A DNA stretch of 48,112 nucleotides from Candidatus Woesearchaeota archaeon (GTDB lineage: Archaea > Nanobdellota > Nanobdellia > Woesearchaeales > JAGVYU01): positions 1 to 48,112 of the forward strand of contig JAGVYU010000012.1 in assembly GCA_018303105.1 (NCBI GenBank), written 5' to 3'. Every line of letters starts with the position of its first letter. Position 1 is the stretch's first letter. Positions 1-48,112 of this stretch are shown here, piece by piece. Position numbers and translations under genes: made by a program. The notes beneath the pieces were generated by a model that had not been told where the DNA came from, ran no database searches, and saw only the letters and a program-made list of their open reading frames with translations.

Positions 1-154
1 TTTCTTTGTTCACGTGATGGGCAAACGCCTCATTTGCCAACTTTGCCTGCGCAAGCTCAGACAGGCTGTGGATTTCTCCGCCGCCGTTGAGCCAGAATGG
101 CTCCGTTGCGTTGAGCATTTGGGTTGCTTGTTCCGCAGTAATTTTGGGTTTCAT
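1..154 (-). CDS. Partial CDS truncated by the window edge; tandem paralog of the next gene
   Basis: Reverse-strand ATG at 154 preceded by a GGTGG-like RBS. Translates MKPKITAEQATQMLNATEPFWLNGGGEIHSLSELAQAKLANEAFAHHVNKE..., which parallels FWLKDGKLLLSLEELLKAL...TFTHHVTPQ of the downstream ORF. Confidence 0.7.
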   Translation of the reverse strand, partial: MKPKITAEQATQMLNATEPFWLNGGGEIHSLSELAQAKLANEAFAHHVNKE

Positions 155-163
155 GCTTCCACC

Positions 164-757
164 TCAGAGGAGCAGGATGTATGCAAGCGCGGCTCCTACG
201 GTGAGGAGAATCCCAACAAGCATACCCTGGATAAATGTTTTTACAAATGAGGGGTTGCGCTTTGCCTGCTCAAGGAGCTGCTCGATGCGCTCTTCCCCTT
301 CCTGAATCTTTTGTTCGCGTACCGCGATTTCCTTTTCGCGGTCTAGGATTTTATTGACCTGATCGAGCATGCGTTCCTGGCTTGCCATCCAGTTGCCTAT
401 GCGCTCTTCCTGAGGCGCTGCTTTGGGCAGCTCAGCTTGCGGGGATTTTTTCTGGACCACGGTTTTGAGCTCTTCTACGCGCTCCTTAACATGGGATCGC
501 ATCTGCTCTAATGAGGTCGCATATCTCAGTTTTTTGGCAAGGTGATGGTCCTTAAAAACGTCTGCAACCCATCGCGCGAAGTCATTGCGCTGCGGAGTTA
601 CGTGATGGGTGAATGTGACTTCGTCCATGCGGTCAAGCGCCTTGAGCAGCTCTTCCAGGCTTAACAGCAGTTTTCCATCTTTTAACCAGAAGCCGTGACT
701 CTCTGCTACAGGACTCAAATACTGCATCGCGTCCTCAACGCTTAATCCCCACATCAT
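164..757 (-). CDS. Hypothetical protein: N-terminal domain with HHVTPQRNDFARWVADVFKD motif (DUF5752-like, name uncertain), coiled coil, C-terminal TM helix
   Basis: Complete 197-aa ORF; E/K-rich coiled coil and hydrophobic C-terminus (FIQGMLVGILLTVGAALAYILLL). Confidence 0.75.
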   Translation of the reverse strand: MMWGLSVEDAMQYLSPVAESHGFWLKDGKLLLSLEELLKALDRMDEVTFTHHVTPQRNDFARWVADVFKDHHLAKKLRYATSLEQMRSHVKERVEELKTVVQKKSPQAELPKAAPQEERIGNWMASQERMLDQVNKILDREKEIAVREQKIQEGEERIEQLLEQAKRNPSFVKTFIQGMLVGILLTVGAALAYILLL

Positions 758-875
758 CCTCTTTTTCCCTTCTAGTATACTCTAGTAGATAGATTTCAAT
801 ATACAAGAAGCAATATATAAAGGTATCGCTTTATCCAACCAGAGCTTTTTTAAAGTCGTCAGCGCCTGGAAACGT

Positions 876-1823
876 ATGTATCAGATCAAGCAAATCCCTG
901 AGGATTTTAGAGTGAAGGAGATCCCCTTGCGCTCACCTCAAACCGATGGAAAATACCTTGTGATGTATGTTAAAAAAAAGGGCATGAATTCTGAGGAAGT
1001 TGCGCGCAGGATTTCCTCAATCCTTCATGTTCCGCGAAAAAAAGTGGGATACGCGGGCAATAAGGACAGGCATGCCGTAACGGAGCAGTATATGAGCGTT
1101 CAGGGGGTAAAAGGGAAGGGAATATTGCTCAGCACGGGTGCTTTGGAAATAAGTGTATCGGGATATCTTGATGAGCCCATAACGCTGGGATGCCTGAAAG
1201 GAAACGCTTTTGAGATCACAATAAGGAATGTTGACCACCTCCCCGGCATACCCAAAAAAATATTGAATCTTTTTGGCCCGCAAAGATTCTCTGACAACAA
1301 CGCTCAGGTAGGCAAGTTAATAGTTCAAAGAAAGTTTCTTGAAGCCACCCAGGAATTGGCCATGCGTGAGGCCAAAGTACATGATCATTTACAGCAATAT
1401 CCTCAGGATGGCGTGGGAGCGCTCCTGCAGATCCCCAAGAAAGACATTCAGCTGAGAGTGCACAGTTATCAAAGCCTGCTCTGGAACAACATGGTGCGGA
1501 AAATAGCGTTAGAGCATCCCGACATCGAGGAGCTCCCGCTGATTGGATTTGGAATGGATGCAACGGGGGTTGTAAAGGATATTATTGAGGAAACGATGCG
1601 TGAAGAAGGCATTACGGAGCGTGATTTCGTTATCCGGGAAATTCCGAATCTCAGTGCCGAGGGGGCAGTGAGGAATGTGTGGATGCATCCAAGAAATCTA
1701 TTCTGTTCTGGATTAGAGGATGATGACCTTAATCCGGGCACGAAAAAGTTTTTTATCCGCTTCGAGCTTGATAAGGGGTGCTACGCCACGGTTTTTATTG
1801 AGGCAATGTTTCCAGAAAGCTGA
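876..1823 (+). CDS. truD: tRNA pseudouridine synthase D (TruD family)
   Basis: IPEDFRVKEIP N-terminus and GYAGNKDRHAVTEQYMSV catalytic motif characteristic of TruD. Confidence 0.9.
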   Translation: MYQIKQIPEDFRVKEIPLRSPQTDGKYLVMYVKKKGMNSEEVARRISSILHVPRKKVGYAGNKDRHAVTEQYMSVQGVKGKGILLSTGALEISVSGYLDEPITLGCLKGNAFEITIRNVDHLPGIPKKILNLFGPQRFSDNNAQVGKLIVQRKFLEATQELAMREAKVHDHLQQYPQDGVGALLQIPKKDIQLRVHSYQSLLWNNMVRKIALEHPDIEELPLIGFGMDATGVVKDIIEETMREEGITERDFVIREIPNLSAEGAVRNVWMHPRNLFCSGLEDDDLNPGTKKFFIRFELDKGCYATVFIEAMFPES

Positions 1824-2427
1824 TGACTTCATTCGCGACGTGCTCGATAGACTTGCTCCCGTCAAATCGTTTGACCTGGGTTCCATAATACTTGATTAAA
1901 GGGGTTGTCTTCTCATGGAATTGCTCAAGGCGATGCCGGATCGCTTCTTCATTGTCATCAGCTCTTTTCTCAAGCTTTCCCCCGCATGCGTCACAAATTC
2001 CTGATTTTTTTGGGTTCAGGCTTGTTGTGTTGTAAATACGACCGCATTTCATGCATGTGAGTCTGTTGGAGATGCGCTCAACGACGAGACTGTCAGGGAC
2101 ATGAAGATACATAACGACATTCAGCTTCACGCGAGCAGCAAGCAGCTTGGCCTGCTCCACATTTCGGGGGAAGCCATCGAGGATAAACCCCTTCGTACAA
2201 TCAGGTTCTGCGATTCTATTCAAAACCAGTTGAAATGCCAGTGCATCGTCAATAAGGTCTCCTTTCGTGATGATGCCCTCAATTTGCTTTCCCAACGGTG
2301 TTTTTTTAGCGATCTGATTCCTGATGAGCTGTCCCGTTGATATCGCTGGAATACCATATAATTGTGATATCCGCTCGGCCTGCGTTCCTTTTCCTGAGCC
2401 TTGAGGGCCTAAGATTAAGAGTCTCAT
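1795..2427 (-). CDS. adk: Adenylate kinase, long form with Cys4 zinc-binding lid
   Basis: LGPQGSGKGTQAERI P-loop, DGFPRN motif, CMKCGRIYN...CDACGG lid. 29-bp 3' overlap with truD. Confidence 0.93.
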   Translation of the reverse strand: MRLLILGPQGSGKGTQAERISQLYGIPAISTGQLIRNQIAKKTPLGKQIEGIITKGDLIDDALAFQLVLNRIAEPDCTKGFILDGFPRNVEQAKLLAARVKLNVVMYLHVPDSLVVERISNRLTCMKCGRIYNTTSLNPKKSGICDACGGKLEKRADDNEEAIRHRLEQFHEKTTPLIKYYGTQVKRFDGSKSIEHVANEVISFLETLPQ

Positions 2428-2882
2428 CCGAGGTACCTGAGATCTTCCTTGAACTCCTGATCGTCATTCCATGATGCTGAGAGCTTTTTAAGAATGTTCA
2501 GAAGCTGAGGCCTAAGCTCGTCCCACTCTTTCATAACCTCAGTGATGAACAACGCTTCGCTCTCGTCCGTTGAGTCCAAATACGGTTGCCAACCCTTGCG
2601 TTCCAGGACCATGACTCTGCCATACACTGTGTAGATTGCCTCTTTTTCATGATCGGTAAACGCGCGCGCTTCATGGATGCCCGTGAGCGTGCTTTCAGGA
2701 TGGAGCGTATCTTCAAGCAGTTTAGCGATATCCTGAAGTTTCTCTGTGATTTTCCTTCGGACTTCACGAAGAGGATACTGATCATGCTCGATTGTATCCA
2801 AATCAAAAAACTGATTTAGCGCATCATAACTGGGAAGCTCGTATCGCTTCTGCGGCGCCTCGTACTTTTCCTTGATTCCCAT
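2424..2882 (-). CDS. Hypothetical protein
   Basis: 152-aa ORF starting MGIKEKYEAPQKRYELPS. The ORF track extends to 3608, but the extension overlaps a convincing gene on the other strand. Confidence 0.6.
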   Translation of the reverse strand: MGIKEKYEAPQKRYELPSYDALNQFFDLDTIEHDQYPLREVRRKITEKLQDIAKLLEDTLHPESTLTGIHEARAFTDHEKEAIYTVYGRVMVLERKGWQPYLDSTDESEALFITEVMKEWDELRPQLLNILKKLSASWNDDQEFKEDLRYLG

Positions 2883-2964
2883 ACTCCTATGGAAAAATCG
2901 AGGATATATAAAGATAGACGTTGGTCCCGGTAAACTTAAATAAGAGGGAGATGGTGCAGGCACG

Positions 2965-3843
2965 ATGGACGTGAGAAGAATTCTTGCATTATACGGGCTT
3001 TCCGCGAAAAATATTTCTCGGCCACCACACGCTGCATTGACCCACGTATACCTGATTGACGGAAAATACGTGCTCCGGGGTAGACCCTGTTCGAAAGAGG
3101 CGCTGCATAAATTTAGGGAGGAACAGAGATTGATGAGGCGTGTACGCATACACGTCCCATATGAAATGCCTTCTTTGTTAAAAACAAAAGCCAAACAGGA
3201 GTTTGTCATACGCAATAAAACACTATGGACGGTGTATCCCCTGCTGCCCGGGCAGATCCTTTGTCCATGGCAAACTGCTTTCGATCTTCCAGAAAACAAG
3301 CAGCGTAAGATCGTGCACGTTGCTAAAGAGATTGTCAGAAGAACACGCTTTTTACGAACGCCGGATTGCGCGTTTATTAACGAAGTGGAAAATAAGCTAG
3401 AGCGTATGCGAACGGAGCTGTCTCCCCACACGGTTAATCGTGTTAAAACTGCGCTGCAAACCTCAAGAGCATACACCAACTCCCTCAAGAACGGATGTTT
3501 TGTGCACGGTGACCTGCATACGGGAAACGCGCTCGTGGATGGCAGAGGGAGAATCACGGCCCTCCTCGACACGGATTGGTGCAGGATTGGTACGCGATAT
3601 GAGGACATCTCCTATTATACGATGATGATGTTAAGAGACTTCAACACAAATCCAAGAAAGTGTCTGACGAAGAATCTCATTCGCAAAAAACAACGATGGT
3701 TTGGCAGCGAGAACAAGATCTTTGACGCATTCATTATACTCTACTGCGTGTTTGATATGGATCTTTTTATGCATTCCCGGCTTCCCAGAAAGTACTACAT
3801 GTTCCAGAAGCAATTCATGGAAAGAATCTGTGAGTTGATATAA
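2965..3843 (+). CDS. Aminoglycoside phosphotransferase/homoserine kinase-like kinase (APH fold)
   Basis: Brenner-type motif FVHGDLHTGNALVDGRGRITALLDTDWCRIGTRYEDISYY. Confidence 0.85.
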   Translation: MDVRRILALYGLSAKNISRPPHAALTHVYLIDGKYVLRGRPCSKEALHKFREEQRLMRRVRIHVPYEMPSLLKTKAKQEFVIRNKTLWTVYPLLPGQILCPWQTAFDLPENKQRKIVHVAKEIVRRTRFLRTPDCAFINEVENKLERMRTELSPHTVNRVKTALQTSRAYTNSLKNGCFVHGDLHTGNALVDGRGRITALLDTDWCRIGTRYEDISYYTMMMLRDFNTNPRKCLTKNLIRKKQRWFGSENKIFDAFIILYCVFDMDLFMHSRLPRKYYMFQKQFMERICELI

Positions 3844-3848
3844 GCCAC

Positions 3849-4345
3849 GGGAGACTTCCTCACTTTAAAGATAGTGTTGGGAATTATCGAGATACGCCTC
3901 AAATTTCAGATATTCATTTGCATGAGCCCTCTGTTTAATTTGGGCTGCTCAGAAAGTTTAGCCAGGAGCAACAGGCATTTGGATTGCTTTTGCTAATTCT
4001 TCCAAAGTTTCGAATGTGTCAGTAAGAATCGGATGATCTAGTCTGGCCACTTCAGGTCGCACAAGTTCTATTTTAGCGACGAGATCATCATGCAGCTTTT
4101 GCGCGGGGGTCTCTAAGGGATATCCAAAACTGGCTGCTGATTGAAGATTCATAGAAGCAGCAACCATGATGCCATAAATCTCTGCAATTTGTCCTTCTCG
4201 GTCCTGATAGTGGTACTCCATGATTCATGAAATCCCAGGAGTACATATAAATATTATTGGTATTAAGAATATAAAGCCCCCTGGAGACTTCCTCACTTGC
4301 GTTCAGAGCCTCCAGGTTTTTTCGCTTCGCTCAAGCCCCCGAAGA
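3849..4345. repeat. Pair of short direct repeats GGAGACTTCCTCACTT (3850-3865 and 4283-4298) around a small ORF
   Basis: 16-nt exact repeat; the second copy also sits in an imperfect CCTGGAG...CTCCAGG inverted repeat. Confidence 0.5.
3958..4221 (-). CDS. Small hypothetical protein
   Basis: 87-aa ORF, ATG, no competing ORF. Confidence 0.5.
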   Translation of the reverse strand: MEYHYQDREGQIAEIYGIMVAASMNLQSAASFGYPLETPAQKLHDDLVAKIELVRPEVARLDHPILTDTFETLEELAKAIQMPVAPG

Positions 4346-4424
4346 CAACAATGATTTCCGAGCGACCTGGAGCAAATTCCTACCATTCAAAATTTGAGTT
4401 CATTTCGTTTGAATATGAGACTAT

Positions 4425-5132
4425 TCATCCAGACGATATTCTTATTTCGCCCTCTGAATTTTTTGTGACAAAAACTTCAATTCCTGATAAAGGATATTGT
4501 GGGTAATTTTCAAGTACCGTTCCGGCTGCTGCTAGCATATCGGCATCCTCGCTGATTACAACCATATGTACTTTTCCTTCGTAGTAGTAGAGTCTTATTA
4601 GGGCGGCATTTGAAGGAACTCGTTTAGCAGCTTCATCGTAGCAGGATTTATGCTCGATATTCATGAGCTTTGCCGTCACGTTGTTGTAGCAAGGATGATC
4701 TATTGCAATAATGTTAAACTGGCTAAAGTTTCCCTGTAAAATATATTTATCTGCTGTGCCCATTCGCAGTTTGATCCGCTGATTTGGACCTGGATCGCCT
4801 TTTTCAATTCCCTTAAGGATAGAAGTGCCAACCAGTATAGCTAAGGGACCTCGAGTCCCCGCATCTTTTGATCCCTCAAATTTGTAATTTGTGCCCCAAA
4901 CGATCATGCCTGTGAAAGTCCCATTCTCTATAAACATGTTTGGAAACTCTCTTAAATCTAATGAAGGGACAGCAGGGGTCTCCACTTTGCGAGTATCTAT
5001 AGCAGAATTTCCATTCAAGTAAGATTGATTGACAGCTGCATTGGCCCGTTCCACTGGATCTTGTGTTCTTGAGATTTCCGAGTTACATCCAACAAGAAAA
5101 GCAAGAACTAAAAGATATAAAACAATTTTCAT
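4425..5132 (-). CDS. Predicted secreted lipoprotein of unknown function
   Basis: MKIVLYLLVLAFLVGC lipobox; internal ATG at 5132 gives a better signal peptide than the ORF start at 5153. Confidence 0.7.
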   Translation of the reverse strand: MKIVLYLLVLAFLVGCNSEISRTQDPVERANAAVNQSYLNGNSAIDTRKVETPAVPSLDLREFPNMFIENGTFTGMIVWGTNYKFEGSKDAGTRGPLAILVGTSILKGIEKGDPGPNQRIKLRMGTADKYILQGNFSQFNIIAIDHPCYNNVTAKLMNIEHKSCYDEAAKRVPSNAALIRLYYYEGKVHMVVISEDADMLAAAGTVLENYPQYPLSGIEVFVTKNSEGEIRISSG

Positions 5133-5167
5133 GGAATACTCCCAAGTCATCAACTATTTAAATGTAA

Positions 5168-5256
5168 GCCCCCGGAGGGATTTGAACCCTCGACCTGCGG
5201 TTCTTTTAACGTTTCCGTATACAAAACCGCCGCAATAGCGACTATGCTACGGGGGC
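5168..5256 (-). tRNA. tRNA-Thr(UGU) with probable 17-nt intron at position 37/38
   Basis: Reverse strand GCCCCCG acceptor 5' half, T-arm GAGGG TTCAAAT CCCTC, acceptor 3' half CGGGGGC plus U73. Removing TACGGAAACGTTAAAAG restores GCGGT-TTTGTAA-ACCGC with anticodon TGT. Confidence 0.88.
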
Positions 5257-5269
5257 AATAGTGGAGTTA

Positions 5270-5401
5270 AGAATTGGAATTCCGTTTATAAGCTTTTGGT
5301 CGCGACAAAGTTTATACGGCGGCGACGAGGCGGGGGTTGTCCCTTACGGGGTGCCGAGTAGGGCATTTTGCGCAGCAAAATGACCGTCGCCTGCCAATTC
5401 T
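5270..5401. other. Hairpin-rich structured intergenic element
   Basis: Nested inverted repeats: AGAATTGG(5270-5277)/CCAATTCT(5394-5401); GGCGACG(5321-5327)/CGTCGCC(5385-5391); TGCC(5352-5355)/GGCA(5362-5365); CATTTTGC(5364-5371)/GCAAAATG(5375-5382). Confidence 0.6.
5283..5292 (-). promoter_or_regulatory. Candidate TATA box for the tRNA-Thr gene
   Basis: Reverse-strand CTTATAAACGG about 27-36 bp upstream of the tRNA 5' end. Confidence 0.5.
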
Positions 5402-5443
5402 ATCATAGAATATGATTAAAGTTGAGCTACTGGAAAAAATCCT

Positions 5444-5944
5444 TTAATGCCTGTACAAATTCAAGAACGCTTTGATCTGGTACACGAGCATGTTGAAGTC
5501 GTTCATGACCTCTCCCTTGTACTGGTTCGTGTACGTCTTGTACAAATACCTATCCACAATCGTGCGGACGAAGTGAAACACGGGCTTCGCTTCCCAGCGA
5601 TGCTCATAATCCGTTTCGAAGATCGCGTCAAAAATGAGCTGCACTTTTCCCTGGTTGAGCTTGATCTTGACTCCGTCTTTTTCAACCTCGACTTCCTTGA
5701 TTCCCGTCATGAGGATTCTCACGCGTATGATGCTCTGCGCGTAATCCGTGATTTTCTTCCACGGCTCGACTTCGATCTCTATGTCTTTCCCGTTCGGAGT
5801 AACCCGCTCAATGTTTTTCTTCTCATGTTTATCATAGCCTTTTTCCTCAAAATACTCATCAATGAGAGAATACAGGTCTGCTACGCTAAACAAGCCTTCA
5901 TACGTCATTCTTCGCTTGTCCACGAGAATCTCGCGCTCGCTCAT
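5444..5944 (-). CDS. Hypothetical soluble protein, tandem paralog 1 of 3
   Basis: 166-aa ORF; shared pattern with the next two ORFs (LYSLIDEYFEEKGY ... FETDYEHRWE ... YQIKAFLNLYR). Confidence 0.75.
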   Translation of the reverse strand: MSEREILVDKRRMTYEGLFSVADLYSLIDEYFEEKGYDKHEKKNIERVTPNGKDIEIEVEPWKKITDYAQSIIRVRILMTGIKEVEVEKDGVKIKLNQGKVQLIFDAIFETDYEHRWEAKPVFHFVRTIVDRYLYKTYTNQYKGEVMNDFNMLVYQIKAFLNLYRH

Positions 5945-6468
5945 GTGACCCTGATCCTCGATGCGTCTGTGATCGTTTCCATTCCGAGTTTCTCCTTTAT
6001 AAGCCTATGCAATTTATAGTTCGTAAAATAGAGCGTGTCATACCATTCGCCTGTGATTTTCTTGAACGCGATGTAGTTGTTGTAGAAGTCCCGGAGCGAC
6101 CGCAACCACCGAGTTTTTTCATAGCGGTTCTTGTAATCAAGCTCGAAAGACCCTCCAATATCGACCTGGAGCTTGAAATGCTGCTTTTGCACTTTCTCCC
6201 CATTCTCAACGGATTCAACATCCCTGATCTGCCACGTATGAAACACAAGTTTGATGTGGTATTTGCAATACTCCGTCCAGTTTTTACTACCAATCCACGT
6301 GAGCTCATGCTCATGACCTCCTATTTCATCGTTCCACTTGTTAACCGTCTCCTGAAACTCATACCCTTGGTCAACGATCCAAGTCCTGATCATTGTGAGG
6401 AGGCCATTATAGTCTCCTATGCCGGTATACCGTATGCGAAGGGTGCGCACGGGAATGTTGATGGACAT
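5941..6468 (-). CDS. Hypothetical soluble protein, tandem paralog 2 of 3
   Basis: 175-aa ORF overlapping the next gene by 4 nt; pattern GLLTMIRTWIVDQGYEF ... FELDYKNRYEKT ... NYIAFKK. Confidence 0.75.
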   Translation of the reverse strand: MSINIPVRTLRIRYTGIGDYNGLLTMIRTWIVDQGYEFQETVNKWNDEIGGHEHELTWIGSKNWTEYCKYHIKLVFHTWQIRDVESVENGEKVQKQHFKLQVDIGGSFELDYKNRYEKTRWLRSLRDFYNNYIAFKKITGEWYDTLYFTNYKLHRLIKEKLGMETITDASRIRVT

Positions 6469-6504
6469 TGAATTCCTCAGAGAAATGATGTTTATAAAGA
6501 TTGC

Positions 6505-7134
6505 TTATTTCAACGGCCTCTTCATATCCCAGTAGAACGTCTGGTCTTCGCGCTGCGGCAGGTACGTCGCGATGTTAAAGTACGTCTTGAGCGCTTCTTG
6601 GAAGCGGTACATTTCATTATAGAGATCGCGCCTGTGCTGCGCTATTCTTTTGTTGTAGATGCGTCGTGTGAAAAGCGTATGCATGTGTTTAAGCAGCGAA
6701 TCCTTGCGCCATGAGCCCTGCGCGTCAAACGCCACCCTTCCTGAAAGCCGCACTTCACAGTCCCCTGTGTTGACTTTGTACTTGACATTATTGTGCATCG
6801 TCTCTGCTTCCTTCATATAAAGAATATGAAAATCAATATCGAGCATATACATGAAGTACTTCGTGTTCTCAAAGCCCGGTGGGTATTTAACGCAGCGCCA
6901 CCATATGAAGATTTCCTCGCCCGCAGTCTGATGAAAGATGTGATAGTACAGTTTCTCGGGAAACTTTTCATCATCATACGTTACCCATCCGTTCTCTACG
7001 AGCCACTCGCGCATCATCAAGTACAAATTTTTCATGGAGAACATGGCTTTATGCTTGAGCTGCATCCCGGGAACTGCTGCAACATACATTTCTTTAAGCT
7101 TGCTTAAGCGATGCGTACTGAGCGGCATATGCAC
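6505..7134 (-). CDS. Hypothetical soluble protein, tandem paralog 3 of 3
   Basis: 209-aa ORF; pattern NLYLMMREWLVENGW ... WRKDSLLKHMHTLFTRRIYNKR ... FQEALKTYFNI. Start codon uncertain. Confidence 0.7.
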   Translation of the reverse strand: MHMPLSTHRLSKLKEMYVAAVPGMQLKHKAMFSMKNLYLMMREWLVENGWVTYDDEKFPEKLYYHIFHQTAGEEIFIWWRCVKYPPGFENTKYFMYMLDIDFHILYMKEAETMHNNVKYKVNTGDCEVRLSGRVAFDAQGSWRKDSLLKHMHTLFTRRIYNKRIAQHRRDLYNEMYRFQEALKTYFNIATYLPQREDQTFYWDMKRPLK

Positions 7135-7242
7135 ACCGGGGCAATTTCACTTTATAAGGTTTTTCTTTTTGACGGGGCATCATACAAGAAAGATGTAAAA
7201 GAAACCCTAAAGTATTTAAACGAAATTGCATTTTGAAGCTGG

Positions 7243-8442
7243 ATGCAAGTGGGCATTGTAGGCAAGGCGAACGTTGGAAAGTCAACATTTTTCAAAGCAG
7301 CAACACTGGCTGAAGTGGAGATCGCGAATTACCCTTTCGCAACGATTAAACCCAATACGGGCGTAGGGTATGTGAAAGTCCCGTGTGTGGATAAGGAGCT
7401 TAACACGCAGTGCAATCCAAGAGAAGGATTTTGCATTGAACATAATCGGTTTGTGCCCGTTCAGATGATAGACGTCGCAGGACTAGTCCCGGGTGCTCAT
7501 GAGGGCAAAGGCATGGGTAACCAGTTTCTCGATGACTTAAACCAGGCAGATGTACTTATTCACGTTGTTGACGCAGCGGGATCAACGAATGAAAAGGGGG
7601 AGTACCAGGCTCCAGGGTCAAATGATCCTATTAATGATATCAAATTCCTTGAGATTGAGCTCGACATGTGGTACCTAGGAATGATGAAGAAAGTCTGGGA
7701 ACGGTTCTCACGGCAGGTAACCCAAGAAAATCTTGAGAATTACAAGGCGATTGTCAAGCAGTTCTCAGGCCTCGGTGTGTCTGAGACGATTGCAAAAATA
7801 GCGATGAAGCAACTCAATCTGGAGAGTAAGAAGATCGGCCAGTGGAGTGAAGAGGAAACCTTCCATCTCGCGCAATTGTTAAGAAAGATGACGAAGCCCA
7901 TGATTATTGCTGCGAATAAGATTGATGTTTCTATCGCGCGGGAAAACCTGAAGCGCATGCAGCAGGCGTTTCCAGAGTATAAGATCATCGGATGTTCAGG
8001 AGATTCTGAGCTTGCGTTGAGGGAAGCCGCAAAGCACGGGCTCATCAAGTATATTCCGGGAGAAACGGAGTTCCATATTGTGGATGATGCAAAGCTGAGC
8101 GACAAGCAAAAGGCCGCCCTCGCATTTATCAAAAGCAATGTGCTCGACCCTATGGGAAGCACGGGTGTGCAGCATGTTCTGGACGCTGCCGTGTTCGAGC
8201 TGCTTAAATACATTGCCATCTTTCCCGGGGGAGTGCATAAGCTCGAAGACCAGTTTGGAAGAAGACTTCCCGATTGTTTTCTCATGCCTCCGGGAACGAC
8301 CGCGTTGAGTTTCGCGTTCAGAGTCCATACGGATCTTGGCACTCATTTCATTCGCGCAATAGACGTAAGAACAAAAATGGCCGTGGGAAAGGAACACCCC
8401 TTGAAACATCGGGATATTATTGAGATTGTGAGCGGCAAGTAA
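7243..8442 (+). CDS. Archaeal/eukaryal OBG-type YchF-family GTPase/ATPase
   Basis: GIVGKANVGKSTFFKAATLAEVEIANYPFATIKPNTG, DVAGLVPGAHEGKGMGNQFLDDL, C-terminal TGS-like region. Confidence 0.93.
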   Translation: MQVGIVGKANVGKSTFFKAATLAEVEIANYPFATIKPNTGVGYVKVPCVDKELNTQCNPREGFCIEHNRFVPVQMIDVAGLVPGAHEGKGMGNQFLDDLNQADVLIHVVDAAGSTNEKGEYQAPGSNDPINDIKFLEIELDMWYLGMMKKVWERFSRQVTQENLENYKAIVKQFSGLGVSETIAKIAMKQLNLESKKIGQWSEEETFHLAQLLRKMTKPMIIAANKIDVSIARENLKRMQQAFPEYKIIGCSGDSELALREAAKHGLIKYIPGETEFHIVDDAKLSDKQKAALAFIKSNVLDPMGSTGVQHVLDAAVFELLKYIAIFPGGVHKLEDQFGRRLPDCFLMPPGTTALSFAFRVHTDLGTHFIRAIDVRTKMAVGKEHPLKHRDIIEIVSGK

Positions 8443-9676
8443 TATCCATTCCCAGCTTTTTGAGTTTTGCATCGAACATCATATAGCCCCTCTGGATATG
8501 CTCAATTCCTGATATCATTGTCGTATTCTCCGCAGCGCTCGCTGCCAGAACAAGCGCGGCTCCTGCGCGCAGGTCAGTTGCGGTTACGTTCGCTCCGGAG
8601 AGAGATGCCCCTCCAGGAATATGTGCTGCGTCTCCTTTGACCGTTATCCCGGCGCCTAAGCGGTTTAACTCATTGATATATGCAAAACGCTCCGAAAATA
8701 CAGTATCCTTAACAACGCTTTTTCCCGCTGCCCGGGCAAGCGCAGCCGCTACGATAGGCTGAAGATCCGTTGGAAATCCAGGATACGGCTTTGCCATGAT
8801 ATGCTGCCCTGTTAACGCTCTGTCGCGATACGCCCGCATGACATTTTGTTTTATCTCCGTTCGAATCCCCAGCGCATGCGCGATCTTGATCGGTGTTGCA
8901 AGATGCTCAGGATTCACATTCTGGATTCGAATGTCATTTCCTTGCAGCATTCCTGCGAGGAGAAGAAACGTTCCCGCTTCAATTCTGTCTGGAATGACAC
9001 GCATCCGGACTCCTGACAGCCTGGACACTCCGCTTATTTTCATAGTTCGGTTTTCTACTCCGATATCGACCCCAGCCGCCCTGAGGAAATCGACGAGCTG
9101 CATCGTTTCCGGTTCAATCGACGCGTTAGAAAGTATAGTAGTTCCCTCCGCACACGCAGCTGCGAGAAGGGCCTGCTGTGTCGCCCCTACACTTACGTGA
9201 GGGAAATCAATGCACGCCCCTTTAAGTTTTTTCGCGGTGAGTTCATACTGTCCATGCCTCACGCGTATGACTGCGCCCATTCTTCGGAATACGAGTTCAT
9301 GCAGGTCTGTTGGCCTGGGTCCTAAGATACATCCACCGGGAATGGCGATCGTCGCACGTCCCATCGTGCTGAGCAGCACGGATGCGAAGAGGATAGACGC
9401 GCGGAGCTTTCCCATATGTTCGTACGTTGCTGCAGCTGATGTGAGTTTATTCGCAAAGATTCGGATATGATCCTGTTGTGTTTTGATAGAGACTCCCAGC
9501 TCCTGAGCGATGGAAATCATATTGTCAATATCAGTTAGCGAAGGAATATCCTCAAGTACGCATGGTTTCCGTGTTAATACTGCCGCGGCAATGAGGGGAA
9601 GCGCAGCGTTTTTAGAGCCTGAGATACTCACTGATCCCTGTAATCGTTTTCCGCCTCTGATTACAAAGTTAGCCAT
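8417..9676 (-). CDS. murA: UDP-N-acetylglucosamine 1-carboxyvinyltransferase (MurA)
   Basis: GSVSISGSKNAALPLIAAAVL, catalytic-Cys loop IPGGCILGPRPTDLHE, GFPTDLQPIVAA, TDLRAGAALVLAA. Start set to MANFVIRGGKRLQG. Confidence 0.93.
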   Translation of the reverse strand: MANFVIRGGKRLQGSVSISGSKNAALPLIAAAVLTRKPCVLEDIPSLTDIDNMISIAQELGVSIKTQQDHIRIFANKLTSAAATYEHMGKLRASILFASVLLSTMGRATIAIPGGCILGPRPTDLHELVFRRMGAVIRVRHGQYELTAKKLKGACIDFPHVSVGATQQALLAAACAEGTTILSNASIEPETMQLVDFLRAAGVDIGVENRTMKISGVSRLSGVRMRVIPDRIEAGTFLLLAGMLQGNDIRIQNVNPEHLATPIKIAHALGIRTEIKQNVMRAYRDRALTGQHIMAKPYPGFPTDLQPIVAAALARAAGKSVVKDTVFSERFAYINELNRLGAGITVKGDAAHIPGGASLSGANVTATDLRAGAALVLAASAAENTTMISGIEHIQRGYMMFDAKLKKLGMDITCRSQSQ

Positions 9677-10538
9677 ATGGAATAATCTCCACTTCAGGCT
9701 GCAACAGCACACCTGATTTCTTTTTTACGGTTTTTTGAATGTGGCGGATAAGCCATACAATGTCACGCGACGTGGCATTTCCCGTATTCACTATCCAGTT
9801 TGCGTGATGCTCGGACACTTTAGCTCCTCCTTTTTGAAACCCCTTTAATCCTGCTGCTTCAATAAGCTGCCATGCTTTCCTGCTCTTTGGATTAATAAAG
9901 GTAGATCCAGCACTGGGCTCACTGAGGGGTTGTGTTTGAGTTCGATAGATTAGGGTTTGTTTTATCGTCGCTTGAATAAAGGTGTTTGGCTTGCTCACGA
10001 GTTTAAATGTTGCCTCAACGATAATATGACCCCGCATTCCTCTATGATACGCAAATGAGAGTTTTGATTTGGGCAGTATTTTTGTCCCTTGAGGTGTAAG
10101 CACCGTCACACTCTCTAAGACATCACTCGTCTGCACGCCATATGCTCCCACATTATTTGCGACTGCTCCCCCGACGCTTGCCGGGATTCCTATTAATTTC
10201 TCCAAACCCGAGAGATTATGGGCTGCGCATTTCAAGATAAGGCTTGATAAGGGCAATCCAGCTCCGACGCGTACGCGCTTGCCAGAGAACGTGAGGGCCA
10301 TGAGCTTTTTGAGCGAGATCACGCATCCCTTATACCCCTTGTCGGAGAAGATAAGATTTGAACCTCTCCCCAGGATAACATAGCGTATGTGCTCCTTGCG
10401 CAGCCGTGCAATAAGAGATTGAAGTTCTTGAACATTCTCAGGCGTAGCAAAGTATGATGCTGGTCCTCCCACCTTCATGGTTGTGTGGTGTGATAAGGGT
10501 TCTTTTTCCCGGACATTACGGCTTTTTAGTGCGTGCAT
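9669..10538 (-). CDS. murB: UDP-N-acetylenolpyruvoylglucosamine reductase (MurB)
   Basis: TMKVGGPASYFATPENVQEL, VILGRGSNLIFSDKGYKG, IPASVGGAVANNVGAYG, PSAGSTFINP, GLKGFQKGGAKVSEHHANWIVN. Confidence 0.93.
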   Translation of the reverse strand: MHALKSRNVREKEPLSHHTTMKVGGPASYFATPENVQELQSLIARLRKEHIRYVILGRGSNLIFSDKGYKGCVISLKKLMALTFSGKRVRVGAGLPLSSLILKCAAHNLSGLEKLIGIPASVGGAVANNVGAYGVQTSDVLESVTVLTPQGTKILPKSKLSFAYHRGMRGHIIVEATFKLVSKPNTFIQATIKQTLIYRTQTQPLSEPSAGSTFINPKSRKAWQLIEAAGLKGFQKGGAKVSEHHANWIVNTGNATSRDIVWLIRHIQKTVKKKSGVLLQPEVEIIPYG

Positions 10539-11571
10539 GATCGTTCAGTATTGTTTTAACAATGAGGGGCGTTGGGTTGCCGGGTAGGCATGCTGCGCAT
10601 GCGTTGGACATCGCTCGTAACCTCTTCTGCGTAAGCAAGCGCAAGGTGGGAAGTAGCTCCTTATGAAGCCGTTGCGACGGAATCATGATAGCGGTTCCTT
10701 TATGCGCGGCGTACAGCGCATTATACAACTGGTGGTTGTCCTTCACGTGCGGATGCGGAACGATGATTGCGGGTTTTCGCGCTGCCCATAATTCAACAAG
10801 GCTTGTCGCTCCTGCCCTGCATAGAACAACGTCTGCAGCTGCGTAATAAGCGCTGAGGTCTGCCAAAAAGTCCCGTACAATCATTTGTTTATATGTACTG
10901 TATTTCGGAAGCAGGGGATCATAATATTTTTTTCCCGTGACGTGAATAATGAAGATGTGTTTCTTCTTTAATCGAGGGAGAATGCTGCATACTGCCTCAT
11001 TAATGTCCTTCGCTCCATTCGTGCCTCCAAATGCGAGGAGGACAAACGTGTGTCTGGGGATGCGGAGTTTCTTACGTGATCGTGCTTGGGAAAGATGGAA
11101 GAGATGGGATGCCACGGGATTTCCGCAGAGCATTGTTTTCGATTTGAAATATCGCTCTGGTCCTGGCAGGAATGCAATGTTCAATTTGGAAAACCTGCTC
11201 AGGAGCCGGTTTGCTCGTCCCGGCAGCGCGTTTTGCTCGAAGAGGTATACGGGAATGCGAAGCGATCGCGCAGCGAGCACCGCCGGAATAGTAAAGTATC
11301 CCCCCATGCTGAGGACAATCCCGATTTTTTTTTGTTTTAGAATGGTTCTCGCGTCAAGATACGCTTTCGATAGCTGCATGAGAAACCGAGGAGTTTCAAT
11401 AAGCGTATGCTTCGCTTCAAGATCAAGCAGGAAAGGGGTTCCGGACACATAAGGCTTCATGGCACGGTCCGTGAGATAAAAGACATTATGGCGCTTTCGC
11501 AGCGTCTGTGCGAGCACATTCCCCGGCTTGACATGGCCCAATGTTCCCCCCGCCACGATTGCAATGCGCAT
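10516..11571 (-). CDS. murG: Lipid II synthase-type glycosyltransferase (MurG, GT28)
   Basis: MRIAIVAGGTLGHVKPGNVLAQTL, FEQNALPGRANRLLSRF, FGGTNGAKDINEAV, CRAGATSLVELWAARKPAIIVPHPHVKDNHQLYNA. Confidence 0.92.
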   Translation of the reverse strand: MRIAIVAGGTLGHVKPGNVLAQTLRKRHNVFYLTDRAMKPYVSGTPFLLDLEAKHTLIETPRFLMQLSKAYLDARTILKQKKIGIVLSMGGYFTIPAVLAARSLRIPVYLFEQNALPGRANRLLSRFSKLNIAFLPGPERYFKSKTMLCGNPVASHLFHLSQARSRKKLRIPRHTFVLLAFGGTNGAKDINEAVCSILPRLKKKHIFIIHVTGKKYYDPLLPKYSTYKQMIVRDFLADLSAYYAAADVVLCRAGATSLVELWAARKPAIIVPHPHVKDNHQLYNALYAAHKGTAIMIPSQRLHKELLPTLRLLTQKRLRAMSNACAACLPGNPTPLIVKTILNDHARTKKP

Positions 11572-11696
11572 GATATGATGACAGATCGCTGATTTATAAA
11601 GATAGTGGACCATAGCGGATCGAGATTGCGTAAACACTGGGCTATTTAAGAATGCGGTAAACTTATAAAACCAAGCTGTGTTTCTAAGGGGGACGT

Positions 11697-12044
11697 ATGA
11701 AAAAAACAGGCCCTGTTTTAACGGGAATAGGTGCGAGCGCTGGCATCGCGGAAGGATTCGTTAAGATCGTGGAGGGAATACGAGACATATCAAAATTTAA
11801 CGAGGGGGATATTTTGGTGACGGAAATCACTGAACCTTCGATGGTGATAATGATGAATAAGGCTGCGGCCATTGTAACAAATCTGGGTGGGATAACCTCT
11901 CATCCGGCTATACTTGCCCGTGAGCTCGGGATCCCCTGTGTTGTTGCAACCAAAACGGCTACGACCATGCTGAAGGAAGGAATGAAAGTTAAAGTTGACG
12001 GGACCAAGGGTGAGGTCTACATCGCTGAAGATGATAAAGAATAA
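11697..12044 (+). CDS. Stand-alone PEP-utilizing enzyme mobile (swivelling phospho-His) domain
   Basis: ITSHPAILARELGIPCVVATKTATTMLKEGMKVKVDGTKGEVYI, the phospho-His domain of PpsA/PPDK/PTS EI, with no attached PEP-binding or ATP-grasp domain. Confidence 0.85.
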   Translation: MKKTGPVLTGIGASAGIAEGFVKIVEGIRDISKFNEGDILVTEITEPSMVIMMNKAAAIVTNLGGITSHPAILARELGIPCVVATKTATTMLKEGMKVKVDGTKGEVYIAEDDKE

Positions 12045-13131
12045 CCAGCAGCAGTATCCTGAATGGATAGATGAGTTTGCTAGATCGTTTCATCATGCCT
12101 TTAAAAAAATGGTTCCTACAAGCTGGGGTCCTGTTGACGGGTGGGCGCTGCTCTCGCATCTGAATGGCTCTTTTATAAGGAAACTTCATCAGTCGGTTAA
12201 GAAGGTAAAAGAAAAAGAGACCTCTATAAAAGAAGTTGCTGAGAGTTTTTCTTGCCCTTCAACACTACGTCTTGCTTTATATTTTCTCGCCCTTGAATAT
12301 CAGTTCCAAAGCGACAAGGATAAAAAGCAATTCAAAGAGATAATAGAGTTTTTTATTGATGTTCTTAAAGAGATGATCAGAGAAGATATTTTTGCATATG
12401 ATAGAAACATCACACATACCTCCGAGGAAATAAAAAATATCGTAAACAGTACTCCATGGATAAAAGCAGACATTCCCATGGCAAAGGAGGTTGGAAAATT
12501 ATATAGTAGCTTAGCTTCTTTGGTGTATGCAGAGTATAGGGATTTTTTCCCCCAAGATGCACATGATATTTATGGACCCTATGATGTATCGAGCAAATTC
12601 GGGAACGAAGCAATCCTCCTTATAAAGCACTTCATAAAAATTCGCCCTAAGGAAATATGGCCAGATCTCAAATCTTCCTATGATGATGTAAAAATATTTC
12701 AGGTGCTGAAGCACGTTAAATTCAGTTGTGAAGTTATTGGTATGCATTCTCTTTATGAAGGAGATATTGTGAGGAATACCGTTGCACTAGCAGTAAGGAT
12801 TAACAACAAATTCGTTGATGATATACGTGAGGTCGGGCGTGCTCATGAAGAGATTGCCAGAATCGCCACCGACCATTCACGGGTATATGGGGACATGTCC
12901 GAGGCAGAAGTAAAACTTAAGTTTTTGGAATGGTTATGCTACCAGTTCTTTGGATTCTTCCGGATAGCGAATGTTGACTGGCGTCCTACTCAGGAAATGA
13001 TGAGGAGTGTTAAAGATAAGCAAATTCCGAATAGATGTGAAATTAAAGAATTTCCATCATGGGAAGAATACCGCTCAAGTAAGAACTTTGAAATCTTCTG
13101 GTTAAAAGATTTGTACCATAACAGTCATTGA
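12031..13131 (+). CDS. Hypothetical helical protein
   Basis: 366-aa ORF overlapping the preceding gene by 14 nt; no family recognised. Confidence 0.6.
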   Translation: MIKNNQQQYPEWIDEFARSFHHAFKKMVPTSWGPVDGWALLSHLNGSFIRKLHQSVKKVKEKETSIKEVAESFSCPSTLRLALYFLALEYQFQSDKDKKQFKEIIEFFIDVLKEMIREDIFAYDRNITHTSEEIKNIVNSTPWIKADIPMAKEVGKLYSSLASLVYAEYRDFFPQDAHDIYGPYDVSSKFGNEAILLIKHFIKIRPKEIWPDLKSSYDDVKIFQVLKHVKFSCEVIGMHSLYEGDIVRNTVALAVRINNKFVDDIREVGRAHEEIARIATDHSRVYGDMSEAEVKLKFLEWLCYQFFGFFRIANVDWRPTQEMMRSVKDKQIPNRCEIKEFPSWEEYRSSKNFEIFWLKDLYHNSH

Positions 13132-13158
13132 AAAAAATGAAGAAAAAAAGGACACACG

Positions 13159-14049
13159 CTAGAGTGAAGCAACAACAAAAACAAGAGTTAAAGTGAGGGT
13201 GAATATCCAAGATGTGACTGCGATCGTCTGCTCCCCCCATCCAAGCCGGAGAAGCACATAGTGAAATGGCGCGATGGGGAAAAGAGTTCTCCCAAGAACC
13301 ATTCGGGAAAGGATTTGAACAATTGATGTTCCTCCTTCTATAACAATAAAAAGTCCAGCGATAAAAACGAAATATTTGAGCTTTGCGAAGATCGCAATCA
13401 TCGCGAGGAGTGATCCCAATAAGCTGGCCCCCGCGTCTCCCATGAACAATTTCGCGCGCGGAGCATTAAACACAAGAAAACCCGCGGTTGCTCCAATCAC
13501 TGCAAGGACAAATGGTACAAGAGCTGTTGACGCAATGGCCAGGAGTATGAAAAACAGGCCTGAGAGGATAATGATAAAGTTCCCCGCGGCCATGCCATCC
13601 AAACCGTCTGTAATGTTGAATGCGTTCACGAAAAATACGAGGAATAATCCGTTAAACAGGAGATATGGGATGCTTCTTGACGTGGTATAATAAAAAACGA
13701 TGCAGAACGCGACTGCGAGAATGAATTGAAGGATGAGTCGAGTTCTCCAGCGCAATCCCGTCGCGCTTCTCCGCGTGATCTTCAGGGCATCATCGGTTAC
13801 GCCTATCGCAAAAAAGAGTGTGGCAAAAACGAGGATGATAAAATAGTCTGACGTATAGAGGAAAGGTAGAGAGGCAACAAGCGCAAGCAATATGATGATG
13901 CCACCCATCGTCGGCGTTCCTTGTTTCTTCTTGAATGACTGTAAGAGCACGAATTCTTTAATTCCAATCTTGCGTGCAAGAGGAATATAGAAGAGTCCAA
14001 ACAGTACACAGAGGATTAGAGGTACAAAAAAGCTAAGCGCCATACTCAT
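13159..14049 (-). CDS. mraY: Phospho-MurNAc-pentapeptide transferase-like (MraY, GT4-type PNPT)
   Basis: KKKQGTPTMGG, GVTDDALK, NAFNITDGLDGMAAG, LFMGDAGASLLGS, PIAPFHYVLLRLGWGEQ; multiple TM helices. Confidence 0.9.
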   Translation of the reverse strand: MSMALSFFVPLILCVLFGLFYIPLARKIGIKEFVLLQSFKKKQGTPTMGGIIILLALVASLPFLYTSDYFIILVFATLFFAIGVTDDALKITRRSATGLRWRTRLILQFILAVAFCIVFYYTTSRSIPYLLFNGLFLVFFVNAFNITDGLDGMAAGNFIIILSGLFFILLAIASTALVPFVLAVIGATAGFLVFNAPRAKLFMGDAGASLLGSLLAMIAIFAKLKYFVFIAGLFIVIEGGTSIVQILSRMVLGRTLFPIAPFHYVLLRLGWGEQTIAVTSWIFTLTLTLVFVVASL

Positions 14050-14072
14050 GAACTGTAGCTCAGAATGCGGAT

Positions 14073-15815
14073 TTATAAGGTTTTGGGCACTTTCAGGAAG
14101 GGCGTGGGATCCACGGGGATTTTGTTCTTTCGTACCTCAAAATGGAGATGTGTGTAATCATAAACGGTTCCATCTGAGGGTACATTTCCTGTTCTTCCCA
14201 CATATCCAATGCACTCACCGACTCGCACAGTTCTTGGATGACCCTCGAAACTGTCCAAATGTGCGTACCAAAACTCAAAATGTCCGCGCGCGACAATAAC
14301 CGTGTTCCCATAAAGATCCGATATCTCGTGGCGCATACGTCCACGTGCCACGGAGTATACCGGGTCTTTCGCATCCGCAGGCAAATCAATCCCTGTATGA
14401 TAATCGCCGCCTCGTGCCGCCATATAGTATCCAATCGGACGTGGCACCACATGTGCAGCAAGTGGATATGCTTTCGTGTTTGAGTTGTGTTTAATTTGGC
14501 TTGCGAATGTGTCAAGCCCAACCATGCGCGACCCTTTGAGGAGGATAGCATCTCCTGGTTTTGTGTAGGAGAACAGCGCTTTGGTAAGGAGTTCTTTAGT
14601 TGCGCAGAGAGTATATTGGAGATTGCTCTTCCTGAGTACCTTGGCGGTAGTGCGAACATGTTCACCTAACAGAAAAATATGGTCGAATGGAGCTCTAGCA
14701 ATGATGCCTGCTGCTTCTTCATGTTTTTTCGCAGTCCATTTTCCAAGCTCGGCCATATCCCCAAATACAATTAACTTTCTTCTTTTTCTTGTGATCGCAA
14801 CAAACGCCCCTACCGCATTTGCGAGGGATGCGAGATTCGCGTTGTATGAGTCGTTGTAGATGAGCACGTCATTAACAAAGAAGACCTGAGACCTGCCCTG
14901 AAGAGGGAGATAATTGAGCATTGCGTTCTGGATATCCCGTGAGGAAATGGAAAACTGCGATGCAACTGCGATCGCTGCGAGTGTATTGAGCACGTTATGC
15001 GTTCCAGGCACGGGAATCCGCAGCGTAAAAGATTCTCCTGGAGTGTTCACGCGACCGTTCGTAGCTCCGTCTGGAAGTATCCGAATCGAATGAGCTCGAA
15101 TGTGTGCATCAGGGTGTATTCCAAACGTGACAACTTTTGTTTTTGCAAGCGCGTGCATGGCGTCATAATATGGAGAATCCCTATTGAGCACAATGATCGA
15201 ATGCTTGACTGTGTTCAAGTAGCGTATAAGCTCTGTTTTGGCTTCGAAAATCGCCTTCTGAGATCCAAAAGCGCCAATGTGCGCATCATGAATGTTTGTA
15301 ATAATCCCAATAGACGGTTTAGACATCCTGCACCGATGCATGATCTCTCCCTTCTTGGATACGCCTGCCTCCAGAACGGCGATATCATGGTGTGAGGTTA
15401 AGCGGCTCAATGTCAGGGGAAATCCCTGCTCACTATTGAAGTTTCCGGCGGTTTTCAGCACAGAATATTGTGTGCTGAGCATGAGCGCGAGCATTTCCTT
15501 CGTCGTTGTTTTCCCATTGCTGCCGGTTATAAACACAAGCGGTATGCGAGTACGGGCTCTTCGGAACGCTGCAACATCATCAATGGCTTCTTGAACACTG
15601 GCCACACGAATAATTCGCTTGTCCTTCGGAGCTTGTTTTTTGTTTGTAAAGATATATGCTGCTCCCCTCGTGAGCGCATCTTCAACATAGTCGTTTCCAT
15701 CAACATATCTCCCTTTAAACGCGCAAAAAATGTCTCCTTTTTTGATTAGTCTTGAATCTATCTGTAAACGTGCATGAAGGGCTGCAGTTTTTGAGAGACG
15801 GCTAAGCACGCTCAT
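14073..15815 (-). CDS. murF: MurF-type Mur ligase with C-terminal M23 metallopeptidase domain
   Basis: MurF part: KKGDIFCAFKGRYVDGNDYVEDA, FITGSNGKTTTKEM, GNFNSEQGFPLTL, YNDSYNANLASLANAV. C-terminal ~133 aa: HTGIDLPAD (HxxxD), YAHLDSF, HLHFEV (HxH). Confidence 0.92.
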   Translation of the reverse strand: MSVLSRLSKTAALHARLQIDSRLIKKGDIFCAFKGRYVDGNDYVEDALTRGAAYIFTNKKQAPKDKRIIRVASVQEAIDDVAAFRRARTRIPLVFITGSNGKTTTKEMLALMLSTQYSVLKTAGNFNSEQGFPLTLSRLTSHHDIAVLEAGVSKKGEIMHRCRMSKPSIGIITNIHDAHIGAFGSQKAIFEAKTELIRYLNTVKHSIIVLNRDSPYYDAMHALAKTKVVTFGIHPDAHIRAHSIRILPDGATNGRVNTPGESFTLRIPVPGTHNVLNTLAAIAVASQFSISSRDIQNAMLNYLPLQGRSQVFFVNDVLIYNDSYNANLASLANAVGAFVAITRKRRKLIVFGDMAELGKWTAKKHEEAAGIIARAPFDHIFLLGEHVRTTAKVLRKSNLQYTLCATKELLTKALFSYTKPGDAILLKGSRMVGLDTFASQIKHNSNTKAYPLAAHVVPRPIGYYMAARGGDYHTGIDLPADAKDPVYSVARGRMRHEISDLYGNTVIVARGHFEFWYAHLDSFEGHPRTVRVGECIGYVGRTGNVPSDGTVYDYTHLHFEVRKNKIPVDPTPFLKVPKTL

Positions 15816-16803
15816 ATATGTACCGGGCGAGTTTCCTCACTTCTGGATTAAAGCTCAGCTTGAATTTTCCGTACCCTTGAATATTTGGTTTATGACCTAT
15901 GAGGGAGATAGGAAATAATCCCCACAGATTATACTCGGTATGCCCTAAAGTCTTGTAGTGTTGGATAATTCGCCATTGGAGCAGGTTATTTGCCGCAGTT
16001 TTGAACGCAACATCGTTGGAAGCGCCGTATACCCAGTTGATTTTTCGCTTGAATTTCCATATCCATGCTGCTGCGATAATCTCGGAATTGCGCCTCGCGA
16101 TCCACATATCTGCACCATCGTGCTCACGATACTTTAAAAATTTGTGCCTAAGAGCCTTGAAGGGTAAAACCTGTGCTCCCTTCGCATGCATACGTTTCTC
16201 ATAGAGAGCGTAGAAAGATATGAATGCATTATCGCTGTTATCAATGGCGATCGCCAGCGACTGTTTCTCCGCATAGCGTATAGCCGTTCTGCATTTTTTA
16301 TTAAAGGACATGAACAGAGAATCGAGTGGTTGCTGAAGATCTATGAGCGTTGTGATATCCTGTTGGTCTGTACATTGCCTCTTTCCACTGACAAGCGAAA
16401 TGGCATTGTCAGCATAGAGAATAATTTTCAGCGCTCGAGTTACGCGCGGCAACTTCATGATTTCCGTAAACATCATACGGCAAAGCGTTTTTCGGTGCCT
16501 TACTGAGTCAATAATCACAGGAGCATTTCCTGAACGCGTGCCAAACTCAATACCTGTGCTTAACCAGGGCACGCGAAACTTAAGGAGGCTTTTCAAAGGG
16601 TGCCCACGCTCGGCATAAACCTCGCCCACAAGGACGGCAATCGGCTGTCCATGCTCATACGCGCAGAGATACACACAAGGATGTCCAATGTCTTGCTGAG
16701 TCATGTAGTAGAGCGGCGTATGGAAAAAATTCGCGTCCTTGGAATGCGCAAGAACATATTCCCAATCCTCAATATTAACGTCTGTTCTGAACGTGGTGCT
16801 CAT
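15802..16803 (-). CDS. FemABX/peptidyltransferase-like GNAT-fold protein
   Basis: SLFMSFNKKCRTAIRYAEKQSL, WIARRNSEIIAAAWIWKFKRKINWVYGASND, NNLLQWRIIQHYKTLGHTEYNLWG, YGKFKLSFNPEV. Confidence 0.85.
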   Translation of the reverse strand: MSTTFRTDVNIEDWEYVLAHSKDANFFHTPLYYMTQQDIGHPCVYLCAYEHGQPIAVLVGEVYAERGHPLKSLLKFRVPWLSTGIEFGTRSGNAPVIIDSVRHRKTLCRMMFTEIMKLPRVTRALKIILYADNAISLVSGKRQCTDQQDITTLIDLQQPLDSLFMSFNKKCRTAIRYAEKQSLAIAIDNSDNAFISFYALYEKRMHAKGAQVLPFKALRHKFLKYREHDGADMWIARRNSEIIAAAWIWKFKRKINWVYGASNDVAFKTAANNLLQWRIIQHYKTLGHTEYNLWGLFPISLIGHKPNIQGYGKFKLSFNPEVRKLARYIYERA

Positions 16804-18196
16804 GCGGCAGCTGCTCCGTATATTTCTGTAATGCTCCTTCAAAATTGCTTGAGGACATGAAGAGGACAGCAGTTGGGATTGAACCGTGGCGTTTGAGATA
16901 TGTCACAACGACTTCAGCGGTCTCAATACACTGAACATGAGGATGTTTGAGAATCCGCGCATAGTCTTGAGGTGTTGCAAGCTGTTCTTTCGTGAGAAGC
17001 CGTGATGGCTGCACCCGGTAAATAATCACTTCATCAGCGTCGTTGAATGAATCCATGTAGCGTGCAACATAGCGTTTATTCCTGCTGCTTCCCGTATACG
17101 GTTCAAAGAGCGCTATGAGGTGATGGTGGGGAAACTTCTGCTTCACTGCTCGCACGGTCTCACGCACTTTGCTCGGCTGATGCGCGAGGTCATCAATGAC
17201 GATGAGTGTAGGGCTTTTATACACGATCTCCTGCCTGCGCTGTGTTCCTCTAAATGTCCGAAGCGCTTTTTCAATTGCGGAGTCTGGTATTCCAAGCGTT
17301 TTCGCAACAAGGATCCCGGCGAGCATGTTTTCGACATTGTGCTCTCCATAGAGAAATGCAGCATAGTGATTTGATTTTCCTTCGTAGAGAACATCAAATG
17401 TTGTAAGCGGATTATAGATGATGTGGCGCGCAGAAATGGCTGATGAGGGCTGTAGTCCGTATGTTAATCCGGTTTTTTCGGCATGGGTAAGCACAACAGA
17501 AAGTTCTTTGTTGTGGTCAGATACTATGACGTGGGCATCGGATTTAAGACTTTGGAATAAGTGAACATATGCTTCCTGATATTCCTTATCCGTCGGATAC
17601 ACATTAATGTGATCAAGTTCAGCGCTTGTGAGTACAACGATATCAGGATGGTAATACATGAATTTCGGCTTTTGATCCGCATCTGAGCATGGATATTCGT
17701 CGCCTTCAATAACAAAATACTTTGATTTAGTGATGCGGAAGCTTTTGTCAAGGTTTTTTGGGATGCCGCCAATCAAATAGCTGGGTTGCTCTCCCGCGGT
17801 TTCGAGAATCCACGTTATGATCGCCGTTATCGTTGTCTTTGCGTATGTGCCCACAACGCATATGACCGTGTAGTCTTTGAGGATATCCTCAAGAAGCTCT
17901 GGGAAGGACACAATTTTGATATTTTTCTTCTTCGCTTCTACATATTCTGGATTGTCCAGGAAGGCATGCCTTCCCAAAACGACAAGATCTATATCATCCG
18001 TAATGAATGTAGCATCATACCCGGATTTTTTGAGGATTCCCCGCTTCTCAACAATCGTTTTAACGGGATCGTACGCCTCGTCATCCGAGCCTGTCACTAT
18101 GAATCCCTGGTCCTTGAGCTCAATCGCAATTGCGCTCATAGCAACACCCGCAACTCCAATGAAATGGATTTTTTTAATGCCTTCGAGCATATGCAT
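16775..18196 (-). CDS. Mpl-like Mur ligase (UDP-MurNAc:murein-peptide ligase subgroup of the MurC/Mpl family)
   Basis: IHFIGVAGVAMSAIAIELKDQGFIVTGSD, VVGTYAKTTITAIITWILE, Mpl-type FVIEGDEYPCSDADQKPKFMYYHPDIVVLTSAELDHINVY, GEHNVENMLAGI, DDLAHQPSKV, FEPYTGSSR. Confidence 0.85.
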   Translation of the reverse strand: MHMLEGIKKIHFIGVAGVAMSAIAIELKDQGFIVTGSDDEAYDPVKTIVEKRGILKKSGYDATFITDDIDLVVLGRHAFLDNPEYVEAKKKNIKIVSFPELLEDILKDYTVICVVGTYAKTTITAIITWILETAGEQPSYLIGGIPKNLDKSFRITKSKYFVIEGDEYPCSDADQKPKFMYYHPDIVVLTSAELDHINVYPTDKEYQEAYVHLFQSLKSDAHVIVSDHNKELSVVLTHAEKTGLTYGLQPSSAISARHIIYNPLTTFDVLYEGKSNHYAAFLYGEHNVENMLAGILVAKTLGIPDSAIEKALRTFRGTQRRQEIVYKSPTLIVIDDLAHQPSKVRETVRAVKQKFPHHHLIALFEPYTGSSRNKRYVARYMDSFNDADEVIIYRVQPSRLLTKEQLATPQDYARILKHPHVQCIETAEVVVTYLKRHGSIPTAVLFMSSSNFEGALQKYTEQLPHEHHVQNRR

Positions 18197-18235
18197 TGGG
18201 CACAGAGAATGTTTATAAAGATTGTGTGGATATAA

Positions 18236-19267
18236 ATGGAGATGAAGCTTATTCCGATCATTGCAGCGACATTCTTACTCGTGGGTTGCTCTGGCATCTC
18301 CGACAAACCCGATGCATCGCGCGGCATCTACCTCAACGCGTGGCTTGCGGGAAATGAAATCCGGCTAAACGAGTATGTTGTACGTATGCGCAACACGGGA
18401 ATAAATACTGTAATTATTCACATGCAGGACACGGACGGCATTTTACCGTATGATTCAAAGATTCCTTACGCAATTGAGATTAACGCGACAGAAATACGCA
18501 TCAAGAACGTCTCTGCGTTAGTTGATCGGCTCCATGCTGATGGATTCTATGTTATTGCTAAAGTGGATACGTTTAAGGATAGAAAATTAGCATATGCGCA
18601 TCCAGAGTACGCATTTTCGTATAAGAATGGCTCTCTCTTCGAAGACCGGTTTGGAGTGCACATTGACCCGAATAATCCGGTTGTGTGGGAGTATAAAAAA
18701 GCAATCTACGAAGAGATGTTTGATTTTGGATTTGATGAAGTAATGATTGATTATATTCGGTATCCAGAGCGGGCATACTATGGTGCTCTTAATTCCCCTT
18801 TCACGAAGGGTGATACAAGTATGGAAACTATAGAAGGATTTATGCAATATATACGGGCTAGTCTTCCGTATCAGACTTTTTCTGTGGCGATTTTCTCTAA
18901 TGTATGTCTTGGTGAAGACCATGCGATTGGCCAAAGTGTGGATATCTTTGCACCGTACGTTCAATATATATCCCCCATGCTCTATGTTAGCTTAGATCCA
19001 TATGAGCCCTGGCAGGATGCACGTGGATTTATCGCCAAAAGGACAGAGGCATGCCTCATCAGGATTCAAGGCTCCAATGCCAAACTCCGTCCTTGGCTCC
19101 AGGGATACTCGGACAGATACCAGACTATGAATGCTTCTGCAATACAGCAACAAATAAAAACAGTTGAGCGTTTCCCTGGCGTCGCAGGATGGCAAATATG
19201 GAATTCGGCTGGAAACTATAATGCAACGTTCAAAGCGCTTGAGGAGAATAAGAGTAACCGCGGCTAG
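18236..19267 (+). CDS. Putative secreted glycoside hydrolase-like lipoprotein (DUF4015/GHL-like TIM barrel)
   Basis: Lipobox LLVGC; GIYLNAWLAG, HMQDTDGILPYDS, VIAKVDTFKDRKLAYAHPEYAF, FDEVMIDYIRYP, PWLQGYSDRYQTMNASAIQQQIKTVERFPGVAGWQIWNS. Confidence 0.75.
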   Translation: MEMKLIPIIAATFLLVGCSGISDKPDASRGIYLNAWLAGNEIRLNEYVVRMRNTGINTVIIHMQDTDGILPYDSKIPYAIEINATEIRIKNVSALVDRLHADGFYVIAKVDTFKDRKLAYAHPEYAFSYKNGSLFEDRFGVHIDPNNPVVWEYKKAIYEEMFDFGFDEVMIDYIRYPERAYYGALNSPFTKGDTSMETIEGFMQYIRASLPYQTFSVAIFSNVCLGEDHAIGQSVDIFAPYVQYISPMLYVSLDPYEPWQDARGFIAKRTEACLIRIQGSNAKLRPWLQGYSDRYQTMNASAIQQQIKTVERFPGVAGWQIWNSAGNYNATFKALEENKSNRG

Positions 19268-20012
19268 CGTTCTCATCCTGATCATCTGTATCAGTGTATT
19301 GCTCTTCATCCTCACACCTTCAGTAGATAATGTTGAGGGATATCGCCCTAAGGCAGAGTTTGTGTACAATTCCCCTCTTGGTTCAGACGTCACTTTAAAT
19401 GCAACAAACAGCTCATACATCCCATTGAATGACCTTCCTGATTTTTTAGTGAAAGGTATTGTGGCAGTTGAGGATCGCAGATTCTATTATCACCCCGGCA
19501 TTGATCCTATCGCGATCGCGCGTGCGGGAGTCCAAGCTGTCCGGAATCCAGAGAGAATTCAAGGTGCAAGCACAATCACGCAGCAGCTCGCACGCTCGGC
19601 ATATCTAAGTCAGGAAAGAACACTCTCCCGCAAGATGGAGGAGATGATTCTTGCTTTAAAGATCGAATATGCATACCCAAAAGAGAAAATCCTTGAATTT
19701 TACTTCAATGACGTATTCTTTGGGGATCAGATATATATGGATGTATCATATGACCTTACAGTGTACGGTGTTCAGGATGCATCACGATTTTTCTTCGGGA
19801 AAAACGCTTCTAACCTGAGCATATCAGAGGCAGCTTTTCTTACTGCTATACTCAAAGGTCCAAATTATTATCTGACAAGACCTGAAGAGCTTGAAAAACG
19901 TAGACAAGTAGTGCTTGAGATTTGGAGTAGGGAGCATATTATTTCTGAAGAAGAGTATTTAATAGCTCTCCGAGAGCCTACGCAGATAGTACAATCCAAA
20001 GCCGCATCGTAA
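19221..20012 (+). CDS. Monofunctional peptidoglycan transglycosylase (GT51) with N-terminal TM anchor
   Basis: AVEDRRFYYHPGIDPIAIARA, GASTITQQLARSAYLSQERTLSRKMEEMILALKIEYAYPKEKILEFYFNDVFFG, AAFLTAILKGPNYY. No transpeptidase domain. Confidence 0.92.
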   Translation: MQRSKRLRRIRVTAASVLILIICISVLLFILTPSVDNVEGYRPKAEFVYNSPLGSDVTLNATNSSYIPLNDLPDFLVKGIVAVEDRRFYYHPGIDPIAIARAGVQAVRNPERIQGASTITQQLARSAYLSQERTLSRKMEEMILALKIEYAYPKEKILEFYFNDVFFGDQIYMDVSYDLTVYGVQDASRFFFGKNASNLSISEAAFLTAILKGPNYYLTRPEELEKRRQVVLEIWSREHIISEEEYLIALREPTQIVQSKAAS

Positions 20013-21206
20013 TACGGCCATGATGAGCAGCGCAGATGTTGTTGCAATAGCCCCTCCGATCATGCCATAACCGGGGATTAAAAGCGCGTTGAGGATAATA
20101 TTTGCAACAGCCGCCACAGCCGCGATTGCAAGGATAAGCGGTGTTTTCTTCATGGACGCCAATGTTGAGTTAAAGACGCTGAATGGTAAGGATACAAAGT
20201 ATCCCCATGCAAGGATAACTAGGGGTATAACCCCGAGGATATATGCCTCTCCAAAAAAAGTCTGCAGGAGAATCCTTGGGAAGAAAATAAAAAGCAAAAA
20301 CAAAGGCGCGCTGAGGATGAGAATTGTGAAAAATGATCGTATTACCAGTGATTTCGCTTCCTGTGTTTTTTCCGCCATAATGTGGGTTGTCATTGTGGGA
20401 ACAAAGAGGTATAATACCGCTTCCTGAACAACGAGAAGGAGCGCCGCTGTTGGAAGCGCAACGCTGTATATCCCTGCCTCTGAGCTTCCCCTGATGTATC
20501 CAATCATTAAGACATCTGTCCATCGGATGATTAAGTAAAAGAAGCCTGAGAAAAGGAGAGGTAATGAGTAGAGCAGGGGTGTTCTAAAGTCGTATGATGA
20601 CTGTGAAAAGGAGGGCCAAACAAGAAAGAATGCGATTACGCATGTAATGATGAGGGTAAGCGCATGCGCCCATGCTGCCATGGACACCGAGAGAACGAAT
20701 GAGAACAAGAAGAGTGTGAGCACGACTTTAAGGACGCTGTCTCCAAGGTAGCGTAATGAGACATTCGCAAAGATTCGCTTCTCCGCCTGCAGGACAGAAA
20801 ACAGAAGCCATCCGATTGACGCAAAGGGTATGCTTATGGAAAGGATTCTCAGAACTGTTGCAAGCTCCTGAATCTTAAATCGCTCTGCAAGCATTGGCGC
20901 GAAAAACCAAAGCAGTACTGCCAGGAAGATGGAGGCAATACATGCAAGGACAAGCGACGACACGAGATACTGGTGTTGTTTGCGCGGCGCTCCTTTGTAA
21001 TAGGGAAGATGGCGCAAAATACCCTGATCCAGACCAAGAACGCTGATCGTGAACACGATGCCAAAGATAGCCAGGGCGATGCTGAAGACTCCATATTGCT
21101 CTGGCCCGAGCTTAGAGAGGACAATTCGATAGACATAGCCGAGGAGTTTAGCGAGGGATATAGCAATGAGAACAATCCCTGTTGCTGATGTGATTATCTT
21201 GCGCAT
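19959..21206 (-). CDS. MOP-superfamily polysaccharide/lipid-linked oligosaccharide flippase (Wzx/MurJ-like)
   Basis: Multi-TM with GYVYRIVLSKLGPEQYGVFSIALAIFGIVFTISVLGLDQGILRHLPYY; NIILNALLIPGYGMIGGAIATTSA repeat signature. Confidence 0.85.
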   Translation of the reverse strand: MRKIITSATGIVLIAISLAKLLGYVYRIVLSKLGPEQYGVFSIALAIFGIVFTISVLGLDQGILRHLPYYKGAPRKQHQYLVSSLVLACIASIFLAVLLWFFAPMLAERFKIQELATVLRILSISIPFASIGWLLFSVLQAEKRIFANVSLRYLGDSVLKVVLTLFLFSFVLSVSMAAWAHALTLIITCVIAFFLVWPSFSQSSYDFRTPLLYSLPLLFSGFFYLIIRWTDVLMIGYIRGSSEAGIYSVALPTAALLLVVQEAVLYLFVPTMTTHIMAEKTQEAKSLVIRSFFTILILSAPLFLLFIFFPRILLQTFFGEAYILGVIPLVILAWGYFVSLPFSVFNSTLASMKKTPLILAIAAVAAVANIILNALLIPGYGMIGGAIATTSALLIMAVLRCGFGLYYLRRLSESY

Positions 21207-21250
21207 TAAGTTGATTTATGATTTATGCATAAAAAGGTTTGGTAAGCACA

Positions 21251-21373
21251 GGCTTCGGTGAAAGTCTCTTCTGGCCTAGCGACGCGAAAGTTCATTTTTC
21301 GTCCTCCAACCAGCTTTCTGATGGTAGCTCCTCGCTAAACCGTCAGGATGGGCCGGACATTTTCACCAAAGCC
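21251..21373. repeat. MITE-like or structured ncRNA element with terminal inverted repeats and flanking direct repeats
   Basis: GGCTTCGGTGAAA(21251-21263)/TTTCACCAAAGCC(21361-21373), one mismatch, flanked by GTAAGCACA at 21242-21250 and 21374-21382 (both followed by GG). Internal pairings such as TAGCGA/TCGCTA. Confidence 0.6.
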
Positions 21374-21418
21374 GTAAGCACAGGAATATTTATAATAGGA
21401 AAGTCATGTGATCACGGT

Positions 21419-22648
21419 ATGCTGCGAAGGAAGAGCAAATTAGAAAATCGGGATTTGGTAATACTTGGCTTTTTACTTTTGGCCTTGTACTCCGCTGCAG
21501 TCTTCTATATCAATAAGCTCCCATTAATGGGCGATGAGAGCATTCATTATTTCCAAATAAGACAATTCATGGTCGGTAACTATGAACTGCATCATGCCTT
21601 AACGACCATCCCCGGATATAATCTTATTTTGGCCGGCATGGGGGGGATATGTAATGTATTCTCCGTTTTTGGCATGCGATTATTCTCATCTCTTTTTGGG
21701 TTGGCAGCGATTGGAGTTTTCTTATTGATATTAAAAGGGATGAGACAAGAAAGTGGAGATAAAATGATTTTGCGGACATTGCAACTCATGTTTCTTCCAT
21801 TAATCGGACCATTTTTCTTTTTGTTATACACGGATGTTCTTTCTCTGCTTTTCATTCTGCTTACGGCGTTTTTCATAATCAAAAAGCAGCATACATTTGC
21901 AGGCCTTATGGCAATCCTTGCTGTATTGATAAGGCAAAATAACATTGTGTGGTTAATATTCTTCCTGGCGTTAGCGTATGAGGCTCGGTTCAAGTGGAAA
22001 ATAAACCGTTCAAACATAATAAAGGGTGTAGGGGAATTCTGGGTATTTCTTCTCGGCATAATCGGTTTTTTCTTCTTTATTATTCTGAACCAGGGTTTTG
22101 CTGTGGGAGATAAGTCGGCTCACCCCCCATTTAGCTTTCATACAGAGAATCTTTTTTTTGCATTGTTTGTCTATTTCTGGGTTTTTCTGCCTCTTGTTTA
22201 TTGCAGAAGACATAAGATTATTCAATTGTTCCATGATTGGAAAACGGTCTCCATAATCACTATTGCGGCAGCAGCCTATTTTTTATTGTTTCATGTTACA
22301 CATCCATACAATGTGTTTCTCACCGAGGATTATATGAGAAACCGCATACTCGCCTTATTTGGTATAAATCTCTGGATCAAGGGTCTGCTTTTTATTCCTA
22401 TTGGTCTTGGTCTTCTCACACTCATGTCTCAAAAAATAAAAAATCAAGTGCCATTTTATATTTTCAGCGCGTTGTTTCTTCTCCCCTCGTGGCTTATTGA
22501 GCAGAGGTATTATATCATTCCGTTCGTCCTCTTTTTGACGTACCGCGCTATGGAAAAAGAATCATATGAACAGACACTCGTTATTTGGTTTATGATGTTG
22601 GTGGCAATAATATTTTGGATCGTTGGAGGATTGGGCATATTCCTATGA
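21419..22648 (+). CDS. DIE2/ALG10 (GT59)-like membrane glycosyltransferase
   Basis: GDESIHYFQIRQ, HALTTIPGYNLILAG, FFFLLYTDVLSL, LIRQNNIVWLIF, GDKSAHPPFSFHTENLFF, LIEQRYYIIPFVLF, in the same order as eukaryotic ALG10 motifs. ATG at 21419 preferred over the ORF-track start 21239. Confidence 0.85.
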   Translation: MLRRKSKLENRDLVILGFLLLALYSAAVFYINKLPLMGDESIHYFQIRQFMVGNYELHHALTTIPGYNLILAGMGGICNVFSVFGMRLFSSLFGLAAIGVFLLILKGMRQESGDKMILRTLQLMFLPLIGPFFFLLYTDVLSLLFILLTAFFIIKKQHTFAGLMAILAVLIRQNNIVWLIFFLALAYEARFKWKINRSNIIKGVGEFWVFLLGIIGFFFFIILNQGFAVGDKSAHPPFSFHTENLFFALFVYFWVFLPLVYCRRHKIIQLFHDWKTVSIITIAAAAYFLLFHVTHPYNVFLTEDYMRNRILALFGINLWIKGLLFIPIGLGLLTLMSQKIKNQVPFYIFSALFLLPSWLIEQRYYIIPFVLFLTYRAMEKESYEQTLVIWFMMLVAIIFWIVGGLGIFL

Positions 22649-24021
22649 GGTGGTCAGATTGGATTTTCGGAGCGGTTTTTGTATACTGTAGCGCAAGTGT
22701 GATATCCTATTTGCTCAACGAACACTACATTGTCATCCTTTTGGGGTTAATGTTTCTAATTTTGGCCTGGTTTTTTTATGATAAAGCGGTGTACTTTTTT
22801 CTGCTGACAGCGCCTTTCATGCCACTCTATGCGCCAGGACACATGACGGATGCACTGCCCGGAGCATCACTGATGATTTTGCTGCTGTTGTCGGTATGGT
22901 CGTATCGTAAAGTGGTGGATCAAAAGTCCATGAGAATTATAACCCTCGACAAGGCTGTGATAGTATTTGGCGGGTGGTTATTGGTGACATATGTCGTGCA
23001 TGCTTCCAATCCATTGGACAGTTTCAGGATGCTCATAAATTTCATTTCAAATTATGGCCACTTGCCTGTAATTTCTCTAATGTACGTGGTCCAAGGGATC
23101 GCTGTGTACTTTCTCGTGACGGACGGTTTACAAAACAAGATACTGGATAAAAAATTAATAGTATCAACACTGGTTGTGTGTCTGATCCTTATTGCAGGAT
23201 ACGGGATCCTTGATTCAATGTTAATTGACAAAAGTGAATTTTATCATGGAAAGAATAGGGCAACTTCTTTGTTCTTTGATCCGAATTCTTATGGAACATT
23301 TTTGATATTGCTCTTGCCTCTGGCTTTTGCTTTGTATAAAGAGGACTCGTGGATATCTAAGCTTGCGATCATTCTTGGTGTGATTGGGCTCACCACGACC
23401 TTTTCGAGGGGTGCGTGGATTGGCGTAATTTTTGGAGGAGTGTATGGTGGCACCTTGTGGCTTAATCATAGATTGAAACTCGTAAAATCAGCAAGGACAT
23501 ATTCATTAGTCCTTATGATAATACCTTTGCTGCTCATTATTGGTTTTTTGGTTACAGCTGCTATTGGAGATCCTCTTACCGTACAGAGGAAGTTGCAGGG
23601 GAGATGGTATCTTTGGAATGCGGGAATAAACATGGCAGAGAGGACTCCCCTAGTTGGTGTTGGCATCGGAAGATATAATGAGAACTTAAAAAACTATTAT
23701 GATGAAGGTATTGAACCGTGGACCACATATGAGCATGCACACAACTGGTATATACAGATAGGTTCGGAAGCAGGAGTCATTGGGTTATCCCTCCTTTTTC
23801 TTATTTTAAGTTTAATCCTGATCACAGGATTCATAAAGATTCGAAAAAAAGGCAATAGTCTTGATTACATGTTGTTGATTGGAATAGTCGCTGTGCTTAT
23901 ACATTCATTGCTTGATTATACCGTCCGACAACTTTTTATTATTATTCCGTTTTGGACGCTTATTGCTCTTTTGAACAGTCCACGACAAAACAAGAAAAAG
24001 GCAAAAAAGAGAAAGAAGTAG
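22645..24021 (+). CDS. O-antigen ligase-like (Wzy_C) membrane protein
   Basis: TTTFSRGAWIGVI, RWYLWNAGINMAERTPLVGVGIGRY, YEHAHNWYIQIGSEAGVIGL; ATGA start/stop overlap with the ALG10-like gene. Confidence 0.88.
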   Translation: MRWSDWIFGAVFVYCSASVISYLLNEHYIVILLGLMFLILAWFFYDKAVYFFLLTAPFMPLYAPGHMTDALPGASLMILLLLSVWSYRKVVDQKSMRIITLDKAVIVFGGWLLVTYVVHASNPLDSFRMLINFISNYGHLPVISLMYVVQGIAVYFLVTDGLQNKILDKKLIVSTLVVCLILIAGYGILDSMLIDKSEFYHGKNRATSLFFDPNSYGTFLILLLPLAFALYKEDSWISKLAIILGVIGLTTTFSRGAWIGVIFGGVYGGTLWLNHRLKLVKSARTYSLVLMIIPLLLIIGFLVTAAIGDPLTVQRKLQGRWYLWNAGINMAERTPLVGVGIGRYNENLKNYYDEGIEPWTTYEHAHNWYIQIGSEAGVIGLSLLFLILSLILITGFIKIRKKGNSLDYMLLIGIVAVLIHSLLDYTVRQLFIIIPFWTLIALLNSPRQNKKKAKKRKK

Positions 24022-26184
24022 TGATACAATAGTAATAAATAGGGGCTCATACCGCATCTCAACCATCCCATTCCCATACACCATCATTAAATGGGGGGAA
24101 ACTTCATAAATCTTCGTTTCCTCCCCATTGACGTACGCTTTCCAGTATGGAAAATAGCTCATTTTGATGAGTATGGGGACTGAATGTTCTGCCTCAACGT
24201 TAAATCGTATATATTCTCGTTCTTTTTCAAGAACTGTAATGCTTTCATTCCCCACTCCAGTGTATTCAGGAAGTTTATCGCCCGTATGCACGTAAACCTT
24301 CGTCTCATTCGCATTGAGCCACCATGCATTCACCTTATCAGTCCAGTTTGATGATATCGTATCAGGCGTGTAATTGATCACATCAATAAGTGGGCTGTTT
24401 CCAATCACATAAGCAATATATTGAACAGATACATTCTTCGTGACCGTCTGATTCCATGATGGCAAAAATCCTTGTGCGATGATCTCGCCCGTGATACGCT
24501 GCGCTGGAGTGCCATTGAGCACGGGCGCATAATACGTGTCATACCGCTTAAGAAGCACCGAATCATTCGTATCGAATGATATAACTTCCTCCGTGGGAGT
24601 TTCATTTACAATATACTGAGCATAGCGATTGCCATAATAGTCAATGGAGAATGTGGTGGTATTGAGAAAAACGATGTACTTGGCCCCGCTTTGGATCGGA
24701 ACATATTGATCTTCCAAAATCCAAAAGCGCTGTGTGTCATTGAGCGAAAACACGGGATATGACACTTCGTATGGAACACGAGGCTCAACAGGACTTATGA
24801 TCGTGTTAATATTGAGCAATTGAGCCCGTGAGAGGATAAGTGACTGCTTTTCCTGAGCGGAGAGATTTCTCAGCGTATTCCAGGATAACCATATTCCCCA
24901 TTCATGCTCCCTTGGATCAACAAGTTTTCCGAACTCTTGGAAATATCTCCCGTTATTCGCCGATTCGACGAGTAAGCCAATTGATCCCTCATTCTGCACA
25001 TGCATAGGAAGAAGATGTCTAAGGCTGTGATGCCCTTGCAAATACTGAGGTAGGGAAACTGCATAATACCTTCCCTCAGGAAGCTCTATGTCTGGAATGT
25101 TGACTGGCTCCGGCCCATGAAGACTTATCGTCGAATAAAATATACTAGCGATGACTATTGCAATGATCCAATACAAGGCTAAAGCGTACTTGTGGGAGAG
25201 CGCTTTGACGAGAAAGAACGGCATGACTAAGTATGCCAGAAGCATGAGCCGGTACACATGCATAGGGATGCTCATGAGATTGCCTATGAGCACGAAAAAC
25301 AGGAGCACGAAGAAAAAGCTGATCAAGGGAAGAATTTCTTCATCCTGCTTTGTATGAATGAGCCATCCCATCAATGCCAGACATATAAGTATTATGCCTA
25401 TCGTGACCTTTGTTAGGGGGAGATAAATATACACAAAGTTCGATGCCCCGGCAGTCAAAAGAAACGGTATCACCCAGAACGCAGTGAGGCCAAATGTGAG
25501 GAAAACATGCTTGAGGGAAAAAATCACGTCTTCTTTCTTCCTTAGCATAATGATTGCGTATGCTGCAAATGCCAATGCCGCGATAAGCGCGATGTACACA
25601 TGCGTGAGCACAAGCAGCGCCATGAGCACGGAAACAAGAATAACCTTTTTCGTCTTAAATGCTTCGTGCAGCGCTCCGAGATAGAAGAAAAGGAGGGGTA
25701 ATGCAAGCGCATTCGTGACTAAGCCAACATTAAATGTTGAGACGAACGTGGCTCCCGGCGCATAATTCCCCGTCATATACCGATACGGTATAAAGAGTAC
25801 GGCTGTCATGAGCACCGATATTGCTACAGATTGCAATCCCGCATATTTGAATTTTCGCGCGCAATAATAGAAAGATAACGGTGTGATTAGAATCGCAATG
25901 CTCAGAACGAGCTTAAACGCTATTTCCAGTGGAAAGATGAAGCTCATCGCAGCCACAATCCACGAAAACAGTCCCGGATAGAACTGATGATGCGGATATC
26001 CTGCGTAAAACTCTGGATTCCAGCCCGTCATAGCAGGCCATAATTCTGTTTTGGTGAACCATGCGTCATATACATGCCCGGGCATGTCTGCGCTAAGCAA
26101 TGCGTTCTGGGTGAGGAAAGGAAAAGTGATGAATAAAAACAAAAATGACTCGATTCCCAATAAAAGCAAGAGATTAAGCTTCAT
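23905..26184 (-). CDS. Large GT-C-like/PTPS-related (PF10131-type) membrane protein
   Basis: DMPGHVYDAWFTKTELWPAMTGWNPEFYAGYPHHQFYPGLFSW, many TM helices, large extracytoplasmic C-terminal domain then a final TM. 117-bp 3' overlap with the Wzy_C gene. Confidence 0.75.
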   Translation of the reverse strand: MKLNLLLLLGIESFLFLFITFPFLTQNALLSADMPGHVYDAWFTKTELWPAMTGWNPEFYAGYPHHQFYPGLFSWIVAAMSFIFPLEIAFKLVLSIAILITPLSFYYCARKFKYAGLQSVAISVLMTAVLFIPYRYMTGNYAPGATFVSTFNVGLVTNALALPLLFFYLGALHEAFKTKKVILVSVLMALLVLTHVYIALIAALAFAAYAIIMLRKKEDVIFSLKHVFLTFGLTAFWVIPFLLTAGASNFVYIYLPLTKVTIGIILICLALMGWLIHTKQDEEILPLISFFFVLLFFVLIGNLMSIPMHVYRLMLLAYLVMPFFLVKALSHKYALALYWIIAIVIASIFYSTISLHGPEPVNIPDIELPEGRYYAVSLPQYLQGHHSLRHLLPMHVQNEGSIGLLVESANNGRYFQEFGKLVDPREHEWGIWLSWNTLRNLSAQEKQSLILSRAQLLNINTIISPVEPRVPYEVSYPVFSLNDTQRFWILEDQYVPIQSGAKYIVFLNTTTFSIDYYGNRYAQYIVNETPTEEVISFDTNDSVLLKRYDTYYAPVLNGTPAQRITGEIIAQGFLPSWNQTVTKNVSVQYIAYVIGNSPLIDVINYTPDTISSNWTDKVNAWWLNANETKVYVHTGDKLPEYTGVGNESITVLEKEREYIRFNVEAEHSVPILIKMSYFPYWKAYVNGEETKIYEVSPHLMMVYGNGMVEMRYEPLFITIVSLLLSLFCLFLVLSWTVQKSNKRPKRNNNKKLSDGIIKQ

Positions 26185-26231
26185 AAGAGAGCAAAAAGAA
26201 ATTCAATATATATACATTCTGGCTTTGCATA

Positions 26232-26501
26232 TCATATCGGCTGACCGGCACAAGCAACGTAGCATGTTGGGCTGTCCCTGCATTCCGGCTCTGAACTTAC
26301 TCTGGTGCATCCTCCACCGCCAACGCAATTAGTTCGCTCATTACCAATCGATCTGCATCCGGAGTTTCCATCCCAACACTGACCTGATGGGCACAGTAGA
26401 TTTTCATCTTCGGGCCCCTTTCCTGTTTTTGATACCGTACACCCCAGTGCAATCAGGATCAACGATGAAATCATAATAAACAGAACTGTCTTCATCTGCA
26501 T
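26232..26501 (-). CDS. Small Cys-rich secreted lipoprotein
   Basis: LILIALGC lipobox followed by 8 further Cys in about 68 residues. Confidence 0.6.
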   Translation of the reverse strand: MQMKTVLFIMISSLILIALGCTVSKTGKGPEDENLLCPSGQCWDGNSGCRSIGNERTNCVGGGGCTRVSSEPECRDSPTCYVACAGQPI

Positions 26502-26596
26502 TCAATCACCTCCTCTGTATCCTTTTTCCTTTGTTTATAAGCTTTTGGAAACGCACTGCGCAATCTTTATATATCAATGTCATTTTTATTTAACAT

Positions 26597-27133
26597 ATGT
26601 TAGATATTATTAACAATCTTAAGCCATTCTTTGAAGACAATTACCGGAAAATCAGCGTCAGAGAGTATGCGCGAATAATGCGCATTAGCGCGCCAACCGC
26701 ATCCAAGCATCTGGAAGCCTATCATAAAAACAATCTTTTGCAAAAGGAGCGCTTTCGTGCGTACATTTTCTATTTTGCTCAGAGGGATGAGCCAGTGTTT
26801 ATTCATTTATGCCGCATATATTGGTACCATAGGATTAAAAACGCAGGGATCATAAGGCATATTGAAGAAAAAGCGCTTGACCCCCTCATCATATTGTATG
26901 GATCTGCGTCAAAGGCAGAAATTTCTTCCGGTTCTGATGTAGATATTGCGGTCGTGAGGGTAGATGAGCCGATAAACCTTCAAAATTTTCGGAAATCGTT
27001 CGGTAGGGAGCTTCATGTTTTCAGTTTTAAGAGCGTAAGCGAAATTAAACACCCCTTCCTGTACAGCTTGACGAATGGATTCATATTGAGAGGTAATTGG
27101 TATGAGCTGGGAGGGAAAAAAGACAAAGGCTGA
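26597..27133 (+). CDS. wHTH plus minimal nucleotidyltransferase (MNT) domain protein
   Basis: N-terminal ISVREYARIMRISAPTASKHLEAY HTH; LYGSASKAEISSGSDVDIAVV nucleotidyltransferase motif. Confidence 0.82.
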   Translation: MLDIINNLKPFFEDNYRKISVREYARIMRISAPTASKHLEAYHKNNLLQKERFRAYIFYFAQRDEPVFIHLCRIYWYHRIKNAGIIRHIEEKALDPLIILYGSASKAEISSGSDVDIAVVRVDEPINLQNFRKSFGRELHVFSFKSVSEIKHPFLYSLTNGFILRGNWYELGGKKDKG

Positions 27134-27491
27134 TTTTAATAGGTACTCCTCTCTTAAAACAAGATATCTCGATCATTACCATTTCCAAAAGGATTCTCCA
27201 TTAACGGAGCAAAGTGCATCCACGAAAGTGTGCCTGGTTTATGACAGTATTAGGGCCGGCATTGAGGCGCTTACAGCACTCCATGGATATAGGGTTTATA
27301 CTCATGTTGGCTTGGTTGAGTTTATCAAACAAACGCTAAAGAATGACGCACTGGCGTCAAGATTTGACACATATAGGATCATTAGGAACCGAATCCAGTA
27401 TGATGGAAAGAATATCAGCGTTCAAAAAGCGGCGAAATTGATTGAAGACATGGAGGATTTTCTATATCACCTCGGTCATTTACTGCAATGA
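27102..27491 (+). CDS. HEPN-like domain protein, partner of MNT
   Basis: Helical 129-aa ORF overlapping the MNT gene by 32 bp; RIIRNRIQYDGKNIS at the HEPN Rx4-6H position, with Q-Y instead of H. Confidence 0.7.
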   Translation: MSWEGKKTKADFNRYSSLKTRYLDHYHFQKDSPLTEQSASTKVCLVYDSIRAGIEALTALHGYRVYTHVGLVEFIKQTLKNDALASRFDTYRIIRNRIQYDGKNISVQKAAKLIEDMEDFLYHLGHLLQ

Positions 27492-28417
27492 ATGCGCACC
27501 AGATTTTTATCATCCTAAGTACCTTGATTCTCAGTTCTTGCGCTCAGGAGTATATCCCTTCTACAGTTACCTTCTGCCAATCCGGAAACTGCACAACAAC
27601 TCTAACATCCGAGCTGAGTTCAGCCAAATCGACGCTCCACTGCGCTTTTTATGATCTTGACCTCCCTGAAATCATTGCGGTTTTGCAGAAAAAAAGCAAA
27701 ACAAATGACGTAAAACTGGTAATGGACCGGGATAATTACAATCCATCCATCCTCCCAAAGGACAAACTGCGCACAAACAAAGGCTCGCAGCTCATGCATA
27801 ATAAGTTCTGCGTCATAGACGGAAAAACCGTGACAACGGGTTCATTCAATCCAACGTACAATGACGCGTATGTGAATGATAATAATCTCGTCGTGTTTGA
27901 CTCCGCGGAAATGGCTTCAGTATACGAGACTGAGTTTGCTGAGCTTTGGCAGGGCAAGTTTGGAAAGGGGAACCGTTCGAAATCCTCTTTCGGTAACGTA
28001 AACGTATATTTCTGTCCCGAGGATCATTGCGCTGAACGTTTACGGAATGAGATAAAGAAAGCAAAATCAAACATTCAATTTATGGTCTTCTCATTCACAC
28101 ATTCGGGTGTCGGTAACGAGCTCATTCTCGCGCACGAGCGCGGAGTTGACGTGAGTGGTATTTTCGACAAGTCGCAAAACAGCAGATTTTCGCAGGCTAA
28201 ACGACTTAAAGCGCAAGGCATGGATATCAAGATTGAAGAAAACCCGGGAAAGCTCCATCATAAGGTGTTCATCATTGATGAAAAAACAGTAATCACGGGC
28301 TCATTCAATCCCTCCGAAAACGCGGATGAGCGGAATGACGAGAATATGGTGATTATCCGCGATCCTGTGATTGCATCGTTATTTTCCGATGAATATGAGC
28401 GTTTGAAAAAAACATAA
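27488..28417 (+). CDS. Secreted phospholipase D-like (PLDc) lipoprotein with two HKD motifs
   Basis: LILSSC lipobox; HNKFCVIDGKTVTTGSFNPT and HHKVFIIDEKTVITGSFNPSENADERNDEN. Confidence 0.88.
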   Translation: MNAHQIFIILSTLILSSCAQEYIPSTVTFCQSGNCTTTLTSELSSAKSTLHCAFYDLDLPEIIAVLQKKSKTNDVKLVMDRDNYNPSILPKDKLRTNKGSQLMHNKFCVIDGKTVTTGSFNPTYNDAYVNDNNLVVFDSAEMASVYETEFAELWQGKFGKGNRSKSSFGNVNVYFCPEDHCAERLRNEIKKAKSNIQFMVFSFTHSGVGNELILAHERGVDVSGIFDKSQNSRFSQAKRLKAQGMDIKIEENPGKLHHKVFIIDEKTVITGSFNPSENADERNDENMVIIRDPVIASLFSDEYERLKKT

Positions 28418-28449
28418 GGTTCTTATATCGCGCAACGTTTTCTAAAAAT

Positions 28450-29436
28450 ATGAAAAAATATGCGGCGTACGGCATCGGAAATGCCATGGTCGATATTATC
28501 ATTGAGCTCAGTGATGCTGATCTCAGTCAGCTCAACATTCCAAAAGGCTCAGCGAGAATTATTGAAGAATCTGAGTCCAAGAAATTCTTTGAGCGCTTTA
28601 AGAACCATCCAAAAAAAATAGTTTCTGGAGGAAGCACCGCAAATACATTTGCCGCGCTTGGACACTTAGGAATTCCGTGTCTGTACTGCGGTTGTGTCGG
28701 AAATGATGAGTTTGGAGACTTGTTCGAGAAGCAGCTTATTGATGAAGGGGTTACAGTGCGTCTTGCGAGATCGCAACACAACACGGGACACGTGTTCACA
28801 TTCGTGACGCCAGACGGGCAGCGTTCATTTGCTGGATGCTTTGGGGCAGCGCGCGAGATTCATAAAGGATTAGTAACAGAAGAAGATGTAGAACAATGTG
28901 CTGTCATCTACATCGAAGGCTATCTCCTTGAGCACGAGGCTGGCAGAGAAAGCGCGATTAAGGCTATGGATCTGGGAAAACGCTTTGGTGCAAAAACCGC
29001 GTTAGACATAGGTTCTCCTCATTTGATTGCTGCAATTCATCGTGATCTCAAAACGATTCTCAAGACGTATGTTGATATTCTTTTCCTTAATGAAGATGAA
29101 GCGAAGGAGTTTACTGGCCAAGAAGGAGATAATGCCGTGCAAATGCTTCGTCATCTTGTGAAACTCGTCATCTTAAAGCTCGGGGATAAAGGATCACTCG
29201 TATGCTCTGAAGACAGCTCTGTAAGTATTCCTTGTTTTTATGTCAAACCTCTTGACACGACAGGAGCTGGAGATTTGTTTGCGGCAGGATTCCTCTATGG
29301 CCTCGCAAAGGGCAAAACCCCCGAAAGAGCCGCACATATTGGCAGTTATGTCGCTTCAAAGATCGTTACGGTATTAGGCGGTAGGCTTGAGAAGAATATT
29401 AAAAACGATGTTGAAGAGTTTTTGAAAACGATTTAA
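28450..29436 (+). CDS. PfkB-family kinase, probably adenosine kinase-like
   Basis: GIGNAMVDIIIELSDADLSQLNIPKGSARII, SGGSTANTFAALGHLG, DTTGAGDLFAAGFLYGLAKG. Confidence 0.87.
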   Translation: MKKYAAYGIGNAMVDIIIELSDADLSQLNIPKGSARIIEESESKKFFERFKNHPKKIVSGGSTANTFAALGHLGIPCLYCGCVGNDEFGDLFEKQLIDEGVTVRLARSQHNTGHVFTFVTPDGQRSFAGCFGAAREIHKGLVTEEDVEQCAVIYIEGYLLEHEAGRESAIKAMDLGKRFGAKTALDIGSPHLIAAIHRDLKTILKTYVDILFLNEDEAKEFTGQEGDNAVQMLRHLVKLVILKLGDKGSLVCSEDSSVSIPCFYVKPLDTTGAGDLFAAGFLYGLAKGKTPERAAHIGSYVASKIVTVLGGRLEKNIKNDVEEFLKTI

Positions 29437-29906
29437 AGCTCTTCCTTCACCGTCGTCGTCACAACCATTGTCAATGTTTTCTTAATTTCGGCCTGCTTGC
29501 GCGCGCTGATAATATACTCATTAAACTCATTCACATCTTTAAATTTGAATTTGAGCAAGAGATCATATTCTCCAGTTATTCCAAACATTTCTTTGAGCCT
29601 ATGATCCTCTGTAAACGCTTTCGTGAGCTCTCCTTCCGTCGTCACAAGCATGAACACGATGAAATTCTCTCCAAACGCCTTGTTATTCACTTTTATCGTG
29701 AATTTCTCTATGACTCCAGAAGTCCTAAGCCTCTGGATCCTCTGATGCACCGTGCTGGGCCGAATGCCTGTTTTTTTGGCAATGTCACGGATGGGCATCC
29801 TGGAATCCGTTCGCAGTAAATTGAGAATGCTGTGGTCTTTTTCGTCCAGAGTGACGTCTAAAGCCCACCCCCCCGTTCGCTTTCCGGGGTTTCCTTGTCG
29901 TCTCAT
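29433..29906 (-). CDS. Lrp/AsnC-family transcriptional regulator
   Basis: LDEKDHSILNLLRTDSRMPIRDIAKKTGIRPSTVHQRIQRLRTSGVIEKFTIKV plus RAM-like C-terminus. Exact start uncertain. Confidence 0.9.
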   Translation of the reverse strand: MRRQGNPGKRTGGWALDVTLDEKDHSILNLLRTDSRMPIRDIAKKTGIRPSTVHQRIQRLRTSGVIEKFTIKVNNKAFGENFIVFMLVTTEGELTKAFTEDHRLKEMFGITGEYDLLLKFKFKDVNEFNEYIISARKQAEIKKTLTMVVTTTVKEEL

Positions 29907-30069
29907 AAAATAAAAATAAGAACTCCCTGAAAAACAGAAATGAGCACGCCGAAGTCAATAGTGAAGTTGGGGGTTGATTTTCAGAGAGCTCCAAAAGTCG
30001 GCGCTCATAGGGTTGTCCTGTTTAAGAAATATTTAAATGTTTCGTTATTTGTCCAAAAATAGCCATTTT

Positions 30070-30088
30070 TATTGGAAATTTTCCAATA
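30070..30088. promoter_or_regulatory. Candidate operator: perfect 19-nt palindrome upstream of the SAH hydrolase TATA box
   Basis: TATTGGAAA-T-TTTCCAATA (9-bp arms), about 12 bp before GTATATAAAATATC. Confidence 0.65.
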
Positions 30089-30141
30089 TTAACGCCAGAA
30101 TGTATATAAAATATCCACAATTACGCATCGACGGTGATATT

Positions 30142-31545
30142 ATGAGTCATGATTCCAAGGTTGCCGACATAAAATTAGCAGAATTCGGAAGAAAGGAGAT
30201 TGAGATTGCCGAGCATGAGATGCCGGGCTTAATGGCTCTCCGGGAAAAATACGGAAAGCAAAAACCGCTCGCTGGCGCAAGAATCACAGGATCATTGCAT
30301 ATGACGATTCAGACTGCTGTTCTTATTGAAACATTGACGGCGTTAGGGGCGCAAGTCCGCTGGGCTTCATGCAACATCTACTCGACGCAGGATCAGGCAG
30401 CAGCTGCCATTGCGCAGGCAGGAATTCCTGTATTTGCTTATAAAGGAGAATCTTTGAAAGAGTACTGGAAGTTCACCTTAAAAGCGCTTGACTTTGGAGG
30501 GAAAGGTCCATTGCTCATCGTTGATGATGGCGGAGACGCAACCTTAATGATCCATAAGGGGGTTGAGATAGAAAAAAATCCTGAACTCCTTGACAAGGAA
30601 TATAGCAAAGAGAGTGAGGACTATCGCGAGCTCATGGCCTGCCTCAAAGTGCAGTACGCGAAGGATAACACATTCTGGACGAGGATGGCGAAGGAAGTCA
30701 AAGGCGTTTCAGAGGAAACGACAACGGGCGTGCATCGCCTGTATCAGATGATGGACAAAGGTGAGCTAATCTTCCCCGCCATTAATGTTAATGACTCCGT
30801 CACAAAGTCAAAATTCGACAATCTGTATGGCTGCAGGGAATCGCTTGCGGACGGCTTGAAGCGAGCGATGGATGTCATGATCGCCGGAAAAACCGTCGTT
30901 GTTGCGGGCTATGGCGATGTGGGTAAAGGCTGCGCGCAGAGCATGAGGGGATTTGGAGCCCGCGTTATCATCTCTGAAATCGATCCCATTAACGCTCTGC
31001 AGGCGGTCATGGAGGGATATGAAGTAAAACCCATTGATGAAGTTATCAAAGAGGCTCATATTTTTGTCAGCGCGACGGGCAACTGCGATGTCATCACGAT
31101 TGACCACATGAAAACCATGCAGGACCAGGCAATCGTGTGCAACATTGGCCATTTCGACACCGAGATTCAGGTGGACGCGCTGAAAAAATTCCCGGGCATA
31201 AAAAAAGTCAATATCAAGCCGCAGGTGGACAAATATGTGTTTCCGGATGGGCACGCAATTTTCCTGCTTGCTGACGGCAGATTATGTAATTTAGGATGCG
31301 CCACAGGCCATCCGAGCTTTGTCATGTCAACATCGTTTACAAACCAAGTCCTCGCGCAATTAGATCTCTGGCAGAATAAGCATGAAGTTGGGGTTTATGT
31401 CATGCCAAAAAAACTTGATGAAGAAGTTGCAAGGCTGCATTTGGACAAGCTCGGAGTAAAGCTAACAAAGCTTACAAAGAAACAGTCAGACTATCTGGGA
31501 ATCAAACAGGAAGGTCCGTTTAAGGCGGAGCAGTATAGGTACTAG
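30142..31545 (+). CDS. ahcY: S-adenosyl-L-homocysteine hydrolase
   Basis: [107 protein letters not shown]. Confidence 0.96.
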
Positions 31546-31765
31546 AAAAGACATACTGCATTGAATGAACTGCCAAAATACTGATTAAAATAACCAGCGA
31601 TTACTTTCCTTTGGTAAAGGAGAGAGATATCGGACTTTCCTTTCTACGAGTAAATATCATTTCCATTGGTAATGTAACTTCTTGTATATTAGTAATGAAT
31701 ATGGTTGGTATCTTTAAAAGAGTTGGAAGATTCAAATGTGAGCCTATTCTAAAAAAAAGAAAAAA

Positions 31766-32590
31766 TTATGCCGTGCAACATGTGAACCTCAGCACACTCG
31801 GATCCGTCTTCAATTTGCAGGCAGACAGCTCGGTGAATTGCCTCCCATTATCGCCCCAACGGGTTAGAGCTGCAATACATGTCTTTTGAATCTTGGCACA
31901 TAGTTGACCCGCCGTGGTAAGACCATTGCTATCTTGAGGAATAACGCCAAAAATCGAATCAGATCTGCAAACAATTTTACCATTTTGATAGCTGCAAAGT
32001 GTATCCATGCTGTACATATCGCATTGCGCCAGCATATTAAGCACATCCTGCTTTGTCAATCCACTTCCTCCCCCAATCGGCTGTCCATATTGTGTAATCG
32101 GTCCTTTGACGTCTAGACCGCCAATGATTTGAGTCTTATCAGTGGGTGACGACAGTGTAACAATGCCCAGATCATCTGTGTAGAATTTTCCATAGATTCC
32201 AGGACTCTTTCGGTTTTGGAGAATAATCGTTCCCGGGATTGTAACGGTTTCTGCTGCTGGACGAATGACTAATCCGCCGGAGCTATCCATCGTTATGCTT
32301 GACTTTTCGTTCAACCCATAACGCGCAAAGCTCAAGTCAGACCCATAAATCTTTAGTGCACCATTCCTAGTAAGCGTTGCACTCTCTTTTCCAGATGAAA
32401 GATCTTGAAATCTCCACCCCAGCGAATCGCCCTGTATACGCAATTTGGCATCTTGCCACTCAACATAACCGCCACTCGCTAGCACCGCTCCTTGTTGTGT
32501 TATAATGGCCGCTTCGCCTGTTTTTTGCGCGTTGCACGCCGCAAGCATCAAGACAGCAATTCCTAATAAAACAAACGCAGAAATTCTCAT
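31766..32590 (-). CDS. Predicted surface lipoprotein with beta-rich, tail-fibre-like region and Cys-containing C-terminus
   Basis: LMLAACNAQ lipobox; NGALKIYG / SSGGLVIRP / GGLDVKGPITQYG repeats typical of beta-rich shafts. Confidence 0.65.
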   Translation of the reverse strand: MRISAFVLLGIAVLMLAACNAQKTGEAAIITQQGAVLASGGYVEWQDAKLRIQGDSLGWRFQDLSSGKESATLTRNGALKIYGSDLSFARYGLNEKSSITMDSSGGLVIRPAAETVTIPGTIILQNRKSPGIYGKFYTDDLGIVTLSSPTDKTQIIGGLDVKGPITQYGQPIGGGSGLTKQDVLNMLAQCDMYSMDTLCSYQNGKIVCRSDSIFGVIPQDSNGLTTAGQLCAKIQKTCIAALTRWGDNGRQFTELSACKLKTDPSVLRFTCCTA

Positions 32591-32677
32591 TGTATCACCT
32601 TTTTTTTGAAATGGAGTTAATGATCATTCCAAAGGGTATTCGTATTTAAACATTTCGGAGATGGAAACAACAAAGAA

Positions 32678-33400
32678 CTAAAACACCACAACCTCGTTCG
32701 GATCAACGACAATGCCCTTTTGAGTAATATGCATCGCGTATGTCTTGTTCGGAATATGCGTTCCCCGCATCTTGAGAATTTCTATAGCACGCCTGCGCAG
32801 TCCGCGTATTTTAACATGGTACATCGCAATAATTGAGTCAACCTCAAACTCAACATTCGACTCGAGAAAATCCTGGTCGATGTGGCGTTCCTGCGCCGTT
32901 AACAATGCGGTCACATCCCACTTGTTCAGCATTTCAAATAAAGCCAACGCCGCTTCCTTCTTCGCAAGCTCGTCCTGGTACAGCAAGGCAAACGAAGTAA
33001 CGCTATCTATCACAATCCTTTTCGCTTTTGATTTCTCGATCAGCGTGTCAATCATGCCTCCTCCTTCCGTAATAACTTTTTTCACCTGCTCCGGGCTATA
33101 TTCGAGGAACATGAACATGCCTTCCTTCTCAAGCTTCGCGAGATCCCATCCGAACACGATCATGTCCTCGTAAATTTTCTCTTTGTGCTCCTCAAACGTG
33201 ATGTAGATTCCGGGCTCTTTATGGTTCATGATGCCCTCGAGAAGAAACTGGATGGCAAAGATTGTTTTGCCGGAACCCGCAGACCCCGCAAGCATATTCA
33301 CGGATCCCCTTTTTAAGCCACCTTCAACGAGCTTGTCAAATCCAGGAATTCCCACTGGAACGCGCGCGGTCTCCACCTTTTTCTTGACCATAAGCGTGTC
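32678..33400 (-). CDS. KaiC-like RecA-superfamily ATPase
   Basis: VPVGIPGFDKLVEGGLKRGSVNMLAGSAGSGKTIFAIQFLLEG, RIVIDSVTSF. Start chosen among in-frame Mets (33400 or 33388). Confidence 0.88.
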   Translation of the reverse strand, partial: DTLMVKKKVETARVPVGIPGFDKLVEGGLKRGSVNMLAGSAGSGKTIFAIQFLLEGIMNHKEPGIYITFEEHKEKIYEDMIVFGWDLAKLEKEGMFMFLEYSPEQVKKVITEGGGMIDTLIEKSKAKRIVIDSVTSFALLYQDELAKKEAALALFEMLNKWDVTALLTAQERHIDQDFLESNVEFEVDSIIAMYHVKIRGLRRRAIEILKMRGTHIPNKTYAMHITQKGIVVDPNEVVVF

Positions 33401-33489
33401 CATAAAAAGAGGGTATAAAAAGGTTGTGAAATGCTCTGGGAGAAATCCAAATCGCAAACTATTTAAGCAGCTTAATGATTGAGGCTAGA

Positions 33490-33645
33490 ATGCTTGATAC
33501 GAAGATTATGATTGCAGCGTACGTTATTGTTGTGCTCTATCTCATCCTGAGAGTATCAAGAAGGCAGCGCTTTAAGGAATATCACGCTGAACTGCACAAG
33601 ATTCTCAATAAGGAAGAATATAAAGTGAAAGGCCGGTTTGACTAA
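33490..33645 (+). CDS. 51-aa single-TM small protein (absent from the ORF track)
   Basis: ATG...TAA translates MLDTKIMIAAYVIVVLYLILRVSRRQRFKEYHAELHKILNKEEYKVKGRFD; TATA-like ACTATTTAAG upstream. Confidence 0.6.
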   Translation: MLDTKIMIAAYVIVVLYLILRVSRRQRFKEYHAELHKILNKEEYKVKGRFD

Positions 33646-34211
33646 AACTCAACCTTTACGTCCTTCTTATCAGATTCTGCCGCTTTGAACAACTGCTCAG
33701 AGGTATAACGCAGCATCCTTGCGATAAACACGTCCGGAATGCTCTGGATCCTGATGTTGTACGTATTCACGGAATCGTTATAAAACTCCCGGCGGTCAGC
33801 AAGCTCATTCTCAATACCTGAGATCCTGCCCTGCAGCTGGATGAAATTCTCGTTCGCTTTGAGATTCGGATAATTCTCAGCGACTGCGAAAATCGTCTTC
33901 AATGCTCCGGAGATGATATCATCAGCCCGTGCCTTCTGCGCAAGCGTCTTCGCCTTGAGGAAGTCCGTTCTTGCTTTCGTCAGCTCAGCCAATGTTGACT
34001 TTTCATGCTTCATGTACCCTTTAACGGAAGCGATCAGCTTCGGAAGCTCATCAGACCTCTGCTTGAGAAGCACATCAATATTCGCAAACGACTTCTTAAT
34101 GTCGTTCTTCAAACGGACAAGCGTATTGTATACGCCGATAAAAAACGCCAGTACTCCAATAACGACAAGCACGACAATCGCGCCAATGAAAATTCCAGTT
34201 CCTATAGCCAT
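33642..34211 (-). CDS. LemA family protein
   Basis: YNTLVRLKNDIKKSFANIDVLLKQRSDELPKLIASVKGYMKHEKSTLAELTKAR, AENYPNLKANENFIQLQGRISGIENELADRREFYNDSVNTYN. Confidence 0.93.
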   Translation of the reverse strand: MAIGTGIFIGAIVVLVVIGVLAFFIGVYNTLVRLKNDIKKSFANIDVLLKQRSDELPKLIASVKGYMKHEKSTLAELTKARTDFLKAKTLAQKARADDIISGALKTIFAVAENYPNLKANENFIQLQGRISGIENELADRREFYNDSVNTYNIRIQSIPDVFIARMLRYTSEQLFKAAESDKKDVKVEF

Positions 34212-34228
34212 AGTGTTCCTCCAAAATG

Positions 34229-34978
34229 CTAAAATAACCCGAAATATATAAGGATTACGGCGAGGCACGCTAAACTCAGCGCCGCCCCTCCATAAATAAA
34301 GAGATACACATTCCACGAAAGCGTTTTCAAAATATCTTTTTCCGGCTTGTCTGAGATGAAAAAAACACGCCCTCCCTTGCCTATCACAATATCTTCCTCA
34401 TTCTTTTGCCCCGTTCCCTCTTCCACATGGGGATTGTCCTGCGCGTAGCCGAGAACATACAGCGTATCTTCGGGAGCGATGTATGATTCTGTGAAACGCA
34501 TCGTCTTGTTCATTCCAAAAAAACTTTCAAAGGGTATCCGCTCGGTTTTAAGAAACTTCTGGACGCTCTTTGGCGGATCGATGCCAAGCCTCGACTCATA
34601 ACGGATATCCTTGGGTATCTCGATCTTGGCCCCTTGAGGGTCTACAAGGACAGAGCCTGTTTTGTCTCTGGCGAAAAACGGCGTTCCTTTGCTTCCCGAC
34701 CGTATGGTAACCCATCGGGAATGCTTTCCTGAGCTCCGGTATTCCTCAACGGCGTACGCATAGTACACGCAGGGTTTTCCCGACAGCGGGCTCGTAAGCA
34801 GGGTTTTTTTCGCGGGAGCAACAATGCCCTGCACCTCAACGGTGCCCATCGCTATCGACCTCACCGTTGACGTAGGCGTTGTTTCAATAAGGCGCTTGAG
34901 CTGCAGACGCGCAAATCCGTAATAAAAGCCGAAGAGGCCAAGACCAAACCCAACAAGAGCGTACATGATGCTTTCCAT
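34229..34978 (-). CDS. GIDE-domain (MUL1-like, no RING) membrane protein
   Basis: GTVEVQGIVAPAKKTLLTSPLSGKPCVYYAYAVEEY, FTESYIAPEDTLYVLGYA, TM helices at both ends; next to LemA. Confidence 0.8.
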   Translation of the reverse strand: MESIMYALVGFGLGLFGFYYGFARLQLKRLIETTPTSTVRSIAMGTVEVQGIVAPAKKTLLTSPLSGKPCVYYAYAVEEYRSSGKHSRWVTIRSGSKGTPFFARDKTGSVLVDPQGAKIEIPKDIRYESRLGIDPPKSVQKFLKTERIPFESFFGMNKTMRFTESYIAPEDTLYVLGYAQDNPHVEEGTGQKNEEDIVIGKGGRVFFISDKPEKDILKTLSWNVYLFIYGGAALSLACLAVILIYFGLF

Positions 34979-35010
34979 ACCGAATCCAGAGAAGAATCAA
35001 TTATTTAAAG

Positions 35011-35982
35011 TTATGTTCCCAATAATCCGCTCAGCATCGCCCGAATGACAAACCGAGTGATGAAGAAGAGCAAAAGTGAGAGCATTAAGAGCGGAAAAAT
35101 GAATGCGACACCTTCTTTTTCCTTGCCTTTGCTGATGAGCCCCAGGATGAAGCTCCCTAAAACGGCGGTTGTGCAGAGGGACACGACCGCATATAATATG
35201 ATGAAATCAATGCCAAGGCCTACCTGAGAAAACTGGATGGGAAGGTCAAGCGTTGTCTGCTCGGGAAGCGCTGCCGCGGCAAAATTTTTCGTGAGGACTT
35301 CCACAAGATAGCTGCTGAGCCCAAACAGAACTGGACTTGCTATGCCCGCCGCCACAAATATGAAGATTACATACATATTCACGGACGCTCCGATTTTCTT
35401 TTGGATGAGCTGCTGATTGCGAAGGTCTGCTGCGGTCTCATCAAGCAGCGACGCAAGCTCACCACCAGAGCGCAGCCCAGAGATCAGCAGTTCAACCGTG
35501 CGCAAGAGAAACACGCTTCTTACGCGCGTCGTCATATGCTGCAATGCTTCAGGAAGTTCCCTCCCGAGCGCAACTTCTTTGCCAACGCGGTTGAGCTCAT
35601 CCTGCAATGGCCCAAACTCCGGTCTTGCGCTGAGCAGTAATGCGCGATCTGTTGTGAATCCAGCGCGAAGATTGGATGCCATGAGCTGCAATGCATCAGG
35701 AAGCACGAGATCAATGAATTTTCCCTTTCGGTCCGCGCTGAGGAGTATCCAGAAGTAGAGTACGCATTGGAAGAACACAAAACTCAGGATGAAGAGGAAC
35801 GCCCAGTATACTCCCAATAGCGTTCCGCCAAAAAATGCGAAGACAAGTGAAAGCAATAGGGAAAAAACCAAAGTGAATCCGAGAAATCGAAGCCCCTCAA
35901 TGCGGATGTGCGCAAAGTGCAGCAGCTCGAGGAGATTCGCTCTTATTTGCTTCGGGTAGATGTGTGCGAGTGTTCGGTACAT
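35011..35982 (-). CDS. Type II/IV secretion system F-domain protein (TadC/FlaJ-like)
   Basis: DALQLMASNLRAGFTTDRALLLSARPEFGPLQDELNRVGKEVALGRELPEALQHMTTRV; TM helices. Confidence 0.85.
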   Translation of the reverse strand: MYRTLAHIYPKQIRANLLELLHFAHIRIEGLRFLGFTLVFSLLLSLVFAFFGGTLLGVYWAFLFILSFVFFQCVLYFWILLSADRKGKFIDLVLPDALQLMASNLRAGFTTDRALLLSARPEFGPLQDELNRVGKEVALGRELPEALQHMTTRVRSVFLLRTVELLISGLRSGGELASLLDETAADLRNQQLIQKKIGASVNMYVIFIFVAAGIASPVLFGLSSYLVEVLTKNFAAAALPEQTTLDLPIQFSQVGLGIDFIILYAVVSLCTTAVLGSFILGLISKGKEKEGVAFIFPLLMLSLLLFFITRFVIRAMLSGLLGT

Positions 35983-35983
35983 G

Positions 35984-36862
35984 TTAGTTGATGAGTGTTG
36001 GCCTCCTGCTGCGGATCATACCAAGGAACATGACCTGGAAAAACAAGACCATGCCGTAGAGGCCCCAGAAGATCATTTGCGCCGCGAATTCGTCGAGCGC
36101 TATGAAGCTGCTGAGGATAATAAGAAACGTCATCCCTAAGGCAGGGAGGATAATTGCGATGAGCATGTAAAACATGGCTAAGGGATTTAATGTGGATCCA
36201 TAGTGCTCAATTTCGAGCAGCTGTTCCCTGGAGAGGGTTTCTATAGCTTCTTTGAGCACGCTTTCTATCGGAGCCCCGGCTTTCATCCCGTCTGCGATCT
36301 GCCACAGCGCCCTGCGGAAATAGATGCTGGGATTTTCCTGTCCGAGCTGCTCAAGGACATCAACCTCAGGCAGTCCGGAGTTTATTTTGCGCACGGCCCG
36401 CTTAAACTCGACAGAGACCTCTCCATACTGCTCCGTGCTGATCGCGACGAGGACATTGAACAAGGGAACTCCCGACCTTACCTGAATCAGAATCGTGCGC
36501 AATGCTCCTAAGAGGTTGCGCTCAATGCCCTTGATCCTGCGGGCGGCGATGAGCCTCGGGTAGTAGAGCTGCTGCATGAACACAATGCAGGAGAAGGCAA
36601 GCGCGACAAAGATGCCCAAAATATAATTTCCCTGCTTCGCGAAGAGGAGTGTGAGCACGGCGCCAAAAAAGATGAAGAGCGTCGTTGTTGCGGCAAGGCA
36701 CTGCGCGAGATAACCCCGTGCGGATATGGAAAGTTCCGCCTGCAGCAGATTAAGCTTGAGGAATGGGAAAAAATTCAGCAGCAGGTCCGCTGGTCCCATG
36801 AACAAACTTGATGTTTTTTCAAGGAGTGCCGGCGGCAGAAGTGAGAAGGGAATGCGTACCAT
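35984..36862 (-). CDS. Type II/IV secretion system F-domain protein (TadB/FlaJ-like)
   Basis: LLGALRTILIQVRSGVPLFNVLVAISTEQYGEVSVEFKRAVRKINSGLPEVDVLEQL; TM helices. Confidence 0.85.
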   Translation of the reverse strand: MVRIPFSLLPPALLEKTSSLFMGPADLLLNFFPFLKLNLLQAELSISARGYLAQCLAATTTLFIFFGAVLTLLFAKQGNYILGIFVALAFSCIVFMQQLYYPRLIAARRIKGIERNLLGALRTILIQVRSGVPLFNVLVAISTEQYGEVSVEFKRAVRKINSGLPEVDVLEQLGQENPSIYFRRALWQIADGMKAGAPIESVLKEAIETLSREQLLEIEHYGSTLNPLAMFYMLIAIILPALGMTFLIILSSFIALDEFAAQMIFWGLYGMVLFFQVMFLGMIRSRRPTLIN

Positions 36863-36864
36863 GG

Positions 36865-38370
36865 TTATCCTAGAACTTTCTTCAGGGGTGTGTTTTTTGT
36901 TGCTGCCTCAACAATCATAGCGGAGTCAAGATAGTATTGCTTCATGATCTTTCCGACGTCCGCGATCGTGCGCAGATTGTTTTTGACCATCCAGTTAAGG
37001 ATTTTTTCTTTCGCCGCAAGGTCTTTCGTGATCTCCTGCATGCTCATGCCCGTGTGCCTGCTGAGCTGCTCATAGAGGTGCAGGCGGTCTCCATGAGCGA
37101 CGATCGAGTCATTGCTTGCCTTCCACCGGTAGAGCAGATTTGGCTTTGCCGAGACTTTGCCTTCATCATCCGTGGTTATGAATTCCCCGATTTGGAAGAC
37201 CCTTCGGATGCCCTGCCTGCGGTCTCGAAACATGACCACGTTAAGATGCACAGCGCTGAGCAAGTTTGCGGGAACGCTGATGGGGGGATTGACAATCCTG
37301 CTGATCGTTTCCGTCATGCTGTCCGCATGGAGTGTGGCATACACGCTATGCCCCGTGTGCATCGCTTCAAACAGCACTTCAGCGTCGCGCGCTTTTCGAA
37401 CCTCTCCCAGAATGATTCTATCCGGCCTCATGCGCAGCGCGTTGATGAGCAAGTCGAGCATCGAAACTTCTCCTTTTCCTTCAGGATTTGGCTGCCGCGT
37501 CGTGAGCGGACACCAGAAAAGATGCTCAGGAAGCTGCAATTCACGCGCGTCCTCAACGGTGAGGATACGATGGTTATACGGGATAAAGGGCAAACAGACT
37601 CCCAGCATTGATGTTTTTCCTGATCCTGTGCCTCCGCTTACGAGGATGTTCATCTCGTACTGCATCGCAAGCCAGATCAGCGCGAAGACCTCTGCAGAGC
37701 ATGTCTTGCTTGTGATAAAATCGGTTACGGTCCACGGATCTCGGGCGAATTTTCTGATCGTTATCGTATTGCCTTTATTAGACACGGGATAGAGCACCGC
37801 GTTCGCGCGATCCCCTGAGACAAGGTGTGCATCCAGCAGGGGAGTAAGCGTTGTTATTTGCCTGCCGACGCGCCGCGCGATGATGTTGGAGTAGTTCTGA
37901 ATTTTTGCTTCCGTGTCAACGATGATGTTCGTGAGGAGCCATCCGTACTTGCGGTGGTACACACGCACGGGCTCTGATGCTGAGTTGATGATGATCTCTT
38001 CAAGATGTTCATCCTGGAGTAAGAACTCAAGCCTTCCAAGCCCGAGCATCTCATGGAGGAGATGGGCAATGAGATATTTGCGCACTTTTTCCGCAAGATT
38101 CGGGAGTTTCTGCATAAGGATTACATTGGCTTTCTCCATGAATGTTGCCTTAAGTTTTGCAATAATCTTGGGGTCAAGGATCTCTTTGGAGCTGATCGTC
38201 ACTTGCTCAATAAGCTCATTCCTGACCTCATCAAGCATTGCGTTCGTCGCAACTCCGATCGTCACAAGCACGAGCTCATACTCAGGGATCAGTCCTGGGC
38301 CTCCTGTGATCACAACAGGCAGCTCAATCCCTTCTGCATTGATCTTGTACGTTTCGAGTTGCTTTCTCAT
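36865..38370 (-). CDS. Type II/IV secretion ATPase (TadA/VirB11/PilT superfamily)
   Basis: ILVSGGTGSGKTSMLGVCLPFIPYNHRILTVEDARELQLPEH, RPDRIILGEVRKARDAEVLFEAMHTGHSVYATLHADS. Confidence 0.95.
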   Translation of the reverse strand: MRKQLETYKINAEGIELPVVITGGPGLIPEYELVLVTIGVATNAMLDEVRNELIEQVTISSKEILDPKIIAKLKATFMEKANVILMQKLPNLAEKVRKYLIAHLLHEMLGLGRLEFLLQDEHLEEIIINSASEPVRVYHRKYGWLLTNIIVDTEAKIQNYSNIIARRVGRQITTLTPLLDAHLVSGDRANAVLYPVSNKGNTITIRKFARDPWTVTDFITSKTCSAEVFALIWLAMQYEMNILVSGGTGSGKTSMLGVCLPFIPYNHRILTVEDARELQLPEHLFWCPLTTRQPNPEGKGEVSMLDLLINALRMRPDRIILGEVRKARDAEVLFEAMHTGHSVYATLHADSMTETISRIVNPPISVPANLLSAVHLNVVMFRDRRQGIRRVFQIGEFITTDDEGKVSAKPNLLYRWKASNDSIVAHGDRLHLYEQLSRHTGMSMQEITKDLAAKEKILNWMVKNNLRTIADVGKIMKQYYLDSAMIVEAATKNTPLKKVLG

Positions 38371-39263
38371 CGTTTTTCCTCTGGCAGGTGAAGCTCGATT
38401 TGGCCGGATGCGCTATATTTAATTTTCACAAGGTCATGCTCCTCGAGCACCTTTGCCCAATACTCAGCCTGGTGTTGGCTGATTTTAAAGAAGAGGATGA
38501 TATCGGGGAGATGGAGCACTTTTTTTTGCCGCAGCACAGTATAGAGGCGGTCCAGGTCCGTCTCAAATTCCTTGCTTTGAAGCGATTTCTCGCTGATCGT
38601 TACCTGAGCATCTTCTGCCGTTCGTTGGGGAGCCACGTTAATGCCCTTGACGAGGCTCTGTTGTTCCGCGCTCAGTTGTTCACGCTCGCTGGGCAAGCTG
38701 AGCGGTTCGTGCACTGCGCGGGGAGGCAGTGCTTTGATGAAGAGCACGACTCCAGCCACAGTAATCAACGCAGGAAGCGCGATGAGTGCTATGGGAAATA
38801 TGAAATACGCGGCGACAGATCCGCAGATTCCCAAGAGAATGAGGAATAGCGCTGCGTTCCGGCGCTGATTTGGTGGGGGGGGTATTGATTTTGTCTCAGG
38901 TTTTGGTTTCTCTTTTTTTGGCCGAGTGAAAAAAAACAGTAGAACAATAATCACGAGAAACACAACGAGGCCAAGCGTGATGAGGAGTGAAGGATCCTGG
39001 GCGAGGATGTTTAAATGGGTTGTGAACACGTATGCCGCTCCCCCTGCAAGGAGGAGAACAAGGACGAGGAGAATTCCCAGAAATGACCCCTTGCGTTTTC
39101 TTTTTTCCGTAATTGGTTTTGCGGGGACGTGCACGGGGGTCACTGGCGGCATAACCACGGGCTTGGTCAGTGTTGTCAGAGTTGAATGGCTCGTCTTTTT
39201 CTGCGTTGCCCGGTCAGGCGCTGGAATACGCAGGGATTTTGCCTTCTTAAGCTTCCTGGGCAT
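38367..39263 (-). CDS. Membrane protein with C-terminal wHTH-like domain, in the pilus operon
   Basis: Four or more hydrophobic segments, then a cytosolic VLHLPDIILFFKISQHQAEYWAKVLEEHDLVKIKYSASGQIELHLP winged-helix-like end; 4-nt overlap with the ATPase gene. Confidence 0.7.
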   Translation of the reverse strand: MPRKLKKAKSLRIPAPDRATQKKTSHSTLTTLTKPVVMPPVTPVHVPAKPITEKRKRKGSFLGILLVLVLLLAGGAAYVFTTHLNILAQDPSLLITLGLVVFLVIIVLLFFFTRPKKEKPKPETKSIPPPPNQRRNAALFLILLGICGSVAAYFIFPIALIALPALITVAGVVLFIKALPPRAVHEPLSLPSEREQLSAEQQSLVKGINVAPQRTAEDAQVTISEKSLQSKEFETDLDRLYTVLRQKKVLHLPDIILFFKISQHQAEYWAKVLEEHDLVKIKYSASGQIELHLPEEKR

Positions 39264-39321
39264 AGCGCATTGCAGGGCGACGTGGTTTTTAAACTTGTGT
39301 CGTAATCCTGAAATAGTGAAG

Positions 39322-40068
39322 TCAGCGGCGATATTTGAACACGAGGTATACCGCAACCCCGACAAAAAGGAGGACAAATGTGATGATGGCTACCGTTTGC
39401 TGGTCAACTTCAATGTCCCGTCGCATTTCTGGCGTTCGTCCTGCTAATACTTCTCCGGTATCAGCGTCTACATATGAATGCGCGCCGTCCTTATGGGTAA
39501 CGTCATAGATGAGGCGATATCCGTCATCTATGGGAAGGATCGCGAGTTCGCTGTCTGGAATTTGTTCAGGGGGTATATCGGGAGTGATGTCTTCTAAGAC
39601 AACGGGGGCATACCATCTCGAGACAATAGCGTAAATCTCACTGTCCGTGAATTCAAGTGCCCCCTGAAATGTGCCAATGATCGGGATGTTGTAGCAGTAC
39701 TGGCTTTCTCCGAGAAAAGACACGGTTTTAGGGATATCGACTGTCGTCACCATAGCTAATGCATCGTACTGCTCGATGCGCAGGTCCTCTTCATTGCGCT
39801 CGAGAAAGTCATTTGCCCGCGCAACGTAGTTTGCTGGAGTGAGCGTGGGGTCCACCAATGGCTGTATTCCCTCATATCCTTCTTTGACAATGCGGCGGAC
39901 GTATGCATCTCCTTGATTCGTGTCCGTTGCTTTCCACACGTCCCCATCGAGAAGAATCGTATTATCAGGCCCAACTTCAGGAATATCCCAGCCGCTGAAT
40001 TCACATGTGATTGCTGAGCTTACTGGCGTAATCAGGATCATCATCGTAAAAAGGAGTGCATACTTCAT
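39322..40068 (-). CDS. Secreted/membrane-anchored hypothetical protein, PepSY-like C-terminal segment
   Basis: Signal peptide MKYALLFTMMILITPVSSA; DDGYRLIYDVTHKDGAHSYVDADTGEVLAGR; C-terminal TM. Confidence 0.65.
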   Translation of the reverse strand: MKYALLFTMMILITPVSSAITCEFSGWDIPEVGPDNTILLDGDVWKATDTNQGDAYVRRIVKEGYEGIQPLVDPTLTPANYVARANDFLERNEEDLRIEQYDALAMVTTVDIPKTVSFLGESQYCYNIPIIGTFQGALEFTDSEIYAIVSRWYAPVVLEDITPDIPPEQIPDSELAILPIDDGYRLIYDVTHKDGAHSYVDADTGEVLAGRTPEMRRDIEVDQQTVAIITFVLLFVGVAVYLVFKYRR

Positions 40069-40160
40069 TTCACACAAACCGCAAAGGCAGTTTATTAATT
40101 CTTATAATTACTCTGAGATAGTGTCGTAACTTTAAATACTGAGCAGCATCCTGTTGCGTC

Positions 40161-40574
40161 ATGCATCGGGGACAAGTGAGTTTGGAGTATCTTGCAGTCT
40201 TGGGATTCGTCATGGTCATCATTATTGCCATGATGGCCATATCGCAGTTCTACGCGCGGGACGTGACCGACCAGGTGATTATCAACCAAATAGACCGCCT
40301 GGCGAAAGAGATTGTGGATACCGCGGAAGAAGTGTACTACTTGGGGGCTCCGAGCCGTGAGACCGTACTCGCCTATATTCCCGAAAAGGTGGATGCGATC
40401 ATCGTGAATGGCACTGAGATCGTGTTCTCGGTCCGAATGCAAGAAGGCGTAAATGATATTGGCTACCCCGCCCAGGTAAATCTCAGCGGGTCCATCAACG
40501 CTTCTCAAGGGTTGCGCGCCGTCATCATCGAGGCAAGGGAGGGATATGTTTGGATCAACGGGTCCACAAAGTAA
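40161..40574 (+). CDS. Archaeal type IV pilin-like protein (class III signal peptide)
   Basis: MHRGQVSLEYLAVLGFVMVIIIAMMAIS: G|QxSxE motif then an H-domain. Confidence 0.88.
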   Translation: MHRGQVSLEYLAVLGFVMVIIIAMMAISQFYARDVTDQVIINQIDRLAKEIVDTAEEVYYLGAPSRETVLAYIPEKVDAIIVNGTEIVFSVRMQEGVNDIGYPAQVNLSGSINASQGLRAVIIEAREGYVWINGSTK

Positions 40575-40948
40575 AAGGCCAGGTTGCCCTCGAGTTTATT
40601 ATGATGGTGTCCTTCATGCTCGTGGCATTTATTGTGATCATGACGCTTATATTTTGGCAGCAGGAGCAGACACACAGGAAGGAAGAGCAGCTTATTCTTG
40701 AGGATACTGCATCGATGATCCAGGTTGAGATTCTGACTGCGGAAAAAGTGAGCGAGGGGTATGCACGTACGTTCATAATCCCTGCGTCGCTGCAGGGTGC
40801 GCCGTATACCGTTGGACAAGACAATCATACCGTTATCGTATCCACGCAGCAGTACAGCGTGAGTAAGCGGATTCCTGAAGTGCATGGGGAATTAAGATTC
40901 GGTCTAAACAGTATTCGAACGGGAAATGGAACGATCTATGTTAATTAA
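40550..40948 (+). CDS. Archaeal type IV pilin-like protein
   Basis: KVKGQVALEFIMMVSFMLVAFIVIMTLIFW; TTG start likely; overlaps the previous pilin gene. Confidence 0.8.
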   Translation: MDQRVHKVKGQVALEFIMMVSFMLVAFIVIMTLIFWQQEQTHRKEEQLILEDTASMIQVEILTAEKVSEGYARTFIIPASLQGAPYTVGQDNHTVIVSTQQYSVSKRIPEVHGELRFGLNSIRTGNGTIYVN

Positions 40949-41444
40949 GCGCGCGCAGATCTGGAGCCTTGATCTCTTCATAGCAATAAGCATGATGATG
41001 ATCACGGTAGCGATTTTTTTCGTTCTGAGCATCAACATGAGCGAGCGTTCAGATTCAGGGATTGTGACGCTTCTTGAAGACGGTAAAGCGATCTCGAACT
41101 TTGCCGTGGGCACGGGTTCTCCAGATGGATGGACGCTGCAAAATATGCAGGCCATCGGAGTAACGGATGGGCAGAGGCGTTTAAACACAACGAAGCTTGC
41201 GCAGTGGGAACAGCTTGCGCAAGATGAGTACAATCTGACAAAGCGCCTGCTTTCCACGGACAGTGATTACTACATCCGCTTCATGAATCGGGAGAATACG
41301 TTCATAACAATCGAAGGCAGTGATGGCTTTGGCAAACCCGGAACGACAAATGAAACTCTGTATAAGGAGGGATCTATCGCAAAAATCCAGAGATTTATGG
41401 TATACAATAAGAGCATTGTCAGCATGGTGATCTACGTATGGTAA
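40938..41444 (+). CDS. Pseudopilin-like protein
   Basis: MLIKRAQIWSLDLFIAISMMMITVAIFFVLSI N-terminal helix; same strand, overlapping both neighbours. Confidence 0.7.
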   Translation: MLIKRAQIWSLDLFIAISMMMITVAIFFVLSINMSERSDSGIVTLLEDGKAISNFAVGTGSPDGWTLQNMQAIGVTDGQRRLNTTKLAQWEQLAQDEYNLTKRLLSTDSDYYIRFMNRENTFITIEGSDGFGKPGTTNETLYKEGSIAKIQRFMVYNKSIVSMVIYVW

Positions 41445-44400
41445 AAAAAGCGTTTTTCTTCAGCTTTGACGCATTGATTGCCATTAGCATTATGCTCGCA
41501 GTGTTATACGCGGCGTCGCTCATCTATATCTCAAACAGGAGTGACGTGCAGCAAGTGTACTACGCTCAGGACCTTGTTGAAATTTTCTCTTCCGTATCCA
41601 TGCAGGAGATCAATAATTCCCAGGTTGCCGTAATCCTTCAGCAGCATAACCTCACCGAGTACAATTTGACCGTGCTCGAGCAGATCGGCCGTTTTTGGGC
41701 TGTTGGTGACGTGCAAACCGCACGAAATCTTTCAGAATATTTGCTGGGATCGCTCATTCCTGTCCAGTTTGGATATGCGCTTGTCGCTGGAAACGATGTT
41801 ATCTTTGAAACCGACACTCCCCTGAGAAACCAGCTTTCCAGCGCGAAGCAGATGGTTTCCGGACTGGAGTCAGGGCACGCCATTGAGGGTAAAAGTGCTC
41901 GTCTTTTTCTGAAAGATATTAACGCGAAGCAGGATGCCGCGTACGCGTATTTTGGAGGATATGAGGGGGATGGGAATCTTACGAAACTGCTCTATTTGCC
42001 GGCAGACTTTTTTAACATCCAATCCGCGTATTTTGAGGTGAACAACGGGGCAGCGTTTGATCTGTATGTTAATGGGAATTATAGTGGAACGTATAATGCG
42101 ACGAATGCCTCGCTCGGCGCAAACAAGTGGTATCTTGACTCTATGTACTTCAGCAACTTCGCACCCGACCAAAACCTCGTTGAGCTGAGGTTTGCAAAAA
42201 CGAGCAGCAATTATATCGGCGGTGGGTATTTGAAGGTGGAGTTTTCAACGTCCGAGATTGACACATCACAAGTGATCTACGAGAATGGTCTTGCAACGCA
42301 AGTGTTCGATCTTCCCGGCATTGATGGAGTGATTAATCTGTATACCTCTCTGTATATTCCTGGAAATCTCACGAGCATGCAGGTGCAGCTTCATTATTAT
42401 GCGAATCACAGCGACGCTTTTCAAAGCCCGTTCTTTCTCAGGATAGGAAATACGACGGTGTTTGAGGATACGAATTCCACCGTCGTGCAGCTAAGAACCC
42501 TCACAGACGCTGAGCTCTCCATGCTCGATTACGGACAATTCTCAAGGCACACTGTTCCCGTACGGTTAGGCTTTAGCAATTTATCATCGCAGGAAATCGT
42601 AATCGGTGGCTATCAGGGAGACTCTGTGCTCATTACGGACGTGAGCGGCAGCATGAATGAATGCGACATCGATAAGACGGGATTTTCCGCGCTGACGTGC
42701 CCTTCAGATGGCTCTGATCCCGACGCGGAGCGCTTAGAAACAGCAAAGTTCGTGGACAAGGACTTTATTGATCGCATCGTCAATATTTCAGGGAATCGTG
42801 TTGGACTCGTGAGTTATTCATCAGTCTTAGAGGAGTATATGAACCTGAGCGATAATGCAATTCAGCTCAAAAACCATATTGACAGCTACGTCCCGCTTTC
42901 GGCAACGTGCATCTCCTGCGGTATTTACCAGGCGACGCAAGTGCTCATTAGAGATAATACGAAGCCCCTTCATGATGATATATGGAAATACACAAACGCG
43001 TATCAATTTACGGCGCCTCCGGCGAATTGGTATGATCAGAGTTACAACGACTCCTTATGGCCTTCTGGAAAAACCGTGCTGGGTTTTGGAGGAGTTGATA
43101 CCTCAATCAATAATGCGCTCCATCCGGATCTTTGGGATATGGCGCAGGATCATCCGGAGCCCATTGATTTTTCTTCCGGGATGAATAGCACGGCAAACTC
43201 GTTTGGTTTTTCAGCCGCGGCTTCCATTGCGACTCCTCTTCTCAATATGCACTTTGATGGCCCTTCGCTTTTAGGCTGGACGTCCTCCGGAGCCGTGCAG
43301 GCATCGGCGCTCATCGAAAACGCGACGGTTCTGCTCCTCGACGATTTCGAATCCTACTATACCTCCACTACGCAGATCAATGGCAATAGTATTAACCGCT
43401 CTCCGGGATACTGGATTACGAATGATGCCGGCCAGGAGGTATATATTTTCGCGAATGACCCCGGATATGCAGCGTACAGCCCGACGGATGTTCTTGTGTT
43501 TAGGGATATGGACAGCTATGGCTATATCCGGAGAACGTTTAATCTTTTAGGATACGCGCGGGCAAACCTCACGTATGCATGGAGATTGAGCGGCGAGAAT
43601 GACCTTGGGGATTATGGAGATGTTCGCATTAATGACGGATCATGGCAGACGCTGCGCCAATATGCGGGAAACATTGACGACGATGATCAGTATCACAACG
43701 CGTCCCACGACCTGAGCAGTTATGTGATGAGGGATCCGTTCTACGTGCAATTCGGAGCGTACTCATATTCCTCATTCAGTCAAAATGGGGATTTGGAGCG
43801 CTTCTATGTTGAGGATATTCGCTTTACGGGAGTCAAGGATTATTTTGGCATGCGTGACTACTGGATTGTTGATTCCAATGGCGGCAGTTCAGGATCGCTC
43901 AACCAGTCCTTTTCCGTTCCCGATGAGACAATTACGAAGGTAACATTCTCCTTTAATCATAGTGTCAACGCAGCGCTGTTTAATGGAACCGCAAACCCGT
44001 ACTGCAGCCTCAAGCATCCTTCAGGAGAATCCACACTCTGGTCCGCATCATGGACGCAGGCATCCCATCCCCAAAACGGGCCAATCCAGGAAACATTTGA
44101 CATCACATCATATGTCACAAACACGTCATATCTGTACGCTATTGAGTGCGGCGCGTCTGTGACAAGCGGCTCGGGAAGAACGATTGTCGCATTTGATGAT
44201 CTGAGCATTCTTGTTAACTACACCTCCACGGGGAATGACGGCTGGGATTGGGCGCGGGGAAACGAAACATACGGAAGCACAGGAGATGATGGTGCCCCAG
44301 GAGATCATGATATGACTGCGCACTATGATCCCTCCGCAAAATCAGACGGCGTGACAACGGATGGCTCAAAACGTGTGCAAGTGGACATCGGAGGAGTGCA

Positions 44401-46339
44401 GTGCGGGACAAACTGCGGGTATTCTGACTCTGGTGCGTTTGGCATCCAGCTCAACATCACCTCGGCTATGTACGACAGCATCCAAAATGGCGGAAAGGCC
44501 ATCGTCTCATTCAGGTATGCAGCGTTTGATCGTGAGAGTTTCACGGGAGGCTCTGACGACACGGAAGAGAGTGTTTGGATTAAGGCACGGTTTGGCAATC
44601 AGGCGCAGATGCATTACTTAGGGTATGATCTCGACACGGGCCAAAGCGCTGCTCCCACCGCGCCTGCAGACTCCCCTCCTGAAATTCTATACGATTACAG
44701 CGTTAGTGATAACGTGATGTGGCATCAGGATAACACCCGGGGGGATTTTGACCGTGATGGAGACGGCGTGAGAAATACTGGAATGTTCGTGCAAGACGTG
44801 ACGCAACATATCACGGGTCCGGGATGGTATTACCTGGATATGGGAGCAAAGTTTGACTCCTCGGGGGGATGGCAATCAACAACGGAGGGCATTGTTGCGT
44901 TTTTTGATGATGTTGATATCAGCATTCAGAATGCCTCAGGCAACTTTTATTTTAGAAAAACGTTTGCCATTCAGGACTTGAACAGTATTAGTCTGCCCAA
45001 ACTGTATGTGTATAGTGATGACGGCGCTGATGTGTACATTAATGGCAATCTTGTAAGTTCCGATCCTGGCCCTCATAACGCCACATACTGGAATGTGAAC
45101 GGGATTTCTGTTGATACGGATGATCTCATCTCGGGAGATAATGTGATTGCTGTCAAGATCTACAACGATGATGCGGTAAGTGCGAAGTTCGACCTCGAGC
45201 TTCGGGCGAATGTATCTGTGATTCCGAAAGCAATGGTCATTATGAGCGACGGCCAGGCAAATTACTGCCACGGGCCGAATGACGGGCTCATGGATATTAA
45301 TGGATGGAGCGGTGATTGTCTTGATTCGCAGGCGGTCAACGAGACAGTTTCATTCGCATGTTATGCAAAGCAGCATTACAATATCAGCATTTATGCTGTT
45401 GCGTTCGGCGCCGGCGCTGACGTAGCTACGCTGAACAGGACTGCATGCTGTGATGACTGCTCCCATTTTTTCATGAGCACGAACGTAACAGGATTGCAGG
45501 AAGCGTACAAGAATATCGCGCTGAATCTGCTCAAGACGAATGTTGTGAAAATGAATCAGACGATAAACATTTCAGGCCAGTACATTAAGTCCGTGTTGTA
45601 TCCCGATTCGTTTATCCGCTATACGTATATTCCGGATGTGCCCCAGTCAAGCTATGGCAAAATTCCGATTACGGCGGAGTCTGCCCGGTTTAATAATGAA
45701 GTCACGACGGGAACAATTGACTTGCCTCAGGGTATTGAAGTGAGTGATTTTAAAGTGACTTCATACTCTGGCAACCGTTGGACGGATCTTCTCAGGATTC
45801 AGAATGCATTCTATCAGAATTGGACTGCCGTGTATAACCTCTCGGTCTACAATGCCCAGTATGAAGAGCTCGGTGATCCATACATTGTTCAAGTCCCGGT
45901 TTCTCTTTTGGCGATAGGGTCCGGAAATAGCGTCTGGGTAAGCACAGGAACGAATGCGACGACTTCTACAAATGGTTCTGCTGACGATCGCGCGATTTAT
46001 ACGGTGCACATCGACGCGCTCGTGAATTACACGGGAGTGTTCCCAAAAGCAGCTGGTTGCAGATGGTCTGTTGACTTTGAGGATAATACGAGCGCGGTTC
46101 TCCGCATTCCTGAGACATATGGCGGGACAAAGACGTGCGATTATGCATCAGGAGTTTTTGATCCTACGGATGCCATCGATAATGCTGCGTATCAACTTTT
46201 GAAAAAGCTTGACTTTGACAATGATGGGAAAATCATTGTGAACATTGACAGCGCTGATCTTGAAACCGAGATTATTGGCGAGCAGGGAATTCCATTCCTG
46301 TGGGGGCCTGCAATTATGGAAATAAGGGTGTGGTCATGA
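41438..46339 (+). CDS. Giant (1633 aa) pseudopilin-like surface protein with split VWA domain and inserted jelly-roll modules
   Basis: N-terminal MVKKAFFFSFDALIAISIMLAVLYAASLIY; MIDAS DVSGSMN with GLVSYSS; distant KAMVIMSDGQAN and IYAVAFGAGADVATLNRTACC complete the VWA. Modules WYDQSYNDSLWPSGKTVLGFGG and YFRKTFAIQDL...VYSDDGADVYINGN. Confidence 0.85.
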   Translation: MVKKAFFFSFDALIAISIMLAVLYAASLIYISNRSDVQQVYYAQDLVEIFSSVSMQEINNSQVAVILQQHNLTEYNLTVLEQIGRFWAVGDVQTARNLSEYLLGSLIPVQFGYALVAGNDVIFETDTPLRNQLSSAKQMVSGLESGHAIEGKSARLFLKDINAKQDAAYAYFGGYEGDGNLTKLLYLPADFFNIQSAYFEVNNGAAFDLYVNGNYSGTYNATNASLGANKWYLDSMYFSNFAPDQNLVELRFAKTSSNYIGGGYLKVEFSTSEIDTSQVIYENGLATQVFDLPGIDGVINLYTSLYIPGNLTSMQVQLHYYANHSDAFQSPFFLRIGNTTVFEDTNSTVVQLRTLTDAELSMLDYGQFSRHTVPVRLGFSNLSSQEIVIGGYQGDSVLITDVSGSMNECDIDKTGFSALTCPSDGSDPDAERLETAKFVDKDFIDRIVNISGNRVGLVSYSSVLEEYMNLSDNAIQLKNHIDSYVPLSATCISCGIYQATQVLIRDNTKPLHDDIWKYTNAYQFTAPPANWYDQSYNDSLWPSGKTVLGFGGVDTSINNALHPDLWDMAQDHPEPIDFSSGMNSTANSFGFSAAASIATPLLNMHFDGPSLLGWTSSGAVQASALIENATVLLLDDFESYYTSTTQINGNSINRSPGYWITNDAGQEVYIFANDPGYAAYSPTDVLVFRDMDSYGYIRRTFNLLGYARANLTYAWRLSGENDLGDYGDVRINDGSWQTLRQYAGNIDDDDQYHNASHDLSSYVMRDPFYVQFGAYSYSSFSQNGDLERFYVEDIRFTGVKDYFGMRDYWIVDSNGGSSGSLNQSFSVPDETITKVTFSFNHSVNAALFNGTANPYCSLKHPSGESTLWSASWTQASHPQNGPIQETFDITSYVTNTSYLYAIECGASVTSGSGRTIVAFDDLSILVNYTSTGNDGWDWARGNETYGSTGDDGAPGDHDMTAHYDPSAKSDGVTTDGSKRVQVDIGGVQCGTNCGYSDSGAFGIQLNITSAMYDSIQNGGKAIVSFRYAAFDRESFTGGSDDTEESVWIKARFGNQAQMHYLGYDLDTGQSAAPTAPADSPPEILYDYSVSDNVMWHQDNTRGDFDRDGDGVRNTGMFVQDVTQHITGPGWYYLDMGAKFDSSGGWQSTTEGIVAFFDDVDISIQNASGNFYFRKTFAIQDLNSISLPKLYVYSDDGADVYINGNLVSSDPGPHNATYWNVNGISVDTDDLISGDNVIAVKIYNDDAVSAKFDLELRANVSVIPKAMVIMSDGQANYCHGPNDGLMDINGWSGDCLDSQAVNETVSFACYAKQHYNISIYAVAFGAGADVATLNRTACCDDCSHFFMSTNVTGLQEAYKNIALNLLKTNVVKMNQTINISGQYIKSVLYPDSFIRYTYIPDVPQSSYGKIPITAESARFNNEVTTGTIDLPQGIEVSDFKVTSYSGNRWTDLLRIQNAFYQNWTAVYNLSVYNAQYEELGDPYIVQVPVSLLAIGSGNSVWVSTGTNATTSTNGSADDRAIYTVHIDALVNYTGVFPKAAGCRWSVDFEDNTSAVLRIPETYGGTKTCDYASGVFDPTDAIDNAAYQLLKKLDFDNDGKIIVNIDSADLETEIIGEQGIPFLWGPAIMEIRVWS

Positions 46340-47286
46340 ACCGAAAAGCGATGTTTTTCACGCTGTTGACAATCGCGATACTGGGAATTTTCATCTTCGC
46401 GTTTTCATATCAGGAGTATCAGCGGCTTTCCAATCGGGCGCTCACCGTTGAGGCAAGAGTAACGAGCCTTAACGATTTTCTCAGTGATGTGCGCCGTGAC
46501 ATCGGCCGTGGATTGTATATCTCCGGGTTCAGGAGTGTGCTCGCGCTGAGTGAGTATATGATCAATCAAGGAACATATGTTGATGATGTCCAGTCGAGGT
46601 TTCGCGAGGCGATGATTAATGGAACGATCAATGGCAGCACGTATACTGTCCTTCAGGGCTCTACTTTTAAGGATTGGGCGCAGCGCATTCAGTTTGAGGG
46701 GGATAAGGTAAGGATCGATGTGAATATAACTCTGAATACTTTGGATGTCGTGCAGGATGACCCGTGGAATGTCCTTGTGCGGGCGAATGTAACGATGATT
46801 GTCAAGGACAGCGCGCAGACAGCCACGTTTACGACAACGGAGTTTGTCACAGCGAAAGTGGGTATTGTGGGTTTTGAGGATCCCTTGTACATTGTAAATG
46901 GCCAAGGAAGATTGACAAATGTGATTAATACTTCCATATTTTACGGCAATTTCACTCAGAAAATTAATGGCACATGGTACGTTTCGAATCTTTTGAATCA
47001 TACTGCTTCAGGATATTATGTTGCTGACGAGGATGCTCCAAGTTTCCTCATGCGCTTTGAGAATGATCTGGAAAGCTCTCCCTATGGCATTGAAAGTCTA
47101 GTGGATCTTGCTAAGTTTGAGGCGCAGGGCATCCAAACGTACGAAAACAGCATTGTGGATCATAAGTACTTTGCGAACAGTTCTGGAACATTATATCGGA
47201 TAAACTTCACGCCGAGCTGGTTCGTCATAGACCAAGCGCATCTTGCTCAATATAATGTGACGGGAGTGAGTTATGGGGTTTCGTGA
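46336..47286 (+). CDS. Pseudopilin-like membrane-anchored protein
   Basis: MNRKAMFFTLLTIAILGIFIFAFSYQEYQRL; ATGA overlap with the giant gene; N-x-S/T-rich extracellular part. Confidence 0.75.
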   Translation: MNRKAMFFTLLTIAILGIFIFAFSYQEYQRLSNRALTVEARVTSLNDFLSDVRRDIGRGLYISGFRSVLALSEYMINQGTYVDDVQSRFREAMINGTINGSTYTVLQGSTFKDWAQRIQFEGDKVRIDVNITLNTLDVVQDDPWNVLVRANVTMIVKDSAQTATFTTTEFVTAKVGIVGFEDPLYIVNGQGRLTNVINTSIFYGNFTQKINGTWYVSNLLNHTASGYYVADEDAPSFLMRFENDLESSPYGIESLVDLAKFEAQGIQTYENSIVDHKYFANSSGTLYRINFTPSWFVIDQAHLAQYNVTGVSYGVS

Positions 47287-47331
47287 GAAGTTTTTCACAA
47301 TAGAAATAAGGTCCACGCTAAAATAGCCCGT

Positions 47332-47739
47332 TCACTGAAGAATTTTAATCAAGTCTTCTGTTGAATAAACCTTAACTTTATTTTGGGTTTTTAATTTCTT
47401 GTCATTTGACCAGATGCCGCAGTTAAGCTTTAAGGCTAAAGCAAAATATTCCGTGTCATTTGGGTCTGGACTACTCTTTTCTGCTTCAGGAACAAACTTC
47501 TCAAATTCAGAATAAGGCACAAATTCAATTTTGGCTGAGATGATGGCTAGAAACACATCAAACTCGTATTCAGAGAGTCCTGACTTGGCTAGAATTTCAG
47601 GCCTATGCTTCTCTAGTTCTTGCAATAACTTATCTACAGAGAAGAGCTTGAGCCGCTCAGTAAATATGAGGTCGTAGGTCCTGCCCTCTCTAGCGATCAA
47701 AGCAGACATCAGAATATTCGCATCAATAATAAATTCCAT
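47332..47739 (-). CDS. PIN-domain protein, VapC-like toxin candidate
   Basis: MEFIIDANILMSALI and SSPDPNDTEYFALALKLNCGIWSNDKKL acidic motifs. Confidence 0.82.
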   Translation of the reverse strand: MEFIIDANILMSALIAREGRTYDLIFTERLKLFSVDKLLQELEKHRPEILAKSGLSEYEFDVFLAIISAKIEFVPYSEFEKFVPEAEKSSPDPNDTEYFALALKLNCGIWSNDKKLKTQNKVKVYSTEDLIKILQ

Positions 47740-47740
47740 G

Positions 47741-47962
47741 TTATTTAGCTAAATCTCTATGCAGTGATTCATTTATTTTTCTTCCTAATTCCAATGCGTC
47801 TTTCTCCGTAAGCTTGGATTTGGCGGATATGGTTTTTAGTATTTTGAGCTGCGAGACTTTGCTTCTGATTGCGGTTCGTGCTACTTCAGACCAATTGATT
47901 TCTTTAGATTCATCCATTCCCCTTTTCAAATCTTCCGGAACAGATAAGGTTATGGTTGGCAT
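47741..47962 (-). CDS. RHH-like antitoxin candidate paired with the PIN protein
   Basis: MPTITLSVPEDLKRGMDESKEINWSEVARTAIRSKV ribbon-helix-helix pattern; adjacent to the PIN gene. Confidence 0.78.
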   Translation of the reverse strand: MPTITLSVPEDLKRGMDESKEINWSEVARTAIRSKVSQLKILKTISAKSKLTEKDALELGRKINESLHRDLAK

Positions 47963-48112
47963 TTTTCCCTCCAATATTTAACTTATTTAATTATGTGTAA
48001 ATAGTTAATCTATATAAATCTTTCGGAGGGGACTCTGGAAAGGCAGAAGATCTTTTCTATAAAAGCGAGCTTGATTTTGAGGATTCTATCGTAAGCGGTT
48101 AAGGTAAATCCG

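Follow-up and report, generated by a model that had tools for sequence, protein, structure and literature searches.

Textbooks characterise the Archaea by, among other things, their lack of murein. Within the domain, the pseudomurein of Methanobacteriales and Methanopyrales is a wall polymer made with Mur ligases of bacterial origin, but it relies on pMur ligases of its own together with a protein resembling MraY, and uses no MurA, MurB or GT51 enzyme (PMC11915815); the same 2025 survey described MurCDEF and MraY as specific to Bacteria. Murein-related genes are also known from archaea of the kind considered here, in the form of the lytic transglycosylases of DPANN lineages (PMC8204110, PMC9723730, PMC10936187), but these are degradative and aimed at bacteria, whereas the island described below is a biosynthetic set. 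In bacterial murein recycling, the ligase Mpl attaches L-Ala-D-Glu-mDAP to UDP-MurNAc, and it can act as a weak substitute for MurC (PMC3060825); an Mpl-clade ligase is likewise found in the present case, where it would be the sole point of entry for peptide rather than a side route, and has a partly changed pocket. No published description of such an archaeal biosynthetic set was found in the literature.

The island lies at 8417-21206 of the window (the whole stretch of DNA analysed, 48,112 nucleotides in length), and its host is an archaeon of DPANN type. Its enzyme families are those of the bacterial murein pathway, with MurE and MurF falling inside the bacterial clades and catalytic residues kept; it differs from that pathway in having Mpl for MurC, in the fusion of MurF to an M23 domain, in that MurD, Ddl, MurI, DapF and a transpeptidase were not found, and in that the genes are split over two contigs, without dcw order. 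The reading favoured here, to which we would give a probability of about 0.5, is that this is an acquired and long-kept bacterial pathway for murein precursors, now running on salvaged stem peptides.

Gene content and the lipid-linked intermediates

The preliminary description had listed MurA, MurB, MurG, MraY, MurF, a FemABX-like protein, an Mpl-like ligase, a GT51 transglycosylase and a MOP flippase across the island, and family profile searches confirmed every one of these genes in its place, with matches far beyond chance. It had also described overlapping genes in two minus-strand runs, which is correct for murA/murB/murG and for murF/femX/mpl, but mraY and murF are 23 bases apart. Between the two runs lie two plus-strand ORFs (11697-13131). 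One of these (11697-12044) is a stand-alone PEP-utiliser mobile domain of the phosphohistidine type (PF00391, E 5e-27), and in two relatives the homologous domain recurs close to murA/murB in proteins arrayed in tandem; the other (11995-13131, 378 residues) has no Pfam or NCBIfam match, and the idea that it might be kin to the relatives' PEP-domain proteins was rejected, there being no similarity. On the left, the gene for an Obg-like GTPase with a YGR210-like G4 domain (7243-8442, plus strand; PF08438, E 2e-36) shares 26 bases with the 3' end of murA, while towards the right of the island a plus-strand gene for a putative glycoside hydrolase of the DUF4015 family, with a lipobox-like hydrophobic N-terminus (18236-19267; PF13200, E 7e-59), overlaps that for GT51.

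The two enzymes that would make UDP-MurNAc both exceed curated cut-offs. MurA, the UDP-GlcNAc enolpyruvyl transferase (8417-9712, minus strand, likely start ATG 9676), scores 445 bits against TIGR01072, and its PDB matches include 32 distinct MurA sequences from bacteria, all at about E 5e-74 or better; in alignments the PGGC active-site Cys, PTDLQ and TDLRAG are kept, and the active-site Cys, Asp and Arg are conserved. MurB, the UDP-MurNAc dehydrogenase (9669-10538, minus strand), scores 236 bits against TIGR00179 and 314 bits against PRK13905, and matches PDB 4pyt at E 6e-59.

For the lipid I and lipid II steps the assignments are carried by best matches and motifs, though both proteins fall below the NCBIfam equivalog cut-offs. 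MraY, the phospho-MurNAc-peptide transferase (13159-14049, minus strand), reaches 147 bits (E 8e-43) with TIGR00445, under the cut-off of 192, but only E 1e-9 with the WecA model and 86 bits with MraY_archaea, against a cut-off of 450; every one of its PDB matches is a bacterial MraY, and it keeps the DD, DGLDG and GDAG motifs together with one His of the HHH motif. MurG, the lipid II GlcNAc transferase (10516-11637, minus strand, likely start ATG 11571), reaches 225.5 bits (E 9e-67) with TIGR01133, just below the cut-off of 250.25, and has both GT28 domains and the GGTLGH and EQN motifs. The glycan polymerase is a monofunctional GT51 protein (19164-20012, plus strand, likely start 19221; PF00912, E 1.6e-55; PDB 2oqo, E 1.5e-38) with a single N-terminal membrane helix (26-58) and the conserved motifs EDRRFYYHPG and GASTITQQ. 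The class A PBP-like proteins of other families in the same order also contain GT51 but are bifunctional, some of them with intact transpeptidase motifs; where tested, the families concerned are without MurB or Mur ligases. Finally, the MOP-superfamily transporter (19959-21206, minus strand; PF01943, E 2.5e-24, and PF01554) has twelve hydrophobic segments and also matches the TIGR00797 MATE and SpoVB models, and is a candidate lipid II flippase.

Peptide ligases and missing functions

The ligase at 16775-18196 (minus strand) was at first favoured as a MurC (274 bits with TIGR01082 as against 247 with TIGR01081, and a tree that contained no Mpl), but this was rejected once Mpl sequences had been added: the protein then clustered, on a long branch, with four of them at a support of 100/98. 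The label "Mpl-like" given to it initially is therefore right, and it is a ligase of the murein peptide ligase type rather than a MurC. Its best plasmid-borne matches are annotated as Mpl, and it has the Mpl-specific Tyr (equivalent to Tyr182) and the Mpl insertion region. The UDP loop is MurC-like, the (S/T)AFFDKRSK motif of Mpl reads CSDADQKPK and EPRSNT reads EPYTGS, residues of the peptide pocket being in part replaced.

MurE is encoded on a second contig of the genome (L054, 9032-10474, minus strand), scores 596 bits against a cut-off of 373 and carries a DNPR motif of the meso-DAP type; in an orthology tree it is nested within bacterial MurE, as MurF is within MurF. The MurF of the island (14073-15815, minus strand; TIGR01143, 369 bits, over the cut-off) carries at its C-terminus a fused M23 metallopeptidase domain (residues ~470-570; PF01551, E 1e-16), and the protein has no transmembrane segment. 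HTGID (473-477), H519 (in YAH) and HLH (556-558) supply the HxxxD, the catalytic His and the HxH of the metal site, and this site is likewise kept in G127, the one genome of another family in the same order that shares the fusion. In a structure model the first matches were MurF structures and the MurF part was confident; the M23 part was not (pLDDT <50), because M23-bearing relatives were absent from the input alignment. The FemABX-like aminoacyl transferase (15802-16842, minus strand; GNAT fold, PF13480 and PF02388) has a homologue in G127 that adjoins Ddl and MurF-M23.

Beyond these, profile searches of the genome, which is 92.1% complete, found no MurD-type ligase: its only Mur_ligase_M genes are the three for the Mpl-clade ligase, MurE and MurF, so that the four-ligase set of MurC, MurD, MurE and MurF is incomplete, with the Mpl-clade enzyme in MurC's place. 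Also absent from the same genome are Ddl (D-Ala-D-Ala ligase, PF07478), MurI/Asp-Glu racemase (PF01177), DapF (PF01678), and both the PBP (PF00905) and YkuD (PF03734) transpeptidases, in searches of the same kind as did recover those pathway genes that are present. From the gene content, the peptide part of the pathway looks salvage-fed or altered. It had been suggested that the organism builds a true MurNAc-GlcNAc polymer; a backbone of this kind is plausible, given MurA, MurB, MraY, MurG and GT51, but standard murein, with six functions not found, is not supported. Since the enzymes for de novo peptide synthesis and cross-linking are lacking, the product would probably be an unusual wall-like polymer made partly from scavenged bacterial pieces.

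What the pathway may make

Assuming that the genes are expressed, MurA and MurB would produce UDP-MurNAc, to which the Mpl-type ligase would attach a ready-made, probably bacterial, muropeptide; MurE and MurF would then extend or complete the peptide, and the MurF-fused M23 domain would probably trim or check the peptides used. MraY would move the product to an archaeal polyprenyl phosphate, FemX may attach a branching residue, MurG would add GlcNAc, and the MOP transporter would flip the lipid-linked unit. Outside the cell, the monofunctional GT51 would join these units into a MurNAc-GlcNAc polymer, with no cross-linking by PBPs or YkuD enzymes. That the outcome is indeed a MurNAc-GlcNAc cell-wall polymer outside the Bacteria, its backbone self-made and its peptides taken from bacteria, is put forward tentatively, at somewhat less than even odds. 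Several points count against the favoured reading: MurE would be redundant if a whole tripeptide were salvaged, no muropeptide importer was identified, the Mpl pocket is conserved only in part, neither MurG nor MraY reaches its NCBIfam cut-off, and there is a single genome, itself incomplete.

It could be that the enzymes are real but that their product is something else, such as a short MurNAc-peptide glycolipid, a modified exopolysaccharide, or a decoy or signal, with no wall polymer at all. Genes for membrane enzymes of surface glycans (ALG10-like, O-antigen ligase/polymerase-like and PTPS-related; PF04922, PF04932, PF10131) directly adjoin the island at 21239-26184, and no cross-linking enzyme was found; moreover, relatives in family f27 have retained MurA/MurB, in many cases along with GT51 proteins, and for the most part lack murein-type Mur ligases, so that UDP-MurNAc can serve other ends in this order. 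Against this, the GT51 motifs are intact, and in all known cases the combination of MraY, MurG and GT51 serves to make lipid II and polymerise it, which leaves such a product unlikely, though with a real chance of being correct.

An ordinary, complete murein is improbable. It would require murD, ddl, murI, dapF and a transpeptidase gene to lie in the unassembled 8% or to be too divergent for the profiles, and, as there is just the one incomplete genome (in 72 contigs), missing genes may indeed lie in a gap; the Ddl of G127, next to MurF-M23 and FemX, and the meso-DAP-type motif of MurE would also suit it. However, six functions are missing together while nine pathway genes were found (six misses at 8% each have a chance of about 2e-7, if unlinked), and the first ligase clusters with the recycling enzyme Mpl, not with MurC. 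Little credence can be given to a degenerating relic pathway with no present product, for which the incomplete gene set and the long branches of MurA, MurF and the Mpl-type ligase might speak: all frames of the island are open, without internal stops, its genes are tightly packed and overlapping, and the catalytic residues checked are nearly all intact. A pathway of the pseudomurein type, which also employs Mur ligases and a relative of MraY (PMC11915815), can be given almost no weight and was rejected by the family models, since the pMurC, pMurD and pMurE models reach at most 91 bits against cut-offs of 550-610 and MraY_archaea is far below its own, whereas the bacterial MurA, MurB, MurE and MurF models pass. 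Nor does the pseudomurein pathway have any step for MurA, MurB or GT51.

Host, origin and significance

An assembly chimera or bacterial contamination is very unlikely, and the murein genes are firmly integrated in the archaeon's own genome. What might speak for a chimera is that there is no detectable SSU rRNA in the MAG and that the host's own family is represented in the sample by this one genome. The genome had initially been taken for archaeal by its appearance, and this is borne out by archaeal flanking genes, by archaeal markers on both the island contig and the murE contig, and by the neighbours of murE, which are archaeal informational genes (topoisomerase VI, RIO1 and KRR1-type). Neither tetranucleotide composition nor codon usage shows a break: in tetranucleotides the island correlates at 0.89-0.93 with its flanks and with the second contig, as against at most 0.39 with the four bacterial loci compared, and its codon-usage distance is 0.05, as against at least 0.13 for bacterial murF genes. 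The occurrence of the MurF-M23 fusion in G127 also argues against a chimera.

Among the best 80 matches, no bacterial MurF was closer than 35% and none was fused to M23, and recent transfer from a sampled bacterium was accordingly rejected. A single acquisition shared with family f27 is not supported either, since archaeal MurA and MurB form two or three separate groups, the deep nodes being weakly supported. MurB occurs in 6 of 371 genomes of the phylum, MraY and MurG in just one of 19 candidate genomes, namely this one. The Mur protein trees, which sample bacteria outside the CPR, have long branches and point to no single donor phylum.

With MurA, MurB, MurE, MurF, MraY, MurG and GT51 in an archaeal setting, the question of archaeal murein can be put to a direct test. 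Should the polymer exist, it would show that this pathway is able to pass between domains and to function on archaeal lipids with peptide supplied by salvage; a DPANN archaeon would then be predicted to be sensitive to fosfomycin or to GT51 inhibitors such as moenomycin, and to depend on bacterial neighbours for its D-amino-acid peptides.

Archaeal host and gene content of the island

The draft genome containing the window (1.30 Mb in 72 contigs, completeness 92.1%, contamination 1.6%; this contig is C2, 48,112 bases in its entirety) is that of an archaeon, and the murein-type island (8417-21206) belongs to it. The preliminary description had called the genome archaeal-looking and named a composition break at the island edges as a sign of a chimaera; archaeal genes occur on this contig and on a second, C7, and there is no such break. 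Genes flanking the island include TruD, adenylate kinase, KaiC and T2SSE/T2SSF-type genes, and that of a YGR210-like Obg GTPase shares 26 bases with the 3' end of murA. The third Mur ligase of the genome lies on C7, near topoisomerase VI A and B, RIO1, a KRR1-type KH protein, a HerA-type ATPase and a Toprim protein that looks like archaeal DnaG. In codon usage, island and flanks lie 0.05 apart (at least 0.13 for bacterial murF genes), and the tetranucleotide correlation of the island is 0.89-0.93 with the rest as against at most 0.39 with the four bacterial loci compared.

Profile searches recovered every gene named earlier from sequence (MurA, MurB, MurG, MraY, MurF, FemABX-like, Mpl-like, GT51 and MOP). 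Scores exceed the curated NCBIfam cut-offs for MurA, MurB and MurF but not for MurG and MraY, although the last two still have their own families as by far the best match and keep key motifs. MurF (14073-15815, minus strand) carries at its C-terminus an M23 metallopeptidase domain that retains every metal ligand, and it has no membrane helix. A putative glycosidase gene (DUF4015) overlaps the GT51 gene, and between the two minus-strand runs lie a stand-alone PEP-utiliser mobile domain, which adjoins murG, and an ORF without a Pfam match.

Beside the island (21239-26184) are ALG10-like, O-antigen ligase-like and PTPS-related membrane proteins, which suggest a further surface glycan system, and at 35011-46339 T2SSE/T2SSF-type secretion genes lie near a 1633-aa protein with VWA domains, possibly a surface adhesin.

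A proposed sugar backbone with ready-made peptides

MurA retains its active-site cysteine (PGGC), PTDLQ and TDLRAG; MurB aligns at E 6e-59 with 4pyt, a solved bacterial MurB structure; MraY retains DD, DGLDG, GDAG and one of the three HHH histidines; and GT51 has one membrane helix followed by EDRRFYYHPG and GASTITQQ, both kept. The sugar and lipid steps are complete.

MurE, on C7 (9032-10474 of locus L054, minus strand), reaches 596 bits where the cut-off is 373, and it carries the DNPR motif typical of meso-DAP enzymes; in a 55-sequence Mur ligase tree the archaeal MurE nests in bacterial MurE and the archaeal MurF in MurF. When the MurF part is modelled with AlphaFold (pLDDT mostly >90), MurF crystal structures are its first matches. 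The remaining, MurC-like ligase has a slight profile-score edge for MurC, an assignment overturned by a tree including real Mpl sequences, where it joins Mpl at 100/98, on a long branch, with MurC excluded. It carries the Mpl-only tyrosine and extra loop, loop and peptide pocket being partly altered relative to the characterised Mpl (PMC3060825), and is best classed as Mpl-type. Mpl joins UDP-MurNAc to the tripeptide L-Ala-D-Glu-mDAP, and when overexpressed the E. coli enzyme can complement a murC mutant (PMC3060825).

Profile searches of the 92.1%-complete genome found only three Mur_ligase_M genes, and no PF00905 transpeptidase, Ddl, YkuD, DapF or Asp/Glu racemase, so that the enzymes making D-amino acids, adding the second residue, making D-Ala-D-Ala and cross-linking all appear to be missing. 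If the six misses were independent, the unseen 8% of the genome would account for them with a probability of about 2e-7, an argument that clustered genes would weaken. Most simply read, the pathway would synthesise the sugar backbone itself and use preformed peptides. The MurNAc-GlcNAc polymer proposed in the preliminary description is plausible; known enzymes for de novo peptide synthesis and cross-linking were not found.

Directly downstream of murE is a histidine-specific (EgtD-like) methyltransferase (7862-8974 of the same locus, L054); two ORFs, at 6917-7804 there and at 9623-10795 of locus L055, resemble LAGLIDADG homing endonucleases by eye.

Relatives in the phylum and in bacteria

Among 371 phylum genomes, where the window's family is represented by one, MurB occurs in six: this genome and five from f27, a different family in the order. 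A phylum of more than 371 small genomes, with 353 in the order, would be in keeping with Woesearchaeales or a similar DPANN order. MraY together with MurG is confined to this genome among 19 of interest, a weak MraY-like hit in G004 (E 3e-5) not being counted. One f27 relative, G127, has FemX, Ddl and the same MurF-M23 fusion, plus murB-murA on one contig; the fusion is 44% identical over the M23 part, its MurF lacking the N-terminal domain. When species genomes of both bacteria and archaea were scanned, the best 80 loci listed were all bacterial, at identities of 35% or less, and none reached deep into the M23 domain. Two f27 M23 proteins (L161, L162), with an apparent N-terminal membrane segment, are related to the fused domain and are a possible source of it. 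In MurA and MurB trees that sample bacteria other than CPR, the archaeal sequences form no well-supported single group, and either several acquisitions or one old one is possible.

Other families of the order have class A PBP-like bifunctional proteins (GT51 plus PF00905; L019, L020, L028, L032). L019 and L020 display PGSSFK, SxN and KTGT motifs; L020 is from the single-contig genome G004, in which profile searches found neither MurB nor Mur ligases. No SxxK serine of a transpeptidase is recognisable in the GT51 proteins L022-L026 (f27 and G469). YkuD L,D-transpeptidase-type proteins are encoded by two archaeal relatives with both MurA and MurB (L071, L072; G069:C7, G290:C33). In G091 (L013 and L011, on C31) and G215 (L015/L016), the contig with murA/murB also bears tandem arrays of proteins about 480-500 aa long, all of which have a PEP-utiliser mobile domain at the C-terminus.

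Place among known murein systems

A 2025 pseudomurein survey confines MurCDEF and MraY to bacteria (PMC11915815), and in open-licence papers the DPANN literature covers murein-degrading enzymes rather than synthesis; the same literature yielded no report of MurA, MurB, MurE, MurF, MraY, MurG and GT51 together in an archaeon, and no description of a MurF-M23 fusion. A loose parallel may be drawn with Helicobacter pylori, where MurF and the M23 enzyme Csd1 are members of linked cell-shape complexes (PMC9507126). The system is a murein pathway without the known enzymes of cross-linking and of de novo peptide synthesis, in an archaeon rather than a bacterium; it would seem, as far as open-licence literature shows, to be a variant not previously reported in archaea, by which this archaeon may plausibly make a MurNAc-GlcNAc polymer.
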